Position numbers and translations under genes: made by a program | Part shown: positions 1 to 64,000 of the stretch, in pieces | How the letters are laid out: each line of letters starts with the position of its first letter | How positions within the stretch are numbered: the first letter of the stretch is position 1 | Origin: Desulfarculaceae bacterium | Lineage (GTDB): Bacteria; Desulfobacterota; Desulfarculia; Desulfarculales; Desulfarculaceae | Length of the DNA: 64,000 nt | Assembly: GCA_020444545.1 (NCBI GenBank) | Contig: JAHLKT010000003.1 | Location: forward strand, 372,001 to 436,000 | Direction: 5' to 3' | The notes under the pieces: model-generated | Seen by the model: the letters and a program-made list of their open reading frames with translations, nothing else | Databases searched by the model: none | What the model was told of the DNA's origin: nothing

Positions 1-1
1 A

Positions 2-943
2 GTGTACCAAGCCCAGGCCGCCTGGGGCCCCGGCGCGGTGGCCAAAAACCTGGCCCAGCTGGAAGAGGCGGTGAAGGCGGCGGCGGCCCAGGGGGTGCAG
101 CTGTTGTCCTTCCCCGAGCTCTACACCTCGGGCTACACCATGACCCCGGCGCAGGCCCGCCAGGTGGCCCAGCCCGTGGACGGCCCCTTGATCACCCAGT
201 GCCGCCAGATCGCGGCCCATTACAAGATGGCCCTGATCGTGCCCTATGCCGAGAAGGCTCTGGGGCCGGACGGCAAGGAGCGCTACTACGACTCCATCGC
301 GGCCATCGACCCCACGGGCAAGCTGATCGTCAGCTATCGCAAGACCCATCTCTGGGGCAAGGAGGAGCGGGCCAACTGGAGCTTCGGGAGCAAGCTGTGC
401 CCGGTGTTCAAGATCAACGGCCTGCCCATGAGCCTGCTCAACTGCTATGAGTGCGAGTTCCCCGAGCTGAGCCGCATCCTGGCCCTTAAGGGGGCCAAGC
501 TCATCGTGGGCCCCACCGCGGCGGACTGCTACGACACCGCGCCCGACGGCAAGCGCTCGGCCCTGCCCTATCCCGACATCTCGCGCAGCCTAATCCCGGC
601 CTACGCCTATGCCAACAACATCTTCTTCGCCTACAGCAACCACTGCGGCTACGAGAGCCTCAAGGGCCACTCCTGGCACTACCGGGGCAACTCCATCATC
701 GCCGGACCCCACGGCGACATCATCGCCGCGGCCAACCATCAGCAGGACACCCTGCTGGTGGCCGACCTGATCCCCGCCTTCTACGGCCCCTCCCACCCGG
801 AGAGCCACTACCTGAAGGACCGGCGGCCCAGGCTGTACCGCGAACTGGTGGCCCCCGAGGCGGGCTTCGTGCCCGGCGGCTGGGTCTATCCGAAATACCA
901 GGGTGGGCGGGAGGTCATCCCGCCGGAGGACAGGGGCAAGTAG
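2..943 (+). CDS. Carbon-nitrogen hydrolase (nitrilase superfamily), 5' truncated
   Basis: Hydrolyses a nonpeptide C-N bond (amide or nitrile), probably in the cytoplasm. The Glu-Lys-Cys triad of the nitrilase superfamily is visible: Glu39 in FPELYTSGY, Lys114 in YRKTHLWG and Cys148 in LNCYECEFPE. The frame is open to the left edge. The GTG at base 2 sits where family members have their first beta strand (typically a few residues then Y-Q), so it is probably an internal valine codon and the true start lies just outside. The 313 residues seen are close to a full aliphatic-amidase-like protein. The stop is 7 bp from the stop of the convergent efflux channel gene. Substrate cannot be told from sequence. 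Confidence 0.88.
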   Translation: MYQAQAAWGPGAVAKNLAQLEEAVKAAAAQGVQLLSFPELYTSGYTMTPAQARQVAQPVDGPLITQCRQIAAHYKMALIVPYAEKALGPDGKERYYDSIAAIDPTGKLIVSYRKTHLWGKEERANWSFGSKLCPVFKINGLPMSLLNCYECEFPELSRILALKGAKLIVGPTAADCYDTAPDGKRSALPYPDISRSLIPAYAYANNIFFAYSNHCGYESLKGHSWHYRGNSIIAGPHGDIIAAANHQQDTLLVADLIPAFYGPSHPESHYLKDRRPRLYRELVAPEAGFVPGGWVYPKYQGGREVIPPEDRGK

Positions 944-950
944 GCCCAGC

Positions 951-2441
951 CTACTTGGCCGATACCGGCACGGCCGGAGGAGCCGCCTTGGCGGGCGCTT
1001 TAGGCGCGGGCATGGCCCCCCAGCCGCCGCCCAAAGCTTTGTACAACGAGATGAAGCGGGCGGTGACCACGCCCTCGCTGATGGCCAGCTGGTCCTGGAA
1101 GGTGAGCAGGGAGCGCTGGGCGTCCAGCACGCTGTCGAAGTTGTTGAGCCCCGCCTGGAACAAATCCTGGGAAAGCCCTTCCGCGTCCTTGGCCGCGGCC
1201 ACCGCCTGGCGCAGGGCCTCGCGGCGGCGCTGCTCCTGGGCGTAGCCGGTGAGCGAATTTTCCACCTCTTCCAAAGCCGTGAGCACCGCGGCCTGATAGG
1301 CCAGCAGGGTTTCCTCTTGCACCGCGCTCTGGGCCTCGATGCGCGCCCGCACCGCCCCGGCGTTGAAGATGTTCCAGGAGAAGCTGGGCAGGAGCCCCCA
1401 AAAGAAGTTGGAGCCCGAGGTCAGGTCGCTGCCGCTCAGGCCCTCCAGGCCCAGGGTGCCGCCCAGGCGGAACTTGGGGTAGAGCTCGGCCGTGGCCACG
1501 CCCACCCGGGCGGTCTGGGCGGCCAGGCGGCGTTCGGCCCGGCGGATGTCCGGCCGCCGCCGGAGGGTCTCGGCCGGGATGCCCACCGCGATGAGCGCCG
1601 GAGGCACCGGCACCGGCCGGGGCGCGGCCATGAGCGCGTGCAAGCGGCCCGGGGTCTGGCCCAGGAGCACGGCCAGGCGGTTGAGCGAGGCGTCCAGCCC
1701 GGCCCGCAGGCTGGGGATCCGGGAGCGGGTGTTCTCCAGGTTGTAGCGGGCTTGCTCCAGGGCCAGGCGGTTGACCAGGCCTGCCTCATGGCGCGAGGAG
1801 ATGTAGGCGTAGGTGTTCTCCTGGGCCTTGAGGTTGGCCGTGGCCACGGCCAGGCGCTGCTGGTAGGTGCGGGCCTCGGTGTAGTTGAGGGCCACCTCGG
1901 CCACCAGCGTGACCAGCACGTCGCGCAAGTTGGCCTGGCTGGCCTCCAGGTCGGCCTGGGCCGCCTCCACCGAGCGCCGCACCCCGCCGAACACGTCTAT
2001 CTCCCAGGTGGCGTCGAAGCCCACCGAGTAATACTCGTCAATGGTCCCGCTGCCGATGGCGTCGCTGCTACGGCCCCACTCCCCCACCCCGGCGGCGTCC
2101 ACCCGGGGGTAGAGCCCGGCGCGGGTGGCTCCGCGCAGGGCGCGGGCCTGGCGCACCCGGGCCTGGGCCTGCTTGAGGGCCAGGTTGCCCTCCACCGCCT
2201 GGCTCACCAACCGGCTCAGGGTGGGATCGCCCAGCTTGACCCACCAGATGGCCAGGGTCCGGGCCTCGGGGTGGGCCGCGCTCACCCCGTCCTTGAGCTG
2301 GCTGTGCCAGGTGGGAGGGGCCTCGGTCTTGGGCGGGGCGTAGTCCGGGCCCACCGGGGCGCAGGCGGCCAGGCCCATCAGCCCGGCCAGGGCCAGGGCG
2401 CACAGCCAGCGGCGCACGGGCTTAGACCTGGGCCGAGGCAT
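951..2441 (-). CDS. RND efflux outer-membrane channel lipoprotein (OprM/NodT family)
   Basis: Outer-membrane exit duct of a tripartite RND pump. The frame is open to 2522, but the ATG at 2441 is chosen because it begins a lipoprotein signal (Arg-rich n-region, hydrophobic stretch, [11 protein letters not shown] lipobox) and has a GGAAAGGG ribosome site. This gives 496 aa, usual for the family. The [11 protein letters not shown] start of the mature protein is typical of NodT-type factors. The long alpha-helical repeats ([20 protein letters not shown] and a second such repeat) are visible. It is last in the adaptor-pump-channel operon and its start overlaps the end of the pump gene by 20 bp, suggesting translational coupling. 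The exported substrate is unknown. Confidence 0.93.
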
Positions 2442-5400
2442 CGGGCTTGCCCTTTCCGCCCTTGAGGCGCTCGCGCAGCCGCTGGAAGGCGGCGAACAGG
2501 GGTGGGATGAGGAAAATGCCAACCAGGGTGGAGGCCAGCATGCCGCTGAACACGGTGGTGCCGATGGCCCGGCGGCTGGCCGCGCCCGCCCCGGAGGCCA
2601 CCACCAGGGGGAACACCCCCATGATGAAGCTGAAGGCGGTCATCAAGACCGCGCGGTAGCGCACTCGCGCCCCGGCCGCCGCCGCCTCGGTGATGGGCAG
2701 GCCCGACTCCCGGGCGGTCTTGGCGAACTCCACGATGAGGATGCCGTTCTTGCTGGCCAGAGCCACCAGGAGCACCAGGCCGATCTGGGCGTAGATGCTG
2801 AGGCTCAGGCCGCTGAGCCACAGGCCGAACAGGGCCCCGCAGGAGGCCACGCTGATGCTGGCGATCACCGCCAGGGGGATGGTCCAGGACTCGTACTGGG
2901 CCACCAGGAACAGGTAGCCGAAGAAGAAGGCCAGCATGAGCATGATCGGCGCCTGGCCGCTGCTCTGGCGCTCCTGGTAGCTCAGGCCGCTCCACTCGTA
3001 GGCATAGTCCGCGGGCAGGGTCTTGTCCGCCACCTGCTCCATGGCCTCCATGGCCTGGCCGGAGCTGAGGCCGGGCCCGGCCTCGCCGTCGATCTGGGAG
3101 GTGGGGAACTGATTGTAGCGGGTGATGATCTGGGGGCCCAGGACCTTGCTGAGCTTGACCAGGCTCCTCAGCGGCACCATCTTGCCGGTCTCGCTACGCA
3201 CGTAGAGCTGGTGGATGTCCTCGGCCGCGTCGCGGAAGGACTCGGCCGCCTGCACCTTTACCTTGAACACCCGGTTGTACAGGTTGAAGTCGTTCACGTA
3301 GCGCGAGCCCAGCTGGGCTTGCAGCGTGGCGAAGATGCTTTTGAGCGGCACCTTGAGCGCCTCGGCCTTGGTGCGGTCGATGTCCACGAAGATCTGGGGC
3401 ACGTCGGCGGAGTAGGTGGTGAAGACCTGCTCCAGGCGCGGGTCCTGGTTGGCCGCCACCACCAGGGCGCGGGTGACCGCCCCCAACTCGGCCGGGGTCT
3501 GGTTGCCGATGGCCTGGAGCCGGAAGTCGAAGCCGCCGGTGCGGCCCAGGCCCCGGATGGCCGGCGGCGAGAAAACGAACAGCTCGGCCGAGGGGATGGC
3601 GGCCAGGCGGGAGCGCACGATGGGCAGCAGGCCCTCCAGCCGGGTCTCCGGCGTGGTGCGCTGGTCCCAGGGTTTGAGCACGCAGATGGCGATGCCCACG
3701 TTCTCGTTGCTGCCCGAGATGAAGCTCAGGCCGCTGATGGCGATGATGTTCTCCACCCCGTCGATCTTGCCCACCACCGAGGTGACCTGCTCCATGACCT
3801 TGCGGGTGCGGGCCAGGGAGGCGGACTCGGGAAGCTGCACGTTCACGTAGAACACGCCCTGGTCTTCCTTGGGCAGGAAGCTGGTGGGGCGGCTGTTGAA
3901 CAGGAAATAGGCCGCGCCGGAGACGAACACCAGGATGAGCCCGGCCACCGCCAGACGGCGCACCAGCCACACCGAGGCGGCCACGTAGCCGCTGCGCGAG
4001 GCGTAGAGCACCTTGGCGAACCAGGCCAGGGGCCCTCGGGAGATGGTGGAGGCGGGTTTGAGCAGGGTGGCACACAGGGCCGGCGACAGGGTGAGCGCGT
4101 TGACGCTACTAAGCACCACCGCCGTGGAGATGGTGACCGCGAACTCTTGATAGAGCTTGCCGGTGATGCCGGGCAAGAAGGCCACGGGCACGAACACCGC
4201 CAGGAGCACCAGGGTGGTGGCGATGACCGGGCCGGTGACCTGGCCCATGGCCTTGCGAGTGGCCTCGCGGGCCGGGAGGTTTTCCTCGCTCATCACCCGC
4301 TGCACGTTCTCGGTGACCACGATGGCGTCGTCCACCACCAGGCCGATGGACAAGACCAGGGCGAACAGGGTCAGGGTGTTGATGCTGTTGCCCATGGCCA
4401 GCAGAAGCGCGATGGTGCCGATGAGCGACACCGGGATGGTCAGCGAGGGGATGAGGGTGGCCCGCCAATCTTGCAGGAACAGGAAGGTGACCGCCACCAC
4501 CAGGCAAAAAGTTATAAGCAGGGTGGTGATGATCTCGGTGATGGCGTTGCGCACGTAGCGGGTGGTGTCGTAGGTGAGCTGGTACTCCACCCCCTTGGGG
4601 AAGCGCTTGGCCAGGCGGGCCATCTCCTTTTCCACCGCCTCGATGGTCTCCAGGGCGTTGGAGCCGGTGGTCTGGTACACGCCCATGGCCAAGGAAGGCG
4701 CGCCGTTGATGGTGGAGAAGCGGGTGTAGGTGTCCGCCCCCAGCTCCACCTTGGCGATGTCGCCCACGCGCACCAGGCCGCCCGCCTCGTTGGAGCGCAC
4801 GATGATGTTCCGGAACTCCTGGGCGGTGCGCAGGCGTCCCTCGGAGCGCAGGGTGTACTGCACCTGCTGGGAGTCGGCCGAGGGCGCGGTGCCGATGGAC
4901 CCGGCCACGGCCTGCACGTTCTGCGACTGGATGGCCGAGATCACGTCCTCGGCGGTGAGCCCCAGGGCGGTGAGCCGCCGGGGGTCCATCCAGATGCGCA
5001 TACTGTAGTCCAGGGACCCGAACAGGCGCGCCTCGCTGACCCCCTTCACCCGGGCCAGGGCGTCCTGCACGTTGATGCTCACGTAGTTGCTCAGGTGCAG
5101 GATGTCCATGCCGCCCTTGGGCGAGAAGAAGGTGACCACCCCCAAGATGTCGGAGGAGCGGGCCCGCACCTCCACCCCCTGGTTGACCACCTCGCCGGGC
5201 AGGTTGGGCGTGGCCTGCTGCACCCGGTTCTGCACGTTGACCTGGGCGATGGCCGGGTCGGTGCCCACCTCGAAGTACACGCTGAGCTGATACTGGCCGT
5301 TGTTGGAGCAGGTGGAGGACATGTAGATCATGTCTTCCACCCCGTTGACCGCCGCCTCTATGGGCGCGGCCACGCTGTTGGCCAGCACCTCGGCGTTGGC

Positions 5401-5556
5401 CCCGGGATAGGTGGCCCGCACCCGGATCTCCGGCGGGGTGATGCGGGGATAGTGGGCCACCGGGATGCTGAACAAGGCCAGGATGCCGCCCAGGGTGATT
5501 ACCACCGAGATGACGATGGCCAGGCGGGGCCTATCTATGAATACGCCGCTGATCAT
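2422..5556 (-). CDS. RND multidrug efflux pump, inner-membrane permease (HAE1/AcrB type)
   Basis: Proton-driven inner-membrane pump of 1044 aa, full length for AcrB/MexB homologues. The N-terminus ([17 protein letters not shown]) is the first transmembrane helix. The proton-relay aspartate pair of TM4 is present at Asp409/Asp410 ([13 protein letters not shown]). The TM10-11 region carries [17 protein letters not shown] with the relay lysine. Two large periplasmic loops follow TM1 and TM7, as in the family. It lies 12 bp after the adaptor gene and overlaps the channel gene start. All three parts of the pump are therefore encoded together, and no local TetR/MarR-type regulator is present. HAE1 pumps usually export hydrophobic or amphiphilic compounds; no more specific call is possible. 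Confidence 0.96.
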
Positions 5557-5568
5557 GGCTAGCCGGGG

Positions 5569-6708
5569 CTACTGGCTCTGCAACACGGGGCGGACCTGCT
5601 GACCGGGCCGCGCCATTTGCAGGCCGTGCACGATGATGGTTTCGCCGGCCTGGATGCCGCTCTCCACCGCCCAGCCGGTGCCCACCTCCGGGCCCCGGGT
5701 GATGCGCCGCTGGCGCACCCGGTCCTCCTGGTCCACCGCCAGCACGTAGAGGCCCTCGCGGTCCTCCAACACCGCCGACTGGGGCACCACCGGCATACGG
5801 CGGGGCTCCTGGCGGCTGATCAGGACGGTGACGTACTGCCCGGGCAGGAGCAATCCGTCCGAGTTGGCGAACACCGCGCGCACCGCGATGGTGCCGGTGC
5901 CCGGGTCCACCTGGGGATCGGTGAAGTCCAGCTTGCCGGTGGGGGCGTACATCTGGCCGTTGGGCAGGCGCAGGCGGGGCACCATGAGCGCCGGGGACTG
6001 GGCCGGGTTGGCCGCCGCCTTTAGCTTGGCGGTGACGAATTCGTTTTCGCTGATGGACCACACCACCCGGATGGGGTCGAGCTGCACCAGGCGGGCCAGG
6101 GCCCCGGAGTTGGGCCCCACCAGGTTGCCCACCGTGAAGGCGGCGCGGCCGATGCGCCCGGAGATGGGCGCGGTGATGGTGGTGTAGCCCAGGTTGATCT
6201 CGGCCTGCTCCAGGCTGGCCTTGGCCTCCTGGAGCTGGGCCCGGGCGGTCTGCTGGGCAGCCAGGGCGTTGTCCATGTCCGTGGCCGCCACCCCGCCGGC
6301 CCGCACCGACTTAAGGCGCACGATGTAGCGCTCGGCCTTGTCCAGGCTGGCCTGGGCCAGGGCCACCTTGGCCTTGGCCTCGTTGACCTTGGCCCGGTAG
6401 GGGGCCTGGTCAATAAGGAAGAGCAGCTCGCCTTTTTTGACCGAGGCGCCCTCGTTGAAGGCCACCTTCTGGATGTAGCCCTCCACCCTGACCTTGAGGT
6501 CCACCGCCTGGATGGCCTCCACCCGGCCCACGAACTCCGAGGCCGGGTTGACCTCCATCTCCGGGACCTTGATCACGGTGACCGAGGGCATCTGCTCCTT
6601 GGCCGCGGCGGGCGGCCTGGCCGGGGCGAGGCCGGGCGCGGCCAGGGCCCAGACACAGCCCAACAGGGCCGCCAAAAACGACAGCTTGAATTTATTAGAA
6701 GCTTTCAT
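5569..6708 (-). CDS. RND efflux periplasmic adaptor (membrane fusion protein)
   Basis: Periplasmic adaptor of 379 aa that bridges the pump and the outer-membrane channel. It has an N-terminal signal peptide (about residues 1-30, ending near LAPARPPAAA), a first barrel-sandwich half (VEGYIQKVAFNEGASVKKGELLF), an alpha-helical hairpin (about 95-170, Ala/Lys/Glu rich), the second lipoyl half (NLGYTTITAPISGRIG), then beta-barrel and membrane-proximal domains. The ATG at 6708 has a GAGGA ribosome site 2-3 nt upstream. It is the first gene of the three-gene efflux operon. The 220-bp region before it probably carries the operon promoter. No lipobox cysteine is seen, so it is probably a soluble rather than lipid-anchored adaptor. 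Confidence 0.95.
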   Translation of the reverse strand: MKASNKFKLSFLAALLGCVWALAAPGLAPARPPAAAKEQMPSVTVIKVPEMEVNPASEFVGRVEAIQAVDLKVRVEGYIQKVAFNEGASVKKGELLFLIDQAPYRAKVNEAKAKVALAQASLDKAERYIVRLKSVRAGGVAATDMDNALAAQQTARAQLQEAKASLEQAEINLGYTTITAPISGRIGRAAFTVGNLVGPNSGALARLVQLDPIRVVWSISENEFVTAKLKAAANPAQSPALMVPRLRLPNGQMYAPTGKLDFTDPQVDPGTGTIAVRAVFANSDGLLLPGQYVTVLISRQEPRRMPVVPQSAVLEDREGLYVLAVDQEDRVRQRRITRGPEVGTGWAVESGIQAGETIIVHGLQMARPGQQVRPVLQSQ

Positions 6709-6867
6709 AGTCCTCTAGACCAGGGACGTTTCCAGGGAACCAGACGCGGCCTCCCCGAGGAGCGGCCCGCGATGCACATGGGCGCAATTATAGCCGAAGC
6801 AGAGTTCCAGCGATACCGGCAAAGATGTAACTCGGAAGCCGGAAACAGCTTACCAGTCGAAACAGGG

Positions 6868-6902
6868 GCCGCCGGGCCGGAGGGGAGAGCCGGTCCGGCG
6901 GC
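6868..6902 (-). terminator. GC-rich stem-loop downstream of phoU
   Basis: Arms 6868-6880 and 6890-6902 (13 nt each, one internal mismatch) with a 9-nt loop, lying 26 bp after the phoU stop. It is not followed by a clear T-run on the minus strand, so it may act as an mRNA 3' end stabiliser or a weak terminator separating phoU from the efflux operon. Confidence 0.45.
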
Positions 6903-6928
6903 CGCCAAGCAGGAGGGAGAAAGGGAGG

Positions 6929-7588
6929 CTAGGGGTAGACCTTGCCGGTGATCTGGAAATACACCTGCTCGGCCAGGTTGGTGATGTGGTCGCCGATGCG
7001 CTCCATGGCCCGGACGGTGTGCACCAGGGCCAGGCAGGGCTCCACGCACTCGGGCTCCGAGGCCATGTAGCGGCTCAGGCCTTCATAGGCGTCGGCGTAG
7101 AGGCGGTCTATCTCGCGGTCGCGCTTCCAGGCCTCCACCGCGGCGGCGGCGTCGTCTTCTTGGTAGGCCCGCTGGACCTGGGCCAGCATCTGGCCCGCGA
7201 TGGAGCCCATCTGGGCCACCAGCTTGAAGAACTCCTCCAAGTGCCGCCCGCCTATCTCCAGGCTGTAGCGGGCCACGTGGGAGGCGTAGTCGGCCACGCG
7301 CTCCAAATCGGCGGCCAGGCGTCCGGCGGTGAGTATCTGGCGCAGGTCCTTGGCCACCGGCTGGCGCAAGGCCAGGAGCCGAAGGGTGCAGCCGTCCACC
7401 GCGCCTTGCAGCTGGTTAACCTTGGCGTCGCGCTCCACAGTGGCCGTGGCCAGCTCCGGGTCGCCCTCCACCAGCGCCTTGACAGCGCTCTCCACCTGGG
7501 AACCCGCCAGGTCCATCATGCGGTTGATGGCCTTGCTCAGGGCCTCCAGCTCGGCGTCGAACACCTTCAGGGTGTGCGGCTTGTCCAT
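6929..7588 (-). CDS. phoU: PhoU-type phosphate signalling protein
   Basis: Helical-bundle regulator of phosphate uptake and Pho signalling. The frame opens at 7624, but the ATG at 7588 is preferred because it has a GGGAG ribosome site 7 nt upstream and begins MDKPHTLKVFDAELEAL, as in PhoU proteins. At 219 aa it has the normal length, with the two PhoU three-helix repeats. The metal-binding E/DxxxD-type segments are visible as DLERVADYASHVAR and RAMERIGDHITNLAEQ. There are no pst transporter or phoR/phoB genes nearby, so this is an isolated copy. In other bacteria lone PhoU proteins can also serve NptA/PitA-type transporters; which applies here cannot be told. Confidence 0.95.
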   Translation of the reverse strand: MDKPHTLKVFDAELEALSKAINRMMDLAGSQVESAVKALVEGDPELATATVERDAKVNQLQGAVDGCTLRLLALRQPVAKDLRQILTAGRLAADLERVADYASHVARYSLEIGGRHLEEFFKLVAQMGSIAGQMLAQVQRAYQEDDAAAAVEAWKRDREIDRLYADAYEGLSRYMASEPECVEPCLALVHTVRAMERIGDHITNLAEQVYFQITGKVYP

Positions 7589-7897
7589 GCGGCATCTCCC
7601 GCCGGGCATTGGAGCCCGGCCCAATGGGCGGGGGGAAGCGCCCGGTGATCGCGGCCCCCGAGGCCGCCGGCCACCCGGAAAACCCGGCGGCCGGCCAGAC
7701 GAACTGGGAGCAATTATGGCCCAGGCGATGCGCTAGGGAATTACAGGGAGGTTACATTAGCGCGACGGTAGGGTGGCTTTGGGGCCAAGGGACCGCTTTT
7801 CGTCGGAAGATTGCCGCCGCGCCGTAACCGGGCGGTAATACGGGCCGGACAAAATGACATCTGATCCAAAATCTTACAACCCGGGAGCCCCGACCAG
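7589..7897. other. Divergent intergenic region between phoU and the EAL-GGDEF gene
   Basis: A 309-bp divergent promoter region. It holds a 9-bp GC stem-loop (arms 7662-7670 and 7684-7692) about 75 bp upstream of phoU and a run of lower GC towards the EAL-GGDEF start. No convincing Pho box or -24/-12 element was seen. No ORF in it looks like a real gene. Confidence 0.5.
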
Positions 7898-10213
7898 ATG
7901 GCCAAACCAGCCCCCCTGGGGGACAGCTTCATAGGCGCGCAGGCCCGGCGCCGCCACGCCCAGGCGGCCCGCTCCTTTTCCTTTTTGCGGGGCCCGGCCC
8001 GCCAGGCGGCCCAGAAGGACCTCTCGCAAGGCCGGCCCCTGGGCCTGTTCCTGGTGGGGCTTCCCGGCCTGACCCTGTTCCGCAAGCTCTTCGGCCAGGA
8101 GATCGCCGAAAAGGTCATGGACCAGCTGGCGGGCATCCTGCGCTCCGAATGCGGCCAGCGCCTGAGAGGCTACCACGCCCATTACCTGGACCGGGCCGAC
8201 GAAAGCACCTTCATCCTGCTGTTGCAGGACGGCGACAGCCTGAGCCTGGATCTTTTGGCCGACCACGCCCTCCGGCTGCGGCTGGGGGCGCGCAACCGCC
8301 TGAACAAGCAGGTGATGGGCCTCACCGGCCAGAGCCTGAGCCTGACCGTGGGCTACGCCCTGGTGGAGGACCGGGGCGGCGGCTTGGAGAACTCAGTGTA
8401 TCAAGCGGTGTGGGACGCGCGGCAGATGGCCGAGGGCGCCCTGGACTATGGCCAGCTCGCCCTGATGCGCGAGTTCCGCGCCCTCCTGGACGGCCAAAGC
8501 CTGCACGCGGTCTATCAGCCCATCGTGGACCTGGGGCGGGGCGAGGTCTTGGGCTGGGAGGCCCTGGCCCGGGGGCCGGAGCAGATCCAATTCGCCCATC
8601 CCCAGATGATGTTCGAATTCGCCGAGGAGGTGGGCAGCCTGTTCAAGCTGGAGCGGGCCTGCCGCCGGGCGGCGATCGACGGCCTGGGCGGCCTGGAGCC
8701 TCATCAAAAGCTGTTTTTGAACATCCATCCCCAGACGGTAGGCGATCCCAGCTTCAAGAACGGCGAGACCAAGCGTCTCTTGGCCCGCCACGGCCTCAAG
8801 CCCGAAAACGTGGTGTTCGAGATAACCGAGCGCCACACCATAAAGGATTTCACCAACTTCCACCGCACCCTGGACCACTACCGCTCCCAGGGCTACCTGG
8901 TGGCCATCGACGACGCGGGCACCGGCTACTCCGGCCTGTCGCGCATGGCCCTGATCCGGCCCGACTTCATCAAGGTGGACATGAGCCTGATCCACGGCAT
9001 CGAGTCCAACCCGGTGCAGCGGGCCTTGATGGAGACCCTGGTCACCTTTGCCGAGCGCATCGGCTGCGCGGTGGTGGCCGAGGGCATCGAAACCGCCACC
9101 GAGCTTTCCTGCCTGTTGTCCATGGGGGTGCACTACGGCCAGGGCTTCCACCTGGCCCGCCCCGCCCGCGCCAAGCCCCACCCCGCGCCGGAGATGATCT
9201 TCCGGGCCCGGCCCGCCGCGCGGGAGCGGGAGTGGAAGTGCTCCCTGCCGGTGTCCGAGCTGGTGGAGCCGGCCCCGGCCGTGGAACCCACGGCCAAGGT
9301 GCGCCAGGTGAAGGCCATGCTCGACGCCAGCCCCATCAGCGGGGTGGTGGTGGTGGAGGACGGGCGGCCCCTGGGCCTGGTGATGAGCCACAACCTGGAC
9401 CGCCAGTTGGGCTCCTATTACGGCACCGCGCTCTACTACGAGCGGCCGGTAACCCGGGTGATGGACAGCGCGCCCCTGGTGGCCGAGGGCGAAAGCGCGG
9501 TGGAGCTGGTGGCGGCCAAGGCCATGGGCCGGGAGCGCTTCAAGGTCTACGACCACATCGTGGTGACCCGCAAGGGCCGTTTCCAGGGCGTGGTGAGCGT
9601 GCAGAAGATGCTCGACGCCCTGGCCCGGGTGCAGGTGGAGATGGCCAAGGGGGCCAGCCCCCTCACCGGGCTGCCCGGCGGGGTGGCCCTGGAGCAGGCC
9701 ATCGAGCAGCGCTGCGGCCAGGGGCAGCCGGCCAGCCTGATCTACGTGGATTTGGACCACTTCAAGGTGTTCAACGACGCCTACGGCTTTGACCAGGGCG
9801 ACCAGATGATAAGCCTGTTGGCCCGCATCCTGGTGTGGGCCGCCAAGCGCCACGGCGAGCTCCGGAGCATGGTGGGCCACGTGGGGGGCGACGACTTCGT
9901 GGTGCTCACCAGCCCGGAGCGGGCCGAACGGGTCTGCCGGGCGGTGGTGCGCTGCTTCAAGCGCCTAGTGAACCGCCTCTACAGCCGGGAGGATCGCGAG
10001 CGGGGATTCGCCCTGGCCAAGGGCCGCGACGGCCGGGCGGGGCGCTTCCCCCTGGTTTCGGTGTCCCTGGGCATCGTGGACTGCCTGGGAGGGGTGGACC
10101 TGGGCGAGATCGGCCGCCGGGCCGCCGAGGTGAAGCGCTACGCCAAGAGCAAGCCGGGCAACGTGTACGTGCGCGACCGGCGGGGGCCCCTGGGCCTGGC
10201 CGCGCCGGAGTAG
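7898..10213 (+). CDS. Cyclic-di-GMP enzyme: degenerate GGDEF - EAL - CBS pair - GGDEF
   Basis: A 771-aa cytoplasmic c-di-GMP signalling protein. Residues ~40-190 look like a degenerate GGDEF fold (LDRADESTFILLL in place of the signature). Residues ~200-440 are an EAL phosphodiesterase domain with EALARG, FEITE, IDDAGTGYS, IKVD and VVAEGIE motifs, so the metal-binding and catalytic residues appear present, with DDA in place of DDF. Residues ~455-590 are two CBS motifs, likely a nucleotide sensor. The C-terminal GGDEF (~595-765) carries GGDDF near residue 663, a conservative change from GGDEF, and lacks an RxxD inhibitory site. No transmembrane segment is seen. The balance between synthesis and hydrolysis is not predictable. 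ATG at 7898 follows a CGGGAG-type site. Confidence 0.92.
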   Translation: MAKPAPLGDSFIGAQARRRHAQAARSFSFLRGPARQAAQKDLSQGRPLGLFLVGLPGLTLFRKLFGQEIAEKVMDQLAGILRSECGQRLRGYHAHYLDRADESTFILLLQDGDSLSLDLLADHALRLRLGARNRLNKQVMGLTGQSLSLTVGYALVEDRGGGLENSVYQAVWDARQMAEGALDYGQLALMREFRALLDGQSLHAVYQPIVDLGRGEVLGWEALARGPEQIQFAHPQMMFEFAEEVGSLFKLERACRRAAIDGLGGLEPHQKLFLNIHPQTVGDPSFKNGETKRLLARHGLKPENVVFEITERHTIKDFTNFHRTLDHYRSQGYLVAIDDAGTGYSGLSRMALIRPDFIKVDMSLIHGIESNPVQRALMETLVTFAERIGCAVVAEGIETATELSCLLSMGVHYGQGFHLARPARAKPHPAPEMIFRARPAAREREWKCSLPVSELVEPAPAVEPTAKVRQVKAMLDASPISGVVVVEDGRPLGLVMSHNLDRQLGSYYGTALYYERPVTRVMDSAPLVAEGESAVELVAAKAMGRERFKVYDHIVVTRKGRFQGVVSVQKMLDALARVQVEMAKGASPLTGLPGGVALEQAIEQRCGQGQPASLIYVDLDHFKVFNDAYGFDQGDQMISLLARILVWAAKRHGELRSMVGHVGGDDFVVLTSPERAERVCRAVVRCFKRLVNRLYSREDRERGFALAKGRDGRAGRFPLVSVSLGIVDCLGGVDLGEIGRRAAEVKRYAKSKPGNVYVRDRRGPLGLAAPE

Positions 10214-10339
10214 AGCCCGGCCCCAAGCGGCCTTGCCCATCGCTCGTGGGCCCTTAAAATTCCAACCATACCCCTATAAGTGCTACATTAAGCATAAGCG
10301 CCCCCCCGGGAGCGCGTTCGCTTACCTATACAACCCCTT

Positions 10340-10345
10340 AGGAGG
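10340..10345 (+). promoter_or_regulatory. AGGAGG ribosome binding site deciding a GTG start
   Basis: A perfect AGGAGG lies 5 nt before the GTG at 10351 but 14 nt before the in-frame ATG at 10360. This favours GTG as the start of the MscS gene. Confidence 0.75.
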
Positions 10346-10350
10346 CGTCC

Positions 10351-11157
10351 GTGGAATCGATGCACAGCTACATAACCCAAATCAGCGACGTGGGGAACAA
10401 GTTCGGCCCCATCGTGGTCAAGGCGGTCATCCTGCTGGTGATCGTGCTCGTCCTGAGCATCTTCCTGGGCAAGATACTGGCCAACTTCCTGGTGCGCTTG
10501 GGCCTGCCCGAGCGGCGGGCGGCCATGTCGGTCACCGCCCTGCACCTGCTGGTGCTGTTCATCGGCGCGCTGGTGGTGTTGAACCTGCTGGGCTTCCCGG
10601 GGGTGCTGCTGTTCCGCACCATCGTGGTGATCCTGATGATCCTGGTGGCCTCCTACATCATCGCCAAGCCCTACATCCCCCGCCTGCCCTTCAAAAAGGG
10701 CGACACCGTGGGCATCGGGGGCAAGGTGGGCAACGTGGAGCGCATCTCCATCATGTACACCGAGATGCGCACCTTTGACGGCAAGGTGATCTTCATCCCC
10801 AACCACAAGGTGATGAACGATCAGGTGATGAACTTCAGCACCAAGCCCAACCGCCGGGTGGACGTCGACTTCTTCATCCCCTACGACCAGGAGCTGGCCA
10901 AGGTTAAGGCGGCGGTGATGGAGGTGCTCAAGGCCGACGAGCGCGTCTTGGACAAGCCCGCCCCCAAGGTGATCGTGGCCCGTTTCTCGCCCAGCTTCCG
11001 CGAGATGCAGGCCCGTTTCTGGGTGCCGCGCAAGAAGGCCATCACCGGCAAGTGGGCCCTCACCGAGGCGATCGACAACAAGTTCACCGCCGAGGGCATC
11101 AAGATGGCCTCCCCGCGCATGGCCGTGATGCAGGAGAGGGAGACCGAGGAGGCCTAG
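10351..11157 (+). CDS. Small-conductance mechanosensitive channel (MscS family)
   Basis: Inner-membrane channel of 268 aa that opens under membrane tension to release osmolytes. Three hydrophobic segments are seen (about 22-45, 63-85 and 88-108), followed by the MscS beta domain with the family pattern KKGDTVGIGGKVGNVERI and FIPNHKVMND, and a C-terminal alpha/beta domain. It has the minimal MscS length. The GTG start is fixed by a strong AGGAGG site. It stands alone between the c-di-GMP gene and a clear rho-independent terminator, so it is probably monocistronic. TM3 lacks the Gly/Ala-rich zipper typical of E. coli MscS (here GFPGVLLFRTIVVILMILVA), so gating behaviour could differ. Confidence 0.92.
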   Translation: MESMHSYITQISDVGNKFGPIVVKAVILLVIVLVLSIFLGKILANFLVRLGLPERRAAMSVTALHLLVLFIGALVVLNLLGFPGVLLFRTIVVILMILVASYIIAKPYIPRLPFKKGDTVGIGGKVGNVERISIMYTEMRTFDGKVIFIPNHKVMNDQVMNFSTKPNRRVDVDFFIPYDQELAKVKAAVMEVLKADERVLDKPAPKVIVARFSPSFREMQARFWVPRKKAITGKWALTEAIDNKFTAEGIKMASPRMAVMQERETEEA

Positions 11158-11181
11158 GCCGCCCATCCGTTCAAGCTTAAT

Positions 11182-11215
11182 CGGGCCCTGCCGCGCGGCG
11201 GGGCCCGCCTTTTTT
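11182..11215 (+). terminator. Rho-independent terminator after the MscS gene
   Basis: GC-rich hairpin with arms 11182-11188 and 11201-11207 (CGGGCCC/GGGCCCG), plus an inner self-complementary GCCGCGCGGC, followed by a six-T run beginning at 11210. It lies 25 bp after the stop codon. Confidence 0.9.
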
Positions 11216-11243
11216 AGGGGGGCCCATCCCGGAGCCGCTTCAC

Positions 11244-11273
11244 TTTGCGATATCCCATATCAGTGATAGATTA
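11244..11273 (+). promoter_or_regulatory. Possible promoter with internal dyad before the sulfotransferase trio
   Basis: A TTTGCG hexamer (about 11244) and a TAGATT hexamer are separated by 17 bp, matching sigma-70 spacing with imperfect boxes. A 13-bp dyad GATAT-CCC-ATATC (11249-11261) lies inside the spacer and could be an operator. It lies about 55 bp before the ATG at 11329. Confidence 0.35.
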
Positions 11274-11328
11274 GGTCCGTGCTCGGCGCGCTGGACGGGC
11301 CGCTTGATTTGGAGAATGACCCTAGGTT

Positions 11329-12894
11329 ATGCGCTTTTTACGTTCACGCCTCCCCCTGGCCCTGTTGGGGGCCCTGCTCGGGCTGCTGTTGCAGCTGGAC
11401 TGGCTGGCCGGCCATGGCTGGGAAGAAGCCGGGGCGCGCATCGCCGCCGGACTGGCCGGGGGCGCCATCGCCCTGTGGCTGCTGGGCGAGGCGGTTGCCT
11501 GGCTGCTGGCCCGCCTGGGGCGGGATTTCTGGGGCAACGTGGCCCGGGCCTGGCCCTATCTGGCCAGCGCCAACCTTTGGCGCGGCCTGGCCGTGGCCTG
11601 GTTGGTGCTCCTGGTCGGTTTCATGGCCGGGCTCTACGTGTACGCCAGCCGCTGTTGGCCCTACCCCCTGGTGCGCTCGGTGGAGGCCTGGCTGGCCGGC
11701 GAGGGCGACGCCACCTTCAGCGACAAGCTGGCCAACGACCTGGACATCTCCCCGTCCCGCCATCTGGTGGTCTCCAGGCACAACATCCCCAAGCAAAGCC
11801 CCTACTTCGAGCTGTCCGGCCTGCCCCTGCGCTCCCGCCGCCTGCCGCCCAAGCTGTTCCTTGCCCCCAACGCGCCCAAGGCCTATCGGGTGATCTTCGG
11901 CGCCTTCGACCTGGAGGGCAACCGCTACGCCGCGGTGCTCCTGGGCCCGGACGGCAAGCTGCGGCACTTCTGGCGGGTGAGCCAGGAGGACGTGCCCTGG
12001 AAGCACCGGGACGACGCCAACGTGTTCCCCCACGGCTTCGCGGTGGACCGCGACGGCTCCATCTACGTGGCCTATGACAACGGCACCTCGCTGACCAAGT
12101 ACGACTGGTGCGGCAACATCGTCTGGCGCCTCAGGGGCGGCTATCACCACTCCATCACCCTGGGCGACGACGGCACCCTGTGGGTGTGGGGCCCCACCCT
12201 GGACGACCCCCGCCGCAAGGACTGCCTGGTGCAGATAGACCAGAAGACCGGCAAGGTGCTCAAGGCGATCACTCTGCAACGGGTGGTGGACGCCAACCCG
12301 GAGATCGACGTCATGGGCATCCGCCAGCTGGACGAGCACGACCGCTCCACCTGGGTGGTGGACGGCGGCGGGCAGTGGCACCCCAACGACATCGACCCCC
12401 TGCCCAAGGCGATGGCCGCGGCCTTCCCCCAGTTCAAGCCCGGCGACCTGCTGGTTTCCCTGCGCTCGGTGGATTTGGTGATGGTGCTGGACCCGGACAC
12501 GCTCAAGGTGAAATGGTGGCGGCAGGGCCTGGTGCGGCGGCAGCACGACCCGGACTGGGATCCGGACGGCACCATCTCGGTGCTCAACAACAACATGCAC
12601 CGAGACTGGTCCAGCATCGTGGAGATCGACCCGCGCACCTACCAGAGCCGGGTGCTCCTGGACGGCAAGAAGTACGGCTTCTACACCCACATCCAGGGCA
12701 AGCACCAGATGCTGCCGGACGGCGGCATCTTGATCACCTCGCCCCAGCAGGGCCGGGTGTTCGAGGTGGACCGCGCGGGCAAGGTGGTGTTCGAGCTGCT
12801 CAACGTGTACGATGACGAGGGTCGCCTGCTCAACATCTCCGAAGCGTTGAGCCTCCCCCTGGACTACTTCAAGGAGTTGCCCCAATGCCCCTAG
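11329..12894 (+). CDS. Membrane-anchored arylsulfotransferase (ASST)-like beta-propeller protein
   Basis: A 521-aa protein with three hydrophobic helices in the first ~115 residues (two closely spaced, then AWLVLLVGFMAGLYVYA), followed by an extracytoplasmic beta-propeller. Repeats carry FPHGFAVDRDGSIYVAYDNG, YHHSITLGDDGTLWVWG, WHPNDIDPL and DWSSIVEIDP, which resemble the His/Asn-bearing blades of PAPS-independent arylsulfotransferases; the family assignment is by pattern and moderate. Family members transfer sulfate between phenolic esters through a histidine. Which His would serve here is not certain. The start has only a weak ribosome site. The stop overlaps the next gene by 10 bp, and a PAPS-type sulfotransferase follows, so the three probably act together on an envelope component. 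Confidence 0.72.
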   Translation: MRFLRSRLPLALLGALLGLLLQLDWLAGHGWEEAGARIAAGLAGGAIALWLLGEAVAWLLARLGRDFWGNVARAWPYLASANLWRGLAVAWLVLLVGFMAGLYVYASRCWPYPLVRSVEAWLAGEGDATFSDKLANDLDISPSRHLVVSRHNIPKQSPYFELSGLPLRSRRLPPKLFLAPNAPKAYRVIFGAFDLEGNRYAAVLLGPDGKLRHFWRVSQEDVPWKHRDDANVFPHGFAVDRDGSIYVAYDNGTSLTKYDWCGNIVWRLRGGYHHSITLGDDGTLWVWGPTLDDPRRKDCLVQIDQKTGKVLKAITLQRVVDANPEIDVMGIRQLDEHDRSTWVVDGGGQWHPNDIDPLPKAMAAAFPQFKPGDLLVSLRSVDLVMVLDPDTLKVKWWRQGLVRRQHDPDWDPDGTISVLNNNMHRDWSSIVEIDPRTYQSRVLLDGKKYGFYTHIQGKHQMLPDGGILITSPQQGRVFEVDRAGKVVFELLNVYDDEGRLLNISEALSLPLDYFKELPQCP

Positions 12895-13103
12895 CCCTGT
12901 TGCTGTTGGCCGCGCTCTTTCTGCCCGCCGAAGCCCAGGCCTACGTGGGCCCCGGCCTCGGGCTGGGCGCCTTGGGGGCCATCGCCGGGGTCATCTTCTC
13001 CATCCTGCTGGCCATCCTGGCCGTGTTTTGGTACCCCATCAAGCGCATGTTCGGCCTGGGGAAAAAGAAGCCCGCGGCCAACGAAGATGATCCCCTGGAC
13101 TGA
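12885..13103 (+). CDS. 72-aa exported or membrane peptide with YVGPGLG motif, unknown function
   Basis: Very hydrophobic small protein: signal-like segment (residues 1-19, ending AQA), then AYVGPGLGLGALG, a second transmembrane helix (about 31-50), WYPIKRMFGLGKKK and an acidic tail. Both ends overlap neighbours: its ATG lies in the last codons of the ASST-like gene and its stop lies 17 bp inside the sulfotransferase gene. Strict overlap on both sides argues that it is a real gene whose product is made in step with both partners. Small proteins with an A-Y-V-G-P-G start are, from memory, recurrent next to sulfotransferase or phosphatase genes; that link is recollection, not tested. It may anchor or scaffold the two enzymes. 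Confidence 0.75.
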   Translation: MPLALLLLAALFLPAEAQAYVGPGLGLGALGAIAGVIFSILLAILAVFWYPIKRMFGLGKKKPAANEDDPLD

Positions 13104-14562
13104 TTGGGCCAAGCTGGCCGCCCCCGCCCTGGCCGGGGTGGTGGTGCTGGTGGAGCTGGCCCGCGCCCTGCCTTTGGGGGCCAACCTCCGGCACCTGAGC
13201 GCCTCCAGCCGCCGGGCCGGACGCCTGGCCGCCTCCAAGCGCATCTCCGACCATTGGAAAGAAAAGGTGCTGCCCCACTACGCGGGCGGCATCATGGCCG
13301 CCAGCCTCATGAACCTGCTCTACCTGGCGCTCATGGCCGGGGGATTCGCCCTGGCCTTCTGCCTGGTGGGCATGTGGCTCTTGGGCGGCTGGGGCGCGGC
13401 GGCCGGGCGGCTGCTGGACCCGGCCACCCAGATCATCGCCGCGATCCTGGGCGTGGCCTACGCCCTCATGCGCATGAAGCTGGGCCCCCAGGCGGGCGGG
13501 GACTATCACCTGGGCTCCAAGGTTCTGCACCATCTGGCCCTGGACAGCAAGCTGGTGCGCAAGGCGGCCTTCGAGGCCGACTGCTCCCTGAGCCAGCGCA
13601 AGGGCCTGCCCAAGCCCCAGGGTCCGCCGGTGTACGTAGCCGGTCTGGCCCGGGCGGGCACCACCATCCTGCTGGAGGCGATCTACGCCAGCCGCCGCTT
13701 CGCCACCCTGACCTACCGCGACATGCCCTTCATCATGGCGCCCAACCTGTGGAAGGGCATCAGCGCGGGGCAGCGCCAGCACGCCGAGCTCAAGGAGCGG
13801 GCCCACGGCGACCGGCTCATGGTCAACTACGACAGCCCCGAGGCCTTCGAGGAAATCTTTTGGATGACCTTTGACCAGGGCGGCTATGTGCACCGCGACC
13901 GCCTGGTGCCCCACAAGCCGCCCCGGCAGGTGCTCATCGACTACCGCCGTTACGTGGGCAACGTGATCGCCAAGGACTCGGGCGCCGCGCCCCTGCGCTA
14001 CCTGGCCAAGAACAACAACAACCTATTGCGCATCGACGGCCTGCTCCGGGCCTACCCCCAGGCCGTGATCCTGGTTCCCTTCCGCAACCCCCTGGACCAC
14101 GCCAAGTCGCTCATGGCCCAACACCAGCGCTTTGTGGTGATGCACCGCGAGGACCCCTTCTCCCTGCGCTACATGAACTGGCTGGGGCACCACGAGTTCG
14201 GGGCCAACCTCAAGCCCTTCGACCTGGGCGCGGGCTGCCTGCCCGACGGGCCCCAGGAGCGCGAGGAATTCTCCTACTGGGTGCGCTACTGGGCCTGCGT
14301 GTATGCCTACGTGTTGGAGCACCACGCGGAGCAGGTGGCCCTGTTCGACTATGACCGTTTCTGCGCCTCGCCCGCCGCCTGTCTGGAAGAGCTGGCCCCG
14401 CTGCTGCAACTGGACAAGGCGCGCCTGGAGCCCTTCTTCGCCAAGGTGAAGCCCTCCACCCGGCACGAGCACCCGCCCGTGGAGCCCGGGGTCATGGCCC
14501 GGGCTGATGAGGTGCACCAGGCCTTGGGACGCCGGGCCATCGGAGCCAACGCCCGCCCCTAA
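13087..14562 (+). CDS. PAPS-dependent sulfotransferase-family protein with N-terminal membrane segment
   Basis: A 491-aa protein. Hydrophobic segments occur at about residues 60-105 (MNLLYLALMAGGFALAFCLVG) and 108-128, so the enzyme is probably membrane attached. A PAPS 5'-phosphosulfate loop is seen near residue 183 (YVAGLARAGTTILLEAI), and the 3'-phosphate-binding Arg/Ser region near residue 330 (ILVPFRNPLDHAKSL). Both are the standard nucleotide motifs of the sulfotransferase superfamily, whose members transfer sulfate from PAPS to hydroxyl or amino groups of sugars or peptides. Length exceeds the common ~300 aa because of the N-terminal extension. It overlaps the 72-aa gene by 17 bp. The nitronate monooxygenase gene follows by 13 bp, perhaps in the same transcript. 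The acceptor is unknown. Confidence 0.85.
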   Translation: MIPWTDWAKLAAPALAGVVVLVELARALPLGANLRHLSASSRRAGRLAASKRISDHWKEKVLPHYAGGIMAASLMNLLYLALMAGGFALAFCLVGMWLLGGWGAAAGRLLDPATQIIAAILGVAYALMRMKLGPQAGGDYHLGSKVLHHLALDSKLVRKAAFEADCSLSQRKGLPKPQGPPVYVAGLARAGTTILLEAIYASRRFATLTYRDMPFIMAPNLWKGISAGQRQHAELKERAHGDRLMVNYDSPEAFEEIFWMTFDQGGYVHRDRLVPHKPPRQVLIDYRRYVGNVIAKDSGAAPLRYLAKNNNNLLRIDGLLRAYPQAVILVPFRNPLDHAKSLMAQHQRFVVMHREDPFSLRYMNWLGHHEFGANLKPFDLGAGCLPDGPQEREEFSYWVRYWACVYAYVLEHHAEQVALFDYDRFCASPAACLEELAPLLQLDKARLEPFFAKVKPSTRHEHPPVEPGVMARADEVHQALGRRAIGANARP

Positions 14563-14575
14563 AAGGAGACGCCGC

Positions 14576-15529
14576 ATGTTCGCCACCCGGATCACCCAGA
14601 TGCTGGGCATCAAGCACCCCCTGCAATGCGGCACCATGATGTTTCTTTCCAACCCCGAGTTCGTGGCCGCCGCGGCCAACGCGGGCGTGCTGGCCTGCCT
14701 GGCCTCGGCCATGTATGCCGACGAGGCCTCGCTGGCAGAGGCCATCGCCCAGGCGCGCGGCCTCACCGACCAGCCCTTCGGGGTCAACCTGTCGCTGTTC
14801 CCGGGCCACGCCCCGGTGCCCGCCGAGCGGGTGCTGGAGATCACGGCCGAGGCCGGGGTGAAGCTGGTGGAGACCGCCGGGCGCAGCCCCGAGCCCCTGC
14901 GGCCGCGCATCCAAGAGGCGGGGCTTATGCACCTGCACAAGTGCGCCCGGGTGCGCGACGCGCTCAAGGCCCAGAAGCTGGGGGTGGACCTGGTGGCCGT
15001 GGTGGGGGCCGAGTGCGGCGGCCACCCCAGCCCGGAGAACGTGAGCACCTTGGTGCTGGCCCCCCAGGTCACCGCCGCCCTGGAGGTGCCGGTTATCGTG
15101 GGCGGCGGCTTCTGCGACGGCCGGGGCCTGGTGGCCGCCCTGGCCCTGGGCGCGGACGCGGTGCTCATGGGCACCCGCTTCATGAACACCGTGGAGTGCC
15201 CGGCCCACCCGGCCGTAAAGGAACGCCTCATCGCCGCGCAATCCAACCAGACCATGGTGGTGCAGCGGGGCATCGGCAGCGGCATCAGGGTTTTGGACAA
15301 CCACTGGGCCCGGCGGGTGCAAGAGCTGGAAGAAGGCGGCGCGGGCCTGGAAGAGCTGATGCCCTACATCTCGGGCAAGCGCACCGGCCAAGCCTGGCAG
15401 AGCGGCGACCCCGACGCCCTGGTGGTCTGCGGCCAGGTGGTGGGCAGCAGCCAAAGCACCCCGACCATAGCCGAGCTGGTGGAGCAGATCATGGCCGAGG
15501 CCGAGGCGGTGCGGGCGCGTTTGGCTTAA
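14576..15529 (+). CDS. Nitronate monooxygenase (2-nitropropane dioxygenase family)
   Basis: FMN-dependent TIM-barrel oxidase of 317 aa. The frame opens at 14507 inside the previous gene, but ATG 14576 has an AAAGGAG site 7 nt upstream and starts MFATRITQMLGIKHPLQ, the usual N-terminus of the family. The phosphate-binding and active-site segments VVGAECGGHPSPE, VIVGGGFCDGRGL and GADAVLMGTRF are present. The family oxidises alkyl nitronates such as propionate-3-nitronate; some members act instead in enoyl reduction or thioester metabolism. The stop codon overlaps the stop codon of the convergent PEP-synthase-like gene (shared TTAA at 15526-15529). Confidence 0.9.
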   Translation: MFATRITQMLGIKHPLQCGTMMFLSNPEFVAAAANAGVLACLASAMYADEASLAEAIAQARGLTDQPFGVNLSLFPGHAPVPAERVLEITAEAGVKLVETAGRSPEPLRPRIQEAGLMHLHKCARVRDALKAQKLGVDLVAVVGAECGGHPSPENVSTLVLAPQVTAALEVPVIVGGGFCDGRGLVAALALGADAVLMGTRFMNTVECPAHPAVKERLIAAQSNQTMVVQRGIGSGIRVLDNHWARRVQELEEGGAGLEELMPYISGKRTGQAWQSGDPDALVVCGQVVGSSQSTPTIAELVEQIMAEAEAVRARLA

Positions 15530-18135
15530 GCTTTGGCCGCCTCGCCGGACTCCAGGCGGTTCAGGTCGTCCTCGATCTTCTGGCGATAGTAGGCCACGCG
15601 GCGAGGGTCGGCCATGACCATATCCAGCTGCCGAGTGTGCATGAGCAAGTAGCCCACCACCTTCACCCCATCCAGGATGTCCTCGGCCGTGGCCCGCTCC
15701 ACCCGGGCCCGCAGGTTGTCCTCGCTCATCTCCACCGCGAAGCCGCGATTCTGCAGGATCTCGCCCACAAAGCGCACCCGGGCCAAACGCCGAGCGCTGT
15801 CGGCCGCGCCTCCCTTGAAGGAAAAGCTCAGGTAGTTTTCCCGCCGCCGGGGCCCGGCCAGGGCCTCCACCGCGCAGAAGTGGAAGCCGAAGCGCGATTG
15901 CAGGTTCATGAAGTGGCGCGCGATCATGAAGTAGTTACGGTTGGCGTAGCGCGTCTTGACCCCAGTGGCCAGGTTGGGGTTGGCCGTGGCCTCGAAGAGC
16001 ACCGAGGCCAGGCCCCGCCCGCTCACCGCCGGGGGGCCCTCCCAGGGGATGATGGTCATGCCGTCCCACACCGCCAGCATGGGCGCGCAGGCGATGTCCT
16101 CCAGCTTGACGTACTTGCCGCTGATCTCGTGGCTGAAGCCGTCGTCCAGGTCCAGCACCCACCATTGCATGGGCACCTGGTAATGCAGCTGCTTGGCCGC
16201 GCGGCGCGGGAAGCGGTGCTCCTGGCCAAAGGCGAACATCTCCACCACGCTCTTCTCGTGGCAGAAGCGGGTGACGTCGTGCAGGGTTTGGGCCTTGGCC
16301 GGGTCGAAGTCGGGCGAGTCGGGGTCCAAGAGGGTCAGCGGCGCGATGATCTCCAGGGAGCGGCTGAGCAGGCGTTCCACCGGACTGCCCGCCAAAAGAC
16401 CGGGGCGCGGGGCGGCCTTGCCTTGCAAGTCCTCCACCCGGCCCGGATAGATGGCGCGGCCCGAGGCGTCCACCGTGACCGTATCGCCGTCCACCAGCTC
16501 GGCCAATTGCGGGCCCAGGCCGAACAGGGCGGGCACCCCGTACTCGCGGCACACCGTGGCCAGATGCCCGGCGGCTCCGCCCCGGGCCGAGACCACCGCC
16601 GCGGCCCGGCCGGCCAAGGCGGCCCAGCGGGGCGAAGGGCGCTCCAGGGCCAGCACCACGCCTGGGGCGAAGGTGAGCGCGTCGGCCTCCCGGTTCACCC
16701 AGTGCAGGGGCCCGGCCCCGGCTCCCAGGCTGGCCACGACCCCGCCGCGCAGCAGGGCCTCGGGGCGGGAGGCGCCGCCGTCGGTGGCGGAAGCCATGGG
16801 CGCGGCGCCGCCATCGGCCGGGCGCAAGGGGCGGCACTGCAAGAGCACCAGCCGCCCTTGCTGGTCAAAGGCCCACTCCACGTCCTGGGGCGTGCCGTAG
16901 TGCGCCTCCAGCCGCAGGGCCGCACGGGCCACCGCCCTTGCCTGCTCGTCGCTGAGGCAGGGCTCCTGGGCCCGCTCGCCGGTCAGCTCCAGACGGCAGA
17001 TACCCTCGTCGGCCAGGCAGACCAGCTCGCTCTCCTTGTCCTCCACCGTGCGGCTGATCACCGTGAGAGGCTCCTCGCGGCTCAACACGAAATGGTCGCC
17101 CGCCGCCTCGCCGTCCACCACCACCCGGGGCAGGCCCCAGGCGGCGGTGAGGTGCACCCTGCGGTCGGCCGGGTCCAGGGGGCTCACGCTGTAAGCCACC
17201 CCGCCGCTGACCCCGCCCACCATGGCCAGGCAGCCCACGGCCATGGCCAGCTGGTCGTCGCGCAGGCCGCGCATCAGGCGGTAGTGCATGGCCTGGGGGT
17301 TGAAGAAGCTGGCCGCCACCTCCAGGTAGGTGGAGGCCAAAAACTCGGGAGCCACGTTGAGCTGGGTGGCGTACTGCCCGGCAAAAGAGGCCTCGGCGCT
17401 GTCCTCGCCGATGGCGCTGGAGCGCAGGGAGACCCGCACCGGCCCACCCGCCTCGGCGGCCAGCTGGGCGTAGGCCTGGGCCAGGGCCCGCTCCAGCTCC
17501 GGCGGGAGCGGCGCGCTGGTGATGAGCTGGCGCAAACGGCTGCTCAGGGTGAACAGCTCGGCCGCGTTCTCCATGTCCGCTGCCTGTTGCAGGCGCGATA
17601 TCTCCGCGCCCAGGCCGCTGTGTTCCAGCAAGAGCCGCCAGGCCGCCGCGGTGATCACGAAACCCGGAGGCACGGTGAGGCCCAGGCGATTTCGCATCTC
17701 GCCCAGGTTGGCCATCTTGGCCCCGGCCTCGTCGGCCCGGGTTTGGTCCAGCCCCGCCAGGGGCAAGACAAGCTCGTCCCCGCCGGGGCGGGCCGTTGGG
17801 GCCAGGATGTCTTCCAGCTTGCCTTGGATCTGCTTGAGGCGGGGCAACAGGGCGGGGTACTTGCCCGGAGCCAGCCGCTCCAGCTGGGCGGCCATGGTGA
17901 ACACGCTCACCCCCAGGGCGGTGGCCCGGGAGCGCACAAAGGACATGCCGTAGACCCGGCCCCCCGCGGCGGCGGCCTCCATGTCGGCCATCAGCTCCAG
18001 GGCCTTGTTGTTGGCGGCCAGGAGCTTACGGAAGCTCAGGTAGCGGGCCTTGAACTCCTCGCTGAGCCCCGCCTGGTCGGCCACGGGCTCCTCGCCGCCC
18101 AGTAGCTCCTTGAGCTTGTCCCACCAGGCGGGCAC
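15526..18135 (-). CDS. PEP-synthase-like ATP-dikinase with unrecognised C-terminal domain, paralogue 1
   Basis: An 869-aa cytoplasmic protein. Residues 1-115 are a helical N-terminal domain; ~125-445 a PEP/pyruvate-binding (PPDK_N, ATP-grasp) domain with Lys in AGAKMANLGEM, LRSSAIGED, GGVAYSVSPLDP and the Mg-ATP motif PQDVEWAFDQQGRLVLLQCRPL; ~470-555 a swivel domain with the candidate phosphohistidine His524 in GGAAGHLATVCRE. The remaining ~300 aa (QVPMQWWVLDL, NPNLATG, GFHFCAVEAL, HTRQLDM) do not resemble the PEP-binding TIM barrel. It should therefore move a phosphate from ATP to His and on to an unknown acceptor. Start is GTG with an AGGCGG site, 11 bp after a receiver gene. It overlaps the nitronate monooxygenase stop. 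Annotation as PEP synthase would be misleading. Confidence 0.82.
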   Translation of the reverse strand: MPAWWDKLKELLGGEEPVADQAGLSEEFKARYLSFRKLLAANNKALELMADMEAAAAGGRVYGMSFVRSRATALGVSVFTMAAQLERLAPGKYPALLPRLKQIQGKLEDILAPTARPGGDELVLPLAGLDQTRADEAGAKMANLGEMRNRLGLTVPPGFVITAAAWRLLLEHSGLGAEISRLQQAADMENAAELFTLSSRLRQLITSAPLPPELERALAQAYAQLAAEAGGPVRVSLRSSAIGEDSAEASFAGQYATQLNVAPEFLASTYLEVAASFFNPQAMHYRLMRGLRDDQLAMAVGCLAMVGGVSGGVAYSVSPLDPADRRVHLTAAWGLPRVVVDGEAAGDHFVLSREEPLTVISRTVEDKESELVCLADEGICRLELTGERAQEPCLSDEQARAVARAALRLEAHYGTPQDVEWAFDQQGRLVLLQCRPLRPADGGAAPMASATDGGASRPEALLRGGVVASLGAGAGPLHWVNREADALTFAPGVVLALERPSPRWAALAGRAAAVVSARGGAAGHLATVCREYGVPALFGLGPQLAELVDGDTVTVDASGRAIYPGRVEDLQGKAAPRPGLLAGSPVERLLSRSLEIIAPLTLLDPDSPDFDPAKAQTLHDVTRFCHEKSVVEMFAFGQEHRFPRRAAKQLHYQVPMQWWVLDLDDGFSHEISGKYVKLEDIACAPMLAVWDGMTIIPWEGPPAVSGRGLASVLFEATANPNLATGVKTRYANRNYFMIARHFMNLQSRFGFHFCAVEALAGPRRRENYLSFSFKGGAADSARRLARVRFVGEILQNRGFAVEMSEDNLRARVERATAEDILDGVKVVGYLLMHTRQLDMVMADPRRVAYYRQKIEDDLNRLESGEAAKA

Positions 18136-18146
18136 GGCGCGGCCGC

Positions 18147-18602
18147 CTAGGCCCCGCCGGAGGCGGCGGCGCTGAGGGCGGCGATCTTCTGCTCGGCCAC
18201 CGCCTTCTTGCGCCGCGCGTCGCTGATCTTGTCCAAAAGCTCGTCCAGGGGCGCGGGCTTTAGCATGTAGTCAAAAGCCCCGGACTCCAAGCCGGTGATG
18301 GAGGTGGGCAGGTCGGCGTGGCCCGAGAGCAGAATCACCTCGGTGAGGGGCCAGGCCTGCTTGATGCGGGCCAGCACGGTGAGCCCGTCCAGGTCCGGCA
18401 TCTTCACGTCCAACACCACCACGTCCACCGGCGGGCCGCTCAGGCGCTCCAGGGCCTGGGCTCCGCCCTCGGCGGTTATCACGCTGAGGCCCTTCCTGGC
18501 CATGCGCCGGGCCAAGGCCTCGCGGAAGGCTTCCTCGTCGTCCACCAAAAGGACGCTTGTGGGCTGCTCGTCGGGCATGGGCTTATTATAGTTCAGTTGC
18601 AA
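18147..18602 (-). CDS. Stand-alone response-regulator receiver
   Basis: A single CheY-like domain with a short tail of about 25 residues and no output domain. Acidic pocket (VLLVDDEE), phospho-acceptor Asp (VVVLDVKMPDLDG), Thr/Ser switch (LLSGHAD) and Lys (MLKPAPL) are all intact. Two starts are possible. TTG at 18602 has an AGAGGG site 5 nt upstream; ATG at 18578 gives a conventional N-terminus but lacks a ribosome site, so the TTG is kept here (151 aa, otherwise 143). It precedes PEP-synthase-like paralogue 1 by 11 bp. A stem-loop lies just upstream, so this pair may be partly insulated from the permease genes before it. Probably phosphorylated by one of the two kinases in the cluster. Confidence 0.9.
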   Translation of the reverse strand: MQLNYNKPMPDEQPTSVLLVDDEEAFREALARRMARKGLSVITAEGGAQALERLSGPPVDVVVLDVKMPDLDGLTVLARIKQAWPLTEVILLSGHADLPTSITGLESGAFDYMLKPAPLDELLDKISDARRKKAVAEQKIAALSAAASGGA

Positions 18603-18622
18603 AGCGGCCCTCTAAAATAAGT

Positions 18623-18654
18623 CCCCGGACCGCCCGCCAAGGAGCGGCCCGGGG
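18623..18654 (-). terminator. Intercistronic terminator-like hairpin inside the signalling array
   Basis: Eleven-bp stem (arms 18623-18633 and 18644-18654, one G-U pair) followed on the minus strand by ACTTATTTTA. It lies between the 231-aa membrane protein and the receiver/PEP-synthase-like pair. It could terminate or attenuate transcription coming from the sigma-54 promoter upstream. Confidence 0.55.
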
Positions 18655-18660
18655 CGCGGT

Positions 18661-19356
18661 TCAGTGCTCCAGCTGATAGCCGGTTCCCTCGAACAGGTAC
18701 ATGACTCCGTAGCCGTACCACAGGGTGTAGATGACGTAGAACAGGAGGCTGATCACCACGATCAGCCACTTGTCACCGATGCTCTGGGGCTTGATGCCGT
18801 AGTAGTTGTAGCTCATCTCCACCGCCTTGGCCTGCACCGTCTTGGCGAACTTGGCCTGGGCAAAGGCCTTCTGGCGGTTGAGCGACTTCTCCAGAGCCTT
18901 GTAGGCATTCCACCAGGTGTAGAGCATCAGCTTGGGGTCCTTGCCTTCGTAGCGCGCGCTGAGCTTGGCCCCGTCGTTGTGGAACATGGCGTCGCTGTCG
19001 GCCAGGGAGGAGGCGAACACCTTGCCCAGGTCGCCCGACACCTTCAGCTTGGTCCCCTCGGGAACCGCCTTGGCCCCGGCCGCCGCGAACAGCAGCGCGG
19101 TGCGCGCCGCCATGCCTGTGTCACCCAGGTCCAGGGTGGCCTCCAGCTTGGCGCCGTCATACTTGGCCGCCTGCTTGCCCAGGTCGGGGATGTAGTAGGC
19201 CGAGTCCTTGGAAATGGAGTTGTAGAGCTGATCCAGGTAGTCCAGGCCGTTGTGGCCGTGGAACACCGGCATGAAGAAGACGATCAGCACCACCACGAAC
19301 ACCGCCACCATGATCAGACCGGCGGCCAGCTTGCCCTTCTTGTTCTTCTTGCTCAT
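18661..19356 (-). CDS. 231-aa bitopic membrane protein of unknown function
   Basis: I do not recognise this protein. It has a Lys-rich start (MSKKNKKGK), a transmembrane helix (about 10-30), a ~150-residue extracytoplasmic region rich in Lys, Ala and Asp with DLGDTGMAART and GTKLKVSGDLGKVFASSLAD, and a C-terminal hydrophobic helix (WLIVVISLLFYVIYTLWYGYG) followed by a short tail. Its ATG overlaps the stop of the TauE/SafE permease gene by 4 bp (ATGA), so the two are translationally coupled and probably act together. It may be an extracytoplasmic accessory of the transporter. Confidence 0.75.
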   Translation of the reverse strand: MSKKNKKGKLAAGLIMVAVFVVVLIVFFMPVFHGHNGLDYLDQLYNSISKDSAYYIPDLGKQAAKYDGAKLEATLDLGDTGMAARTALLFAAAGAKAVPEGTKLKVSGDLGKVFASSLADSDAMFHNDGAKLSARYEGKDPKLMLYTWWNAYKALEKSLNRQKAFAQAKFAKTVQAKAVEMSYNYYGIKPQSIGDKWLIVVISLLFYVIYTLWYGYGVMYLFEGTGYQLEH

Positions 19357-20681
19357 GACACCACCTCCTCGCCCAGGGCCGGGCCCGCCGGATGGGCCGC
19401 TCGCAGGGTGCGGGTGTTCTTAAGGAAGGTTCCGATGACCCAGACCGCGAAGCCTCCGATCACCGCGAAGAAGGCCCAGATGCCGATCTGGTCCAGGACC
19501 AGGACCACGTTCTTGGGCAGGTAGAACACCTCCATCTCCACCAGCTTGCCGGGCAGGGCGAAGATCCGGTTCATGAAACCGGCCAGGACCGCCATGGCGT
19601 AGAAGCCGCGGATGGTCACGCCGGGCACCACCTTGGTGACCATGGCCCCGATCTGGATGCCCAGCAGGGAGCCGATGAGCATGCCCATGGCCAGAGTGTA
19701 GAAGATGAAGCCGTAGATGGCGTATTGGCTGATGGCCGCGAAGCCGGCGGTGAACACGATCTGGAAGATGTCGGTGCCCACCGTGGTCATGGAGCTGACG
19801 CCCAGGGTGTAGACGAAGATGGGGAAGGTGAGGAACCCGCCGCCCACGCCCATGATGCCCGCCGCCAGGCCCACGATGAAGCCGCTGATGATCAGGAACC
19901 AGGCGCTTATGGCCCGGCCGCCGGGCACCAGGCTCTGGTCGAAGCGCACCATGGGGGGCAGCTTCATGCCTTGGAGCTTCTTGGGCAGGTTGCCCAGCTC
20001 GGCGCCCTCGCTCTTGCCGCCATGGGGCAGCTCGCAGGCCTCGGCGCTCTTGCGGCACTTGAGGAAGTCGCCCAGGGCATAGAAGCCCAGCCCGCCCAGC
20101 ATGATGGCGTACACCGTGGTGATGAAGGCGTCGGATAGCACCGGGTTGATCTCGTAGAGCACCCGATTGATCAGCCCGCCGCAGGAGGCCCCGCCGATGG
20201 CCCCTATGAGGAAGGTGGCCGCCAGGGCCACCGATACGTTGCCCAGCTTGCGGTGAATCACGCTGCCCATGATGGCCTTGGCGAAGATGTGGAACAGGTC
20301 GGTGCCCACGGCCAGGATGCCCTTGATGCCCGCGCTCATCAGGGCCGGGGCGATGATGAAGCCGCCGCCCGCGCCGATGCAGCCGGTGATGAGCCCGGCG
20401 CACAGGCCGATGAGGATGGAGGCGATGAAGATGCCGGTGGAGTAGAAAGCCGGGCTGTAGGCCTTCTTGCCGCCCAGCACGTCGGGCAGGTGGCTGCCCA
20501 CCGCCTGGCTCACCTGGTCGGCGAAGGCTATGCCCCCCAGGATTACCGGGATGAGCATCAGCCCGATGATAACGAGTCTTTTCTTGTCACCCATGATGGT
20601 GCGGGCGTTGTTTATCTCCCAGCGCGCGTGCGCCTGGGCCCCGGCCACCATGAATTGTCCCAACCCTTGTAAGAATCTCAT
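19353..20681 (-). CDS. TauE/SafE-family (TSUP) anion permease
   Basis: A 442-aa inner-membrane permease with two repeats of the TSUP fold. The first carries LITGCIGAGGGFIIAPALMSAGIKGILAVGTDLFHIFAKAIMG-type sequence near residues 90-140, the second LAAGIMGVGGGFLTFPIFVY near 275, each with the Gly-rich loop and G-T-D motif. Family members export or import sulfite, sulfonates, sulfoacetate or related organic anions. An N-terminal extension of about 75 residues carries an extra hydrophobic helix. It sits between two receiver genes and the 231-aa membrane protein, with the sensor kinase further upstream. Transport may thus be regulated by, or feed, this signalling cluster. The specific substrate is not known. 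Confidence 0.92.
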   Translation of the reverse strand: MRFLQGLGQFMVAGAQAHARWEINNARTIMGDKKRLVIIGLMLIPVILGGIAFADQVSQAVGSHLPDVLGGKKAYSPAFYSTGIFIASILIGLCAGLITGCIGAGGGFIIAPALMSAGIKGILAVGTDLFHIFAKAIMGSVIHRKLGNVSVALAATFLIGAIGGASCGGLINRVLYEINPVLSDAFITTVYAIMLGGLGFYALGDFLKCRKSAEACELPHGGKSEGAELGNLPKKLQGMKLPPMVRFDQSLVPGGRAISAWFLIISGFIVGLAAGIMGVGGGFLTFPIFVYTLGVSSMTTVGTDIFQIVFTAGFAAISQYAIYGFIFYTLAMGMLIGSLLGIQIGAMVTKVVPGVTIRGFYAMAVLAGFMNRIFALPGKLVEMEVFYLPKNVVLVLDQIGIWAFFAVIGGFAVWVIGTFLKNTRTLRAAHPAGPALGEEVVS

Positions 20682-20746
20682 CTCTAGTGTCCCTTCCGCT
20701 TTTTATCGCCAGGGTTGTGGCTTGGTTTGCGGCCCCTCCCCGGGGC

Positions 20747-21127
20747 CTAGCTTCCTTGCGAGGCGTGGATGCGCTCCAACAGGTCACTCAATTCGCAAGG
20801 CTTGGTCAGGTAGTCGAAGGCTCCCAGGGCCATGCCCTCGCGCGCCGCCTGCTCGCTGCCGTGGCCGGTGAGGATGATGACCGTCAGGCCGGGGTCCATC
20901 ATCTTCAGGACCTTGAGGACCTCGATGCCGTCCATGTCCTCCATCTTCAGGTCCACCACCGCCACGTCGAAGCTCTGGGCGCGGGCCACGCGGACCGCTT
21001 CGGCTCCGCTGCTCACCGGCGTCACCTCCAGGCCCCGCCGGGTCATGCGCTTTTGCAGCACCTCCAGGTAGCCCAGCTCGTCGTCCACCAAGAGAATCCG
21101 GAGCCCCTCGCCTCCTCGACCGCCCAT
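20747..21127 (-). CDS. Stand-alone response-regulator receiver
   Basis: A 126-aa CheY-like domain only. Intact acidic pocket (ILLVDDE), phospho-acceptor Asp (VAVVDLKMEDMDG), Thr (ILTGHGS) and Lys (LTKPCEL). There is no output domain, so it must act by protein contact or phosphotransfer. It follows a second receiver by 9 bp and precedes the TSUP permease by 65 bp in the kinase-receiver-receiver-permease operon. Confidence 0.92.
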   Translation of the reverse strand: MGGRGGEGLRILLVDDELGYLEVLQKRMTRRGLEVTPVSSGAEAVRVARAQSFDVAVVDLKMEDMDGIEVLKVLKMMDPGLTVIILTGHGSEQAAREGMALGAFDYLTKPCELSDLLERIHASQGS

Positions 21128-21136
21128 GAGCGCCTC

Positions 21137-21583
21137 CTAGGTCTCCCGCCGGAGCGCGTGCATGCGCACCCGCGCGTCCAGAATCTTGGCCTCGTGGGCC
21201 CGCTTCTTGGCCACCGCCTCGTTGACCTTGGCCAAGAGGAGGTCCATCTCGCAGGGCTTCATGAGGTAGTCGTAGGCCCCGCTTTTCATGCCTTCGATGG
21301 CGCTTTCCACCGTGGCGTGGCCGGTGAGCATGATCACCTCCACATTGGGGTGGGCGCCCTTGATGGCGGCCAGGGTCTCCAGGCCGTCCATGCCGGGCAT
21401 CTTCACGTCCAGGATGACCACGTCGGTGCGGCTGGGCCCGCCGCTGTCCAGCTTGGCCAAGGCTTCCTTGCCGCTGAAAGCGGTGTCGACGGTCAACTCC
21501 CGCTTGGCAAGGCGCTTGGCCATGGTCTCCACGAAGGGGACTTCATCGTCCACCAGGAGAACCGAGGGGTTGATATGAATCAT
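21137..21583 (-). CDS. Stand-alone response-regulator receiver
   Basis: A 148-aa protein made of one receiver and a basic C-terminal tail of about 25 residues (KKRAHEAKILDARVRMHALRR). VLLVDDE, VVILDVKMPGMDG, MLTGHAT and LMKPCEM hold all phosphorylation residues. It lies 37 bp after sensor kinase 1 and 9 bp before a second receiver. It is the most likely direct partner of kinase 1 by position. Confidence 0.92.
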   Translation of the reverse strand: MIHINPSVLLVDDEVPFVETMAKRLAKRELTVDTAFSGKEALAKLDSGGPSRTDVVILDVKMPGMDGLETLAAIKGAHPNVEVIMLTGHATVESAIEGMKSGAYDYLMKPCEMDLLLAKVNEAVAKKRAHEAKILDARVRMHALRRET

Positions 21584-21620
21584 GGTTTGGTTCCTCCGCT
21601 TTAAATCACGCCCTTGGGGG

Positions 21621-23345
21621 TTAGCTCTGCGCGGCCGGTTCAGGGGCCGGGGCCGCGCCGGATTGGGATATGGCCGGCAGCAGGACCACGAAGGTGGAGC
21701 CCTTGCCCTTGGCGCTGGTCACCTTGATCTCGCCGCCGAGCTTGTTGATGATGCCGTAGCAGATGGACAGGCCCAGGCCGGTCCCCTGCCCCACCGGCTT
21801 GGTGGTGTAGAAGGGGTCGAAGATGCGGGCCAGGTTGGCCGGGGCGATGCCCATGCCGGTGTCGGTGACGGTCAGCTTGACCCAGCCGTTTTCCGGGCTG
21901 CTCTTCACAGTGACCACCCCGCCCTCGCTGTCGATGGCGTCCACCGCGTTGTTCACCAGGTTCAGAAGCACCTGTTGCAGCTCGCTGGGGCTGGCCGCCA
22001 CCCGGGGCAGGCCCTTGGTGAGCTCGGTTTCCAGGCGCACCCCGGCGTAGCGCGACTTCTGGCTCACCAGGGCGATCACCTCCTCCGCCAGGCCGTTGAG
22101 GCTCACTTCCTTCACGGTGGGGTCGGTCTTGCGCGCGAAGCTGAGGAGCTTGTGGGTGATCTGCTTGCAGCGGTTGCCCTGCTCCTGGATCTGCTGCACC
22201 GCCCGCTGGATCTCGGCAAGGGTCTCCTCGCTAAGCGGCCCTTCCTCGCTCATGAGGTCCTCGATCCAGCCGGCCTCCTCCACCATGATGGCCACCGGGT
22301 TGTTGATCTCGTGGGCGATGCCCGCGGCCAGCTCTCCGATGGAGGCCAGCCGACCCGCTTCAATCATCTTTTCGTTCATGGCTTCCTTCTGGGTGTCGGC
22401 CTCGGCGATGCGGTTTACCAGCCGCCGGGCCAGAAGTAGGGAGACCAGGATAATGACGATGCCGCCCAGCACGAAGATGGCGATGGCCATGCGCTGGGCC
22501 CCGAGCAGCAGGCTGAAGGCGTCGGCCTTCTCCTGCTGGGCGCAGATGACCCAGGAGCCGTTCTTCAGCGGCGCGGCGGCGTAGATCATCTCGCGGCCCA
22601 CGGGATCGGGGCGCTGCACGATGGTCACCTTGCCGCCGTCCAGGGGCTGCCGCAGCAGCTCGCGCCAGGCCCCGCCGGAGAGCGCCACTTCCTGGCGTGG
22701 CTTGGTCTGGAAGGAGCCCGAGCGGTCCAGGATGAAGGCGAAGCCGGTCTCGCCGATGCGCAACTTTTCCACCAAGGCGTTGAAGGCCTCGAAATCGATG
22801 GTGGCCTTGAGCAGCCAGTCCAGGCCCATGAGCCGCTTCTTGGCAGCCACGATGAAATGCGGGCTGCCGCGCAGGCCGGCAAAGACGTTGGAGATGAAGT
22901 GTTCGCCCGCCTGGGCCTGCTTGAACCACTGGGCCGTGGCGTAGTCGGCCCCGGTGAGGTTGAAGGGCCCGGCGTAGGCCACCTGGCGGCCCTGGGGGTT
23001 CACCAGCCCCAGGTCCACGAACACGCCGCCGTATTCCTCGCGCAGCAGGCTGAGCTTGGCGCGCAGGAAGGCGGGGTCGTTGAGGGTGACCACGGGATAG
23101 GAGCGGGCCAGCACCCGGATGTCGGCCAGGCGGTCGGTGAGAAAGGCATCGATGGTGCGGCGGTGCTTGTTGATCAGCACCTCCAGATGCTCCTCCACCT
23201 TGCTCTGGTAGGCCCGGTCGAACTCGTAGAGGATGACCGCCCCGGAGAAGATCAGGGGCACCAGCGAGACCACCATCACGAACAGCACCAGCAGGCGGGT
23301 CAGGGTGCGGTAATAGGCGGCGGGCCGGCCGTGGCTTTGGGACAT
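21621..23345 (-). CDS. Membrane sensor histidine kinase 1 (dCache-type sensor)
   Basis: A 574-aa sensor kinase. TM1 (about 16-40), an extracytoplasmic double-Cache-like domain (about 45-280, with FVDLGLVNPQGRQVAYAGP and ISNVFAGLRGSPHFIVA), TM2 (about 285-308), then a HisKA domain with the H-box GIAHEINNP near residue 346 and a HATPase domain ([27 protein letters not shown]). The sensor domain is clearly paralogous to that of kinase 2 (30140-28482). dCache domains bind small ligands such as carboxylates or amino acids. A -24/-12 promoter lies about 40 bp before the ATG, so expression should need sigma-54 and an activator. It heads the operon running to the TSUP permease and perhaps beyond. Confidence 0.94.
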   Translation of the reverse strand: MSQSHGRPAAYYRTLTRLLVLFVMVVSLVPLIFSGAVILYEFDRAYQSKVEEHLEVLINKHRRTIDAFLTDRLADIRVLARSYPVVTLNDPAFLRAKLSLLREEYGGVFVDLGLVNPQGRQVAYAGPFNLTGADYATAQWFKQAQAGEHFISNVFAGLRGSPHFIVAAKKRLMGLDWLLKATIDFEAFNALVEKLRIGETGFAFILDRSGSFQTKPRQEVALSGGAWRELLRQPLDGGKVTIVQRPDPVGREMIYAAAPLKNGSWVICAQQEKADAFSLLLGAQRMAIAIFVLGGIVIILVSLLLARRLVNRIAEADTQKEAMNEKMIEAGRLASIGELAAGIAHEINNPVAIMVEEAGWIEDLMSEEGPLSEETLAEIQRAVQQIQEQGNRCKQITHKLLSFARKTDPTVKEVSLNGLAEEVIALVSQKSRYAGVRLETELTKGLPRVAASPSELQQVLLNLVNNAVDAIDSEGGVVTVKSSPENGWVKLTVTDTGMGIAPANLARIFDPFYTTKPVGQGTGLGLSICYGIINKLGGEIKVTSAKGKGSTFVVLLPAISQSGAAPAPEPAAQS

Positions 23346-23381
23346 CGCGTTTCTCCCCTGAGATAGTCGGTTTGAGTAATG

Positions 23382-23396
23382 GCAAGGGCTGTGCCA
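23382..23396 (-). promoter_or_regulatory. Sigma-54 (-24/-12) promoter of sensor kinase 1 operon
   Basis: On the minus strand TGGCAC (23396-23391), five bases, TTGC (23385-23382): an exact match to the core TGGCAC-N5-TTGC. Predicted transcript start is near 23371, leaving about 25 nt of leader with a GGGGAGA ribosome site before the ATG at 23345. The gene next upstream encodes a sigma-54 activator. Confidence 0.85.
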
Positions 23397-23500
23397 AAAG
23401 GCACCATCTCCGGCTCCGCAAGACGGGGAGGCAATTTAGACGATGATTACGGGGTCTTGGCGGAATGCCCCATGTTCAGGGGATGAAAGGAAAGCGGACG

Positions 23501-23565
23501 CTGTCGGGCTTGTTCCCATGCGGCTGTCGGATTCCTTTACAGAGTGCAAAGTTTTCCGACAGCCG
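23501..23565. promoter_or_regulatory. Candidate upstream activator site: CTGTCGG repeats with an 11-bp dyad
   Basis: CTGTCGG occurs at 23501-23507 and 23524-23530, and inverted at 23556-23562. The last two form an 11-bp perfect inverted repeat (23521-23531 and 23555-23565) with a 23-nt loop. It lies about 105-180 bp upstream of the -24/-12 promoter, the usual distance for an NtrC-family enhancer, and just after the activator gene. It could instead be a hairpin at the 3' end of that gene, but no T-run follows. Confidence 0.55.
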
Positions 23566-23582
23566 CGCGGGCAAAAAAGCGG

Positions 23583-24990
<1,408 letters not shown>

Positions 24991-24998
<8 letters not shown>

Positions 24999-27621
24999 CG
25001 CGCTCTCCCGCCAGGGGGTCCTGCACGCTGTGCGCCGGGGCCGGCGGGCCCAGCTTGCCCAGGTCGGCCGCTATCTTGGCGCGGTAGAACTCCACCCGCT
25101 CGGGCCGGGCCATGATCATGTCCAGCTGGCGGGTGTGCATGGTCAGATAGCCCAGGGACTTGACCAGGCTTAAGGTTTCATCGGCATCCCGGCCCTCGGC
25201 CCGGGCCAGCAGGGCCTCGCCCTTGATCACCGCCTCCATGCCCAGCCCGGCCAGGATTTCCTCCAAGAAGGCCAGGCGGGTGCGCCGGCGGGGTGCGTCC
25301 GCGGCTCCGCCCCTAAAGCAGAAGCTCACGAAGTTGCCCCCGGCCTGCCCCCCGGCCTCGGCCTCCAAGGAGGAAAAGTGAAAACCCAGCTGGGACTGCA
25401 TGTTCATGAAGGTGTCGGTGATCAGGAAGTAATTGCGCTCGGCCAGGCGGCCCTTGGCCCCGCCGCCCAGGCTGGGGCTGGCCGTGGCGGTGAACATCAC
25501 CGAGGCCATGCCCGCCGCGTCCAGAGCCGGCGGCCCGTCCCAGGGCACCTCGGTGAGCCCCTCCCACAGGGCCAGGAAGGGCGCGCACCAGATCTCTTCC
25601 AGGCGCACGTACTTGCCCTGGCTTTCGCCGCTGAGGCCGCCGCCCAGGTCCAGCACCCACCATTGCATGGGCACCTGGTAGTGCAGCTGGCGGGCGGCGT
25701 GCAGGGGGAAGTGCTCCTTGGCCGCCGCGCTGAACATCTCCTCCACCGCCTTCTGGTGGCAGAAACGGGTGAGGTCGTGCAGGGTGTGGCAGGCTTCGGG
25801 GATGAAGCCCGCGCCCTCGGGATCAACCAGGTTGAGCGGGGCGCACAGGGCCAACGCCTTGTTCAGCACCCGGCGGGTTGGGGTGTCTGGTTGGCCCTCG
25901 GCCAGGGGCTCGCGGCCGGGCAGGGCCAGGCGGCCCGCGTAGACCGCGCGTCCGCTGGCGTCCACCGTGACCTCCGCGTCCGGGGCCAGCTCGCGGGCCG
26001 ATGGCCCCAGGCCCAGGAGGGCGGGCACCGCGAACTCGCGGGCCACGCTGGCCAGGTGACCGGCCACCCCGCCGCGCACCGAGACCAGCGCCGCCGCACG
26101 GCTGAGCAAGGGAGCCCAGCGGGGCAATGGCTGCTCCACGGCCAGCACCTCGCCCTGGCTGAAGGCCACCGCGTCGCCGCCGGTGAGCACCCAGCGCAGC
26201 GGTCCGCCTCCCGCGCCCGGGCTGGCGCAGACTCCGCCGGTAAGCAGGCGCTTTTCCTCGGCCCCCACGGGCAGCTCGGCCTCGGTCCCTGCCGTGGGGC
26301 GGGGCAAGGGGCGGCATTGCAGGATGACCAGCCGCCCCGCCGGGTCCAGGGCCCATTCCACGTCCTGGGGCCCGCCGTAGTGCTGGTGCAGCTTGCGGGC
26401 CAGGGCCGCCAGCTCCAGGATCTTGTCGTCGCTCAACGAAGGCGCGGCCGCCTCAGCCTCGTCCAGGCCCTCGGGCAGCACGCCTTCCTCGGGCTGGCAC
26501 ACATAGCGGCGCGGCTTGATGGCCACCCAGCTGGCGGCCAGGCGCGGCGGGGAGCCGGGCTCCACCGCAAAGGAGTCGCAATCCCAGGAGCCGTCCACCA
26601 CCGCCTTGGGCAGGCCCCAGCAGGAGTTGATCAGCACCCGTTGGTGCTCCGGGTCCAGGGGATCGGCGCTGTAGGCCACCCCCCCGGCCACGGCCGGGAT
26701 CATGGCCAGGCAACCCACGGCCATGGCCGCGTCCTCGTCGATGAGGCCCATGCGGCGGCGATAGGCCACCGCCGCCGGGCCGTAGAGGCTGGCCGCCACC
26801 GAGAGATAGGCCTCCTGCCAGTGGGCCGGGTCCACGTTGAGCTCGCTGGCAAACTGCCCGGCAAAAGAGGCGCCGGGCGCGTCCTCGCCCTGGGCGCTGG
26901 AGCGCAGGGCCAGCCTGAGCGGCGCGGGGGCCTCGGCCCGGAGCGCCTCCAGGCCGCGCTCCACCGCCTCGCTAAGTTCGCACGGTATCTCGGCGGTGGT
27001 GAACAGGCCCTGGATGCGCGAGCACACCGCCAAGAGCCTGTCGGTCTGCTCCAGGTCCGCGCTTTGCAGCAGGCGGGCGATTTCCTCGGGCAGGCGGTTG
27101 TGCTCGGCCAGGCGGCGAAAGGCCACGGTGGTGATGACCATGCCCGGCGGCACCGGCAGGCCCAGGCCCCCGGCCAGGGAAGACAGGGCGGCCATCTTGG
27201 GTCCGGCCAGGGACTCGTCCGCCGCGCTCTCTTGGCCCAGGGGCACCACCAGCGGCCCCTCGCCTGGCGCTGCCTCGGGGCCCAGGGCCTGATCCACTTG
27301 GCCGCGCACCTTGGCAAAGGCCTCGGCCAGGCCGGGGTAGCGGTCCGGAGCCAGGGCGTTCAGGCCCTGGATCATGCGGTACACGCTGACCACGGTGGCC
27401 GTGGCCCGCCCGCGCACAAAGGCCATGCTGGGGCTGTGGGGCCCGGCCTGAGCCTGCTCCATCTCGGCGATGGCCTCCAGGGCGCGCTGGTTGGCGGCCA
27501 GCAGATCGCGGAAGCAGCTATAGCGGGCGGAAAACTCCGCCCGCAGCCGCCGGGCCGTGTCCTGGTCCGGCGGCGGGGAGCCCTGGGCGAACCAGCGCCG
27601 AAAATGCTCCACCAGGTTCAT
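24991..27621 (-). CDS. PEP-synthase-like ATP-dikinase with unrecognised C-terminal domain, paralogue 2
   Basis: An 876-aa paralogue of 15526-18135, with the same order: helical N-domain (1-115), PPDK_N ATP-grasp (~125-455: AGPKMAAL, LRSSAQGED, GGVAYSADPLDP, PQDVEWALDPAGRLVILQCRPL), swivel domain with His522 (GGVAGHLASVARE) and the ~300-residue C-terminal domain sharing YQVPMQWWVLDL, NYFLITDTFMNMQSQLGFHFSSLEAE, GGAADAPRRR and LTMHTRQLDMIMARP. ATP-binding and phosphohistidine residues are intact, and the PEP-binding barrel is absent. It follows a receiver by 9 bp and its stop overlaps the start of the sigma-54 activator. It may hand a phosphoryl group to, or be controlled by, the neighbouring receivers; that is inference. 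Confidence 0.82.
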
Positions 27622-27630
27622 GGCACGGCC

Positions 27631-28050
27631 TCAGATGCCCTCGCCCGCGCCATGCTCGGCCGCGTCGATCTCTCCCACCACCCGGCGCCGGTCAAAGGCC
27701 TCCATGACCCGCTCGATGAGCTCGTCCAGCTTCACCGGCTTGATCAGGTAGTCAAAGGCCTCCAGGGCCAGGCCCTCCACCCCGGACTCCACCGAGGCGT
27801 GGCCGGTCAAGAGGATCACCTCCACCCTGGGGTGGCGTTTCTTGATCTCGCGCAGGGTGTCGATGCCGTTCATGCCCGGCATCTTCACGTCCAAGACCAC
27901 CACGTCGGCGGGCTCGCGGGCCAAGTGCTCCAGGGCGGCCTCCCCGCTGGTCACTCCGCTGGCGTCCACCATGCGGCGCTTTAGGCGGCGCACCAGGGAC
28001 TCCAGGAAGTCCACCTCATCGTCCACGATAAGAACCTTGAATGCAGTCAT
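27631..28050 (-). CDS. Stand-alone response-regulator receiver
   Basis: A 139-aa single receiver domain with intact VLIVDDE, VVVLDVKMPGMNG, LLTGHAS and LIKPVKL motifs and a short acidic tail. One base separates it from the receiver before it, and 9 bp from PEP-synthase-like paralogue 2 after it. No DNA-binding or enzymatic output is present. Confidence 0.92.
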   Translation of the reverse strand: MTAFKVLIVDDEVDFLESLVRRLKRRMVDASGVTSGEAALEHLAREPADVVVLDVKMPGMNGIDTLREIKKRHPRVEVILLTGHASVESGVEGLALEAFDYLIKPVKLDELIERVMEAFDRRRVVGEIDAAEHGAGEGI

Positions 28051-28051
28051 C

Positions 28052-28471
28052 TCACTCTCCTTGGACCGGGGCGCTGCCCGGCTCCCCGTCCTCCCCGCCC
28101 CGGCGGCAGGCCTCCTCGATGCAGCGGATCAGCTCCTCGATGGGGGTCGGCTTGATCAAGAATTCAAAGGCCCCCAGTGCCAGGCCTTCCATGGCCGCGC
28201 TCACCGAGGCTCGGCCGGTCAAGAGGATCACCTCCACCCCGGGGTGCAGGCGCTTGAGGTGCCCCAGGGTGGCGATGCCGTCCAATAGCGGCATATCCAC
28301 GTCCAAGACCACCACTTCCGGGCTCCAGTCCTCCACGATGCGCAGGGCCTCCCAGCCGCCATAGGCCGGACGGGCCCACAGGCCGCGCAGCTCCAGGCGC
28401 TCGGCCAGGGCGGCGGCGAACTCGCGGTCGTCGTCCACGGTGAGGACCTTGATGGTTCTATGCATGATCAT
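28052..28471 (-). CDS. Stand-alone response-regulator receiver
   Basis: A 139-aa receiver with [27 protein letters not shown] and LIKPTPI motifs, all phosphorylation residues kept. It lies 10 bp after sensor kinase 2 and 1 bp before another receiver, repeating the kinase-receiver-receiver order of the other module. Confidence 0.92.
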
Positions 28472-28481
28472 GGCTGTCGCC

Positions 28482-30140
28482 TTACGGGGCCTCGGGGGCC
28501 CGGTTGGGCAGGCGGATGACGAACACCGCGCCCATGCCCGGCTTGCTCTCCAGCTCCAGGGAGCCGCCCAGGCGTTGCATGATGGCGTGGCTGATGGACA
28601 GGCCCAGTCCGGTGCCCTGCCCCGGTGCCTTGGTGGTGAAGAACGGGTCGAAGATGCGCTCGGCCAGGTCGCGGGGCACGCCCGGCCCGCTGTCGCAGAC
28701 CCGCACCGCCAGCTCGTTACCCTCCACCCCGCTGGTCACGCGCACCCAGCCGCCCTGGCCCGCCGCGTCCAGGGCGTTGTTGATCAGGTTGAGCGCCACC
28801 TGCTGGAGCTGGGCCCGGTCGCTCTGCACCAGGGGCAGGGCCGGGTCGAGCATCAGCTCCACTCGCACGTTGTTGAACAGGGCGTCCTTTTCCACGAAGG
28901 AGTAGGTCTCGCGGATCAACTCATTGACGTCGGTGCTCTCCAGGTGGGGTTCCATGCGCCGGGCGAACTTGAGCATGCGGTGGGTGACGTTGCGGGCCCG
29001 CTCCACCTGGTTCTGGATGCGCCCCAGGTTCTCGCCCACCACCTCGCCTTCCTCCAGTTTGGCCAGCTGCTCGGCGTCCAGGATGTCCTGGGCCTCGCCG
29101 GCCAGCTCGCTGATGGCGGCCAGGGGGTTGTTGATCTCGTGGGCCACCCCGGCGGCCATGCGCCCCAGGGAAACCAGACGGGCCGAGTGGGCCAGCTGGG
29201 CGTCCAGGGCGGCGCGCTCGGCGTCGTTGGCCTCCAGCCGCCGTATGAACAGGCGCACCATGATCAGCACCGCCGCGATGATGAACAGGCTGGCCAGGCC
29301 CAGCACCCCCAGCTCCACGTTGCGCGCCAGGTTCAGCGGCCCCAGGATCTCCTTGGGGTTCTGGTCGATGACCAACAGCCAGTTGCCGTGCTCCAGAGGG
29401 GCGCAGGCGCGGATCACTTTGTCGCCCGCCGCGTTGACCCGCTCCTTCACGGTTATACCCGGCGGCACGGCGCGCAGGTCCAGATCGGCCTTGTCCATCA
29501 CCTTGCCGCCCAGGCGCGAAGGCGTTTGCAGGCGGCCCTGCTTGTCCACGATGTAGGCGTCGCCGGTCTGGCCCACCTGGGCGGTGCGCACCAGGCGGTT
29601 GAACACGTCCGAGTCGATGGTGGCCCGCAGCACCCAGCTCTCGCCGCCGTTGTCGTGCTTTACCGCGATGACGAAGTGGGGCACCTGGCGATAGCCCAGG
29701 AACACGTCGCTGATGTACACGCCCTTGAGCATGGCTTGCTGAAACCAAGGGGCGTCGCGGTAGTTTTGCTGCTTGAGCAGATAGGGCCCCACATAGGCGC
29801 GGTGGTCGCCGTTTGCGTCGATGATGCCCAGGTCCACGAAAGACCAGGAGCGCCGGTTCATTATCGAAAGCAGGCGGCTCAGGGCGGCCTCGTTGCTCAG
29901 CTGGGTCAGGCGGGCCGAGTGGGCCAGCACCTCCAACAGAGCGGTGCGTTCGGCCAAAAACAGCTCGATGGCGCTGGCCCGGTTCAGGGCCCGGATGCGC
30001 AGCTCTTCCTTGAGCGTCTCGGTGTTGGCGTAGTTGAAGTAATAGTAGAGGCTCAGGCCCAGGCCGTTGAGGGGCAACAGCGCCACCAGCAGGGCCACCA
30101 CGGTCATGCGGCGCGAGAGGTTGGCATAGGGGTGGTTCAT
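28482..30140 (-). CDS. Membrane sensor histidine kinase 2 (dCache-type sensor)
   Basis: A 552-aa sensor kinase. The frame stays open far upstream as antisense of another gene; ATG 30140 is taken because it overlaps the stop of the preceding gene (ATGA), has an AAGGGGAAGG site and begins [24 protein letters not shown], a normal TM1. The extracytoplasmic domain (about 35-265) shares [19 protein letters not shown] and [20 protein letters not shown] with kinase 1. TM2 is near 270-292, the H-box GVAHEINNP near 333, and HATPase motifs LINNALDAA and [10 protein letters not shown] follow. It arose by duplication with kinase 1 and heads receiver, receiver, PEP-synthase-like 2 and the sigma-54 activator. 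Confidence 0.94.
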
Positions 30141-32662
30141 GCGCCTTCCCCTTGCTGGCTGGGGTCCAGGTTGTAGTTCTTGGCGGCAAAGGCCCGGGCC
30201 AGCCAATCCACCATGGGCCGGCCGCTCATGAGCATGTCCATCTGGCGGGTGAACAGGATGAGGCGGCCCAGCTCCTCCAGGATGGCGGCGGTGGACTCGG
30301 CGGGGTGCTTCTTGAGGAAGGCGCTCACCTGGTCGCCCTGGCACTCCACGCTGAAGCCCAGCTCGCTTAGCAGGCGCTCGATAAGCTCGCAGCGCAGACG
30401 GCGGCGGTCCTCGGTGGCCGCGCCGCCGTGGAAGCGGAAGCTGATGTAGTTGTCGTTCTGCTGGGGACCGCAGAAGCTGTCCAGGGCGGTGTAGTGGTAG
30501 CCTACCCGGCAGTTGAAGTTGAGATACTCCGCGCTCACGATGGCGTAGGCCCTCTGGCCCATGTCCCTGAGGCCGCCGCTGCCGTTTGGCGGGTTGAGCA
30601 GGGTGCCGCTGAACACCGAGGCCAGGCCCTTGGCGCTGATGGGCCGGGGCTTGGCCCAGTCCACCGCCGGGTCGGTGAGGCCCCGGATGAGGGCCGCGCC
30701 CGGCGCGCTGAGTACCTGTTCCGGGTCCACCGCCTTGCCGCCCGCGCCGTTCAGGCCGCCGCCCAGATCGATGAGCCACAGCTCGAAGGGCAGGCGCGCC
30801 TCCAGGCGGCGGGCCTCGCCGCCGGCCTGCTGGCCCACCAGATCGCCCAGGCGGAACATCTCCTTGAAGCTCATCTCGTGCACCAAGCGGATGATGTCGT
30901 GGAAGGTGAGGCAGTGCCCCGGCGTGAAGCGCGGGCTGCGCGGGTCGGTTAGGTTGAGCTTGGTGATGAGCCCGGCGGCCTGGTGCCACTCCGGCTTGGG
31001 CAGTGGCCGCTCGCGGCACACCGTGGCCTCGGTCCGGCCGCCCAGGAGCGCCTCCACCCGCCCGGCGTAAACCCGCTTGCCGCCGGCGTCCACGGTGACC
31101 ACCTGCCCCGGCGCAATTATCCGCGTGGCGTTGCCCGTGCCCACCAGGGCGGGCACGCCCATCTCGCGGGCCAAGGAGGCCAGGTGCCCAGCCGCTCCGC
31201 CCACGTCGGTGATCACCGCCGCCGCGCGGGCCAGGGCCGAGGCCAGCACCGGCGAGGTGTTCTTGGCCAGAAGCACCGCGCCGGTGGGGAAGGCGGGCAG
31301 GTCTTTTTCGTTGCCCACCAGCACCACCGGGCCGCTGCCCGCGCCGGGGCGCGCAGTCTGGCCGCCCTCCAAGAGGGGCTGCTGACTCACTTGCGGAGGC
31401 GGTGCCTGAGCGGCCAGCACCTGCAAGGGCCGCGACTGCAGGATCATCATGCGGCCCGTGGGGGTAAGGGCCCACTCCACGTCTTGGGGACAGGTGAAGC
31501 GCTCCTCCAGGTCCAGGCCCATGCCGGCCAGTTCCAGAGCCTGCCCCTCGCTCAGGGGAGGGGTGCTGTCGGCCGGGCCGTTGGCCGCAAAGTCCAGGAG
31601 CATGGGCGGCCGCTCCCGCTCCAGGCTGTAGATGTCCGGGTCGGCCGAGCCGTCCACCAGCTTGGCCCCCAGGCCACGCACCGCGCTAATGAGCAGGGGG
31701 CCTTTTCCGCCGCCCAGGGGGTCGGTGGTGTACATCACCCCGCTGGCCTGGGGCGCCAGCATGGGCTGCACCAATACGGCCATCTCCGCGTCCTGGTCCA
31801 GCAGGCCGCGCTGGCGGCGGTAGACCACCGCCTCGGGGGCGTAGAGCGCGGCCACCACCTCGCGGTAGGCCTGGGCCACGTCGCCGGGCGGCACCTGGAG
31901 CACGCTGCGGTAGAGCCCGGCAAAGGAGCTGGAGGTGTCCTCGCCCACCGCGCTGGAGCGCAGGGCCAAGAGTCCCCCGTTGCCCGCGGCGGCCAGGGCG
32001 CGGGCGGCCCGGGTCAGCTCCTGTTCCAGCTCGTCCGGCAGGGACGCGGCCAGCACCTTGCGTTGCAACAGGCGGCTGAAGGCCTCCACCTCGCCGGGGC
32101 CCGAGCCCTCCATGAGCATCAGGGCCTGGCGCAACTGGCCGCCCAGGCCGGTGTGTTCCATGAAGCGGCGGAAGGCGGTGGTGGTGACCACGAAGCCCGG
32201 CGGCACCGGCAACCCGGCCGTGATCAGCTCGGCCAGGTTGGCCGCCTTGTTGCCCGCCAGATGGGCCGAGCCCGCGGGCAGGCTCTCCAGGGGAGCGATG
32301 AGTTCATCGCCACCCCGGCCGCCGCCCTCTTCCAAAATCGTGTCGATCTTGCCCCGGATGTTGTTGAACACCGGCATGAGCGTCTGGTAGCGCCCACCGG
32401 AGATGCTGTTCAGGTGGCGGATCATCTTGTAGACCTTGGCGCTGGCGGCGATGTAGCGGCTGCGCAGGAAGTCCAGGCCCACCTGCCCGCCCTCGCCCAG
32501 CTGCTGCTCGATCTCCGCGATGATGGCCAGCACCTCGTTGTTGGCCCTCAGCAGGTACTTGAACTCGCGGAAGCGCAGCTTGAGCTCGCCGGGGGGAGTC
32601 TGGTCCGCCCCCTTCTTGTGGCCGCCGCCTCGGCCCAGCAATCTGCTCAAGCGCTTGACCAT
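30137..32662 (-). CDS. PEP-synthase-like ATP-dikinase with unrecognised C-terminal domain, paralogue 3
   Basis: An 841-aa member, the most divergent of the three. Helical N-domain (1-115); PPDK_N domain (~125-425: AGNKAANLAEL, ALRSSAVGEDTSSSFAG, SGVMYTTDPLGGGKG, PQDVEWALTPTGRMMILQSRPL); swivel domain with His493 (DVGGAAGHLASLAREMGVPALVG, closest of the three to canonical PEP-utilising enzymes); C-terminal domain with LPFELWLIDLGGGLNG, NPPNGSGG, YHYTALDSFCGP, FHGGAATEDRRR and LFTRQMDMLMSG. The catalytic residues for ATP and His are intact and the TIM barrel is absent. Start ATG with a GAGG site, 13 bp after a small membrane protein. Its stop overlaps sensor kinase 2 by 4 bp, the tightest link in the array between this family and a kinase. 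Confidence 0.82.
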   Translation of the reverse strand: MVKRLSRLLGRGGGHKKGADQTPPGELKLRFREFKYLLRANNEVLAIIAEIEQQLGEGGQVGLDFLRSRYIAASAKVYKMIRHLNSISGGRYQTLMPVFNNIRGKIDTILEEGGGRGGDELIAPLESLPAGSAHLAGNKAANLAELITAGLPVPPGFVVTTTAFRRFMEHTGLGGQLRQALMLMEGSGPGEVEAFSRLLQRKVLAASLPDELEQELTRAARALAAAGNGGLLALRSSAVGEDTSSSFAGLYRSVLQVPPGDVAQAYREVVAALYAPEAVVYRRQRGLLDQDAEMAVLVQPMLAPQASGVMYTTDPLGGGKGPLLISAVRGLGAKLVDGSADPDIYSLERERPPMLLDFAANGPADSTPPLSEGQALELAGMGLDLEERFTCPQDVEWALTPTGRMMILQSRPLQVLAAQAPPPQVSQQPLLEGGQTARPGAGSGPVVLVGNEKDLPAFPTGAVLLAKNTSPVLASALARAAAVITDVGGAAGHLASLAREMGVPALVGTGNATRIIAPGQVVTVDAGGKRVYAGRVEALLGGRTEATVCRERPLPKPEWHQAAGLITKLNLTDPRSPRFTPGHCLTFHDIIRLVHEMSFKEMFRLGDLVGQQAGGEARRLEARLPFELWLIDLGGGLNGAGGKAVDPEQVLSAPGAALIRGLTDPAVDWAKPRPISAKGLASVFSGTLLNPPNGSGGLRDMGQRAYAIVSAEYLNFNCRVGYHYTALDSFCGPQQNDNYISFRFHGGAATEDRRRLRCELIERLLSELGFSVECQGDQVSAFLKKHPAESTAAILEELGRLILFTRQMDMLMSGRPMVDWLARAFAAKNYNLDPSQQGEGA

Positions 32663-32675
32663 GATCCGCGCCTCG

Positions 32676-32966
32676 CTAGTCGTCGCGCCGCTCGGGGCGC
32701 ACCGAGGTGCCCAGAGCGCCGAAGAGGTTCACCGGCCGCCAGGGCTGACGGGCGGCCTCCTCCGGAGAAACCTTCTGCTTGGGGGCCCACCTTTTCAGCG
32801 CGATGCGCGTGCCGATGATGGTGGGGATGGCGGTGGGCAGAAACACCTGGAGGAACCGCCAGGAAATCTCGGCCCGGTCGAAGTGGGCGTACCAGATGGC
32901 CACGGTCAGCTCGGCCAAGAGCAGCACGTCCATCATCAACAGGATCAGGCCTCGGCGAAAGTCCAT
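32676..32966 (-). CDS. 96-aa membrane protein of unknown function
   Basis: Small protein with a hydrophobic N-terminal helix (about 7-26) and a second hydrophobic stretch (about 38-53, LQVFLPTAIPTIIGTRIAL), then a basic/Pro-rich cytoplasmic tail. I do not recognise it. It sits between a lipoprotein gene and PEP-synthase-like paralogue 3, 13 bp before the latter, so it is part of the operon. Confidence 0.7.
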   Translation of the reverse strand: MDFRRGLILLMMDVLLLAELTVAIWYAHFDRAEISWRFLQVFLPTAIPTIIGTRIALKRWAPKQKVSPEEAARQPWRPVNLFGALGTSVRPERRDD

Positions 32967-32983
32967 GGGTAGCTCCTAGGGTG

Positions 32984-33016
32984 CCTCCCCCGGCCCGCTG
33001 CCGGGCGCGGGGGAGG
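32984..33016 (-). other. Intercistronic stem-loop
   Basis: Eight-bp perfect arms (32984-32991 CCTCCCCC and 33009-33016 GGGGGAGG) in the 56-bp gap between the lipoprotein and 96-aa genes, with no T-run. It may set relative expression or mRNA stability within the operon. Confidence 0.4.
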
Positions 33017-33022
33017 GTTCGC

Positions 33023-33358
33023 TCACTTCTTGCGCAGGTCCTGCTTGGTCAGGTTCATCACCTTGATGGCCACCAGCTTCTTGCCTTCGGCAAAGTAGGC
33101 CACCCGGATCATGTTGCCCTTTTCCGGCGCCAGGCCCACCTTGGCCCGGGAGATGTCGAAGGTGGCCGAGGCCCCCTTGACCGGGTTGAGCTTGGGCTGC
33201 GAGTTGGCCAGGGTCAGGGTCTTGCCGCCCGCGTCCAGGGCCAGGCAGGCGCCCTCGTAAACCTGGGATTCCTTGCCGCCGTCGCCCAGACAGCCGCTCA
33301 GGAGCAGGGAGGCCGTCAGCAGCAGGGCCAATAGGGCCGCTATTCTTTTGGCATTCAT
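33023..33358 (-). CDS. 111-aa lipoprotein of unknown function
   Basis: Signal peptide with lipobox LLLSGC at about residues 18-23, so a lipid-anchored periplasmic protein. The mature ~88 aa (GACLALDAGGKTLTLAN, SRAKVGLAPEKGNMIRVAYF, KLVAIKVMNLTKQDLRKK) look like a small beta-barrel (OB-like) fold. No enzyme motif. It lies 15 bp after the TSUP permease gene and could be its periplasmic partner. Confidence 0.8.
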   Translation of the reverse strand: MNAKRIAALLALLLTASLLLSGCLGDGGKESQVYEGACLALDAGGKTLTLANSQPKLNPVKGASATFDISRAKVGLAPEKGNMIRVAYFAEGKKLVAIKVMNLTKQDLRKK

Positions 33359-33373
33359 TACCCAGCCTCCTTG

Positions 33374-34414
33374 CTAGGCCGCCGAACCGGCTGAGCCGTT
33401 CATGCGCTTTTGACGCAGCTCATTGGCCGCGCCCCGGAACATGATGGTCATGATGTAGACGCAGATGATGCTGATGGCGCCCAGGATGATGACCGTGGCC
33501 GGAGCGACGATGTTGAACTGCTTGAGGATGATGGAGACCATGCAGGCCAGCACCGCGCAGCCGAACATCAGGCGGATGCCGTAGCCGTTGGCGTACTTGG
33601 TGGCCACGGTGCCGATCTGGGCCCCCACCGCCGCGCCGCAGAGCATGACGAACACCGCCACCAGCTCGATGCGCCCCTTGAGGCTGTAGGTGAAGGCTCC
33701 GTACAGGCCGCTGATCATCACCTCGAACAGGTCGGTGCCCACCGCCACGTGGGTGGGCGCGCCGATGAAGTAGACCAGGGCGGGCATACGCAGCAGTCCG
33801 CCGCCGATGCCCAGGAAGCCGGCCAGCACGCCGGTGATGAAGCTCACCAGCACCGGCAGCCACATGGAGCAGTGGATGCCCGCCACCTTGAAGTGCATCA
33901 TGGGCGGGATGTGGATCTTGTGCAGGGCCGGGGCCCAGTTCACCCCGCCGGTGGCGCCGGTGTGGCTGGGGTCGTCGCTCTTGGTCTTGCTGCTCACCGC
34001 CTTGAAGTAGTCGTAGAAGACCATCAGGGCGATGAGCGCCAGGAACACCACGTACACCCAGCGCACCACGGGCCCGATCTTGCCCACGCGCTCCAGGACC
34101 ATGACGATCTGGGCGCCCAGCTCGATGCCGGCCATGGTGCCGATGAGCATGATGAATCCCAGTTTGTAGTCGACATTGCCGAACTTGGAATGCCGCATGG
34201 TCGAGATCATCGACTTGCCCGCGATGTGGGCGATGTCGGTGCCGATGGCGAAGGCCATGGGGAAACCCAGGATGTTGAGCCCCGGGGTAACCATCCAGGC
34301 TCCGCCCATGCCGAAGAAGCCACCGATCACCCCCACCGCGTAGCCGATCAACAACAGCCCGGGCCAGAAGATGTCCACTCCGGCGATGGGCATGTGCATG
34401 TATAGCCAATCCAT
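33374..34414 (-). CDS. TauE/SafE-family (TSUP) anion permease
   Basis: A 346-aa permease with two TSUP repeats: YAVGVIGGFFGMGGAWMVTPG near residue 27 with GTDIAHIAGKSM, and VLAGFLGIGGGLLRMPALVYF near 197 with VGTDLFEVMISG. About nine hydrophobic segments. It is not closely similar to the second permease at 19353-20681; the two represent different branches. Family substrates are sulfite, thiosulfate, sulfonates or other small anions. It lies 28 bp after a 98-aa membrane protein and 15 bp before a lipoprotein, and begins the transcription unit that contains PEP-synthase-like paralogues 3 and 2. Confidence 0.92.
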   Translation of the reverse strand: MDWLYMHMPIAGVDIFWPGLLLIGYAVGVIGGFFGMGGAWMVTPGLNILGFPMAFAIGTDIAHIAGKSMISTMRHSKFGNVDYKLGFIMLIGTMAGIELGAQIVMVLERVGKIGPVVRWVYVVFLALIALMVFYDYFKAVSSKTKSDDPSHTGATGGVNWAPALHKIHIPPMMHFKVAGIHCSMWLPVLVSFITGVLAGFLGIGGGLLRMPALVYFIGAPTHVAVGTDLFEVMISGLYGAFTYSLKGRIELVAVFVMLCGAAVGAQIGTVATKYANGYGIRLMFGCAVLACMVSIILKQFNIVAPATVIILGAISIICVYIMTIMFRGAANELRQKRMNGSAGSAA

Positions 34415-34442
34415 GTCTGTTTCTCCTTGGAGGCTCCCCGGC

Positions 34443-34739
34443 CTAGTGCTCGACGTGCCCGGCGCTCTTGCCCAGGTCCAACCCGATGCGGCTCATGATC
34501 ACGTCCATAATCAGCCCCAACCCCACGCCCAAGACCGAGGTGAGCACCACGGCCCAAGTGGCGAAGAGCCACATGTCCTGGTTGTAGAGGGTGGCCAGGT
34601 ACCAGTTGAAGCCGTCCAAGGCGCGGGTGTCGGCCACCACCACCAGGTCGGTGGCCTTGCCTCCGGCGGCCCAGGCCCAGGCGGGGGTGAGCCCCACCAG
34701 AGCCGCGATCAGGCCGCCCGCCGTGAATGTCCTTTTCAT
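34443..34739 (-). CDS. 98-aa membrane protein, probable TSUP permease accessory
   Basis: Begins with a signal peptide (MKRTFTAGGLIAALVGLTP, cleavage near AWA-AGG), then a short extracytoplasmic segment (TRALDGFNWYLATLYNQDMW), a transmembrane helix (about 55-78) and DVIMSRIGLDLGKSAGHVEH at the cytoplasmic end. Small proteins with this D-V-I-M-S-R ending precede TSUP genes in sulfate reducers as far as I recall; function unknown. First gene of its operon, 28 bp before the permease. Confidence 0.75.
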   Translation of the reverse strand: MKRTFTAGGLIAALVGLTPAWAWAAGGKATDLVVVADTRALDGFNWYLATLYNQDMWLFATWAVVLTSVLGVGLGLIMDVIMSRIGLDLGKSAGHVEH

Positions 34740-34898
34740 ATCCCTTCTCCCTGATTTGACCTATCGCTTCCGGTTGCTTGAGAGTTCCCTCGTTTCCCTC
34801 TCCCCCGGCGGGGAGTTTGCTCCGTCGGTTATCAGTTAAAACCGAAGCGGCAAATAAATAAATAAGGGGGTCTCCTCAAAGGCAATGGGGATCGGGCC

Positions 34899-34920
34899 TA
34901 AATCGCATTAGGGCGATTTA
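34899..34920. promoter_or_regulatory. Candidate operator dyad upstream of the permease operon
   Basis: Perfect 8-bp inverted repeat TAAATCGC-ATTAGG-GCGATTTA about 160 bp upstream of the 34739 start. The AT-rich arms and 6-bp centre fit a dimeric regulator site. Confidence 0.45.
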
Positions 34921-35045
34921 CCCAAGCATTCATGAGGCTGATATGAAAGTGCAAGACGCAAAAGACTGGACCGCGCTGGGCGGGCGGCGCCCGCGTCGCG
35001 GTGGGTCTGGGGGCCCGTTGCCCAGGCGGCAAGGGGCTTTTGGCG

Positions 35046-35075
35046 GGGCGGCCGGAGGGGGGCCTCCGGCCGCCC
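35046..35075 (-). terminator. Strong GC hairpin downstream of the CBS-ACT gene
   Basis: Thirteen-bp perfect arms (35046-35058, 35063-35075) with a 4-nt loop, about 48 bp after the stop at 35123. There is no long T-run, so it may be a weak or factor-assisted terminator. Confidence 0.55.
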
Positions 35076-35122
35076 GAGCGGGTCTTGGTCCGGGCCGGCC
35101 TTATCCGGGCCGGTCCCGGCCC

Positions 35123-35824
35123 TTAGGCGGCCTGGGAGGGCGCGCCCATTATGAGTTCCTTGCGGCCGTCGCGGCTGTCCAGGATGTAGAGCAGCTCGCC
35201 GCCGGTGGACAGCTCCTTGCGCAGGGCCTCCAGGCGGCCCCGGTCCACCGAGCTCATACGGATGTAGACCTGGCGAAGTCCCTCGGCCACGCGGTCGCTG
35301 GTGGAGAGGATGCTCACCATGCGGCCGCCGTAGGAGCGAATGACGTCGCCCACCCGCTTGATGGAGCCGGCTTCGTCGGGCAGGTTGAAGGCGAAGAGGA
35401 TGCCGCCCTTGGTCACGCCGGTGAGGAGCACCAGGGCCCTAAAGATGTCGGACTGGGTGAGCATGGCCAGCACCTTGCCGCCTTCCATCACCGGCAGGCC
35501 CGAGATCTTCTTCTCCAGCATGATGGTGGACGCCTCCTCGATGGTGTCCTCGGGGGTCACGGTCACCGGGTCGGGAGTCATCACATCCTTTACCGAAATG
35601 CGGCTGAGCAGATAGGCCAGCTCGTGCACCTCCAAGGTGGTGGCGTCCGAGGCCCAGGCCTGCTTGATGTCGCGGTCGGTGAGGATGCCCACCAGGCGTC
35701 CCTTCTTGTCGATCACCGGCAAGCGGCGGATGCCGTGTTGCATCATCAGTTTGTTGGCCTGGGGCAGGGACTCGGAGGGGTCCACGCTCACCAGGCGGGT
35801 GCTCATCCAGTTGGCGACCAACAT
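35123..35824 (-). CDS. Tandem CBS-domain protein with C-terminal ACT domain
   Basis: A 233-aa protein. The ATG at 35824 is chosen over upstream codons because of an AAGGAGA site and the start MLVANWMSTRLVSVDPSESL, the usual first CBS strand. CBS1 (about 1-60, IRRLPVIDKKGRLVGILTDRDIK), CBS2 (about 80-140, VKDVMTPDPVTVTPEDTIEEAS) and an ACT-like region (about 145-215, GGILFAFNLPDEAGSIKRVGDVI). This AcuB-like layout usually binds adenine nucleotides and a small metabolite and controls another protein. It is the last of three genes (universal stress protein, STAS-like, CBS-ACT) upstream of the signalling array. Confidence 0.88.
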   Translation of the reverse strand: MLVANWMSTRLVSVDPSESLPQANKLMMQHGIRRLPVIDKKGRLVGILTDRDIKQAWASDATTLEVHELAYLLSRISVKDVMTPDPVTVTPEDTIEEASTIMLEKKISGLPVMEGGKVLAMLTQSDIFRALVLLTGVTKGGILFAFNLPDEAGSIKRVGDVIRSYGGRMVSILSTSDRVAEGLRQVYIRMSSVDRGRLEALRKELSTGGELLYILDSRDGRKELIMGAPSQAA

Positions 35825-35847
35825 GGGTTTTCTCCTTGAGTAGCCGG

Positions 35848-36309
35848 CTAGTTGCCGCCGGCCTCGGGTTCGCTTAGCAAAAGCTCCAGGCGCCCCTCGT
35901 CCTGGCGCAGGGTCCATTCGCGGCCCATCAGGTTTTCGGCCCCGGTTTGGCGTACGCGGCGCTGGGCCCAGGGGGCCAGACCGCGCAGGCTGACCGCGCT
36001 GAGACTGGCCGCCTGGTTACGCAGCACCACCAGCACCGCGCTAAGGGCCAGGTTGTCAAAGGCCGCGGCCCGTCCGAAATCCAGCTCCAAGCAGCTGGTG
36101 CGAGAGCATCGGCTCACCTCGCGGGTGAGCTGCTCCACCAGGTCCATGGCCTCCACCTGCCCGGCCACCACCAGCCTGAGGCGGCCTCCGCCTTTGGCCA
36201 CTTCCAAGGTATGGCGGCCGCGGGGGCGGCGGGCCGCCGTTTGGCGCGGCGTGGCGGCCAGGGGCAGCAGAGAGCGCACTTGGCTTTTCAGGCCCATGGA
36301 AACTTCCAT
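35848..36309 (-). CDS. STAS-like domain protein
   Basis: A 153-aa protein with a basic N-terminal ~35 residues, then LEVAKGGGRLRLVVAGQVEA, SCLELDFGRAAAFDNLALSAVLVVLRNQA and VSLRGLAPWAQRRVRQTGAE. This pattern matches a STAS domain (anti-sigma antagonist or MlaB-like). The usual Asp-Ser is Asp-Asn, so it should not be a phospho-serine switch. Starts at 36309 or 36297 are both plausible. It lies between the stress protein and CBS-ACT genes, 19 bp after the former. Assignment is by pattern and moderate. Confidence 0.6.
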   Translation of the reverse strand: MEVSMGLKSQVRSLLPLAATPRQTAARRPRGRHTLEVAKGGGRLRLVVAGQVEAMDLVEQLTREVSRCSRTSCLELDFGRAAAFDNLALSAVLVVLRNQAASLSAVSLRGLAPWAQRRVRQTGAENLMGREWTLRQDEGRLELLLSEPEAGGN

Positions 36310-36328
36310 CTTCCCTTCCCCCTTCCCC

Positions 36329-37231
36329 TTAGGGAATGATCCACACCGCCAAGCCGCGCGAGGCGCCCAGCACCTTGGCGGTCACCCGCCCCAGGCTGAA
36401 CTGGCTGTTGTCGCTCAGGCCCTTGCGGCCCATGACGATGGTCTTGAAGCCGCCCCGGCGGGCGGCCTCCACGATGGCCGCCGCCCGGCTGGGGGCGCCC
36501 TCGATAATCTCCTGGTGCACCTCGCGGGAGTTGAAGCCCGCCGCGGTGAGCAGGCGCAGGCCCTTGGAGAGCACGCGCTGGGCCGCCTCCCGGCTGCTCC
36601 CTTGCTTGGGGAAAACCAGGTGCTGCTCGCGCAGGATGTGCATGAGGGTGATCTGCAAGGGCTGCCCGCCGCACAGGGACGAGAGATAGTCCACCGCCCG
36701 GAGCGAGTTGGACGAGCCGTCCAGGGCCACCAGCACCCGGGGCGGCTTGGCGTCCTTGCCCACCACCCACAGGGGAGCGCCCACCAGGTTGCCGGCCAGC
36801 TTGAGGGCCACACTGCCCAGGAGGATGCCCCGCACCGCGCCCACTCCCCGGCGGCCGATGATCACGGTATGGTAGCCGCCGGCCGCTTCGGCCATCACGT
36901 CGCCGGCCACCCCGCTCTTGCGCGGCTGCACCTTGGCCGAGATCATGTCGGCGGCGTGTCCCTCCTTGCGGAAGGCGGCGAGCACCTTGTCCATGGAGGC
37001 GTTCAGCTCCACCTCGCGCTCCAGGGCCCAGGCCTTCACGCCCTTGAGCCGGAAGGCATAGGCCGGATCGTTGTGCAGGTCCCAATAGGACCGGGGCATC
37101 ACGTCCAGCACGCTGAATGCCACCAGGCGAACCGCGCCGGGCCGCAGGGTGCGGGCCGCGTATCGCGCCGTGGCCAGGGCCCGCTTGGAGCCGTCCACCG
37201 CCACCAGGACCTTGGGAATCGCTTGCGACAT
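36329..37231 (-). CDS. Tandem universal stress protein (UspA family)
   Basis: A 300-aa cytoplasmic protein with two Usp domains. Domain 1 (about 1-148) begins KVLVAVDGSKRALATARYAA and keeps the ATP-binding GRRGVGAVRGILLGSVA. Domain 2 (about 155-300) begins RVLVALDGSSNSLRAVDYLS but has GRKGLSDNSQFSLGRVTA, with Arg-Val in place of Gly-Ser, so nucleotide binding by the second half is doubtful. First of a three-gene unit with the STAS-like and CBS-ACT genes, consistent with an energy-state or stress-sensing module. Start ATG with a GGGGGTGA-type site. Confidence 0.9.
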   Translation of the reverse strand: MSQAIPKVLVAVDGSKRALATARYAARTLRPGAVRLVAFSVLDVMPRSYWDLHNDPAYAFRLKGVKAWALEREVELNASMDKVLAAFRKEGHAADMISAKVQPRKSGVAGDVMAEAAGGYHTVIIGRRGVGAVRGILLGSVALKLAGNLVGAPLWVVGKDAKPPRVLVALDGSSNSLRAVDYLSSLCGGQPLQITLMHILREQHLVFPKQGSSREAAQRVLSKGLRLLTAAGFNSREVHQEIIEGAPSRAAAIVEAARRGGFKTIVMGRKGLSDNSQFSLGRVTAKVLGASRGLAVWIIP

Positions 37232-37415
37232 CTTGTCACCCCCTGTTCGGGCTCTCGCCGGGAACCGGCCGCCGCGCCTTGGTTCCTGATTGCCACCATA
37301 GGAAAACCCGGCAAGGAAATAAATGAGGGCAAGGCCTCAAACGAGGGGGGGTGCTTGACCCAAAGCAGTTAGGGGATTGGCCGGGCCTGCAAACACTCTG
37401 GAGGGGCGGAGCGCC

Positions 37416-37449
37416 AAAAAAAGCGGGGCCCGGCTCGCACCGGACCCCG
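37416..37449 (-). terminator. Rho-independent terminator at the end of the pxp operon and relic
   Basis: Ten-bp stem (arms 37424-37433 and 37440-37449, one U-G pair), six-nt loop, then C and seven T on the minus strand. It ends the transcript carrying the outer-membrane-protein relic and the operon above it. Confidence 0.9.
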
Positions 37450-37482
37450 ATGGGGTGATTTGGCTAAGGGTTCAGGATCGCC

Positions 37483-37620
37483 TTAGAAGACAAAGCGGAA
37501 CTGCACGCCCCGCAGCCCCTCGTTGCCCATGCCGTTGCCGGTCACGGGGCTGTCGCCGTGGTGGCCCTGGTGGGCCATGAAGCCGCCGAACCTGAGCATG
37601 AGGGTCAGGCTGGCGCGAGG
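37483..37620 (-). pseudogene. Relic of an outer-membrane beta-barrel protein C-terminus
   Basis: Reading the minus strand back from the TAA at 37485, about 45 codons encode a typical barrel ending: ASLTLMLRFGGFMAHQGHHG, then GNGMGNEGLRGVQFRFVF and stop. The alternating hydrophobic strands and the final aromatic Phe are the outer-membrane insertion signal of porins. The frame then runs out into the end of the FMN-oxidoreductase gene with no start codon or ribosome site of its own. A strong terminator follows. This is best read as the 3' stump of a porin-like gene lost by deletion, leaving its terminator to the pxp operon. It has not been compared with databases. Confidence 0.6.
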
Positions 37621-37638
37621 TTTTTGGGGAAGGGGCGG

Positions 37639-38727
37639 TCAGTCCGCGAAGTTGAAGCAGGCCAGGGGCTTCTCGGCGATGGCCAGGAGGCACTGGTTGC
37701 AGTCAATGCAGCGGGCGGCCGCATCCCCCGCGTCGCCCAACAGCCTTTGAGGCAGGTCCGGCTCGCTGACCAGGGGGCGGCACAGGCCGGCCAGGTCCGA
37801 GCCCGAGGCCAGCACGCCCTCCATGGCCGCGCGGGTGCGCAGTCCCCCGGTGATGGCCAAAGGCACCCCGCCCACCGCCGCGCGGAAGGCGGCCAGGGCG
37901 GGCAGGAAGTAAGCCTCCGCCTCGCCCACCTGGCGCTTCAAGCGCGCCCGCAGCTTGATCTGGTCCTTTATGCCGCCGCTTATCTCGATGAGCCCGGCCC
38001 CGCCTTGGGCCAACTCGCCCGCCAACCAGGCGTAGTCCTCCTGCCCCGCGCCCTCGGGCAGGAAATCGTCGCAGTTCATCTTCCAGAACACCGGAAAGTC
38101 CTCCCCGGCCGCGCGGCGTATCTCCGCCAGCACCAGCAAGGGGAAGCGGCCCCGGTTCTCGCGGCTGCCGCCCCAGGCGTCGGTGCGCTTATTGATGGCC
38201 GGGGTGAAGAACTGGCTCACCAGATAGCCGTGGGCCCCGTGCACCGCCGCGGCGTCGAAACCGGCCGCGCGCACCCGGGCGGCGGCGCGTCCGAACTCGC
38301 GGGCCAGCTCTCGGATCTCGTCCTCGGCGATGCGGTTCAAATCGAAGCCATGCTCCAGGCTGCCGTAGGAATAGCCCGCCGCGGCCGAGCCCGCATGGTG
38401 CAGCTGCACCGCGCAAAGGGCGCCGGTGCCCTGGGCGTGGATGGCCTCGGCCACCGATGCCAGGCCGGGGATCTGGGCGTCGTCCCAGGCCCCCATCTGG
38501 CCGGCCCAGGCCCGGCCCGCCCGGCTAACCGCCGTGGCCCCGGTGATGATGGTGCCCACCCCTCCCCGCGCCAATTCGGCGTAGAGCAAGGCGAGGGCCT
38601 CCCCCGCCATACCGTCGGGGGAGGCCATGTTTTCCATGGTGGCCGAGCGCAGCAGCCGGTTGGGAGCGACCGGGCCGCCCAGAGCTAGGGGTTGCCCCAG
38701 AGGGCCGGGGTCGGCGGTCGCATTCAT
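37639..38727 (-). CDS. Old-yellow-enzyme-type FMN oxidoreductase (NADH:flavin oxidoreductase family)
   Basis: A 362-aa TIM-barrel flavoenzyme. Start motif NRLLRSATMENMAS, substrate/FMN-binding His pair in VQLHHAGS and AAAVHGAHGYLVSQFFTPAINKRTDAWGGS, FWKMNCDDFLPEG and the phosphate-binding ITGGLRTRAAMEGVLASGSDLAGLCRPL are in place. Near the end CIDCNQCL and a further Cys (PLACFNF) recall the cysteine cluster of the 2,4-dienoyl-CoA reductase branch, but the NAD-binding half of that branch is missing. Last gene of the pxp operon, 2 bp after the biotin carboxylase. It may reduce an unsaturated intermediate of the ring-opening pathway. Confidence 0.88.
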   Translation of the reverse strand: MNATADPGPLGQPLALGGPVAPNRLLRSATMENMASPDGMAGEALALLYAELARGGVGTIITGATAVSRAGRAWAGQMGAWDDAQIPGLASVAEAIHAQGTGALCAVQLHHAGSAAAGYSYGSLEHGFDLNRIAEDEIRELAREFGRAAARVRAAGFDAAAVHGAHGYLVSQFFTPAINKRTDAWGGSRENRGRFPLLVLAEIRRAAGEDFPVFWKMNCDDFLPEGAGQEDYAWLAGELAQGGAGLIEISGGIKDQIKLRARLKRQVGEAEAYFLPALAAFRAAVGGVPLAITGGLRTRAAMEGVLASGSDLAGLCRPLVSEPDLPQRLLGDAGDAAARCIDCNQCLLAIAEKPLACFNFAD

Positions 38728-38729
38728 GC

Positions 38730-40070
38730 TCAGCTCCAGTGCTTTTCAATGAACCCGGTGTCCATGTCGCCTTCCTGGAAAGCGGGATGCTCCAGGATGC
38801 GCAAGTTGGCCGGGATGCTGGTTTTCACGCCCTGGATCTGGAAGTCCTTGAGCGCCTGTATCAAACGGCGGATGGCCGCCGGGCGGTTCTGGTCCCAGGC
38901 CACCACCTTGGCCAGCATGGGGTCGTAGTAAGGCGGCACCACGCAGCCGTCGGCCAGGGCGTGGTCCACCCGGAGGTTCTCGCTCAGCTCGGGCAAGACC
39001 ACCTTCTCGATGGTGCCCGGGCTGGGGAAGAAGGTGTCCGGGTCCTCGGCATACACCCGCGCCTCGATGGCGTGACCCTTGAAGGAGATGTCCTCCTGGC
39101 TCAGGCCCAGGGCCTCGCCCGAGGCGATCTCCAGCTGGCAACGCACGATGTCCACCCCGGTGAGGTACTCGCTCACCGGATGCTCCACCTGGAGCCGCGC
39201 GTTCACTTCCATGAAGTAGTATTCGCCGCCCGCCGCCCGCAGGCCCTCCAGGGTGCCCGCGCCCACGTAACCCATCTTCTTGACGATGGCCACCGCGCTG
39301 GCGAACATCTTTTCGCGGTCCGTTGGCGTGATCACCGGGGAAAGCGCCTCCTCGATGATCTTCTGGTGGCGGCGCTGGATGGAGCACTCGCGCTCGCCCA
39401 GGCACACCACCCGGCCCGCCTGGTCGGCGATGAACTGCACCTCGATGTGCCTCGGTTGGGCCACCACCGTCTCGATGTAGCAGTCCGGGGAGCCGAAGGC
39501 CATGGCCCCGATGGAGCAGGCCCGCTTGAACACCTCGGCCGCCTGGCCGGGCTCGGAGACCATCTCGATGCCCTTGCCGCCGCCGCCCTTGTCCAGCTTG
39601 AGGAACAGGGGGTAGCCGTGTTCCTCGCCAAAGGCCACCACCTCCTCGGGCCCTTGCACCGGCTCCAGGGTGCCGGGGGTGACCGCGGCGCCCACCTCCA
39701 CCGCCAGCTGGCGGGTGTAGCACTTGGAGCTGATGGCCTTGAGCACCTCGGGGGGGGGGCCCACCCAGGTGAGCCCGGCGTCGACCACCGCCTGGGCAAA
39801 GGCCCCGCGCTCGGAGAGGAAGCCGTAGCCCGGATGCACCGAGTCGGCCCCGCTCTTCTTGGCCGCCTCGATCACCGCCTCGATGTTCAGATAGCTCTGG
39901 GCCGGGTTGGCCGGTCCGATGAGCACCGCCTCGTCGGCGGCCTGAGTGAAGGGCGCGCCCGTGTCGGCCTCGGAGTGCACCGCCACGGTGGCGATGCCCA
40001 TCTCCTTGGCCGTGCGGATAATGCGGGGCACGATCTCGCCCCGGTTGGCTATGAGTAGTTTTTTGATCAT
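38730..40070 (-). CDS. accC: Biotin carboxylase subunit
   Basis: A 446-aa ATP-grasp enzyme that carboxylates biotin on its carrier. It begins IKKLLIANRGEIVPRIIRTAKEMGI, has the Gly-rich ATP loop KLDKGGGGKGIEMV, the cation-site HQKIIEEALSP region and the catalytic Arg in MEVNARLQVEHPVSEYLTG. It has normal AccC length. No acetyl-CoA carboxyltransferase genes (accA, accD) are near. The neighbours are a carrier protein, PxpC and PxpB, whose domains occupy the carboxyltransferase position in urea carboxylase. The natural partner here is therefore the PxpBC complex, and the enzyme probably does not serve fatty-acid synthesis. It lies 7 bp after the carrier gene. Confidence 0.94.
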   Translation of the reverse strand: MIKKLLIANRGEIVPRIIRTAKEMGIATVAVHSEADTGAPFTQAADEAVLIGPANPAQSYLNIEAVIEAAKKSGADSVHPGYGFLSERGAFAQAVVDAGLTWVGPPPEVLKAISSKCYTRQLAVEVGAAVTPGTLEPVQGPEEVVAFGEEHGYPLFLKLDKGGGGKGIEMVSEPGQAAEVFKRACSIGAMAFGSPDCYIETVVAQPRHIEVQFIADQAGRVVCLGERECSIQRRHQKIIEEALSPVITPTDREKMFASAVAIVKKMGYVGAGTLEGLRAAGGEYYFMEVNARLQVEHPVSEYLTGVDIVRCQLEIASGEALGLSQEDISFKGHAIEARVYAEDPDTFFPSPGTIEKVVLPELSENLRVDHALADGCVVPPYYDPMLAKVVAWDQNRPAAIRRLIQALKDFQIQGVKTSIPANLRILEHPAFQEGDMDTGFIEKHWS

Positions 40071-40077
40071 GAGGCGC

Positions 40078-40302
40078 CTACTCCGGCACCTCCAGCATGA
40101 CCATGGGATCGCCCACCTGCATCTCGTCCCATTCCTTGGAGATGACCTGGCTCACCTTGCCCGCGAACTCGCTTTTCACCGAGATCTCGGTCTTCATGCA
40201 GTTGATCACGGCCACTTCCTGGCCCTCGGCTACCTCGTCGCCCACGTTGACGACCACCCGGGCGCACAGGCCGGGCATGATGGCGTTGACGCTTTTTTCC
40301 AT
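40078..40302 (-). CDS. Biotin carboxyl carrier protein, minimal
   Basis: A 74-aa protein consisting of only a biotinyl/lipoyl domain. The biotin-accepting Lys37 lies in INCMKTE, where most carriers have AMKM or VMKM, so Cys-Met-Lys-Thr is an unusual but acceptable context. GDEVAEGQEV before it and VGDPMVMLE at the end are the standard barrel strands. It is immediately upstream of the biotin carboxylase and 25 bp after PxpC, completing a split biotin-dependent enzyme. Confidence 0.92.
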   Translation of the reverse strand: MEKSVNAIMPGLCARVVVNVGDEVAEGQEVAVINCMKTEISVKSEFAGKVSQVISKEWDEMQVGDPMVMLEVPE

Positions 40303-40327
40303 GTTCGTATCCTCTCTCTGTCTCGCT

Positions 40328-41311
40328 CTAGGCGAGGGAAGCTTCGCTAAGGAGTTTCTTCTGGGCGGCCCGCTCGGCTATGGCCTCGTCCTGGCTGGAA
40401 AGTTGGAACTGGATGTAGTCCCGGCCCGGCGCGCCCTGGCCCACCTTCCACAGGTCGGCGTTGATCACGTTGAGGGCGCACATGTAGCCGCCCAGGGTGG
40501 GGCCGTCGGCCACCAGCAGGATGGGGGTGTTGCCGCAGATGTTCAGCGCCCCGCGAATGGCGTAGGCGTGGTCGATGATGTTGCTGGGGTGGCTGCCGCC
40601 CACGCCGCCGTCGGTCCGCGCGAAGAACTCGGCGGGCAGCTCCTCCAGGCGGTAGGCCGAGCGGTTGGAGGTGTGCTGGATCTTGGAGACCCGGCTGAAC
40701 AGCAGCTCCATGCCCTGTTCGGTGGCGTAGTCCGGGCTGGTGTTGGGCCCGGGAATGGCCCGGAGCACCCATTGGTTGGTCAGCTCGGGCACCACGCCCT
40801 CGGCCAGCTTGCGCCCGGCCAGGGCGTTCAGGTCGGCCGAAGGCGCGCCGAAGACCACCTCGTCGCCCGGAGTGAGGGGGCGGCCGTCGAAGCCGCCGTA
40901 GGCCCCGAAGATGCAGGTGGACTTGCTGCCCAGATAGGCGGGCACGTCCACGCCGCCGGCCACCGCCACATAGCAGCGGAAGCCCACCGGCCCGATGTGC
41001 AACACCTTGAACTTGTCGCCCGCGCCCACCTTGATCGACTCGTACATGGGCACGGCCTGCCCGTTGATGGTGGGCTGCATGTCCGTGCCGGTGATGGCGA
41101 TGACGTGGTCGTCAGTGAACTCGGCCTCGAAGAAGCCGCCGGTGATCTCCAGGCCCGCCTCGCCGGAGGGGTTGCCCACCAGCACGTTGGCCAGGCCCAG
41201 GGAAACGTTGTCAAAGGCCCCGGAGGCGCTCATGCCCTTGCCCAGATAGCCCAGGCGTCCCGGCCAGTCCTCCACCAGAGTCTCGATGCCGCCGTTGATT
41301 ATTTTCAGCAT
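40328..41311 (-). CDS. pxpC: 5-oxoprolinase subunit C-like (KipA / urea carboxylase AHS2 domain)
   Basis: A 327-aa protein of the PxpC/KipA family. ATG 41311 is chosen because of a GAAGGAG site and the start MLKIINGGIETLVEDWPGRLGYLGKGMSASGAFD, which matches the conserved N-terminus (the family pattern is I-x-x-P-G-x-x-x-T-x-Q-D-x-G-R). GLEITGG, GGVDVPAYLGSKSTCIFGAYGGFDGRPLTPGDEV and the C-terminal PILLVADGPTLGGY follow the family. With PxpB it forms the ATP-dependent part of 5-oxoprolinase, and the same two domains form the carboxyltransferase of urea carboxylase. Located between PxpB (14 bp) and the biotin carrier. Confidence 0.9.
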   Translation of the reverse strand: MLKIINGGIETLVEDWPGRLGYLGKGMSASGAFDNVSLGLANVLVGNPSGEAGLEITGGFFEAEFTDDHVIAITGTDMQPTINGQAVPMYESIKVGAGDKFKVLHIGPVGFRCYVAVAGGVDVPAYLGSKSTCIFGAYGGFDGRPLTPGDEVVFGAPSADLNALAGRKLAEGVVPELTNQWVLRAIPGPNTSPDYATEQGMELLFSRVSKIQHTSNRSAYRLEELPAEFFARTDGGVGGSHPSNIIDHAYAIRGALNICGNTPILLVADGPTLGGYMCALNVINADLWKVGQGAPGRDYIQFQLSSQDEAIAERAAQKKLLSEASLA

Positions 41312-41325
41312 TAGCCTTGCTCCTT

Positions 41326-42312
41326 CTACAGCCTGGGGGCCTTCTTGGTGCCTTCGGCCTGCTTGGCCTTCAGCTCGGCCGCGCCCTTTTGCACCTCCTC
41401 GGAGTTGAACCACTCCAGGTACTCCTTGGCCTTGATCTCACCTTCGTCGATCTCGTAGGTGTAGTCGGTCTTGTCGTGCACGTGGCCGTAGATCTCCACC
41501 ACCTCCTTCTCGCTCACCTCGTGGAAGCGCACCCGGTCGGCGTTGCGGTACAGGAAGGGGCCGTCGGCGAACATGGGGTGCTTGCAAGAGAACTGGAACA
41601 CCGGGATGGTGCGGCCGAAGAGCTGGTAGCCGCCGCCGGTGGGGGTGGTGTAGGTGAACACGCAGGGGCCGCCGATGCCCACCGCGCCCTCGGGGGTCCA
41701 GGTGCGCGGGGGGTTGTACTTGGGCACCACGATGGCGTAGCGCGGGTCCATGGGCCACAGGAAGGCGCCGCCCGGCCAGAAGCCGCCGCCGCTATCGAAC
41801 CAGTCGGTCTTGAGCACCGCCTGCTTGCACTCGTCAACCGTGAGCCCGTTGCACATGGCCATGTATTCCAGGTTGTAGCCGTCGGCGCAGTTGGGCGCGT
41901 CGGGGCGCACCTCCTTCAGGTACCGGGCCACCGACTTTTTGGTCTCGGAGTCCTCAAAGGCGATGGGCAGGTGGATCAGGCGGGAAGGCAGCACCACCTC
42001 GTCGATGCTGGGCAGGGAGTCCTCGGCCTCCTTGACCACGTCGATGAGCGCCTCCACCCCGATCTGCTCGGGGTCGAAGTGCAGCAGGTTGGTGCGGATG
42101 CCGGGCACCGTCTCGATGAGGCCCTTGACCTCCTTGCCCATGATGATGTCGTTCACCGCCAACATGCGGAAGGAGTCCTGCAACAGGGCCCGCTGCTCGC
42201 GGCCGTACTCCACCTGCAGGAAGCCGTCCCCCGCCTGGCGGAAGAGCACCTCCAGGCGCGACGGCGTTTCCGCCATGGTGTCCAGGATGACGTTGAATTT
42301 GCCTTGGCTCAT
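41326..42312 (-). CDS. pxpB: 5-oxoprolinase subunit B-like (KipI / AHS1 domain), long form
   Basis: A 328-aa protein, about 100 residues longer than usual PxpB. The core has the family signatures HLPIAFEDSETKKSV-type strand, GFWPGGAFLWPMDPRYAIVVPK, GAVGIGGPCVFTYTTPTGGGYQLFGRTIPVF and FADGPFLYRNADRVRFHEVSE. The tail is acidic/Lys-rich (KAKEYLEWFNSEEVQKGAAELKA). The N-terminal half includes a stretch resembling the urea-carboxylase AHS1 region. With PxpC it activates the amide oxygen with ATP in the oxoprolinase reaction. Follows the aminotransferase gene by 33 bp. Confidence 0.88.
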   Translation of the reverse strand: MSQGKFNVILDTMAETPSRLEVLFRQAGDGFLQVEYGREQRALLQDSFRMLAVNDIIMGKEVKGLIETVPGIRTNLLHFDPEQIGVEALIDVVKEAEDSLPSIDEVVLPSRLIHLPIAFEDSETKKSVARYLKEVRPDAPNCADGYNLEYMAMCNGLTVDECKQAVLKTDWFDSGGGFWPGGAFLWPMDPRYAIVVPKYNPPRTWTPEGAVGIGGPCVFTYTTPTGGGYQLFGRTIPVFQFSCKHPMFADGPFLYRNADRVRFHEVSEKEVVEIYGHVHDKTDYTYEIDEGEIKAKEYLEWFNSEEVQKGAAELKAKQAEGTKKAPRL

Positions 42313-42345
42313 AGATTCGCCCCCTTTCGGGTTGCTTGTTGCCGC

Positions 42346-43659
42346 TCAGCCCGCGCTGATGGCGGCCAATCCCTTGTCCATTATGTCCAGACCCTCTTCC
42401 AGCTGCTCCTCGCTGATGACCAGGGGCATGAGGGTCCTGATTACGTTGCCGTACTTGCCGCAGGCCAGGAGGATCAGCCCGTGCTCCTGGCACCAGGCGG
42501 TCAGCTTCTTGGTCTGCTCGGTGGCCGGGGCCTTGCTCTGGCGGTCGCTCACCAGCTCCATGGCCATCATGGCCCCCAGGCCGCGCACGTCGCCGATGAT
42601 GGGGTAGCGCTCGGCCATTTCGGTGAAACGCTGGCGCACCCTCTCGCCGATGGCCCGGGCCTTGGCCGCCAGGTCCACCTCCTCGATGAAGTCCAAGACC
42701 GCCAGGGCCGCGGCGCAGGCCACGGGGTTGCCCCCGTAGGTGCCGCCCAGGCCGCCCACGTGGGAGGCCTCCATGATCTCGGCCCGGCCCACCGCGCCCG
42801 CCAGGGGCAGCCCGGCGGCGAGGGACTTGGCCACGGTGGTGATGTCCGGCTCCACCCCGTACTGCTCCATGGCGAAGGTGGTGCCCGTGCGGCACATCCC
42901 GGTCTGCACCTCGTCGGCCACGAAGAGTATGCCGTTGTTGGCGCAGATGTCGGCGATGATCTTGAAGTACTCCGGCGGGGGCGCCACGAAGCCGCCCTCG
43001 CCCAAGACCGGCTCCAGCACCACCGCCGCGGTCTGCTCGGCGGCCACGTGCTCGATGAAGAAGTCCTCCAGGGCATGGGCGCAGGCCACCCCGCAACCCG
43101 GATAGGTCAGGTTGTAGGGGCAGCGGTAGCAGTAGGCATAGGGCATGCGGTAGACCTCGGGCGCGTAGGGCCCGTAGCCGAACTTGTAGGGCTTGACCTT
43201 GCTGGTCATGGTCATGGTCAGCAGGGTCCGGCCGTGGAAGGCGCCCTCGGCCACGATGATGGCCGGACGCTTGGTGTAGTAGCGCGCCGCCTTTACCGCG
43301 TTCTCCACCGCCTCGGCCCCGCTGTTGACCAGCACCGTCTTCTTGGCGAAATCGCCCGGGGTCAGGCGGTTCAGGCGGCGGGCCAGCTCCACGTAGGGCT
43401 CGTACATCACGATGTGGAAGCAGGTGTGCATGTAGTTGGCCGCCTGCTGTTGCACCGCGGCCACCACCTTGTCGTTGCAGTGGCCCACGTTGACCACGCC
43501 GATGCCGCCCACGAAGTCCACGTAGCGCTTGCCCTCGACGTCCCACACCTCGGCGCCCTTGGCCTTGCCGGTGAAAAACGGCGTGGCGTTGAAGGGCCCT
43601 TGGGGCACTTCCCGGCACCGTAGCTCGCCCAGGGCGGCGTTTTGCTGAATATTGCTCAC
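42346..43659 (-). CDS. Class-III PLP aminotransferase (4-aminobutyrate / omega-amino acid type)
   Basis: A 437-aa fold-type I aminotransferase. VNSGAEAVENAVKAARYYTKRPAI, GAFHGRTLLTM, PVLGEGGFVAPP, VADEVQTGMCRTG, and the PLP-binding Lys278 in TTVAKSLAAGLPLAG are present. These motifs match GABA/5-aminovalerate transaminases and close relatives. Its position between pxpA and pxpB, inside the operon, suggests that the amine set free by ring opening is an omega-amino acid (for instance 4-aminobutyrate from 2-pyrrolidinone), which this enzyme would deaminate to a semialdehyde. A two-cysteine segment (YCYRCPYNLTYPGCG) in the middle is typical of a subgroup of these enzymes. Substrate is inferred from context only. 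Confidence 0.9.
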   Translation of the reverse strand: MSNIQQNAALGELRCREVPQGPFNATPFFTGKAKGAEVWDVEGKRYVDFVGGIGVVNVGHCNDKVVAAVQQQAANYMHTCFHIVMYEPYVELARRLNRLTPGDFAKKTVLVNSGAEAVENAVKAARYYTKRPAIIVAEGAFHGRTLLTMTMTSKVKPYKFGYGPYAPEVYRMPYAYCYRCPYNLTYPGCGVACAHALEDFFIEHVAAEQTAAVVLEPVLGEGGFVAPPPEYFKIIADICANNGILFVADEVQTGMCRTGTTFAMEQYGVEPDITTVAKSLAAGLPLAGAVGRAEIMEASHVGGLGGTYGGNPVACAAALAVLDFIEEVDLAAKARAIGERVRQRFTEMAERYPIIGDVRGLGAMMAMELVSDRQSKAPATEQTKKLTAWCQEHGLILLACGKYGNVIRTLMPLVISEEQLEEGLDIMDKGLAAISAG

Positions 43660-43675
43660 GAGAATCCTCCCGCCT

Positions 43676-44428
43676 CTAGAGCTGGGGCGCGACCAGGGTG
43701 CAGCCCGCCCCTTCCAGGGCCCGGCGCAGGGTGGTGATGATCACGTCGGCCCCCTCGGTGTCGCCGTGCACGCACACCGAGCTGCCGGTAATGGAGATCT
43801 CGCTGCCGTCGGTGGCGATGACCTTGCCCTCGGTTACCATGCGCACCACGCGGGCCGCGCCCTGCTCCGGGTCCACCGCGTCGTGGGAGCGGGTGATCAC
43901 CAGGTTGCCCTGGGCGTCGTAGCTCAGGTCGGAGTAGAGCTCGTACACCGTGCGCAAGCCCATCTCTTGGGCCGCCTCGGCGAAGACCCCCACCTTCATT
44001 ATGTAAAGGTACAACTCCGGGTCCAGGTCCTTGGCCGCCGAGCAGATGGCCCGGGCCACCTCGGGGTCCTTGTGGGCCATGCCGTAGAGGCTGCCGTGGG
44101 GTTTCACATGGTGCAGGCGGGTGCCGGCGGCCTCGCAGAAGGCCTTGAGCGCGCCGGCCTGGTACATGGTGTTGTCGTAGATCTCGTCCGGGGTCAGCTT
44201 CATCTCGCGCCGGCCGAAGCCTTGCAGGTCCGGCAGGCCTGGATGGGCCCCCACCGCCACGCCGCGCTCCGCGGCCAGGGCCACGGTCTGGCGCATCACC
44301 GAGGGATCGCCGGCGTGGAAGCCGCAGGCCACGTTGGCGCTGGTTATGTACTGCATGAACGCGGCGTCGTCGCCGAGCTTGTACATGCCGAAGGATTCAC
44401 CCATGTCGGCATTGAGGTCGATGTTCAT
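43676..44428 (-). CDS. pxpA: 5-oxoprolinase subunit A (LamB/YcsF family)
   Basis: A 250-aa protein with the family signatures IDLNADMGESFG, ANVACGFHAGDPSVMRQTV, AHPGLPDLQGFGRR and VKPHGSLYG. In characterised systems PxpA binds and opens the lactam 5-oxoproline once PxpBC has activated it with ATP. It lies 27 bp after the ABC permease and 16 bp before the aminotransferase, so uptake and ring opening are encoded together. Confidence 0.93.
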   Translation of the reverse strand: MNIDLNADMGESFGMYKLGDDAAFMQYITSANVACGFHAGDPSVMRQTVALAAERGVAVGAHPGLPDLQGFGRREMKLTPDEIYDNTMYQAGALKAFCEAAGTRLHHVKPHGSLYGMAHKDPEVARAICSAAKDLDPELYLYIMKVGVFAEAAQEMGLRTVYELYSDLSYDAQGNLVITRSHDAVDPEQGAARVVRMVTEGKVIATDGSEISITGSSVCVHGDTEGADVIITTLRRALEGAGCTLVAPQL

Positions 44429-44455
44429 AACTACTCTCCTACTCCCTCTATCCGT

Positions 44456-45415
44456 TTAACGGCCCTTCATGGAGAGCCGGAACTGGTCCATGACCACCGC
44501 GAAGATGAGCAGGCAGCCCATCACCACCATCTGCAAGTAGGAGCTGATGTTCATCAGGTCCATGCCGTTGCGGATGAGCACGATGAGTATGGCTCCAAAG
44601 ATGGCCCCGATGAGGCTGCCCTCCCCGCCGCGCAGGCTCACCCCTCCGATGACCGCCGCGGCTATGGATTCCAGGGGCAGGTTGGCCCCCAGGTTGGGCT
44701 CGCCCGAGGCCACCCGCGCGGTGAGCATGATGCCCGCGATGCCGGTGAGCACCCCGCAGAGCACGTAGGCCAGGGCGGTGTATTTGCGCACCGCGATGCC
44801 CGACAGGCGGGCCGCCTCGCGGTTGCCGCCCAGGGCATAAAAATACCGGCCCACCCGGGTGCGCGAAAGCAAAAGCCAGATCATGGCGATGATTATCACC
44901 GCCACCACCACCGGCACCGGGAAGCCCCAGATGGTCCCGTGACCCAGAGTTTCATTGAGCTGCTCGGGCAGATTGAAGATGGGCACGCCGCTACTAACCA
45001 ACAGGGCCAGGCCGTGGGCCACCGAGAGCATGCCCAAGGTGACCACGAAGGGCGAGACCCTAAACACCGCGATGGTGATGCCGTTGGCCAGGCCCACCAG
45101 GGTGGCCACCCCGATGCCCACCAGGATGCCCACGATGATGGCCGTGGTGGGGTCGACGATGGAGACCATGACCATGGAGGACACGATGGAGGTCAGGGCC
45201 ACCGAGGAGCCCACCGAGAGGTCGAAGCCCGCGCAGAGGATGGTGAGCATCTGGGCCGCGGTCACGATGGCCAGGTAGGTCGTCTGCCGCCCCACGTTGA
45301 GCAGGTTGGACAGAGACAAAAAGCGGTGCTCGGCCAGGCCGAACAGGATGACCAGGGCCACCAAGAGGAATGGCAGGACCCCGACTTTGATGAATAGTCG
45401 CTTTAGCCAGTTCAA
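44456..45415 (-). CDS. ABC transporter permease (RbsC/BPD_transp_2 family)
   Basis: A 319-aa inner-membrane permease with about nine hydrophobic segments. LCAGFDLSVGSSVALTSIVSSMVM, GLANGITIAVFRVSPFVVTLGMLSVAHGLALL, GRYFYALGGNREAARLSGI and GGVSLRGGEGSLIGAIFGAILIVLIRNGMDLM are the standard RbsC/XylH motifs. The single gene implies a homodimeric channel. It lies 3 bp after the ATPase gene and imports the ligand of the TorT-like binding protein. Confidence 0.94.
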   Translation of the reverse strand: MNWLKRLFIKVGVLPFLLVALVILFGLAEHRFLSLSNLLNVGRQTTYLAIVTAAQMLTILCAGFDLSVGSSVALTSIVSSMVMVSIVDPTTAIIVGILVGIGVATLVGLANGITIAVFRVSPFVVTLGMLSVAHGLALLVSSGVPIFNLPEQLNETLGHGTIWGFPVPVVVAVIIIAMIWLLLSRTRVGRYFYALGGNREAARLSGIAVRKYTALAYVLCGVLTGIAGIMLTARVASGEPNLGANLPLESIAAAVIGGVSLRGGEGSLIGAIFGAILIVLIRNGMDLMNISSYLQMVVMGCLLIFAVVMDQFRLSMKGR

Positions 45416-45418
45416 GGT

Positions 45419-46990
45419 TTATCCCTCGATTGTGGGTGCGCCGACCGGGGCCGCCCCGCTGGGGGGCGCGGACCGCCTCGAATCGCCGTTGCACAGGTTG
45501 GTGAAGTCGTAGCCGAAGCAGGCGCTGAGCACGTCCTCTTCGGTGGCCTGGTGGCCGGGCACCTGCTTGGCCACCCCCCCGGCGTGCATTACCAGGATGT
45601 TGTGGCTCAGATGCAGTACCTCGGGCAGCTCAGAGGAGATGAAGATCACCGCCGCGCCCTTTTCCGCCTGCTCCTTGAGGAACAGGTAGACCTCGCGCTT
45701 GGCCCCCACGTCGATGCCGCAGGAGGCCTCGTCGAAGATGAAGACCTTGATCTCGCGGGTCAGGCCCCGGGAGAGCATCACCTTCTGCTGGTTGCCGCCG
45801 CTCAAATTGACGATGGATTGGTGGATGCGGGCCGGGCGCACGTTCATTTTTTCCACCAGGGCCCGCACCAAGCCTTCTTCGCGCTTCAGGTCGATGAAGC
45901 CCCTTTTCTCTAGCATGGGCACCGCGGCCAGGGTCTGGTTCTCGCGCACGTTGCGGCAGAGCACCAGGCCCTCCTTGTGGCGGTCGGCCGGGAAGTAGAG
46001 CACCCCCTGCTTGAGGCTCTTGCGCGGGGTGGGCTCCTCCACGGCGTAGCCTTCCAGGATGATGCGGCCGCCGGTGATCTGCTCCAGGCCGTAGAGGGCC
46101 CGGCCCACCCGGCTCTTGCCCGCGCCCACCAGACCCGCGATGCCCAGAATCTCACCGGCGCGCACCGAAAAGCTGATGTCGTGCAGGCCGCTGGAGGTGG
46201 TCAGGCCGTCCACCTCCAAGACCACCGGGCCCAGCTCATGCTCGATGACCGGGAAGATTTCTTCGAAGTCGCGCCCGGTCATCAGGGAGATGAGCTTCTG
46301 CTCGTCGGCCTCGGCCATGTCCAGGGTGGCCACGTTCATGCCGTCGCGGAGAACGCTGATGCGGTCGCCCACCTTCTTCAGTTCATCGATGCGGTGGGAG
46401 ATGTAGATCACCCCCACCCCCTCGCCGGTGAGGCGTCTGATGATCTCAAAAAGGCGAGCCACCTCCTTGTCGCTGAGCGAGGCGGTGGGCTCGTCCAGAA
46501 TGAGCACCGACATCTTTTCCTGGAAGGCCTTGGTGATCTCCACCATCTGGCGCTCGGCCCGGGTGAGCTGGCCCACGTTGGCCAGGGGGTCCAGGTCGAA
46601 GCCCAGGTCCTCCAGGGACTCGCGGGCCTTGGCCAACATGCCCGCATTGTCCAACATGCCGCGCTTGGTCATCTCGCGGCCCAAGAAGAGATTCTCCAGC
46701 ACCGTGAGCTGGGGCACCAGGGAGAACTCCTGATACACCGCCGAAACGCCCAGACGGCGGGCGTCGGTGGGGGTTTTCAGGTCCACCTTTTTGCCGCGCA
46801 GGAATATCTCGCCCTGATCCGGGATGTAGGAGCCGGCCAGGATCTTGGTGAGGGTGGACTTGCCCGCGCCGTTCTCGCCGAACAGCACGTGCACCTCTCC
46901 GGCTCTGAGGTCGAAGGACACCTCGTCCAGGGCCTTGACCCCGGGGAAGGTCATGGTGACGCCGGTGGCCGCGAGCAGTGTGTCGGACAT
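45419..46990 (-). CDS. Sugar-type ABC transporter ATPase (RbsA-like, two nucleotide-binding domains)
   Basis: A 523-aa ATPase with two ABC domains. The ATG at 46990 (MSDTLLAATGVTMTFPGVKALD) is preferred over the upstream frame opening at 47044. NBD1 has Walker A GENGAGKST and LTRAERQMVEI, VLILDEPTASLS. NBD2 has the modified Walker A GLVGAGKSRVG, signature NLSGGNQQKVML and FIFDEASCGID, the degenerate second site typical of RbsA/MglA/XylG. Partners are the permease (3 bp) and the binding protein 79 bp upstream. Although the family is sugar-type, the operon context (PxpABC, aminotransferase) suggests a nitrogenous ligand such as a lactam. Confidence 0.94.
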   Translation of the reverse strand: MSDTLLAATGVTMTFPGVKALDEVSFDLRAGEVHVLFGENGAGKSTLTKILAGSYIPDQGEIFLRGKKVDLKTPTDARRLGVSAVYQEFSLVPQLTVLENLFLGREMTKRGMLDNAGMLAKARESLEDLGFDLDPLANVGQLTRAERQMVEITKAFQEKMSVLILDEPTASLSDKEVARLFEIIRRLTGEGVGVIYISHRIDELKKVGDRISVLRDGMNVATLDMAEADEQKLISLMTGRDFEEIFPVIEHELGPVVLEVDGLTTSSGLHDISFSVRAGEILGIAGLVGAGKSRVGRALYGLEQITGGRIILEGYAVEEPTPRKSLKQGVLYFPADRHKEGLVLCRNVRENQTLAAVPMLEKRGFIDLKREEGLVRALVEKMNVRPARIHQSIVNLSGGNQQKVMLSRGLTREIKVFIFDEASCGIDVGAKREVYLFLKEQAEKGAAVIFISSELPEVLHLSHNILVMHAGGVAKQVPGHQATEEDVLSACFGYDFTNLCNGDSRRSAPPSGAAPVGAPTIEG

Positions 46991-47069
46991 GGGTGCTCTT
47001 TTCCAACCATGCCCGGCGGACGCCCGAAGGCGCCCGCCGCGCACGGCGTGGTTTAGGGTTCAGCTAGGC

Positions 47070-48227
47070 TTACTTCTTGGGCTCCACCCTGAACTCGGGC
47101 CGGAAGGAACGGGGCCCGAAGAGCGTGTCATAGGGGTAGTCCGCCATGTTGGCCTTGGTGATGGTGGGGATGATGGGACCGGCGCGGAAGGGGAAGTCCT
47201 TGCCGGGCTTCTCGCCGTTCAAGATGCGCACCATCACGTCCACGGCCATCTGGCCCTGGGTCACGGTTAGGTCCGAGGGAGCCGCCGCCACCAGGCCCTT
47301 GCCGATCTTGTCGTACAGGGGCGGGATGATGTAGGTGGACACGATCTTGACGTCCTTGCGCTTCATCTCGGCCACCGGGCCCACGGCCGCGTCGGCCGCC
47401 ACGGCGTTACCCACCAGGTAGTCGATCTTGGGGAAGGTCTGCAGGGCGTTCTCGATCAGCTTGAGCTGCACGGCCTTGCCGGTGTCGCCCCACTTGACCG
47501 CCAGGATGTTGACCTTGCCGGGGAACTTCTTGATGGCTTCCTTGAAGCCGTCCAGGGTGTCCGGGGCCCAGCCGCTGCCCGCGGGACCGGGCAGGAAGAC
47601 CACGTTGACTTCCTTCTTGCCCTTGGCGTCGCCCACCACGAACTCGCCGGCGTGCACGCCCATGTCATAGAAGGACACCATGGCCTTGGCGGTGATGGCC
47701 GGAGCCTGGATGTCGTTGATTACCTCCACCACCGGGATGCCCTTCTTCACGATCTCCTTCACCACCGGGTCCAGGCCGGTGTAGGAGATGGAGCCCAGGA
47801 TGATGCCGTCCACGCCCTGCTGGGACAGGTTCTCCATCTGGCTAACCTGCTTGGCCAGCTCGGTGTAGCCGCCGGCCGCCACCAGCTTGATGCCCACGCC
47901 CAGGCGCTTGGCCTCGCTGATGATGCCGTAGTCCACCGCCAGCCAGTAGGGGTCTTTCAGGTGAGGGAAGGACACGCCGATGGTGTAGGGCTTGTTGGCC
48001 CGCTTGGGGGGATACCAGGCCTCGACCTTGGGGCCGGTCAGGCTGCCCGAGGGGCGGCCGGCCTTTTTCATCTTGACGTCGTACTTGCCGTAGTAGGCGT
48101 TCACCTTGACCGGCCACCACTGCTTGTACTTGTCGGCCGCCAGGGCGGTGATGCCGCTCATGAGCAGCATGGCCGCGGCCAGCACAGCCACCATTGTCTT
48201 GGGTCCCAGGTTCATCTTCTTGAGCAT
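47070..48227 (-). CDS. TorT-like periplasmic binding protein of the ABC importer
   Basis: A 385-aa protein with a signal peptide (about 1-30, cleaved near ALA-ADK). ATG 48227 has a GGAGGAGAAGG site. The mature protein begins QWWPVKVNAYYGKY and continues with YTIGVSFPHLKDPYWLAVDYGIISEAKRLGVGIKL-type sequence, GGYTELAKQ and GVDGIILGSISYTGLDP. These features are typical of TorT, the TMAO sensor protein, more than of ribose-binding proteins. TorT normally signals to TorS, but no TorS or TorR is here. The following ABC ATPase and permease show that this copy is probably a transport receptor. Ligand unknown. Confidence 0.88.
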   Translation of the reverse strand: MLKKMNLGPKTMVAVLAAAMLLMSGITALAADKYKQWWPVKVNAYYGKYDVKMKKAGRPSGSLTGPKVEAWYPPKRANKPYTIGVSFPHLKDPYWLAVDYGIISEAKRLGVGIKLVAAGGYTELAKQVSQMENLSQQGVDGIILGSISYTGLDPVVKEIVKKGIPVVEVINDIQAPAITAKAMVSFYDMGVHAGEFVVGDAKGKKEVNVVFLPGPAGSGWAPDTLDGFKEAIKKFPGKVNILAVKWGDTGKAVQLKLIENALQTFPKIDYLVGNAVAADAAVGPVAEMKRKDVKIVSTYIIPPLYDKIGKGLVAAAPSDLTVTQGQMAVDVMVRILNGEKPGKDFPFRAGPIIPTITKANMADYPYDTLFGPRSFRPEFRVEPKK

Positions 48228-48307
48228 TTCCTTCTCCTCCGTGAGGTTTATCGACTCGTTCGGCCCACCGGGGCGGGCCGGAAAACGTCGGGGCCCGGAG
48301 CGGCGGA

Positions 48308-48616
48308 TCAGGGCAGGCCGTTCTCCGAACCGTCGTTCTGGATCATCTTGGCGTCTATGCCCCGGATGTTGGCCGGGTAGCCGTTTTCCAAAAGCTCCAG
48401 CACCAAGGGCCGGGCGCTCTCGCCCGCAAAGGAGAAGACGGCCCAGTTCTCCCCGGCCTCGTCCACGATGGTGCCTTGTTGATTGATGCGGGTGCCGCGC
48501 TCTTCCAGGAACCGGCGGATGCGATCGGGCAGCTCCGGGTCCTCGATGCGTGAAACCAGGTGGGAATAGCGGTGGTCGAGGTATTTCTCGATTTCTATGG
48601 GCAACACGCGGCTCAT
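48308..48616 (-). CDS. Small acidic protein of unknown function at the head of the pxp operon
   Basis: I do not recognise this product. The frame is open from 48802. Two ATG codons are plausible, 48637 and 48616; 48616 is shown because a -24/-12-like element overlaps 48637. Common sequence: VLPIEIEKYLDHRYSHLVSRIEDPEL, RIRRFLEERGTRINQQGTIVD, GENWAVFSFAGESARPLVLELLENGY, ANIRGIDAKMIQNDG. It appears soluble and alpha/beta, about 100 aa. It lies 80 bp upstream of the binding-protein gene and 3' of the sigma-54 activator gene, so it may be co-induced with the transporter. Confidence 0.55.
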   Translation of the reverse strand: MSRVLPIEIEKYLDHRYSHLVSRIEDPELPDRIRRFLEERGTRINQQGTIVDEAGENWAVFSFAGESARPLVLELLENGYPANIRGIDAKMIQNDGSENGLP

Positions 48617-48630
48617 GGGCCTGGATAGTT

Positions 48631-48646
48631 CCAACATCCGTGCCAA
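48631..48646 (-). promoter_or_regulatory. Candidate sigma-54 (-24/-12) promoter of the pxp operon
   Basis: On the minus strand TTGGCACGGATGTTGG: matches YTGGCACGRNNNTTGC except the final base (G for C). The next gene upstream encodes a PAS sigma-54 activator. The predicted transcript start (about 48619) is only about 3 nt before the ATG at 48616, which would make that gene nearly leaderless; this weakens either the promoter or the start call. Confidence 0.5.
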
Positions 48647-48768
48647 GCCCCGAACCGCGGGGGGCTTGGGGCGGGGCGCGAGGGCGCAACCCTCTGTATC
48701 CAATAGGGAATAAATCTGATGACCAGAGCCGGCCAGAGTCGGCAAGGCTTGCCGGGTTGCCCGGCCAA

Positions 48769-48786
48769 TGATGCAATTTTGCATCA
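48769..48786. promoter_or_regulatory. 18-bp palindrome, candidate enhancer site
   Basis: TGATGCAA-TT-TTGCATCA, perfect 8-bp arms with a 2-bp centre. It is about 125-140 bp upstream of the -24/-12-like element, a usual place for a sigma-54 activator site. Confidence 0.55.
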
Positions 48787-48788
48787 AC

Positions 48789-48809
48789 AAAAGCCGCCTC
48801 AAAGGCGGC
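48789..48809 (-). terminator. Terminator-like hairpin after the PAS sigma-54 activator gene
   Basis: Six-bp stem GCCGCC/GGCGGC (48793-48798, 48804-48809) with a five-nt loop, followed on the minus strand by TTTTG. It would end the activator transcript before the pxp promoter. Confidence 0.55.
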
Positions 48810-48970
48810 CGCGATTATCACATAGTGAAAAAAATTACAAATAACGAGCGCTTTAGTCGTTATTACACATAGTAGACTATTTTGTCGGGGCGAGTGATTC
48901 CAGGCGGGCTAACTGTTAAATAGCAATTTCAGTTTCCCTTATTATATTCAGCAGTGAATCAATTATGCAT

Positions 48971-50716
48971 TTATGAATCGTTTTCAGCCTCCTGAAGACG
49001 CCTGGCAATGGTGGATTGGCTCACTCCCAGGTGCTGGGCCGCCTTGCGCTGGGTGCCCAGGCGCTTGAGCGCCTCCTGGATCAGTTCCAGCTCCACCTGG
49101 CGCAGGCGCTGGCGCAGGTCGAAGCCCTGGGACCAGTCCAAAGTCGGCACGTTTGCCGGCAACTCGCGCACCTCGGAGGGCAGGTCCTCGGGCCGGATGT
49201 CCTCCTCCGGGCTTAGGATCATCACCCGCTCGATGATGTTATCCAACTCGCGCACGTTGCCGGGGTAGTTGTAGTTGAGCAGCAGGGTGCGGGCCTCGGG
49301 GGTCAGATCCTTGAAGATCTGGTTCTCGCTGCTCACCCGCCGGAGAAAGATGCCCATGAGGAACAAGATGTCGCTGGGCCGCTCGCGCAGGGGCGGCACC
49401 GACAGGGGCACCACGTTGAAGCGGTAGTAGAGATCCTCGCGGAAGCGCCCCGCGTCCACCTCCTGGGCCAGGTTCTTGTTGGTAGCCGCGATCACCCGGG
49501 TGTCCACCTCGATGGCTTGGCCGCCGCCCACCCGGACCACCCGGCGCTCCTCGATGAACCGGAGCAGCTTCACCTGATGCTCCAGGGGCAGCTCGGCGAT
49601 CTCGTCCAAAAACAAGGTGCCGCCTTGGGCCATTTCCACCAGGCCGGCCTTGCCCCTCCGGCTGGCCCCGGTGAAGGCGCCCTTGGCATAGCCGAAGAGC
49701 TCGGATTCGAACAATGAGCCGGGGATGGCAGCGCAGTCCACCCGCACGAAGGGCCCGGCCGCCCGGGTGGACTTGTTGTGGATCAGGCGGGCCAACATGC
49801 TCTTGCCCGCCCCGGACTCGCCGCTGATGAGCACCGTGGACTGGGCCGGGGCCACGCGCAGGGCCTTTTCGTAGACCTGCTTCATGGCCCGGCTGCGGCA
49901 CATGAACTCGCCATCCACGATCTCGGCCGACTGGGGCTCGAACAGGCTGGAGCGGAACTGCTGGAGTTTGGCCTCGCTTTCCTCCAGCTGGCGGCGCATG
50001 CGGTCCAAGAGGGTGATGTCGCGGTCGTTGATCACCACGAAGGCGATCTCGCCCTCGGCGTCGTAGATGGGGCTGCCCGTGGCCAGGATCTTCTTGCCCG
50101 ACTTGAGGTGCTGCACCATGGTGAAGGTGGTCTTGCGCTTGAGCACCTCCAGGGTCACCGAGTCGTTGAAGTTGCCGTCGCGCAGAAGATCGCCCACGAA
50201 GTGGCCCTCGACCTTGTGGCGGGGCAGGCCCACCATGCGCAGGGCGGCCCGGTTCACCTTGACCACCACCCCGTGGCTGTCGGTGATCCACAGGCCGTCG
50301 AAAGACGACTCCATAATGGCTTCCAGATAAGAGGCCGAGGCGCGGTAGGGCTCGGGGAACAGGGCCCCCTGCTCGCTGTCCCAGGGATCGCCCATCATGA
50401 TGAGCACCCAGGCCACCTCGCCCTCGGCGAACACGGGCAAATAGTTGAGCAACAGGAAGTGGTGGCCGTGGCGCAGGCGCGCGCCCAGCAGGGGCGCGCC
50501 GCCCTCGAAGATGGCCTGGGCCTGGCGCCAGGCGTCGGGCTCCACCACCTCGATGGGCCGCCCGGCCAGGTCGCCGGCCTCGTGCTGGAGCATGCGCCCG
50601 GCCGCGGAGTTGGCATAGGAGATCAGGCCCCGGGGGTCGATGGCCAGCACCCCCACCCGCATCTGGTCGAACTGGGCGGTCTTTAACAGGGCGAGATCCG
50701 GGGCCGGGCGAGGCAT
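48971..50716 (-). CDS. Sigma-54-dependent activator with two PAS domains
   Basis: A 581-aa enhancer-binding protein. ATG 50716 is chosen over 50737 because of an AGGAG site 8 nt upstream. PAS1 (about 12-110), PAS2 (about 128-235, [30 protein letters not shown] and [19 protein letters not shown]), a short coiled linker, the AAA+ domain (about 270-510) with Walker A GESGAGKS (299-306) and GAFTGA (346-351), and a C-terminal Fis-type HTH ([20 protein letters not shown]). This is the layout of RocR-like and related ligand-sensing activators. It is transcribed towards the pxp operon and separated from it by a terminator, palindromes and a -24/-12-like site. It likely senses the imported compound or a product. 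Confidence 0.93.
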
Positions 50717-50817
50717 GGATTTTCTCCTTGGGGTCACTAGGTTAAGACAACCGCATGGCCCGCCTCATGTCAATGGGCTATTGGGGGCCCAGTCCCGGCC
50801 GCCGCCCCCCGAAAGGA

Positions 50818-50845
50818 GCGGGCCCGGCCCGGCGGCCGGGCCCGC
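50818..50845 (-). terminator. Strong hairpin terminator after the TonB-dependent receptor gene
   Basis: Twelve-bp perfect stem (50818-50829, 50834-50845) with a 4-nt loop, 9 bp after the stop codon and followed by TCCTTTC on the minus strand. Confidence 0.75.
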
Positions 50846-50854
50846 GGGGCCGAG

Positions 50855-52915
50855 CTAGAAGCTCCATTGCAGCATCAGCTTGAAGGCGCGTCCCGGCTGG
50901 GAGGAGAGGCCCAGATCCTGCCAGGTGCGCGAGACGTGGTCATAGTAAAAGCGGTCGCCTATGTTCTCCACCGAGAAGATGACCTGCTTGTTCTTGCCCA
51001 GGGACCAGCCCAGACGAAGGTCGAAGCGGGCCCAGCCGCCGGTGCGCTTTTCGTTGACCGCCACCCTGTCCTGCTCCGTGGCCCACAGCAGGCTGAACTC
51101 GGCCCATCCCCGGCCCGTGGCCAGCTCCTGGTCGTAGCGCAGACCGGTCTTCCCGTTGAGCGGCGGGATGCTGGGCAGGTCCGAATCGTCCTCCAAGTCC
51201 TGGCCGATCACGTAGCTGGCCGTGGTGAAGGCCGAGAGCCCGCCCACGATGCCCACGTCCAGACTCAGCTCGCCGCCGTAGAGCAGGGCCTGGTCCAGGT
51301 TGCTCCAGGTGTATTCGCTACCCGTGTCCAGCTTGGCGATGTAGTTGTCGATGCGGTTGTAGAACAGGCTGAACATGCCGCTCATGCGCTCGGTGCGCAT
51401 CTTGAGCCCCACGTCGAAGTTCCAGGAGGTCTCGGGCGAAAGATTGGGGTCGCCCACGTCGTTCTTGGAGCTGTCGTGGGGGCCGTAAAAATAGCGCTCC
51501 AGCAGGGTGGGCGCGCGGAAGGCCCGCCCCACGTTCGCGTAGAGGTTCAACTCGTCGGTGGCCCGGAACAATAGCCCCAGGCTGCCGCTCATGGCGCTGT
51601 CGGTTTGGCTCATGGACGAGGTGATGTCGTGTCCCTTGGCCCCGTCGGTGGAGGAGTTGATCCAGTCGTAGCGCAACCCGGCGGTGAGGCTCCAGAGGGG
51701 CGCCAGGCTGATCTCGTCCTGGGCGAACACCCCCACCCCCCAACGCTGCGAGTCCGGGATCACCGGCACGTTGTTGAACAGTGGGTTCACCCAGCTCGAT
51801 GCGGTGTCGGTGATGGTGCGGCCGCTGGTGGCGTTTTCGAAAAAGCTGTCCAGGCCGTAGACCAGCTTCTGGCGCTCGCCCACCGATTTGAAGAGCATGG
51901 GCTTTAAGGAAAAGGTGTCGATGTCCACGGTGATGTTCACGTCCATGTCGCCCTGCACCGCCGGGGGTATGCCCTGGTCCAAGAGGCGCTCGCGGTTGCG
52001 CTGGTGGCGCTGGGCCCCGATCAACAGCTCCATGCGGTCGGCCACCGCGTAGTTGAGCTGGCCGTTCAGGCGGCCGGAGAGGAAGTGCTCTTTCTCGTCC
52101 TTGAACTTGTCGCTGACCACCGAAGGAGCGGCCGGGATGCCCAGGGTGGCGTCCATGAAGTAATAGTAGAAATCCGCCTGCCAGACGGGGCCCAGGTAGT
52201 TGCCCCCCAGCCAAGCCATGCCGCCCTTATAGGAGCTGTTGTTCAGCTCATAATCCGGGGTCTCCACGTTTTGGTTGTCGCGGTAAAAGCCGCCCACCAG
52301 GCCGTTGAGGCGGCCCTGGCCGAAGCCCAGGTTGGCCGCCGCCCGGTAGCCCTGGGGATCGCTCAGGCCGGTGACCGAAGCCTCGCTGTCCAGGCGGGCT
52401 TTTTTGCTGGTCTTGCGGGGGGCCTGCTTGGTAATCACGTTGATCACGCCGGCGATGGCGTCCGAGCCGTAGAGCACCGAGGAGGGCCCCCGCACCACCT
52501 CCACCCGCTCGATCTGGGCCGGGTCCAGGGACAGGATGTGGTTGCCGCCCGGGCGCTGCTCGCTCAGGCGCACCCCGTTGATCAGCACCAGCACCCGCTC
52601 GTCGTACAGGCCCCGGATCATGGGCCGCACGCTGTTGGGGCCGGTGGTGGAGGCGTTCAGGCCGGGCTCGCCCCGGAACACGTCCTCCATGGAGATGGCT
52701 CCCCGCTCCTCCAGGGCCTCGGAGGTGATCACGTTCATGGGCACCGAGGTGTCAAAAGCGCTGGATTCCTGGCCCGAGGCGGTTACCACCGTCTCGCTCA
52801 GTTCGGTGACGGGCGTTGCGGGGGCGCTCTTTTCCTGGGCCCCGGCCACGCCGGCCATCCCGGCCAACAGGCAAAGCACGGCAACCGCCGCGCGCAAAAT
52901 TCTTGCGGTGTTCAT
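50855..52915 (-). CDS. TonB-dependent outer-membrane receptor
   Basis: A 686-aa receptor. ATG 52915 has a GGGGAG site; signal peptide to about residue 27 (AGVAGAQ). A TonB box-like segment ELSETVVTAS follows, then the plug (~45-170: NVITSEALEERGAISMEDVF, RGLYDERVLVLINGVRLSEQRPG, IERVEVVRGPSSVLYGSDAIAGVINVITK) and a 22-strand barrel, with the terminal Phe of the insertion signal (KLMLQWSF). The plug resembles BtuB/FecA-like receptors; the ligand (metal chelate, cobalamin or siderophore) is not given by sequence. It follows a small His-rich membrane protein by 77 bp and is probably co-transcribed with it from a promoter carrying dyads. Confidence 0.94.
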   Translation of the reverse strand: MNTARILRAAVAVLCLLAGMAGVAGAQEKSAPATPVTELSETVVTASGQESSAFDTSVPMNVITSEALEERGAISMEDVFRGEPGLNASTTGPNSVRPMIRGLYDERVLVLINGVRLSEQRPGGNHILSLDPAQIERVEVVRGPSSVLYGSDAIAGVINVITKQAPRKTSKKARLDSEASVTGLSDPQGYRAAANLGFGQGRLNGLVGGFYRDNQNVETPDYELNNSSYKGGMAWLGGNYLGPVWQADFYYYFMDATLGIPAAPSVVSDKFKDEKEHFLSGRLNGQLNYAVADRMELLIGAQRHQRNRERLLDQGIPPAVQGDMDVNITVDIDTFSLKPMLFKSVGERQKLVYGLDSFFENATSGRTITDTASSWVNPLFNNVPVIPDSQRWGVGVFAQDEISLAPLWSLTAGLRYDWINSSTDGAKGHDITSSMSQTDSAMSGSLGLLFRATDELNLYANVGRAFRAPTLLERYFYGPHDSSKNDVGDPNLSPETSWNFDVGLKMRTERMSGMFSLFYNRIDNYIAKLDTGSEYTWSNLDQALLYGGELSLDVGIVGGLSAFTTASYVIGQDLEDDSDLPSIPPLNGKTGLRYDQELATGRGWAEFSLLWATEQDRVAVNEKRTGGWARFDLRLGWSLGKNKQVIFSVENIGDRFYYDHVSRTWQDLGLSSQPGRAFKLMLQWSF

Positions 52916-52992
52916 TTTTTCTCCCCGCAATAAGGTCCCTGGGGCGCGCCGCGGTTGGCGGCCCCGGGAAAGTTCAAGCCGATGTCAAAAGA

Positions 52993-53370
52993 TCAGACCA
53001 CGGCTTGGCGGGGGGGAGAACGCGAGGCGCATAGGCGGCGGTCGGCGGTTGCCAGGGGCCCTTCGCCACGGGGGAAGGCCTGGCCCAGGCAGGCCAGGGA
53101 GCCCGCCACGCCGGCCAGGGCCGCGTCAGCCTTGGCCAGGAAGTGGGCCAAAAAGGCGCACAACGCGCAAGGCCCGTGCGCGGGGGACTCGGCCAAGGCC
53201 TGGGCATGCAGGCCGCCCGAGGGGTGGGCGTGGCGCGGACCATGCTCGTGCAGCCAGGGGTGCAGCAGATGCCCCAGGCCACCGGCGTAGAGCATGAACC
53301 CCACCAGCAGCCAGGCCAGGGCCCGGCGCCTCGGATGGGTGGGGCTATTGCCTGAGCCGCGTTGGAGCAT
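52993..53370 (-). CDS. Small membrane protein with His/Cys metal motifs (DUF2946-like)
   Basis: A 125-aa protein. ATG 53370 is preferred over 53400 because of an AGAGG site. A basic start (HPRRRALAWLL) leads into a signal or transmembrane helix, then a His-rich stretch HLLHPWLHEHGPRHAHPSGGLHAQ and the pair HGPCALCAFLAHFLAKADAAL with a C-x-x-C motif. This pattern resembles DUF2946-type proteins found beside TonB receptors and metal-transport genes; I assign it by pattern only. It lies directly upstream of the TonB receptor. A role in periplasmic metal handling is inferred. Confidence 0.65.
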   Translation of the reverse strand: MLQRGSGNSPTHPRRRALAWLLVGFMLYAGGLGHLLHPWLHEHGPRHAHPSGGLHAQALAESPAHGPCALCAFLAHFLAKADAALAGVAGSLACLGQAFPRGEGPLATADRRLCASRSPPRQAVV

Positions 53371-53416
53371 ACCGCCTCTGGCAGGGTTGAGGGGGAGCAT
53401 TGAACATGATGTCTTG

Positions 53417-53438
53417 CGTAATACCTCGTATTACGAGG
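53417..53438. promoter_or_regulatory. Two nested palindromes: candidate operator of the TonB receptor operon
   Basis: CGTAATAC-CTC-GTATTACG (53417-53435, perfect 8-bp arms) overlaps CCTCG-TATTA-CGAGG (53424-53438, perfect 5-bp arms). It lies 47 bp upstream of the 53370 start, where a repressor would cover the promoter. It does not match the Fur consensus as I know it. Confidence 0.55.
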
Positions 53439-53527
53439 AAACATTATCGCAACCCCGGCGCAGTGTAAAGGACATCCTGCCGCGCGGCGTCGCACCACCA
53501 GGCAGCCGCCGCGCCCGGCCCCCGGCC

Positions 53528-53559
53528 AAAAGAAAGGGCCGCCGGTTTTCCGGCGGCCC
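53528..53559 (-). terminator. Rho-independent terminator after the 102-aa gene
   Basis: Ten-bp perfect stem GGGCCGCCGG/CCGGCGGCCC (53536-53545, 53550-53559), four-base loop, then TTTCTTTT on the minus strand. It ends the three-gene unit starting at 55469. Confidence 0.92.
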
Positions 53560-53591
53560 TTGCGGGTGCGAGAGGGGGGGACGCGCCAGAA

Positions 53592-53900
53592 TTACTTCTT
53601 GGTCAGTTCCTTGATCTGCTTCTGCTGCTCGGCCAGCACCTGGAGCGCGATGCGCTTCATGAAGTGGGAGACCGTGCGGCAGTTCTTGTTGATCAGCAGA
53701 TCGATGTTCTTGCCCTGGGCGCGGCCGGCCAGGTTGCCGGTGGAGTTGCCCTTGGCGTCTTCCACGTGCCAGGCCTGGATGGTCTTACCGTCGAACTTGT
53801 CAATAACGACCTTGAAGTAACCGTTCGGACCAACAAACACGTTGTTGGCTGCATCGAGGACGATGGGCTTGTCGTTTTCAAGCATACCCTCGATGAACAT
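53592..53900 (-). CDS. 102-aa protein of unknown function
   Basis: Not recognised. A small, probably soluble protein: IVLDAANNVFVGPNGYFKVVIDKFDGKTIQAWHVEDAKGNS, then a Lys-rich helical tail (HFMKRIALQVLAEQQKQIKELTKK). No signal peptide is visible with the 53900 start; an ATG at 53885 is an alternative and neither has a good ribosome site. It lies 12 bp after the 384-aa exported protein gene and before a strong terminator. Confidence 0.65.
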   Translation of the reverse strand: MFIEGMLENDKPIVLDAANNVFVGPNGYFKVVIDKFDGKTIQAWHVEDAKGNSTGNLAGRAQGKNIDLLINKNCRTVSHFMKRIALQVLAEQQKQIKELTKK

Positions 53901-53912
53901 GGAGCAGGTGCT

Positions 53913-55067
53913 TCAAGTGTCCGGGCGGTAGATGAACCGCTTGTCCGGGGTCCAGGGGCTGGGGTTGCCCAGCTTGACCAGGTCGGTGAGCAGCGCGAGC
54001 TGCACCTTGCCGTTTTGGAAGGCGCCGCCGGCCTTGTAGATGTTCAGCTGGAGCTGAACCCGGTCGGCGGGGTCGCGCAGGATGAAGCGGGCGCGGCGCT
54101 CCTCATCCACCGGCATGTACTTAAGCACGTCGGCGGTGAGGGGGCCCAGGCGCTTGGTGTAAGCGGCCCCGCTCTTGTCGCAGGTCAGTTTCACATCGGC
54201 CCAGTTGGGCCCGACCTTGGTCACCTCGGCGGTGAAGCCGCCGCCCTTGACCTTCTCGCCCACGCCCACCACGGCCTCGACCGGCTCGTTGGGGCTAAGC
54301 AGCATGGAGGTCAGGGCGCCGGTGGCGAACTCCTTGACCTGAGCGCCCTTGGGGGTCACCTTGTCGGCCACCAGATAGGTCTGGCCGCTGATGGCCACCG
54401 AGCTGGCGTAATACTCGGTCTCGAAGTCCTGGCCCTTGTCGGTGGGCAGGTAGGTCCCGGTCTTGCGGCCGGAACCGTTGTTCAGCTTGCCGCTGGTGAT
54501 GTCGGTGAACAGGTTGCTGGTGGCCACGGGGAAGGCCACGCCGTAGTAGTTGCCCGACTGCTTAAGGATCTGGAAGGTGGCGTTGGGCACGGGGAAGCCG
54601 TTGGCGCCCATGGCCAGCTTGCTCAGACGCAGGCGCTTGGTGGCGTCGCCAAAGGGCACGCCCTTCTTCTTGCCCACCCACACGTTGGTGATCACGTCCA
54701 GCTTGGTGGACTGATCCACGAACTGATAGAGCTTGCCCAGCAACAGGACCTTGTCGCCCTGCAGCACGCCGCTCTTGGGGGTGCGGGTAGTGTAGTAGAG
54801 CCCCGAGGGGGGGATGATGATCTTGCCGTTTTCAATGCGGCTCTTGCGGATCACCAGACCCTCGCTGAGGGTTATCTTGCGGATATAGCTTTTAGTGGTG
54901 ACATCTTGAATGCCGGGAAACTCCGCCACCACGGCGCAGTTTTTGGCGGGCGCGGTCATGAGGGCGCGCGCTTCGGCCTTGTCGGCCGCCATTGCCGCCG
55001 ACGGCAGGATTGCTCCCGCCGTGAGCATGGTTAGAATGCCGAGACCCGCTAAGGTCTTGTGAAACAT
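53913..55067 (-). CDS. 384-aa exported protein of unknown function
   Basis: Not recognised. ATG 55067 has a perfect GGAGGA site; the signal peptide runs to about residue 27 (ILPSAAMAADK). The mature region is rich in short beta-strand patterns with many Lys and Gly: RKITLSEGLVIRKSRIENGKIII, YYTTRTPKSGVLQGDKVLLLGKLYQFVDQ, NGFPVPNATFQILKQSGNYYGVAFPV, VKEFATGALTSMLLSPNEPVEAVVG, NPSPWTPDKRFIYRPDT. One Cys near the start of the mature protein and one near residue 290 could pair. It looks like a periplasmic or surface beta protein. Middle gene of a three-gene unit. Confidence 0.75.
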   Translation of the reverse strand: MFHKTLAGLGILTMLTAGAILPSAAMAADKAEARALMTAPAKNCAVVAEFPGIQDVTTKSYIRKITLSEGLVIRKSRIENGKIIIPPSGLYYTTRTPKSGVLQGDKVLLLGKLYQFVDQSTKLDVITNVWVGKKKGVPFGDATKRLRLSKLAMGANGFPVPNATFQILKQSGNYYGVAFPVATSNLFTDITSGKLNNGSGRKTGTYLPTDKGQDFETEYYASSVAISGQTYLVADKVTPKGAQVKEFATGALTSMLLSPNEPVEAVVGVGEKVKGGGFTAEVTKVGPNWADVKLTCDKSGAAYTKRLGPLTADVLKYMPVDEERRARFILRDPADRVQLQLNIYKAGGAFQNGKVQLALLTDLVKLGNPSPWTPDKRFIYRPDT

Positions 55068-55163
55068 TTTGTCCTCCGTTATACGCCTGGACGTCCAGGC
55101 CCACCCCAACACGGGGAGGGCCTCCCCTCTCGCATGGGGAACAGAAATCAGGCCGTGTTTGGC

Positions 55164-55469
55164 TCAGCAGCCTTCGTCAGGAGCGATGATGGGCACCAGA
55201 GGCGCGGGCGCCGGCTTTTTGTCCGCCGGCTTGTCGGCCTTTTGGCCCTGGTCTTGGGAGGCGGCTTTTGCCGGCTGGCCCTGCTGCTGGTCCTGCTTTT
55301 GCTCCGGGGGCCGGGTCTTTTGCTGGTCGTTCATCACGACCTTCACGCCCGGGCCGATTTCCCCGCCGATGGTGCAGTTGCCCGCGGCTTGGGTGTTCGA
55401 CGCCAGGTAGATCCCCAGGGTCAGGGCCAGGCACAGGCCGGTGCTCATTGCCAAAGTGTTGATTTTCAT
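55164..55469 (-). CDS. 101-aa exported Gln/Lys/Pro-rich protein
   Basis: Not recognised. ATG 55469 with an AGAGA site begins MKINTLAMSTGLCLALTLGIYLASNTQAAG, a signal peptide. The mature part starts NCTIGGEIGPGVKVVMNDQQK, continues as a low-complexity Gln/Lys/Ala/Pro stretch (about residues 50-90) and ends IIAPDEGC, with a terminal Cys. The low-complexity part is probably unstructured. The two cysteines, one at each end of the mature protein, could form a disulfide or attach a ligand. First gene of the unit, 96 bp before the 384-aa protein. Confidence 0.65.
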   Translation of the reverse strand: MKINTLAMSTGLCLALTLGIYLASNTQAAGNCTIGGEIGPGVKVVMNDQQKTRPPEQKQDQQQGQPAKAASQDQGQKADKPADKKPAPAPLVPIIAPDEGC

Positions 55470-55949
55470 GCCAGTCTCTCGCCGATTTGAATTCGGTCCG
55501 TTTTTGGGTTCAGCCGGCGTCTCACCAGACAAAACATAGTTATTGCCTATGGTTATATCCGCCGAGCATCTCTATTTTCTATTTAACCGGAAATGCCGGC
55601 GCGAAACAACGCGCCCGCAATATTTTTCACCCGCGCCCGCAAAAAATTTGCGTGGCTGCGGCCGCCAAAGGCCCCTTCGAATAACAAGCCGTTTTCACGG
55701 TACATTTCAAAGAGCCCTTTCCAAAACAGAAGAAGGGACCAGCCCGATGGCTGACCCCTCCTGATTATTCTGGCGCACCGGGCAGTTGCCTCCCCGGCCG
55801 ACCTTCAGCGGGCCTTTTGCTAGAAAGACCCGTTATTTGGTTCTGCTACCAAAGGCCACCCACCCCATTAACCGAGTGGCCTGTCGACTAAAACTATAGC
55901 CGACCGGGATGAAAAATCAACAAAAACCGTGTGGAATTCCTATGTATCA
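55470..55949. other. 480-bp non-coding region with dyads and a hairpin cluster
   Basis: The part near 55469 holds CATAG-N7-CTATG (55535-55551), an 11-bp direct repeat CGCGCCCGCAA (55610-55620, 55632-55642) spaced 22 bp, and CGCAAA-AAA-TTTGCG (55638-55652); this looks like a regulated promoter. The part 55730-55885 has at least four short hairpins in a row, including AGCC/GGCT, CCGGG/CCCGG, TTTGGT/ACCAAA and AGGCCAC/GTGGCCT. No gene and no known riboswitch was recognised. Confidence 0.5.
55853..55882 (-). terminator. Possible terminator of the ketone-carboxylase operon
   Basis: Seven-bp stem AGGCCAC/GTGGCCT (55853-55859, 55876-55882) with a 16-nt loop, followed by TTTGG on the minus strand, 68 bp after the VOC gene. 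The T-run is short. Confidence 0.35.
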
Positions 55950-56390
55950 CTAGGCGATCTGCTGGATCAGCTCCACCATCAGGCCGTCCTCGGTGAGAAA
56001 GCAGAACAGCCGGATGCTCCGGCCCGAGGGGTCGATCATCTCCAGGGGCTCGCTCAGGGGGGCCCAGCCCGCCCGGCGCAGCCCGGCGTGGGCCGCGTCC
56101 AGGTCGGCCACTGTCAGGCTGATGCCGAAGCGGCCCGCCGCGCCGGGCTCCGGGGTTTCGGCCTGGGGCCGGGTCTGGCGCACCAGCTCCAGGCAGACCT
56201 TCTGCTTGGGGTGCTTGAGGAAAACCATGTTCGCCTGGAAGTCGTCCTTGCCCAGCAGGGCGGAGATGCGCGAGCCTTGCACCCCGTCCAGACGTTGAAT
56301 CTCCTCCAGGCCCAGGATGCCGCAAAACAGCTCCAGGGCCCGCTCCATATCTTCCACAAATACCGACACGTGATGTATGTGAGCGGACAA
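55950..56390 (-). CDS. VOC (glyoxalase / methylmalonyl-CoA epimerase-like) superfamily protein
   Basis: A 146-aa metalloprotein of the vicinal oxygen chelate superfamily. Start HIHHVSVFVEDMERALELFCGILGL, second-module FGISLTVADLDAAHAGLRRAGW and the end RLFCFLTEDGLMVELIQ place the usual metal ligands (His near residue 7, Glu near the end). The fold suits an acyl-CoA epimerase or a dioxygenase-like enzyme; the acyl-CoA context favours the former. Last gene of the operon, 24 bp after the thiolase. Confidence 0.85.
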   Translation of the reverse strand: MSAHIHHVSVFVEDMERALELFCGILGLEEIQRLDGVQGSRISALLGKDDFQANMVFLKHPKQKVCLELVRQTRPQAETPEPGAAGRFGISLTVADLDAAHAGLRRAGWAPLSEPLEMIDPSGRSIRLFCFLTEDGLMVELIQQIA

Positions 56391-56414
56391 GGTCCTCTCC
56401 TCGCGATGATTGAT

Positions 56415-57563
56415 TCAGGTGCTGAGAATGATCACGGTGCAGGACTTGGTGTCTCCGGCCTTGTCCCCGCCCATGCAATGGGCCAGGCCCACCCGGGCGC
56501 CGGGAATCTGGCGGGTTTCGGCCCGGCCGCGCAGCTGGCTCACCAGCTCCACCACCTGGGCCACGCCGGTGGCGCCCACCGGGTGCCCCCGGCTGAGCAA
56601 CCCGCCGGAGGGGTTCACCGGCACCCGCCCCCCCAGGGAGGCGTGCCCCTCGGCCACGAAGCGTCCGCCCTCGCCGGGCGGGCACAGGCCCAGGGCCTCG
56701 TAGTGCAGAATCTCCGAGATGCTAAAGGCGTCGTGGCACTCCACCAGGTCCAGGTCCACCGGGCCCATGCCTGCCTTTTCATAGGCCTGGCCGCAGACCC
56801 GGTAGTCGGTCTCCCAGCTGGCCAGGTTCTGGGGCGAGCGGTAGTCGCCGGTGCCCAGCACCGCCGCGTCCACCCGCACCGCGTCCCCGCCCAGCTCCTT
56901 GGCCGCCGAGGGCGAGCAGACCAGCGCGGCGGCCGCGCCGTCGGCGATGGGGCAGCATTGCAGCCGGGTGAGCGGGTCCACGATCATGGGCGCGGCCAGC
57001 ACCTCGTCCACGGTTATGGCCTCGCGGAACATGGCCACCGGGTTCCGGGCGGCGTGGGCCCGGTTTTTCACCGCCACCAGGGCCAGTTCTTCCAGGCTGG
57101 TGTCGAACTCAGCCATGTGGCGCTTGGCCCGCAGGGCGAAGCTGGCCGGGGCCACCAGGCCCAGCTGGGTGTCCCACTCGCTCTCCCCGGAGTTGATCAG
57201 CCCGAACTCGGGCACGCACATCTTCTCCGCGCCCACCGCCAGGGCCACCTCGGCCTGGCCCGCGGCCACGGCGTTGCAGGCCAGGTAGAAGGCGGTGGAG
57301 CCGGAGGTGCAGGCGTTCTCCACGTTGACCACCGGCACCCGGTTGATGCCCACCTCCCAGAACACGTTCTGGCCGATGGTGCTATCCCCGAAAAGGCGGC
57401 TGCTCACCGCGTTGGCGAAGAAACAGGCCTCCACCCGCTCCGGCCCGATGCCCGCGTCCTTCAGGGCCAGATAGGCGGCCTCGGCCCCCATGTCCACCAC
57501 CGTGCGCTCCGGGTGCTTGCCAAAGGGGATCATCCCCGCCCCGATTACCATGGGCTTAGGCAT
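56415..57563 (-). CDS. SCP2-type thiolase (acetyl-CoA acyltransferase-like)
   Basis: A 382-aa thiolase-superfamily enzyme, of the SCP2/archaeal class. Nucleophilic Cys in NVENACTSGSTAFYLA, the second active-site His in NPSGGLLSRGHPVGATG, and the GLAHCMGG segment are present. The next gene upstream encodes a DUF35 (OB-fold zinc ribbon) protein that overlaps its start by 8 bp, the known partner arrangement for this thiolase class. It should cleave or form a beta-ketoacyl-CoA. In the operon it could thiolyse the 3-oxoacyl-CoA made by carboxylation and CoA activation of a ketone. Confidence 0.92.
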   Translation of the reverse strand: MPKPMVIGAGMIPFGKHPERTVVDMGAEAAYLALKDAGIGPERVEACFFANAVSSRLFGDSTIGQNVFWEVGINRVPVVNVENACTSGSTAFYLACNAVAAGQAEVALAVGAEKMCVPEFGLINSGESEWDTQLGLVAPASFALRAKRHMAEFDTSLEELALVAVKNRAHAARNPVAMFREAITVDEVLAAPMIVDPLTRLQCCPIADGAAAALVCSPSAAKELGGDAVRVDAAVLGTGDYRSPQNLASWETDYRVCGQAYEKAGMGPVDLDLVECHDAFSISEILHYEALGLCPPGEGGRFVAEGHASLGGRVPVNPSGGLLSRGHPVGATGVAQVVELVSQLRGRAETRQIPGARVGLAHCMGGDKAGDTKSCTVIILST

Positions 57564-57996
57564 CGCCGCCCTCCCCCGCCGCCAGGCCGAAGAAGGGGCG
57601 CGCGCAGGGCTCGCCCCGGTTGTCCAACCCCAGGGGGGCGGTTCTCAGCTCCACCCGGCTGCCCATGGCCAGATCCTCGATGCGGCCGGGGTCCAGCAGG
57701 CCGAAGACGCGCAGGCCGCTTTCGGTCAGGTCCACGAAGCCCACCGCATAGGGATGAGGCAGGCCCAGGGGCGGGCGCACCCGCACCACGGTGAAGCTGT
57801 GGATCACCCCGTCGCCACCCAGGCTCCGCTCTTCCAGCGGCCCCAGGCATGAGGGGCAGTAGCGCGGCCGGGGGAAGAAATCGCGGCCGCAGTCCGGGCA
57901 GCGGCCTCCGATCAGGTGCGGGGCTCCTTCCCGGTCTCGGCCCACGATTCCCTCCGGTATCAAGGGAAGGTCGTTTTGTTTGTCGTCTGGTGTCAT
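57556..57996 (-). CDS. DUF35 OB-fold / zinc-ribbon protein, thiolase partner
   Basis: A 146-aa protein. ATG 57996 is chosen for its GGGGAA site (58020 lacks one). A rubredoxin-like zinc ribbon with four Cys (GGRCPDCGRDFFPRPRYCPSC) is followed by an OB-fold (VIHSFTVVRVRPPLGLPHPYAVGFVDL, FGLLDPGRIEDLAMGSRVEL). DUF35 proteins form complexes with SCP2-type thiolases and related CoA enzymes and help pass acyl-CoA. The stop overlaps the thiolase start. Confidence 0.9.
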   Translation of the reverse strand: MTPDDKQNDLPLIPEGIVGRDREGAPHLIGGRCPDCGRDFFPRPRYCPSCLGPLEERSLGGDGVIHSFTVVRVRPPLGLPHPYAVGFVDLTESGLRVFGLLDPGRIEDLAMGSRVELRTAPLGLDNRGEPCARPFFGLAAGEGGDA

Positions 57997-58057
57997 GGCT
58001 TCCCCATGGTCAAGGGCCATGGGAGGCGGCGATGCCGCCCCCCCAAGCGGGCGTTCC

Positions 58058-58399
58058 CTACTCGCCGGGCTGGGGCAGGGGGAACAGCTCGTAGATCTTC
58101 ATGGCCACGTTCATGTCGCCGGTCATCTTGAGCCGCCCGCTCATAAAGGCCTGCATGCCGTCGATCTCGTAGTTGACCATAGACAAAAACAGGTCCGTGC
58201 CGCAGGTCTGGGACACGGTGGGCGTGGGGTGGCGCTCATTGACCAGCTCGGCGGTGCCGTCGGCCACCTTGATGTGCCAGACCCCGCCGTTGTCGCCCAG
58301 CACGTCCCACTGGAACACCGCGTTCACTCCCTGGGCGGCTTCGGGGTTGAACACCTCCAGCATCTTTTCCATGGCTTGAATGGGCTCGGTAAAAGGCAT
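58058..58399 (-). CDS. SCP2 sterol-carrier-like lipid-binding protein
   Basis: A 113-aa cytoplasmic protein with the SCP2 fold: MEKMLEVFNPEAAQGVNAVFQWDVLGDNGGVWHIKVADGTAEL-type sequence, PTPTVSQTCGTDLFLSMVNYEIDGMQAFMSGRLKMTGDMNVAMKI. The family binds acyl-CoA or other hydrophobic ligands. It lies between the alcohol dehydrogenase and DUF35 genes, likely as a carrier of the pathway intermediate. Confidence 0.9.
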   Translation of the reverse strand: MPFTEPIQAMEKMLEVFNPEAAQGVNAVFQWDVLGDNGGVWHIKVADGTAELVNERHPTPTVSQTCGTDLFLSMVNYEIDGMQAFMSGRLKMTGDMNVAMKIYELFPLPQPGE

Positions 58400-58465
58400 C
58401 CTGTTCCTCCCTTTTTTTGATGGGCCCCTCGCGGCCCGTCGAATGAAACGATCCCCTGGCGGTCC

Positions 58466-59506
58466 CTAGGGCTTGAGCATCACCTTGATGCACTTGTCCT
58501 TGTGATGCTCGAACAGCTCGTAGGCCTCCATGGCCTGGGAAAGCTCGAAGGTATGGGTGGTCAACATGGACAGGTCCACGCGGCCGTTCTCCAACAGGCT
58601 CATAAGCTTGCGCATGTGGCCCAGGTTGCCCAGGCCCATGCTGATGCGCACCCCCGAGAGCCCCAGGATGGGCAGATTCAGGGAGACCGGCTCGTTGAAG
58701 AGCCCCACGATGGACAAGGTCCCGCCCCGGCGCAGCACCCCCAGGCCGTGGTTGAAGGTGGTGGTAAGGCCCGCCGCCTCGATGGCCACGTCGGCCCCGC
58801 GCATGTCGGTGAGGCCCAGGATGTGGCTGGTGACGTCCACCTTGCTGGCGTCGATCACCTCGGCGCCCAACTGCTCGGCCAGGGCCAGGCGGTTGGGCAA
58901 TACGTCGATGGCGAACAAACGGGCCGGGCTGTAGAGCATGGCCGAGGCGATAGCGCAGAGCCCCACCGGGCCGCAGCCGAACACCGCCACGGTGTCGCCG
59001 GGGCCCACACCGCCTTCCACCACCGCGTGGTAGCCGGTGCCCCACACGTCGCCCACCAGGATGGCCTGCTCGTCGCTCACGTTGTCCGGGATGGGCACGG
59101 CGCACATGTCCGCGTCCGGCACCAGCACGTACTCGGTCTGGGCCCCGGAGAGCGGGCGGCCCTTGTAGAAGCCGCCGCCCCACACGCCGCCCACCTCGCA
59201 ATACTGCACCTGGCCCCGCTGGCAGGCGGAGCAGCAGCCGCACCACAGGCAGGCGGGCACGTCCACCCGGTCGCCGGGCTTGAACAGGCGCACCCCCTCG
59301 GACACCTCCTCCACCACGCCCACGAACTCATGGCCGATCACCGTGCCGGGCATGATGGGGATCTCGCCGTGTTTAATGTGCAGGTCAGACCCGCAGACGG
59401 CGGTGGTGGTCACCTTGACCAGCATCTGCCCCGGAGCGTCGATGGCCGGCTTGGGCACTTCCTCCAGGGCCAGCTGGTGGCCGGGTTTCAGCATTACCGC
59501 TTGCAT
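58466..59506 (-). CDS. Zinc-dependent alcohol dehydrogenase (MDR family)
   Basis: A 346-aa dehydrogenase. Catalytic zinc ligands are seen in VCGSDLHIKHG and GHEFVGVV, the four structural-zinc Cys in CLWCGCCSACQRGQVQYC, and the NAD(P) site VAVFGCGPVGLCAIASAM followed by the acidic Asp in LFAIDVLPNR, which favours NAD. It fits oxidation of a secondary alcohol to a ketone, which the neighbouring carboxylase could then use; this is inference. It lies 40 bp after the acyl-CoA ligase gene. Confidence 0.92.
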   Translation of the reverse strand: MQAVMLKPGHQLALEEVPKPAIDAPGQMLVKVTTTAVCGSDLHIKHGEIPIMPGTVIGHEFVGVVEEVSEGVRLFKPGDRVDVPACLWCGCCSACQRGQVQYCEVGGVWGGGFYKGRPLSGAQTEYVLVPDADMCAVPIPDNVSDEQAILVGDVWGTGYHAVVEGGVGPGDTVAVFGCGPVGLCAIASAMLYSPARLFAIDVLPNRLALAEQLGAEVIDASKVDVTSHILGLTDMRGADVAIEAAGLTTTFNHGLGVLRRGGTLSIVGLFNEPVSLNLPILGLSGVRISMGLGNLGHMRKLMSLLENGRVDLSMLTTHTFELSQAMEAYELFEHHKDKCIKVMLKP

Positions 59507-59546
59507 TAATCCACCCTCCCCTTTTCTTCCAGTTGTCGTCGCCGCC

Positions 59547-61136
59547 TCAACGGGTCAGCTTCACTCCGGCCGCCTCGCGGTCCCAGGTGTCCTCGGTCAC
59601 TCCCTGATTGCGCAACAGAACCTTCTGCACCCGCTCGGTGGGGGTCTTGGGCAGGGCCTCCATGAAGCGCAGATAGCGCGGCACCATGAAGTAGGCCATG
59701 CGCTCGGCGCAGTGGGCGATGAGCTCCTCGGGGCTCAGCTCCATGCCCGGCTTGAGGGTCAGGCACACCATCACCTCGTCCTCGCCCATGGCCGACTTCA
59801 CGGCCACGGCGGCGCACTCCATCACCGCCTCGTGGGTGCGGATGCCTTTTTCCACCTCGAACGAGCTGATGTTCTCGCCCCGGCGGCGGATGGCGTCCTT
59901 CTTGCGGTCCACGAAATGGTAGTAGCCGTCCTCGTCCTGGATCAGATAGTCGCCGGTATGGAACCACAGGTCTTGCCAGGCCTCCACGGTCTGGGCGGGC
60001 ATGTCGTGGTACTCCAGGAGCAGGCAGTTGGGCTCGGTGGTGCGCAGCAAACATTCGCCGGGCTGGCCGGTGGGAACGGTAAGACCGTCGTCGTCCACCA
60101 GCTTCACCTGATAGCCCGGCAGCAAGGGGCCGCAGGAGCCGATCTTGCGCTTGCGCACCGTGTTGAGCATGGGCACCCCGATCTCGCTCATGCCGTAGCC
60201 CTCGATGAGGCGCACCCCGAAGCGCTCCTCAAAAGGCTTGTACAGGTCCGGCGGCGCGCCGGCCCCGAACATCACCCGCAGCGGGTTGTCCAGGTCATCG
60301 GGCCTGGGCTCGGCCTTGTAGAGGATCTGCAAGATGCCGCCGATGTAGTTGAACTCGGTGCAGCCGTACTTCTTCACCTCGGACCAGAAGTTGCTGGCCG
60401 AAAAGCGCCTGCCCAAGACCATGCGCGCCCCGCTCATCAGGGCGGGCATGGTGGAGAGGAACTGCGCGTTGCCGTGGAACAGGGGCAGCGCGTTGAACAG
60501 GCAGTCCTCGGGGCCGTACTCGGCGGCGCCGCGGCAGATGTCGCCCATGAACAGGGCGTAGTTGTGGGGCATCACCGAGCCCTTGGAAGGCCCGGTGGTG
60601 CCGGAGGTGTAGACGATGGCAAAGGGGTCGTTCCAGAGCACCTCGGCGGGGGCGTAGGTTCCGTCGTTGGCCACCATCGCGGCGTAGGCCGTGGCGGGCT
60701 TGCCCAGGTCCGAGGCCTCCCCGCCCAGCACCACCACCCGCTCCAGGCCGGGCAGCTCGCCCAGCACCGGGACCAGGCGCTCCAGGAAGGGCTCCTCCAC
60801 CACCACCACCTTGCTGCCCGACTGGCCCAGCATGTAGGCCAACAGATCGCCGCGGTGGGCCGTGTTCACCGGCACCTCCAGCGCGCCCAGCTTGCTCAGG
60901 CCGAACCACAGGAACAGGTACTCGGGGCGGTTGCTCATGAGGATGGCCACCTTGTCGCCCTTGGCCACGCCCAGGGCCTGGAGGCCGGCGGCCACCTGGT
61001 CCGAGGCGCGGTCGAAGTCCTGGTAGCCAAAGGACTCCTCGCCGAAGCGCAGGAACTCGCGGTTGCCGAACTCGGCCGCCTTGTCTTGTAGGGCGCGGTG
61101 CACCACCCGGCTGTGGGTCAGGTTGTCTTGGGTCAT
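59547..61136 (-). CDS. Acyl-CoA synthetase (AMP-forming)
   Basis: A 529-aa ANL-family ligase. The P-loop-like motif IVYTSGTTGPSKGSVMPH, the acyl-binding GGILQILYKAEPR and GYGMSEIGVPM, DLWFHTGDYLIQDEDGYYHFVDRKKD, RRRGENISSFEVE and the catalytic C-terminal Lys in TPTERVQKVLLR are all present. It converts a carboxylate, ATP and CoA to acyl-CoA. Next to the HyuAB-type carboxylase it probably activates the keto acid product (for example acetoacetate or a 3-oxo-3-aryl propanoate). It lies 10 bp after the HyuB gene. Confidence 0.93.
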   Translation of the reverse strand: MTQDNLTHSRVVHRALQDKAAEFGNREFLRFGEESFGYQDFDRASDQVAAGLQALGVAKGDKVAILMSNRPEYLFLWFGLSKLGALEVPVNTAHRGDLLAYMLGQSGSKVVVVEEPFLERLVPVLGELPGLERVVVLGGEASDLGKPATAYAAMVANDGTYAPAEVLWNDPFAIVYTSGTTGPSKGSVMPHNYALFMGDICRGAAEYGPEDCLFNALPLFHGNAQFLSTMPALMSGARMVLGRRFSASNFWSEVKKYGCTEFNYIGGILQILYKAEPRPDDLDNPLRVMFGAGAPPDLYKPFEERFGVRLIEGYGMSEIGVPMLNTVRKRKIGSCGPLLPGYQVKLVDDDGLTVPTGQPGECLLRTTEPNCLLLEYHDMPAQTVEAWQDLWFHTGDYLIQDEDGYYHFVDRKKDAIRRRGENISSFEVEKGIRTHEAVMECAAVAVKSAMGEDEVMVCLTLKPGMELSPEELIAHCAERMAYFMVPRYLRFMEALPKTPTERVQKVLLRNQGVTEDTWDREAAGVKLTR

Positions 61137-61146
61137 GGCGCTTCCT

Positions 61147-63225
61147 CTACAGGCTGGGCATCAGGGGGCCCTGCTTGATGCCCACCTTGGGGTGCGGATA
61201 GGTGACGTAGCAGTTGAGCACGTCCTCGCTGGGGCTGAGCTTGAGCCACTCGGCCTCGAACTCGTCATAGGGCTTGGCCGAGGCCAGGCGCGCGGCCACC
61301 GCCTCCTGGCGCCGGGCCTTGGTGGCCTCCTCGTCCAGGCGCAGGGTGTCCGGGTCGTAGGAAACCTTGTACACGTGGTCCACCACCCACTCCGAGACCA
61401 GGCCCTCGGCCAGGTCGTTCAGGGCGGCCTGGGGGTCGCGCTCCAAGACGTCGCCGTAGCCCGCGCCCCCGCCCACCGGCACGTAGAAGGTGTCGCCGTA
61501 CATGAACAGCTGGATGGGATGGGTGATGTGGTGGTACTCCCGCTGGCCCTCTTCCGGGTTGCCTTCGCCGTACACCTGGTCCAGGTTGCACGGCAGGCTG
61601 TTTTCCGAGGCGCTCAGGAGCCCGCCCAGGTTGCTCTGGCGCACGGTGCTGAGAAACACCGGGGGCACGGCATAGCCGCCGAAGATGCCCAAGGTGGCCG
61701 GGAAGCGCGAGCCGAAGCCGAAGCAGCCCATGGCCACGCCGGGCACATGGTGCATCTTCATGCCGAAGCCGATCCCCGCCCCGCCGCGATACTTGCCGTG
61801 GCCGTAGGAGTTCTTGAAGTAGTTGCGGAACAGGTACATGAAGGGCCGGTCCGCCTCGGTGGTCTCCACGTCGGAGCAGTCGCTCATGGTGGCGAAGAAG
61901 GCCCCGGCTCCGTTGACCCCGTCCTGGTCGCTGCGCGCCCCGGCTCCGGTGGCGTTCATCTCCGGGGTGATGTCGGCCACCGGCTCGCCCCACTGGTTCA
62001 TGCCGCCGAACAGGGGCACCCCGAAGCCCTGGAACCAGGAGGCCTGGGCCCGGCTGGGGTCCATGTGATAGGTCATGCGCGCCCCGGCCATGAACATGGC
62101 GTTGGCGAACAGGGTCTGGGGGAAGGGGGCCATGGTGGTGGGCGCCTCGCCCTTGGCGTTCAAGAGGCAGTCCTCGGGGAACTCCCATTCCATGGGGGCC
62201 AACAGCGCGTTGTTGGCCGGCAGGTCGTGCAGGAACCAGCCGCAGAAGTAGACCATGGCCATGCCGATGATGCCCTGGAAGAAGCTGTTCAAGGGCTTGT
62301 CGGGCAGCATGGGGCTGGTGTCTTCGAACACGAGCTTGATGGTGTCGCCCTTCTTGACCACCGCCAGGTTGATCTTGGTCAGATCCTCGGCCATACCCAC
62401 GGTGTCCATGAAGCGCGGCTGGCGGAACACGCCGTCGTTGAGCTGGCTCACCTTTTGGCGGGCCGCATCGGCGGTGACCGCCAGGATGCGCCGCAGCCCG
62501 CCCACCACCAGGTCCGAGCCCTTCTGGGAGGCGAAGTCCAGGATGCGGCGCTGGGCGATGCGGCAGGCGGCCAGGCGCGCCTTGATGTCCAGGATCATGG
62601 TGCGGGCGTCGCGGTTCATGGAGGCCATCATGGCCAGGATGTCCTCGCGCAGGACGTAGTTCTCGCCCACCTTGATGGGCGGGGCGATGAAGCCCTCGTC
62701 GTACTTGGTGCGGGCGCGCGGACAAACCCCGCCCGGGTCGGTGCCGCCGTTCTCGCCGGAGTGGACCACCGCGCCCACGAAGCAGATCAACTCGCCCTCG
62801 TGGAACACCGGCACGCACAGGCCCATGTCCGCCGGGTGCACCCCGCCGTAGAAGGGATCGTTGAAGAAGAACGAGTCGCCTTCCTTGACCCCTACCGATT
62901 CGTCGTCCAGGTAGTGCTTGACGATGTATTTCACCGGGAGCTGGCCCAACACGGCGTGGAACCAGATGCCCGTGGCCACCACCGCCAGGTCGCCCTGGGC
63001 GGTGTAGATGCCGAAGGCCACATCGCCCCAGCGCATGCCCGAGGAGGCGCCCAGCTTCATGGTGGTTTCCTTGCCCTCCTGGGCCACCATGTTCATCTTG
63101 TGGACGAAGATGTCGTACTCAACGTCGTCGATCTTGTCCTGGGCCGCGGTTTCGCGAGGCGTCATGGGCTCGGGCTTGAGCCGCTGCACCACCTCCATGT
63201 CCCTTGCGTAGACCATCGCGCACAT
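61147..63225 (-). CDS. Hydantoinase B / acetone-acetophenone carboxylase-type subunit
   Basis: A 692-aa subunit of the HyuB family. It begins with a conserved N-terminal region (DVEYDIFVHKMNMVAQEGKETTMKLGAS), and has HPADMGLCVPVFHEGELICFVGAVVHSGENGGTDPGG, MASMNRDARTMILDIKARLAACR and the C-terminal GHGKYRGGAGIGFGMKM and GGGAGYGDVLERDPQAALND signatures. Family members form ATP-dependent complexes with HyuA: N-methylhydantoinase, oxoprolinase, acetone or acetophenone carboxylase. The nearby acyl-CoA ligase, dehydrogenase and thiolase favour the carboxylase role. It lies 56 bp after the HyuA gene. Confidence 0.9.
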   Translation of the reverse strand: MCAMVYARDMEVVQRLKPEPMTPRETAAQDKIDDVEYDIFVHKMNMVAQEGKETTMKLGASSGMRWGDVAFGIYTAQGDLAVVATGIWFHAVLGQLPVKYIVKHYLDDESVGVKEGDSFFFNDPFYGGVHPADMGLCVPVFHEGELICFVGAVVHSGENGGTDPGGVCPRARTKYDEGFIAPPIKVGENYVLREDILAMMASMNRDARTMILDIKARLAACRIAQRRILDFASQKGSDLVVGGLRRILAVTADAARQKVSQLNDGVFRQPRFMDTVGMAEDLTKINLAVVKKGDTIKLVFEDTSPMLPDKPLNSFFQGIIGMAMVYFCGWFLHDLPANNALLAPMEWEFPEDCLLNAKGEAPTTMAPFPQTLFANAMFMAGARMTYHMDPSRAQASWFQGFGVPLFGGMNQWGEPVADITPEMNATGAGARSDQDGVNGAGAFFATMSDCSDVETTEADRPFMYLFRNYFKNSYGHGKYRGGAGIGFGMKMHHVPGVAMGCFGFGSRFPATLGIFGGYAVPPVFLSTVRQSNLGGLLSASENSLPCNLDQVYGEGNPEEGQREYHHITHPIQLFMYGDTFYVPVGGGAGYGDVLERDPQAALNDLAEGLVSEWVVDHVYKVSYDPDTLRLDEEATKARRQEAVAARLASAKPYDEFEAEWLKLSPSEDVLNCYVTYPHPKVGIKQGPLMPSL

Positions 63226-63281
63226 GGCTTATCTCCCTCTCGCCGGCCCCCTCGGCCGGCGGTGTGGTTTCGTCTGTCGCC

Positions 63282-64000
63282 CTATCCCCGGTTCAGCCGG
63301 AGCACTCCGCTGCCGAAGCCGTCCTTGACGAAGCTCCAGCCCGGCTCCAGCACGTAGGTGGTCTCCGGCGCCTCGATGAGGGCCGGGCCCTCGATGCGGT
63401 TGCCCGCCTCCAGGGCGTCGAAGTCGAACACCGGGGTCTGCTGGAAACCGCCCAGGGCCTGCCAATAGGCCTGGCGCGGCTCGCGGCGGGCCGCCTCGGG
63501 CGGGGTCTCGCCCTTTTCCGGCTCGGGCTGCATGGTCGTGCCCTCGGTCTGCACGTAGGCGGTGAGGTAAAAGCACTCCACGTTCACCCCGCCCTGGGGG
63601 AAGGTGGCCTCGGGGGTGTAGATGGCCGAGTAGTCCTCGGTGAAGCGGTCGCAGATGTCCTTGAAGTCGTCCGGGCCGGACACGCTCAGGTGGGGGCTGA
63701 TGATCTTGGTCAGGTTGTACTGCATGCCGTAGCGCATATCCAGCTCCAGGCGGAAGCCGATCTGCTCCGGCGTGTAACCCTCCAGGCCCAGGTCGGCGGT
63801 GGCCAGCTCCTTGAGCTCCTCCACCACCGTGTTGAAGGCCGCGTAGTCCTGGGTGTAGCACTGCTCGGCGTAGTAGAAGACCTTCATGGTCTTGGACTTG
63901 TCCCAGACCTGCTGGATGTTCACCGTGGAGGCGCCGTAGGCCCCGAACACCGGCGAGGTGGAGGCCACGACGACCTTGTCCACTTGCAGGTAGGGCGCGA
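63282..64000 (-). CDS. Hydantoinase A / acetone-acetophenone carboxylase-type subunit, 5' truncated by window end
   Basis: The frame is open to the right edge; the GTG near 63983 is internal, so only the C-terminal ~239 residues are visible. NLTKIISPHLSVSGPDDFKDICDRFTEDYSAIYT, PEATFPQGGVNVECFYLTAYV, RIEGPALIEAPETTYVLEPGWSFVKDGFGSGVLRL match the C-terminal half of HyuA-type subunits, which carry the nucleotide-binding ASKHA fold in their N-terminal part (outside). It pairs with HyuB. Whether additional subunits (a gamma subunit as in acetone carboxylase, or others as in acetophenone carboxylase) lie upstream cannot be seen. Confidence 0.88.
   Translation of the reverse strand, partial: APYLQVDKVVVASTSPVFGAYGASTVNIQQVWDKSKTMKVFYYAEQCYTQDYAAFNTVVEELKELATADLGLEGYTPEQIGFRLELDMRYGMQYNLTKIISPHLSVSGPDDFKDICDRFTEDYSAIYTPEATFPQGGVNVECFYLTAYVQTEGTTMQPEPEKGETPPEAARREPRQAYWQALGGFQQTPVFDFDALEAGNRIEGPALIEAPETTYVLEPGWSFVKDGFGSGVLRLNRG

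Follow-up and report, generated by a model that had tools for sequence, protein, structure and literature searches.

A predicted single-target sigma-54 circuit in a Desulfarculaceae bacterium and its activator without a phosphoacceptor aspartate

Related regulators and layout of the locus

The sites of NtrC and NifA are spaced as in tandem TGT-N11-ACA sequences. It is with activators of this type that the present locus has most in common, namely an AAA+ domain carrying GAFTGA, a Fis-type helix–turn–helix (HTH) and tandem TGT-N11-ACA sites approximately 150 bp upstream of a -24/-12 promoter. Unlike the NtrC/NifA type, however, the locus has a single operator per genome within the genus, the receiver of its activator is degenerate, and its two sites meet head to head in one long palindrome. 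For Desulfovibrio, the part of Kazakov et al. (2015; PMC4641369) drawn on here describes TGT/ACA half-sites spaced 9, 11 or 12 bp, as well as activator genes that adjoin their promoters. Atypical receivers are also on record: FleQ is phosphorylation-incompetent (PMC10723142), and Rajeev et al. (2011; PMC3333781) report such receivers in DVU1063 (FlbD-like) and DVU0749. As far as the portions of these sources used here go, FleQ, DVU1063 and DVU0749 resemble the present activator in having a receiver without the phosphorylation residues and a retained output module; unlike in the FleQ group, there is here no flagellar sign, and the loss is confined to one family, the rest of the clade keeping the phosphosite. 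The same portion of Rajeev et al. (2011; PMC3333781) offers the lead that the activator may be the counterpart of DVU0946/DVU0539. The neighbouring genes resemble, by annotated content only, the Desulfovibrio 'nitrate cluster' (DVU0251–DVU0245/Dde_0597–0605), disruption of which leads to nitrate resistance (PMC4001038, in the part used here); in common are a TauE permease, a small hypothetical protein, a histidine kinase, a single receiver and a PPDK_N/PEP-mobile-domain protein. That cluster differs in also containing PtxB and a phosphatase, and no sigma-54 activator is among the genes listed for it in that source. In the open-licence literature on the module or on this type of activator, we recognized nothing that describes the circuit.

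The window, i.e. the whole stretch of 64 000 nt that was analysed, contains two gene blocks, A and B (Table 1). Block A begins with kinase 1 and is closed by a terminator-like stem at 18654–18623, after the gene for the 231-aa protein. Block B comprises a second TauE, two PPDK_N/PEP-mobile-domain proteins, kinase 2, two receivers and the activator, the stop codon of which lies where the preliminary description had placed it. The phosphosites are intact in all four stand-alone receivers of the two blocks. The activator contains a receiver, an AAA+ domain with GAFTGA and a Fis-type HTH, the domain content of an NtrC-type bacterial enhancer-binding protein (bEBP); among the best 25 of 77 NCBIfam matches none met the cut-off for a name. 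Three PPDK_N plus phosphohistidine-domain proteins are encoded in the region (15526–18135, 24991–27621 and 30137–32662, all on the minus strand); they keep the swivel histidine motif and have no recognized PEP-binding C-terminal domain, and in other genera the operator described below is followed by similar genes. Another sigma-54 activator-like gene is present in the window at 48971–50737 (minus strand; match at contig positions 421169–422011).

Table 1. Positions of the genes and putative regulatory features within the window
Feature	Position	Strand	Remarks
-24/-12 sigma-54 promoter, TGGCACAGCCCTTGC	23382–23396	-	Exact match; conserved in genus
Third CTGTCGG copy	23501–23507	+	Absent from congeners' conserved columns
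Perfect inverted repeat, 12 bp	23520–23566		Arms 23520–23531 (GCGGCTGTCGGA) and 23555–23566 (TCCGACAGCCGC); outer half-sites of both operators
Operator site I (predicted), CTGTAAAGGAATCCGACAG	23524–23542	-	TGT-N11-ACA at 23525–23541; kept in six congeners
Phylum-wide core, TTTGCA-CTC-TGTAAA	23536–23550	-	One mismatch to consensus TTTACA-N3-TGTAAA
Operator site II (predicted), GTGCAAAGTTTTCCGACAG	23544–23562	+	TGC-N11-ACA at 23545–23561; site I is stronger and better conserved
231-aa membrane protein	18661–19356	-	Last block A gene; neighbour of TauE in other loci also
TauE/SafE-family permease	19353–20681	-	Block A
Stand-alone receiver A2	20747–21127	-	Phosphosite intact
Stand-alone receiver A1	21137–21583	-	Phosphosite intact
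Kinase 1, dCache sensor histidine kinase	21621–23345	-	First block A gene
NtrC-type sigma-54 activator (bEBP)	23583–24998	-	GAFTGA intact; degenerate receiver (Asp to Ser52, Lys to Leu103)
PPDK_N plus phosphohistidine-domain protein	24991–27621	-	Stop overlaps activator start by 8 nt
Two stand-alone receivers	27631–28471	-	Block B; phosphosites intact
Kinase 2, dCache histidine kinase	28482–30110	-	Block B; start approximate

Putative promoter and operator upstream of kinase 1

The exact -24/-12 string that the preliminary description had reported before kinase 1 is present, and is the sole exact match within the window. The transcript start predicted from it lies at approximately 23371, and its 3' end is 36 nt from the ATG of kinase 1 (23345), at which there is a good ribosome site. 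By itself the exact string is weak evidence, since shuffling of the window gives an expectation of 0.17 copies, with at least one copy in 16 of 100 shuffles. Across the whole genome there are 18 exact matches versus two for the reversed pattern. The promoter has GG at -24, GC at -12 and exact spacing, and is retained by relatives, being kept as TGGCACANNNNTTGC in all seven activator-bearing loci of the genus; RpoN is encoded by all eight genus genomes. The spacer between kinase 1 and the activator (23346–23582) yielded no sigma-70-like promoter. In the organism's own genome, 12 of the 18 exact TGGCAC-N5-TTGC sites lie less than 1 kb from a sigma-54 activator match (39 matches; counted by hand), so that an activator gene adjoining a sigma-54 promoter is a common layout there.

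The genus sample consisted of eight genomes, of which seven (the window strain and six congeners) carry the orthologous activator and one, G002, does not; identity of the window activator to the congeners' orthologues is 75–87 %. Activator, operator element, promoter and kinase 1 follow one another directly in G001, G003, G004, G005 and G007. A gene is inserted behind the activator in G006, where the element (approximately 970 nt from the activator stop) and the promoter remain beside kinase 1. In this last genome (locus L195) the activator frame is open far upstream (785–1025 aa), possibly because the gene is fused or because a long alternative frame exists, and Pfam detects the usual domains only. 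Comparison places the promoter and a 38-bp operator at matching spacing in all six activator-bearing congeners, and the columns invariant between the window and five congeners read GT..A.....T..C....TGTAAA....TCCGACA and TGGCACA....TTGC; the remainder of the spacer has diverged among the congeners. Across the congeners the element is seen to consist of two 19-bp sites, CTGTAAA-N5-CCGACAG and a facing CNGTCGN-N5-TTTACAG, each with TGT-N11-ACA spacing. Sites I and II of the window are separated by one base, with their centres 20 bp apart. An exact match to site I is found nowhere else in the organism's own genome; site II reads GTGCAAA-N5-CCGACAG in the window and is poor in G003. The palindrome arms are the outer half-sites, and the inner half-sites, TTTACA-N3-TGTAAA, sit in the palindrome loop. 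Since site I includes an inner half-site of this core, a dimer may read either TTTACA-N3-TGTAAA or TGT-N11-ACA. The only IHF site in the loop is a candidate with two mismatches.

The preliminary description had taken as the operator a dyad of CTGTCGG arms, formed by two of three copies of this word (23501, plus strand; 23524, plus strand; 23556, minus strand). Both the copies and the inverted repeat are indeed present, the repeat being perfect over 12 bp rather than 11 and extending one base further, to 23566. When the spacer was dinucleotide-shuffled 1000 times, only two of the shuffles gave an inverted repeat of at least 11 bp and four contained one 7-mer three times within 62 bp. What had been overlooked are the conserved half-sites between the arms. 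The repeat is perfect in the window strain only, among the seven folded, the three-copy pattern is local, and the third copy, not kept by the congeners, is probably incidental. The suggested genome scan for CTGTCGG dyads revealed no regulon of such dyads in the organism's own genome. As a regulon word CTGTCGG was rejected, being without enrichment in the window (11 found versus 12.5 expected), and CTGTAAA-N5-CCGACAG with up to three mismatches occurs 109 times genome-wide versus 128 times for the reversed control. The location of the dyad at enhancer distance, on the other hand, stands, with the predicted operator approximately 150 bp upstream of the promoter.

A sequence-only model of the 42-bp element (R1), trained on the seven activator-bearing genus sequences, finds the site once per genome in all seven of these genomes, which are its own training set (E 1.9e-7 to 3e-11); its matches are accompanied by an opposite-strand palindrome echo in six genomes. 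R1 has no match in G002, which is without the activator, and three additional weak matches elsewhere in G001 and G007 (E 0.07 to 3.9). No second operator or strong sigma-54 site was found within the window upstream of block B.

The search of the phylum covered 395 genomes, 76 of which have a close activator orthologue at E≤1e-135, and 60 loci were examined at the 5–8 kb scale (58 outside family f1, the family of the window activator, together with G008 and G010). In the 600 bp that follow the activator, TTTACA-N3-TGTAAA is present at 26 of the 60 loci if up to one mismatch is allowed and at 27 if up to two are, compared with 0/60 at one mismatch and at most 8/60 at two for each of six control palindromes of equal length. 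The core (up to two mismatches) is absent from these 600 bp in 33 of the 60 loci, and some loci carry it elsewhere, for example upstream of the activator. In the aligned loci an A-run comes after the core, and then a GACA half-site at +15 to +18, giving TGT-N11-ACA again; the deeply conserved part of the operator is TTTACA-N3-TGTAAA with one GACA half-site. A -24/-12-like site lies within 420 bp of the core in 24 of the 26 loci, and the distance from core start to promoter-like site is 109–125 bp in 16 of these 24 and 154 bp in the window.

A second model (R3) was built from 23 of the 26 operators, none of them contributed by family f1. Among 60 chosen genomes it matched, at E≤0.1, 36 of the 39 with the activator and 2 of the 21 without it. 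Thirty of the positive genomes are outside the family, and 22 of these had supplied training sites; six of the remaining eight matched, as did eight of the nine family members. In the organism's own 4.38-Mb genome the window site (E 0.019) is the sole match at E≤0.1. R3 misses the site of G001, and its match in G008 differs from the site adjoining the activator there. Operator matches are strong in G048 (best E 8e-6), whose best activator-like protein is only 44 % identical, possibly because a contig is missing or because another protein reads the same site. The site of G029 is marginal (E 0.044). G046 was placed among the negative genomes and has a 52 % identical orthologue, with no operator match. 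At E≤0.001 many genomes outside the family hold two to five sites (five in G224, four in G326, three in G195; counted by hand) versus at most one in members of the genus, so the regulon appears to be reduced in the genus. The genes that follow the promoter elsewhere include those for PPDK-like proteins, for TauE together with the 231-aa protein, for kinase-1-like sensors accompanied by receivers, and for single receivers of the ADRNRHVREFLRREL type; in G010 a receiver is followed by a sodium:sulfate-symporter-type transporter. As the same types of gene stand behind the operator in other genera, the block A gene set is a recurrent target.

Loss of the phosphosite in the activator receiver

In the receiver of the window activator, EP, Ser52 and Leu103 replace the acidic pair, the Asp and the Lys. 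Comparison of orthologues establishes that the phosphoacceptor Asp is absent (Ser or Ala) in all nine members of family f1, and that DD, Asp and Lys are present in all 69 distinct orthologues outside it in an alignment that excludes six genomes with a match (G304, G377, G412, G108, G080 and G357). G010 is intermediate, with the Asp gone and the Lys retained. Family f1 forms one group in the tree (support 97–99, subject to a long-branch warning). The loss in this family is a new observation, of which the preliminary description was unaware. Receiver identity to 24 orthologues outside the family is 39 % versus 69 % for the AAA+ domain, which is 91 % identical within the genus and has GAFTGA intact. 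By sequence, the best solved matches of the receiver are PleD and NtrC1, and FleQ is absent among the best 60 of 123.

The genes next to the activator differ as well. In 66 of 70 rows from outside the family, no more than 150 nt separate the activator from the end of a kinase HATPase domain, a count in which L002 and G114 are probably one genome (identical proteins). The same holds for none of the nine inside the family, three of which (G004, G005 and G007) carry a gene for a hybrid kinase 90–120 nt upstream. The window activator is preceded by a PPDK-like gene, not by a histidine kinase, and so lacks both the acidic pair, Asp and Lys and the directly upstream kinase gene of a canonical two-component response regulator. 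With the phosphoacceptor Asp lost, the input is most likely of another kind, such as a ligand, a protein partner or the amount of the activator itself, and in this family the activator is probably switched on other than by aspartyl phosphorylation.

Alternative readings and the proposed circuit

In the window strain a hairpin begins some 15–18 nt after the activator stop and is very stable (-31.3 kcal/mol for 47 nt, z -9.4; -50.4 kcal/mol for a 106-nt stretch), which favours the view that the dyad functions not as protein-binding DNA but as RNA, in the form of a terminator or stabilizer hairpin closing the activator mRNA at its 3' end. This view fails, however, because the hairpin is strong in one strain only, the stem is without the U-run of an intrinsic terminator, and in G006 the element is found beside kinase 1, far beyond the activator stop. 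The congeners retain the sequence but fold into weaker hairpins (-5.3 to -14.5 kcal/mol, z -0.7 to -3.7), the hairpin is unlisted in a terminator scan of the window, and no Rfam match was found for the element as RNA; we consider the RNA reading very improbable. Alternatively, site and promoter may both be real and be bound by another of the approximately 39 sigma-54 activators of the genome, in which 39 activator-like matches were counted. G048, with operators and no close activator orthologue, could be cited in support, as could the TGT/ACA half-sites common to several Desulfovibrio activators in the part of PMC4641369 used here. Yet the site tracks the orthologous activator, with 36 of 39 positive versus 2 of 21 negative genomes matched (22 of the positives being training sources), and adjoins the activator gene across the phylum, and a different reader seems to us quite improbable. 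The divergence of the receiver, down to 39 % identity with other orthologues, might also be taken to mean that the activator is mainly a repressor or is decaying, with block A transcribed from another promoter. Given the conservation of its AAA+ domain and GAFTGA motif, the conserved promoter and operator, and a spacer in which no sigma-70-like promoter was found, we lend little credence to this explanation.

We therefore favour the hypothesis, to which we assign a probability of roughly 0.85 on the basis of sequence comparison, that the activator, the tandem operator and the sigma-54 promoter drive block A. Control of block A, which consists of kinase 1, two receivers, TauE and the 231-aa protein, would reside in the spacer. 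We infer that transcription needs sigma-54, the RNA polymerase waiting at 23396–23382, and that the activator (23583–24998) would bind the two adjacent 19-bp sites at 23524–23562 as two dimers and, once bound, loop over approximately 150 bp and open the promoter. As its operator is the sole one found in the genome, the activator is probably dedicated to the block A operon. The earlier proposal that the block B activator switches on block A is well supported in so far as it describes a single-target circuit, and conserved position, co-occurrence and a genome-unique site all speak for a sigma-54 promoter of kinase 1 read by the adjoining activator. The simple picture of phosphorylation by a block B kinase does not fit an activator without the phosphoacceptor Asp.

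It is tempting to speculate on how such an activator arose. Possibly, although we hold this with some doubt, it derives from ordinary kinase-paired regulators; in this family the phosphosite would have been lost once and the neighbouring kinase lost or changed, leaving one target operon and an input other than phosphorylation. Candidates for the switch would then perhaps be the phosphohistidine-domain protein co-translated with the activator, or the stand-alone, phosphorylatable receivers that the two blocks encode; if this history is true, the receivers of the target operon could feed back on the activator.

A guess made on one sequence has become a testable phylum-wide operator, and an uncharacterized family of activators is tied to TauE-type anion permeases. 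For work on physiology, a point of departure is provided by the Desulfovibrio nitrate cluster, which the target genes resemble. Orthologues with and without the phosphosite, which seemingly keep the same DNA site, form a natural before-and-after pair, and this pair is a good system in which to ask how an activator gets rewired away from its kinase.

Follow-up and report, generated by a model that had tools for sequence, protein, structure and literature searches.

A candidate cyclic-amide catabolic operon built around a split biotin enzyme and PxpA in a Desulfarculaceae bacterium

Gene content and control elements of the locus

The window analyzed here is a 64,000-nucleotide stretch of the genome of a Desulfarculaceae bacterium. 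It contains a ten-gene operon on the minus strand (Table 1), placed there by an initial annotation, and Pfam or NCBIfam models confirmed each of the ten genes. The positions given in that annotation stand, but three starts were moved, those of the binding protein, the ATPase and CT_A_B; the shorter CT_A_B start is our own reading of the sequence and is best regarded as probable. Further, the interval originally assigned to the operon (37639-48616) takes in the operon genes but leaves outside it a sigma-54 activator gene that belongs to the unit.

Table 1. Features of the operon and its flanks (window positions), with related genes of the host genome
Feature	Position	Strand	Basis
TorT-like periplasmic binding protein	47070..48227	minus	Pfam/NCBIfam; start set by conservation
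ABC ATPase, two ATP-binding domains (sugar-type CUT2)	45419..46990	minus	Pfam/NCBIfam; start set by conservation
ABC permease (BPD_transp_2)	44456..45415	minus	Pfam/NCBIfam
PxpA/LamB-YcsF hydrolase, predicted ring-opening subunit	43676..44428	minus	Pfam/NCBIfam
Class III aminotransferase, GABA transaminase type	42346..43659	minus	TIGR00700, closest structures, PLP lysine motif
Carboxyltransferase subunit C/D (CT_C_D; PxpB-like, closer to urea carboxylase)	41326..42312	minus	Pfam/NCBIfam
Carboxyltransferase subunit A/B (CT_A_B; PxpC-like), signature GGVGGSHPSN...DGPTLGG	40328..41311	minus	Pfam/NCBIfam, alignment, tree
Biotin carboxyl carrier (BCCP), 74 aa, CMKTE with K37	40078..40302	minus	Domain match and motif
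Biotin carboxylase (BC), core ATP-grasp/catalytic motifs	38730..40070	minus	Pfam/NCBIfam and motifs
OYE-type flavin reductase, accessory gene	37639..38727	minus	Pfam/NCBIfam and motifs
PAS-AAA+-Fis sigma-54 activator, probable regulator	48971..50737	minus	Domains; adjacency in same-genus and other loci
Sigma-54 -24/-12-like promoter, TGGCACGGATGTTGGA, one mismatch	48630..48645	minus	Pattern match and conserved position
Strong terminator-like hairpin, 11 pairs (9 G-C) and T-run, after OYE gene	37424..37449	minus	
Single BC, two biotinyl domains and AccD-AccA-like fusion (host genome)	C3:410733-412070, C6:82989-83432, C1:143378-145292		

The TGGCACG-type sigma-54 site sits between the activator gene and the operon. 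A site of this type occurs at the matching position in all three same-genus loci examined, and the sites of three loci (L050, L083 and L087) have no mismatch. Within the window alone the sigma-54 pattern is not enriched, and matches to a sigma-70 promoter are no commoner than chance. The closest NCBIfam likeness of the activator is to PrdR, the proline reductase regulator; it falls under the cut-off and is only suggestive as a functional clue. The genes downstream of the operon (USP, CBS-domain and TauE) look unrelated to it, and a search of viral contigs gave no match.

The aminotransferase exceeds the GABA transaminase cut-off (TIGR00700, 555.2 bits vs. 506.65), has the PLP lysine motif, and finds its closest solved structures in GabT. 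In the OYE-type protein we recognized an HGAHGYL motif and, at the C terminus, a cluster of Cys residues of the kind usually carried by 4Fe-4S relatives of OYE; the chain stops just past CxxCxxC...C, as in the 2,4-dienoyl-CoA reductase relatives that are devoid of the C-terminal FAD domain. The best solved relative of the binding protein is 4yhs, which is of no use as a clue to the ligand.

A urea-carboxylase-type carboxyltransferase, conserved with PxpA and biotin proteins

The two carboxyltransferase (CT) subunits had been equated with PxpB and PxpC. They are indeed homologs of those proteins, but both fall well short of the equivalog cut-offs (PxpB, TIGR00370, 39.3 bits vs. 145.55; PxpC, NF045499, 165.2 bits vs. 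500) and score higher against the urea carboxylase model. The cut-off of that model (TIGR02712, 1303.85) is not reached by any single chain, as the domains are spread over four genes; the best single part attains 441.9 bits. For both CT subunits, the best match among solved structures is the urea carboxylase of K. lactis (3VA7). Further, CT_A_B carries the urea carboxylase signature GGxxGxHPSN...DGPSxGG, and the segment PSN...DGP[ST]xGG is common to urea carboxylase and biotin-linked CT_A_B proteins in all members aligned over the region. The PSN...DGP signature is absent from E. coli PxpC, from both canonical copies in the host genome and from about 18 further PxpC matches. In a CT_A_B tree, canonical PxpC is set apart at 100/97 and urea carboxylase lies amid the biotin-linked rows as a clade of its own; the corresponding PxpA tree separates the biotin-linked PxpA clade from canonical PxpA at 99/96. 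In both trees the canonical sample is small, with few rows, and has some long branches. By these sequence comparisons, the operon's “PxpB/PxpC” pair is non-canonical and falls, within its family, on the side of urea carboxylase.

A few CT_A_B sequences fall between the groups. Those of L054, L013 and L022 combine traits of canonical PxpC with traits of the biotin-linked type, with PSN present and DGP variable, and are possible evolutionary intermediates; sequences of intermediate character include the second copy in L054 and those of G005 and G010, in which linkage to BC is absent or uncertain.

The 74-residue carrier contains the MK lysine expected of a biotinyl domain; this lysine is conserved and is the candidate site of biotinylation. 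The BC has the anticipated motifs; GGGGKG is present in its sequence, though one Gly-loop pattern went unmatched.

To survey the distribution of this gene set, we scanned species genomes with a CT_C_D alignment, which yielded 191 confirmed relatives; the best 80 by similarity to the operon CT were retained, so that all proportions are biased accordingly. Among these, 36 loci outside the SAR11 set were well flanked (at least 18 kb). PxpA and CT_C_D occur in all 36, BCCP in 34 (two loci have no detected carrier), BC in 32 (four have none near the core), GabT in 22 and the OYE gene in 10. The five-gene core of PxpA, CT_C_D, CT_A_B, BCCP and BC recurs, in varying order, across several phyla. Its hosts are Desulfobacterota, Firmicutes (Acetobacterium bakii, Propionispira, Pelotomaculum and Dethiobacter), Rokubacteria, one Thaumarchaeota genome, SAR11-type Alphaproteobacteria and Gammaproteobacteria. 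The SAR11-type loci (L109-L136) have the core in two divergent gene groups, with their own binding protein and the carrier motif EVMKSEV. Named relatives in the scan agree with a Desulfarculaceae-like host.

The order of the genes varies from group to group, so that selection, and not simple inheritance, seems to maintain the association. Same-genus genomes share the operon, with CT_C_D identities of 83-88%; this retention and the recurrence of the core across phyla indicate that the operon is not a chance assembly. Thus, the proposal that a split counterpart of urea carboxylase is joined here to PxpA and a GABA-type aminotransferase is borne out, and the arrangement extends far beyond the host genome. 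The parts, their co-conservation, the type of the CT, the carrier and BC motifs and the promoter match are all supported at the level of sequence.

The biotin proteins are not uniformly present. Most loci that have no BC nearby still have a carrier; divergent carriers were recovered by a motif scan. In two cases (L088 in G405 and L076 in G409), a biotin carrier accompanies PxpA and the two CT subunits, and a search of the genome found no BC whatever; either another carboxyl donor serves these systems or BC is dispensable there. Genes for biotin ligase (BirA-type) are found in five related loci.

Predicted pathway and alternative readings

We consider it probable, on the sequence evidence, that the operon serves the breakdown of a small cyclic amide and is centered on a split biotin-dependent lactam carboxylase-hydrolase. 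The adjacent activator would turn the operon on via the sigma-54 promoter, and the ABC system would take up the cyclic amide. With ATP and bicarbonate, BC would carboxylate the biotin of the carrier, and the CT_C_D/CT_A_B pair would transfer the CO2 onto the nitrogen of the lactam, just as urea is carboxylated by urea carboxylase. The N-carboxy-lactam, thus activated, would be hydrolyzed by PxpA, and the resulting carbamate would shed CO2 to give an omega-amino acid. This product could then be converted to a semialdehyde by the GABA-type aminotransferase, to be oxidized or reduced by enzymes encoded at the same locus in other genomes. We infer both that the parts constitute one joint enzyme and that the steps follow this order. 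The role of the OYE protein is a guess; it may saturate an unsaturated ring beforehand.

The surroundings of related loci bear on the substrate. Their neighbors encode aldehyde ferredoxin oxidoreductase (AOR) in 11 cases, Fe-alcohol dehydrogenase in 5 and glutamate dehydrogenase in 4, which fits a route that turns an omega-amino acid into its semialdehyde and this in turn into an acid or an alcohol. Genes resembling CapAB lie beside the core in L070 (of the window's genus), L077, L085 and L087; caprolactamase is their best family, yet they score under its cut-off. HyuA/HyuB-type subunits are absent from the window operon and were found only beside related loci. The lactam substrate put forward in the initial annotation is thus favored by the CapAB-like neighbors and by a fungal precedent discussed below, whereas the identity of the ring is a matter of inference. 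The leading candidates are 2-pyrrolidinone and delta-valerolactam. Conversion of 2-pyrrolidinone to GABA is the single likeliest pair, a tentative choice that is somewhat short of an even bet; delta-valerolactam and 5-aminovalerate would come next. Neither the aminotransferase nor the Fe-dehydrogenase families fix the ring size. At the thaumarchaeal locus L101, neighboring genes for an acyl-CoA dehydrogenase and a CoA-transferase hint at glutarate, though no cut-off was reached.

Other readings of the operon must be weighed. The split enzyme could act on urea or on a urea-like compound or cyclic ureide (a hydantoin, dihydropyrimidine or guanidine derivative), with PxpA in place of allophanate hydrolase and a beta-alanine-type product passing to the aminotransferase. 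The good scores of CT and BC against the urea carboxylase model would suit such a role, a reductase of the OYE type could act ahead of a dihydropyrimidine-like step, and hydantoinases are also found among relatives of the HyuAB family. However, the operon encodes neither an allophanate hydrolase nor a ureidase, the urea-carboxylase rows cluster separately, the CapAB-like neighbors match caprolactamase best, and the aminotransferase clears the GABA transaminase cut-off; we judge this reading unlikely. We find it quite improbable that the operon is one for 5-oxoprolinase (or D-pyroglutamate), with biotin replacing or adding to the assumed phosphorylation. The operon PxpA does pass the NCBIfam PxpA subfamily model (NF003814, 325.6 bits vs. 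a cut-off of 226), but the CT subunits miss their equivalog cut-offs, and glutamate would need no GABA-type aminotransferase. Further, the host genome has two other PxpABC sets, with no BC or BCCP nearby, so that 5-oxoproline is already covered.

The BC and carrier might instead be general parts of acetyl-CoA carboxylase that lie by chance in the operon of a phosphorylation-driven, ATP-dependent lactamase. No BC other than that of the operon was detected in the host genome, which has two biotinyl domains and, on C6, a fused AccD-AccA-type transferase with no BC of its own; sharing of the BC with acetyl-CoA carboxylase is therefore possible. Against a purely general role, BC and BCCP keep company with CT and PxpA across phyla and in varied orders, even where other BCs exist (G411 and G410), and the CT bears the urea carboxylase signature. 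Further, in a genome of the same genus (G008) we found neither a BC nor the operon, which argues against a strict need for a BC. We regard this chance association as the least probable of the three alternatives, and very unlikely.

We thus retain the biotin-dependent lactam carboxylase-hydrolase as the preferred reading. With rather less assurance, we lean toward the broader view that the operon typifies a widespread, uncharacterized class of biotin-dependent lactamases, comprising a separate BC, a carrier, a urea-carboxylase-type CT and a dedicated PxpA subfamily, that would act by N-carboxylation. As judged from the distribution of the genes, the class would span anaerobic bacteria, Rokubacteria and Thaumarchaeota of soils, and SAR11. 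If correct, this proposal would add a new kind of substrate to those of prokaryotic biotin enzymes. It would also mean that a gene set which NCBI models divide between the names 5-oxoprolinase and acetyl-CoA carboxylase encodes one lactam-catabolic enzyme in many genomes, and it would offer a molecular basis for the loss of lactams from the surface ocean and from anoxic sediments.

Relationship to known systems

A literature search returned nothing relevant on a biotin-dependent PxpABC or on anaerobic, biotin-linked lactam degradation, which is no proof of absence; a survey from 2011 pointed to split genes for urea-carboxylase CT that had not been studied (PMC3199775). The operon shares with PxpABC 5-oxoprolinase a PxpA and homologs of CT_C_D and CT_A_B. 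It differs in that the canonical loci examined, those of the host genome and of E. coli, have no carrier or BC nearby, and in that both its CT and its PxpA branch apart from the canonical forms. The phosphorylation step of canonical PxpBC has been described as assumed (PMC13274462), and our results raise the question of whether canonical PxpBC is mechanistically related to the biotin-type CT. In this regard, the listing of PDB entry 9yx5, which came up with the operon's CT_A_B and BC, combines mycobacterial PxpB/PxpC homologs with mycobacterial AccA3 (BC-BCCP), which suggests a contact between PxpB/PxpC-type subunits and a biotin carboxylase. Unlike those of the operon, the subunits in 9yx5 do not have the PSN...DGP signature, and no PxpA is listed with them; the entry hints that canonical-type PxpBC may also touch biotin carboxylase.

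Urea carboxylase (K. lactis 3VA7; TIGR02712) has the same BC, CT_A_B, CT_C_D and biotin carrier, with PSN...DGP in the CT, but the operon's chains are separate, include PxpA and no allophanate hydrolase, and belong to another clade. The caprolactamase CapAB likewise opens a lactam at the expense of ATP as the initial catabolic step (PMC8453981), and its homologs flank four related loci, but it is biotin-free and belongs to an unrelated protein family.

The nearest precedent for the operon is the lamA/lamB system of Aspergillus nidulans. The lactam in that system is 2-pyrrolidinone, and LamA is urea-carboxylase-like. Its genes for lactam catabolism share a regulator, AmdR, with the GABA transaminase gene gatA (Katz and Hynes 1989, cited in PMC8016842). 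In Trichoderma, genes for urea carboxylase, LamB and an NADPH dehydrogenase are clustered (PMC8675399). These fungal loci temper the initial view of the operon as a new, or at least uncharacterized, assembly. The operon pairs a LamB homolog with a urea-carboxylase-like partner and may in this resemble the A. nidulans system; LamB itself belongs to, and gives its name to, the Pfam family of PxpA/YcsF, and lactam use, predicted in the case of the operon, is tied in both to a GABA transaminase. In contrast to its fungal counterpart, the operon is prokaryotic, has its carboxylase divided among four separate proteins, and adds an importer, a sigma-54 activator and an OYE-type reductase.

Follow-up and report, generated by a model that had tools for sequence, protein, structure and literature searches.

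A highly probable selenoprotein of an apparently undescribed family, with a predicted surface-layer-like beta fold, in a Desulfarculaceae bacterium

The alternation of TGA and Cys codons at one invariant position is the customary comparative proof of a selenoprotein. CGHC is the motif of PDI, while SoxY and DsrC are swinging-arm sulfur carriers. Roughly 119 families of prokaryotic selenoproteins are listed (Table 1 of a 2026 review, PMC13188914), and the same review describes most characterised selenoproteins as thioredoxin-like. It also gives the bSECIS model, which calls for a G within the first two positions of the loop and a distance of 16-37 nt from the UGA. Among surface-layer proteins, DUF1608 domains occur in tandem, and their sandwiches resemble proteins of eukaryotic viruses (PMC5744192).

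The locus described here would place a UxxC motif on an S-layer-type beta fold, whereas the majority of characterised selenoproteins are thioredoxin-like. It is an apparent addition to the roughly 119 listed prokaryotic families, and annotation hides the family by splitting the gene at the UGA. The family spans several phyla and recurs in bacteria related to the gut bacterium Mailhella. Relatives lie beside little-studied sulfur and molybdopterin clusters, which offers a testable entry to the extracytoplasmic sulfur chemistry of sulfate reducers.

Layout of the unit and its upstream region

The unit was examined within the window (the whole stretch of 64,000 nucleotides that was analysed). An earlier note on this DNA had listed three genes here, and the three minus-strand ORFs are indeed where it placed them (101 aa, 55469-55164; 384 aa, 55067-53913; 102 aa, 53900-53592). 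However, comparison with relatives indicated that the 384-aa and 102-aa ORFs make up one Sec-containing frame. The unit is two minus-strand genes, encoding a small exported protein and one exported protein of 491 residues. All three ORFs share one frame, with TGA codons between them, and reading the second TGA as Sec joins the last two into a single 491-aa protein (...FIYRPDT-U-STCSMFIEGM... in the read-through translation). We dropped the shared frame as a proof in itself: in this GC-rich window, 13 of the 46 long TGA-ended stretches are likewise open beyond the TGA, for at least 106 codons, so that comparison must decide.

On that comparison, it is highly probable that the two ORFs are one gene (53592-55067, minus strand; 491 codons and a TAA stop) and that the TGA at 53915-53913 encodes selenocysteine 385. 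The read-through translation and the orthologues, which carry a single TGA at the matching place, both point to this. The second residue of the UxxC motif would be Cys388 (TGC, 53904-53906, minus strand), and the 102-aa ORF (53592-53900) would be the C-terminal part of the selenoprotein and not a separate gene. A GGAGG at 55073-55077 precedes the ATG of the selenoprotein, and a signal peptide is recognisable by eye at its N-terminus; we agree with the earlier note that the proteins look exported. The strong terminator said to bound the unit was also confirmed (53561-53534, minus strand), with a 12-pair stem and a T-rich tail.

The 101-aa gene (55164-55469, minus strand) encodes an exported protein that has a linker of low complexity and ends in Cys. 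Its orthologues lie directly upstream of the selenoprotein gene in six genomes (the window's own, G001, G006, G007, G010 and G017), and all end in APDEGC. This ending is followed by TGA in one, TAA in one and TAG in four of them, so the TGA at 55166-55164 is an ordinary stop. The search found the protein in 5 of the 20 genomes of the family, the copy in G017 being below threshold and recognised by eye. An extra Cys near the mature N-terminus is seen (by eye) in five of the six orthologues, and the protein had no family match in Pfam or NCBIfam. With its conserved terminal Cys on a flexible linker, it might serve as a partner or thiol substrate of the selenoprotein.

We also observed that a regulator of the PAS-LuxR type precedes the gene pair in G006, G010 and G007 (L069, L070 and L022, with a Pfam scan for L069). 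There is none ahead of the pair in the window's genome.

A complex promoter had been proposed upstream, and its elements do exist. The direct repeat CGCGCCCGCAA has copies at 55610-55620 and 55632-55642 on the plus strand, with starts 22 bp apart, and the dyads CATAG-N7-CTATG and CGCAAA-AAA-TTTGCG are present at 55535-55551 and 55638-55652, respectively. Each, however, is of a kind that recurs in the window, where the background is 9 exact 11-mer repeats (15-40 bp spacing), 44 six-bp N3 dyads and about 1.9 five-bp N7 dyads per kb. The relatives mostly lack them: the upstream regions of five relatives differ (by eye), the direct repeat was seen in none of these, and only AGGCAATAAC, from within the CATAG dyad, recurs, in L068. 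The repeats and dyads are individually ordinary and mostly not conserved. Side-by-side binding of one regulator, which had been suggested from the repeat spacing, is unsupported, since relatives that retain both genes do not share the repeats. The hairpin cluster was borne out as a strongly folding stretch of 171 nt (55720-55890, minus strand; 4.96 s.d. below shuffles, z -4.96). It is present in a single copy, with a terminator-like hairpin (55731-55762) at its end and a promoter-like site ahead, and no Rfam family matched it over the gathering score. This stretch is a possible small RNA, and may lie outside the two-gene unit.

Selenocysteine and cysteine at one position among the relatives

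We compared the codon at the Sec column in 39 loci, and observed TGA in 15 and Cys in 24, with no other residue. The motif was UxxC in all 15 TGA loci, while the Cys loci had CxxC in 20 of 24 and CPxG in the other 4, most Cys forms being CGHC. The 39 loci are an examined subset (further matches exist among the Mailhella relatives), and each locus was counted once. The fragments L022, L026 and L027, which do not cover the site, were left out, as were the N-terminal copies of tandem proteins, in which the corresponding position is not Cys (by eye). Loci retrieved twice were merged (L053=L018, L054=L020, L055=L021, L058=L023, L061=L039, L056=L081), and the repeat matches L033-L038, L040 and L042 were dropped.

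In a search of 148 genomes (own genome included), the window's own genome, G001, G006, G010 and G017 each had a full-length orthologue whose frame holds a single TGA, always at the same place; those of the last four are 68-87% identical to the window protein. All of these orthologues keep TGA-STC, so the motif is present in five of the five GTDB-family genomes with a copy long enough to include the site; the copy in G007 is shortened and ends before it. More distant relatives have CGHC (G087 and G108) or TGA (UPQC, in G143) at this column. The window's own genome also holds a Cys paralogue with CPQG and no TGA (L028, G000:C3:14998-16224). A scan of named genomes gave 15 loci, from Desulfarculaceae, Desulfocarbo indianensis SCBM (L054), Candidatus Mailhella (TGA, UASC), Deltaproteobacteria, Tectomicrobia, Methylomirabilota, Acidobacteria (CGHC), Pseudolabrys, Sphingobacteriaceae and Paenibacillus thalictri (CPTG). 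The 16 rows of an alignment (A4) show no exception to Sec or Cys at this column, and no relatives were found on viral contigs.

Among the relatives of Mailhella, the family is present in 21 of 198 genomes. At the 20 loci checked at the site, we observed TGA in 9 and TGC or TGT in 11, with a Cys three residues on in every one. Four loci (L097-L100) represent a second Sec subfamily (PETUATC) in these bacteria, and match scores suggest that some of the genomes hold both Sec subfamilies together with the tandem Cys form.

The genome of the window encodes a tRNA-Sec (73 bits, and found by ARAGORN too), SelB (398 bits), SelA (610 bits) and a selD with one in-frame TGA (L078, G000:C1:335187-336113), so that SelD is probably a selenoprotein itself. 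With these components together, the organism very likely reads UGA as Sec. Of the 15 genomes with TGA forms, 12 have a tRNA-Sec that scores over the family cut-off (own, G001, G006, G010, G143, G441, G465, G537, G464, G598, G449 and G608). It was not found in the other three, G017 (70% complete), G462 and G455. The exchange between TGA and Cys at a single invariant site, the UxxC motif and the Sec machinery together argue strongly for a selenoprotein.

We further looked for a SECIS element past the TGA. The window has a candidate bSECIS hairpin by a fixed stem-loop rule (UCGAG-GGUAUG-CUUGA, 53878-53893, minus strand; loop 24 nt past the TGA), which fails the energy-based bSECIS rule. RNAalifold on five orthologues prefers another consensus hairpin (53852-53895), with almost no covariation. 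Clearer cases are found in relatives: L025 has an evident bSECIS hairpin (GAUGGCC-GGUCU-GGCCAUC, 21 nt past its TGA), and L098 and L100 have GCACG-AGGU-CGUGC at 22 nt. The first test, by the energy rule, was non-discriminating, since 50 of 115 control positions within the gene passed it, and the Cys loci were taken as the control. The stem-loop rule was passed by 6 of the 15 TGA loci (window included) against 1 of the 24 Cys loci (Fisher p 0.008), in rows that are not independent: three of the rows that pass come from closely related Desulfarculaceae, and L098 resembles L100. In these counts L025 was reassigned manually, out of the Cys group and into the TGA group, as its aligned column is one codon before its TGA (script count 5/14 versus 2/25). 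Synonymous codons are mildly more conserved just past the TGA (21/29 versus 136/260 overall, p 0.016, for a region chosen afterwards). The candidate SECIS of the window is plausible.

Other readings of the TGA codons were weighed against selenocysteine. Were the TGA at 53915-53913 a true stop, the 384-aa and 102-aa proteins would be separate; standard gene callers would split them so, an ATG follows five codons after the TGA, and an open frame past a TGA is not rare in the window (the 13 of 46 given above). The Cys relatives, however, run straight through as one protein, the codon is always TGA in the 15 loci and never TAA or TAG, and no GGAGG-like site is seen (by eye) ahead of the ATG of the 102-aa ORF, and we regard two separate proteins as very improbable. 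The same 15 loci, with Cys as the sole alternative, speak against a TGA read as some other amino acid (Trp, Cys, a mis-reading) and against a sequencing error or a recent nonsense mutation, as do the full Sec machinery and the TGA-containing selD of the genome. Although the Sec assignment of the 491-aa protein comes from sequence comparison, we give such readings even less credence. Lastly, both TGAs could encode Sec, which would make a single protein of about 625 aa from the whole stretch; the frame is the same and the first TGA directly follows a Cys. The stop codons of relatives refute this reading, as TAA or TAG replaces the first TGA in five of the six orthologues of the 101-aa protein; in addition, a ribosome-binding site and a new signal peptide come after it.

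Predicted fold, gene neighbourhoods and proposed role

AlphaFold, run on alignment A4, gave a confident and nearly all-beta model (mean pLDDT 82.6, pTM 0.80), in keeping with the beta protein of the earlier note. The Sec is placed in a turn between the strands 378-384 and 391-398, and the ten-residue blocks of 361-440, which span the TGA, have pLDDT values of 94, 94, 87, 94, 95, 96, 95 and 95. The best structural matches of the window model among the Foldseek top 1000 were 3u2g (Z 9.3 over 224 residues, rmsd 6.2) and 3u2h (Z 8.9), which are the DUF1608 (PF07752) domain of MA0829, an S-layer protein of Methanosarcina acetivorans. Partial matches to viral envelope proteins came next (Z 7.2 and below), and no viral structure matched the model over its full length. 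When the Paenibacillus relative (about 25% identical) was modelled as well, 3u2g was again the match (Z 9.7, 220 residues, rmsd 6.8; Foldseek E 1.9e-5, probability 1.00). Foldseek against the PDB with the window's own model gave nothing below 1e-3; a PF07752 search of the window's genome had 0 matches at E 10, and none of 16 members gave this family a score. The tandem arrangement and virus-like sandwiches of DUF1608 (PMC5744192) fit the tandem relatives and the partial viral matches seen here. From the models, an all-beta fold like that of the archaeal S-layer domain appears likely. The exported look and the best match to a surface-layer protein make 'a secreted or surface structure', as had been suggested, a fair guess.

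The relatives' gene neighbourhoods were then considered. The tandem Cys forms (about 960-1,020 aa) have CGHC in their C-terminal copy only. Their clusters, which were scanned in part and with some members recognised by eye, include a molybdopterin oxidoreductase, an iron-sulfur protein, NrfD, a small helix-hairpin-helix protein, a PF03601 transporter and arylsulfotransferases, and possibly represent an undescribed sulfur redox cluster. Tandem two-domain Cys relatives within conserved clusters were seen at L072, L073, L074, L060, L062, L064 and L105. The Paenibacillus and Pseudolabrys forms adjoin DsrE, TusA-containing, YeeE-type or MetE-like genes, and in G608 a gene recognisable by eye as a molybdopterin oxidoreductase precedes the Sec form by about 2 kb, in the same orientation. 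In the window itself, a TonB receptor and unrelated genes surround the unit, with no pointer to sulfur. The TonB-dependent receptor and a 135-aa protein adjoin the unit (50855-53400, minus strand), and relatives of both are close by in G001 (L068).

From these neighbours, mostly those of Cys forms, we infer an extracytoplasmic protein of selenol/thiol redox or sulfur-carrying function. The Sec machinery of the cell would read the TGA at 53915-53913 as Sec, giving the 491-aa exported protein. This protein would work outside the cytoplasm, possibly at the cell surface (a location suggested by the fold), in selenol/thiol redox or in the carrying of sulfane sulfur during the metabolism of sulfur compounds. 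By analogy with the relatives' gene context, such a sulfur redox role has about an even chance of being correct.

A surface-layer or envelope coat protein, in which a selenenylsulfide or disulfide cross-link between the Sec/Cys residues stabilises the structure with no redox turnover, would also accommodate the export, the best fold match to an S-layer domain and the tandem two-domain relatives, which recall the Methanosarcina S-layer proteins (PMC5744192). Selenium, however, is expensive for a structural bond. The Sec/Cys site is invariant, whereas 4 of the 24 Cys forms lack the second Cys, and the relatives have conserved redox and sulfur genes as neighbours. We therefore think a purely structural role rather unlikely. 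An exported, Sec-read 491-aa protein with an S-layer-like fold and a role in sulfur redox is, taken as a whole, quite probably the best explanation of the locus. We also put forward, as a speculation more doubtful than not, that an S-layer-type domain, of a fold common to archaea and bacteria, has been turned into a selenium redox device on the outside of sulfate reducers. A small carrier ending in Cys would then serve a Sec coat protein, which would handle polysulfide, thiol or sulfonate chemistry together with molybdopterin enzymes.

Comparison with known families

The earlier note had called these proteins unrecognised, and our searches of Pfam and NCBIfam gave no family match either. The window protein and six relatives had no NCBIfam match, and Pfam searches with 16 members gave nothing convincing, as did the sequence search of the PDB. 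We took weak scores to SAM_HAT_N, urease alpha and Big_6 (3 of 16 members, best E 0.005) to be chance matches. No entry of Table 1 of PMC13188914 (119 families) fits by name or domain. Full-text literature searches, with few subscription papers in their scope, listed no paper with the 491-aa protein family described in its title or the opening of its abstract. Together, these negative results have led us to consider the 491-aa protein as representing an apparently undescribed selenoprotein family.

The unit can be set beside four described systems. The 101-aa protein resembles SoxY and DsrC in bearing an invariant Cys at the end of a flexible tail; unlike them, it has no sequence match, the Cys is its last residue, and a carrier role here is putative. 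The 491-aa protein shares the UxxC or CGHC motif, with its two-residue spacing, with oxidoreductases of the thioredoxin/PDI type, but its models are nearly all-beta and the motif is in a strand-turn-strand and not at the start of a helix. The likeness to DUF1608 of MA0829 (3u2g) lies in a match over 220-224 residues in two models, the export and the tandem two-domain forms. In contrast to DUF1608, the identity is 11-14% with no PF07752 sequence match, the Sec/Cys site is invariant, and the likeness comes from predicted models only. As in the known bacterial selenoproteins, there is an in-frame UGA at a UxxC motif, with Cys homologues and Sec machinery in the genome; unlike the families in Table 1 of PMC13188914, from which it is set apart by name and domain, this family has no NCBIfam or Pfam match and is not thioredoxin-like.
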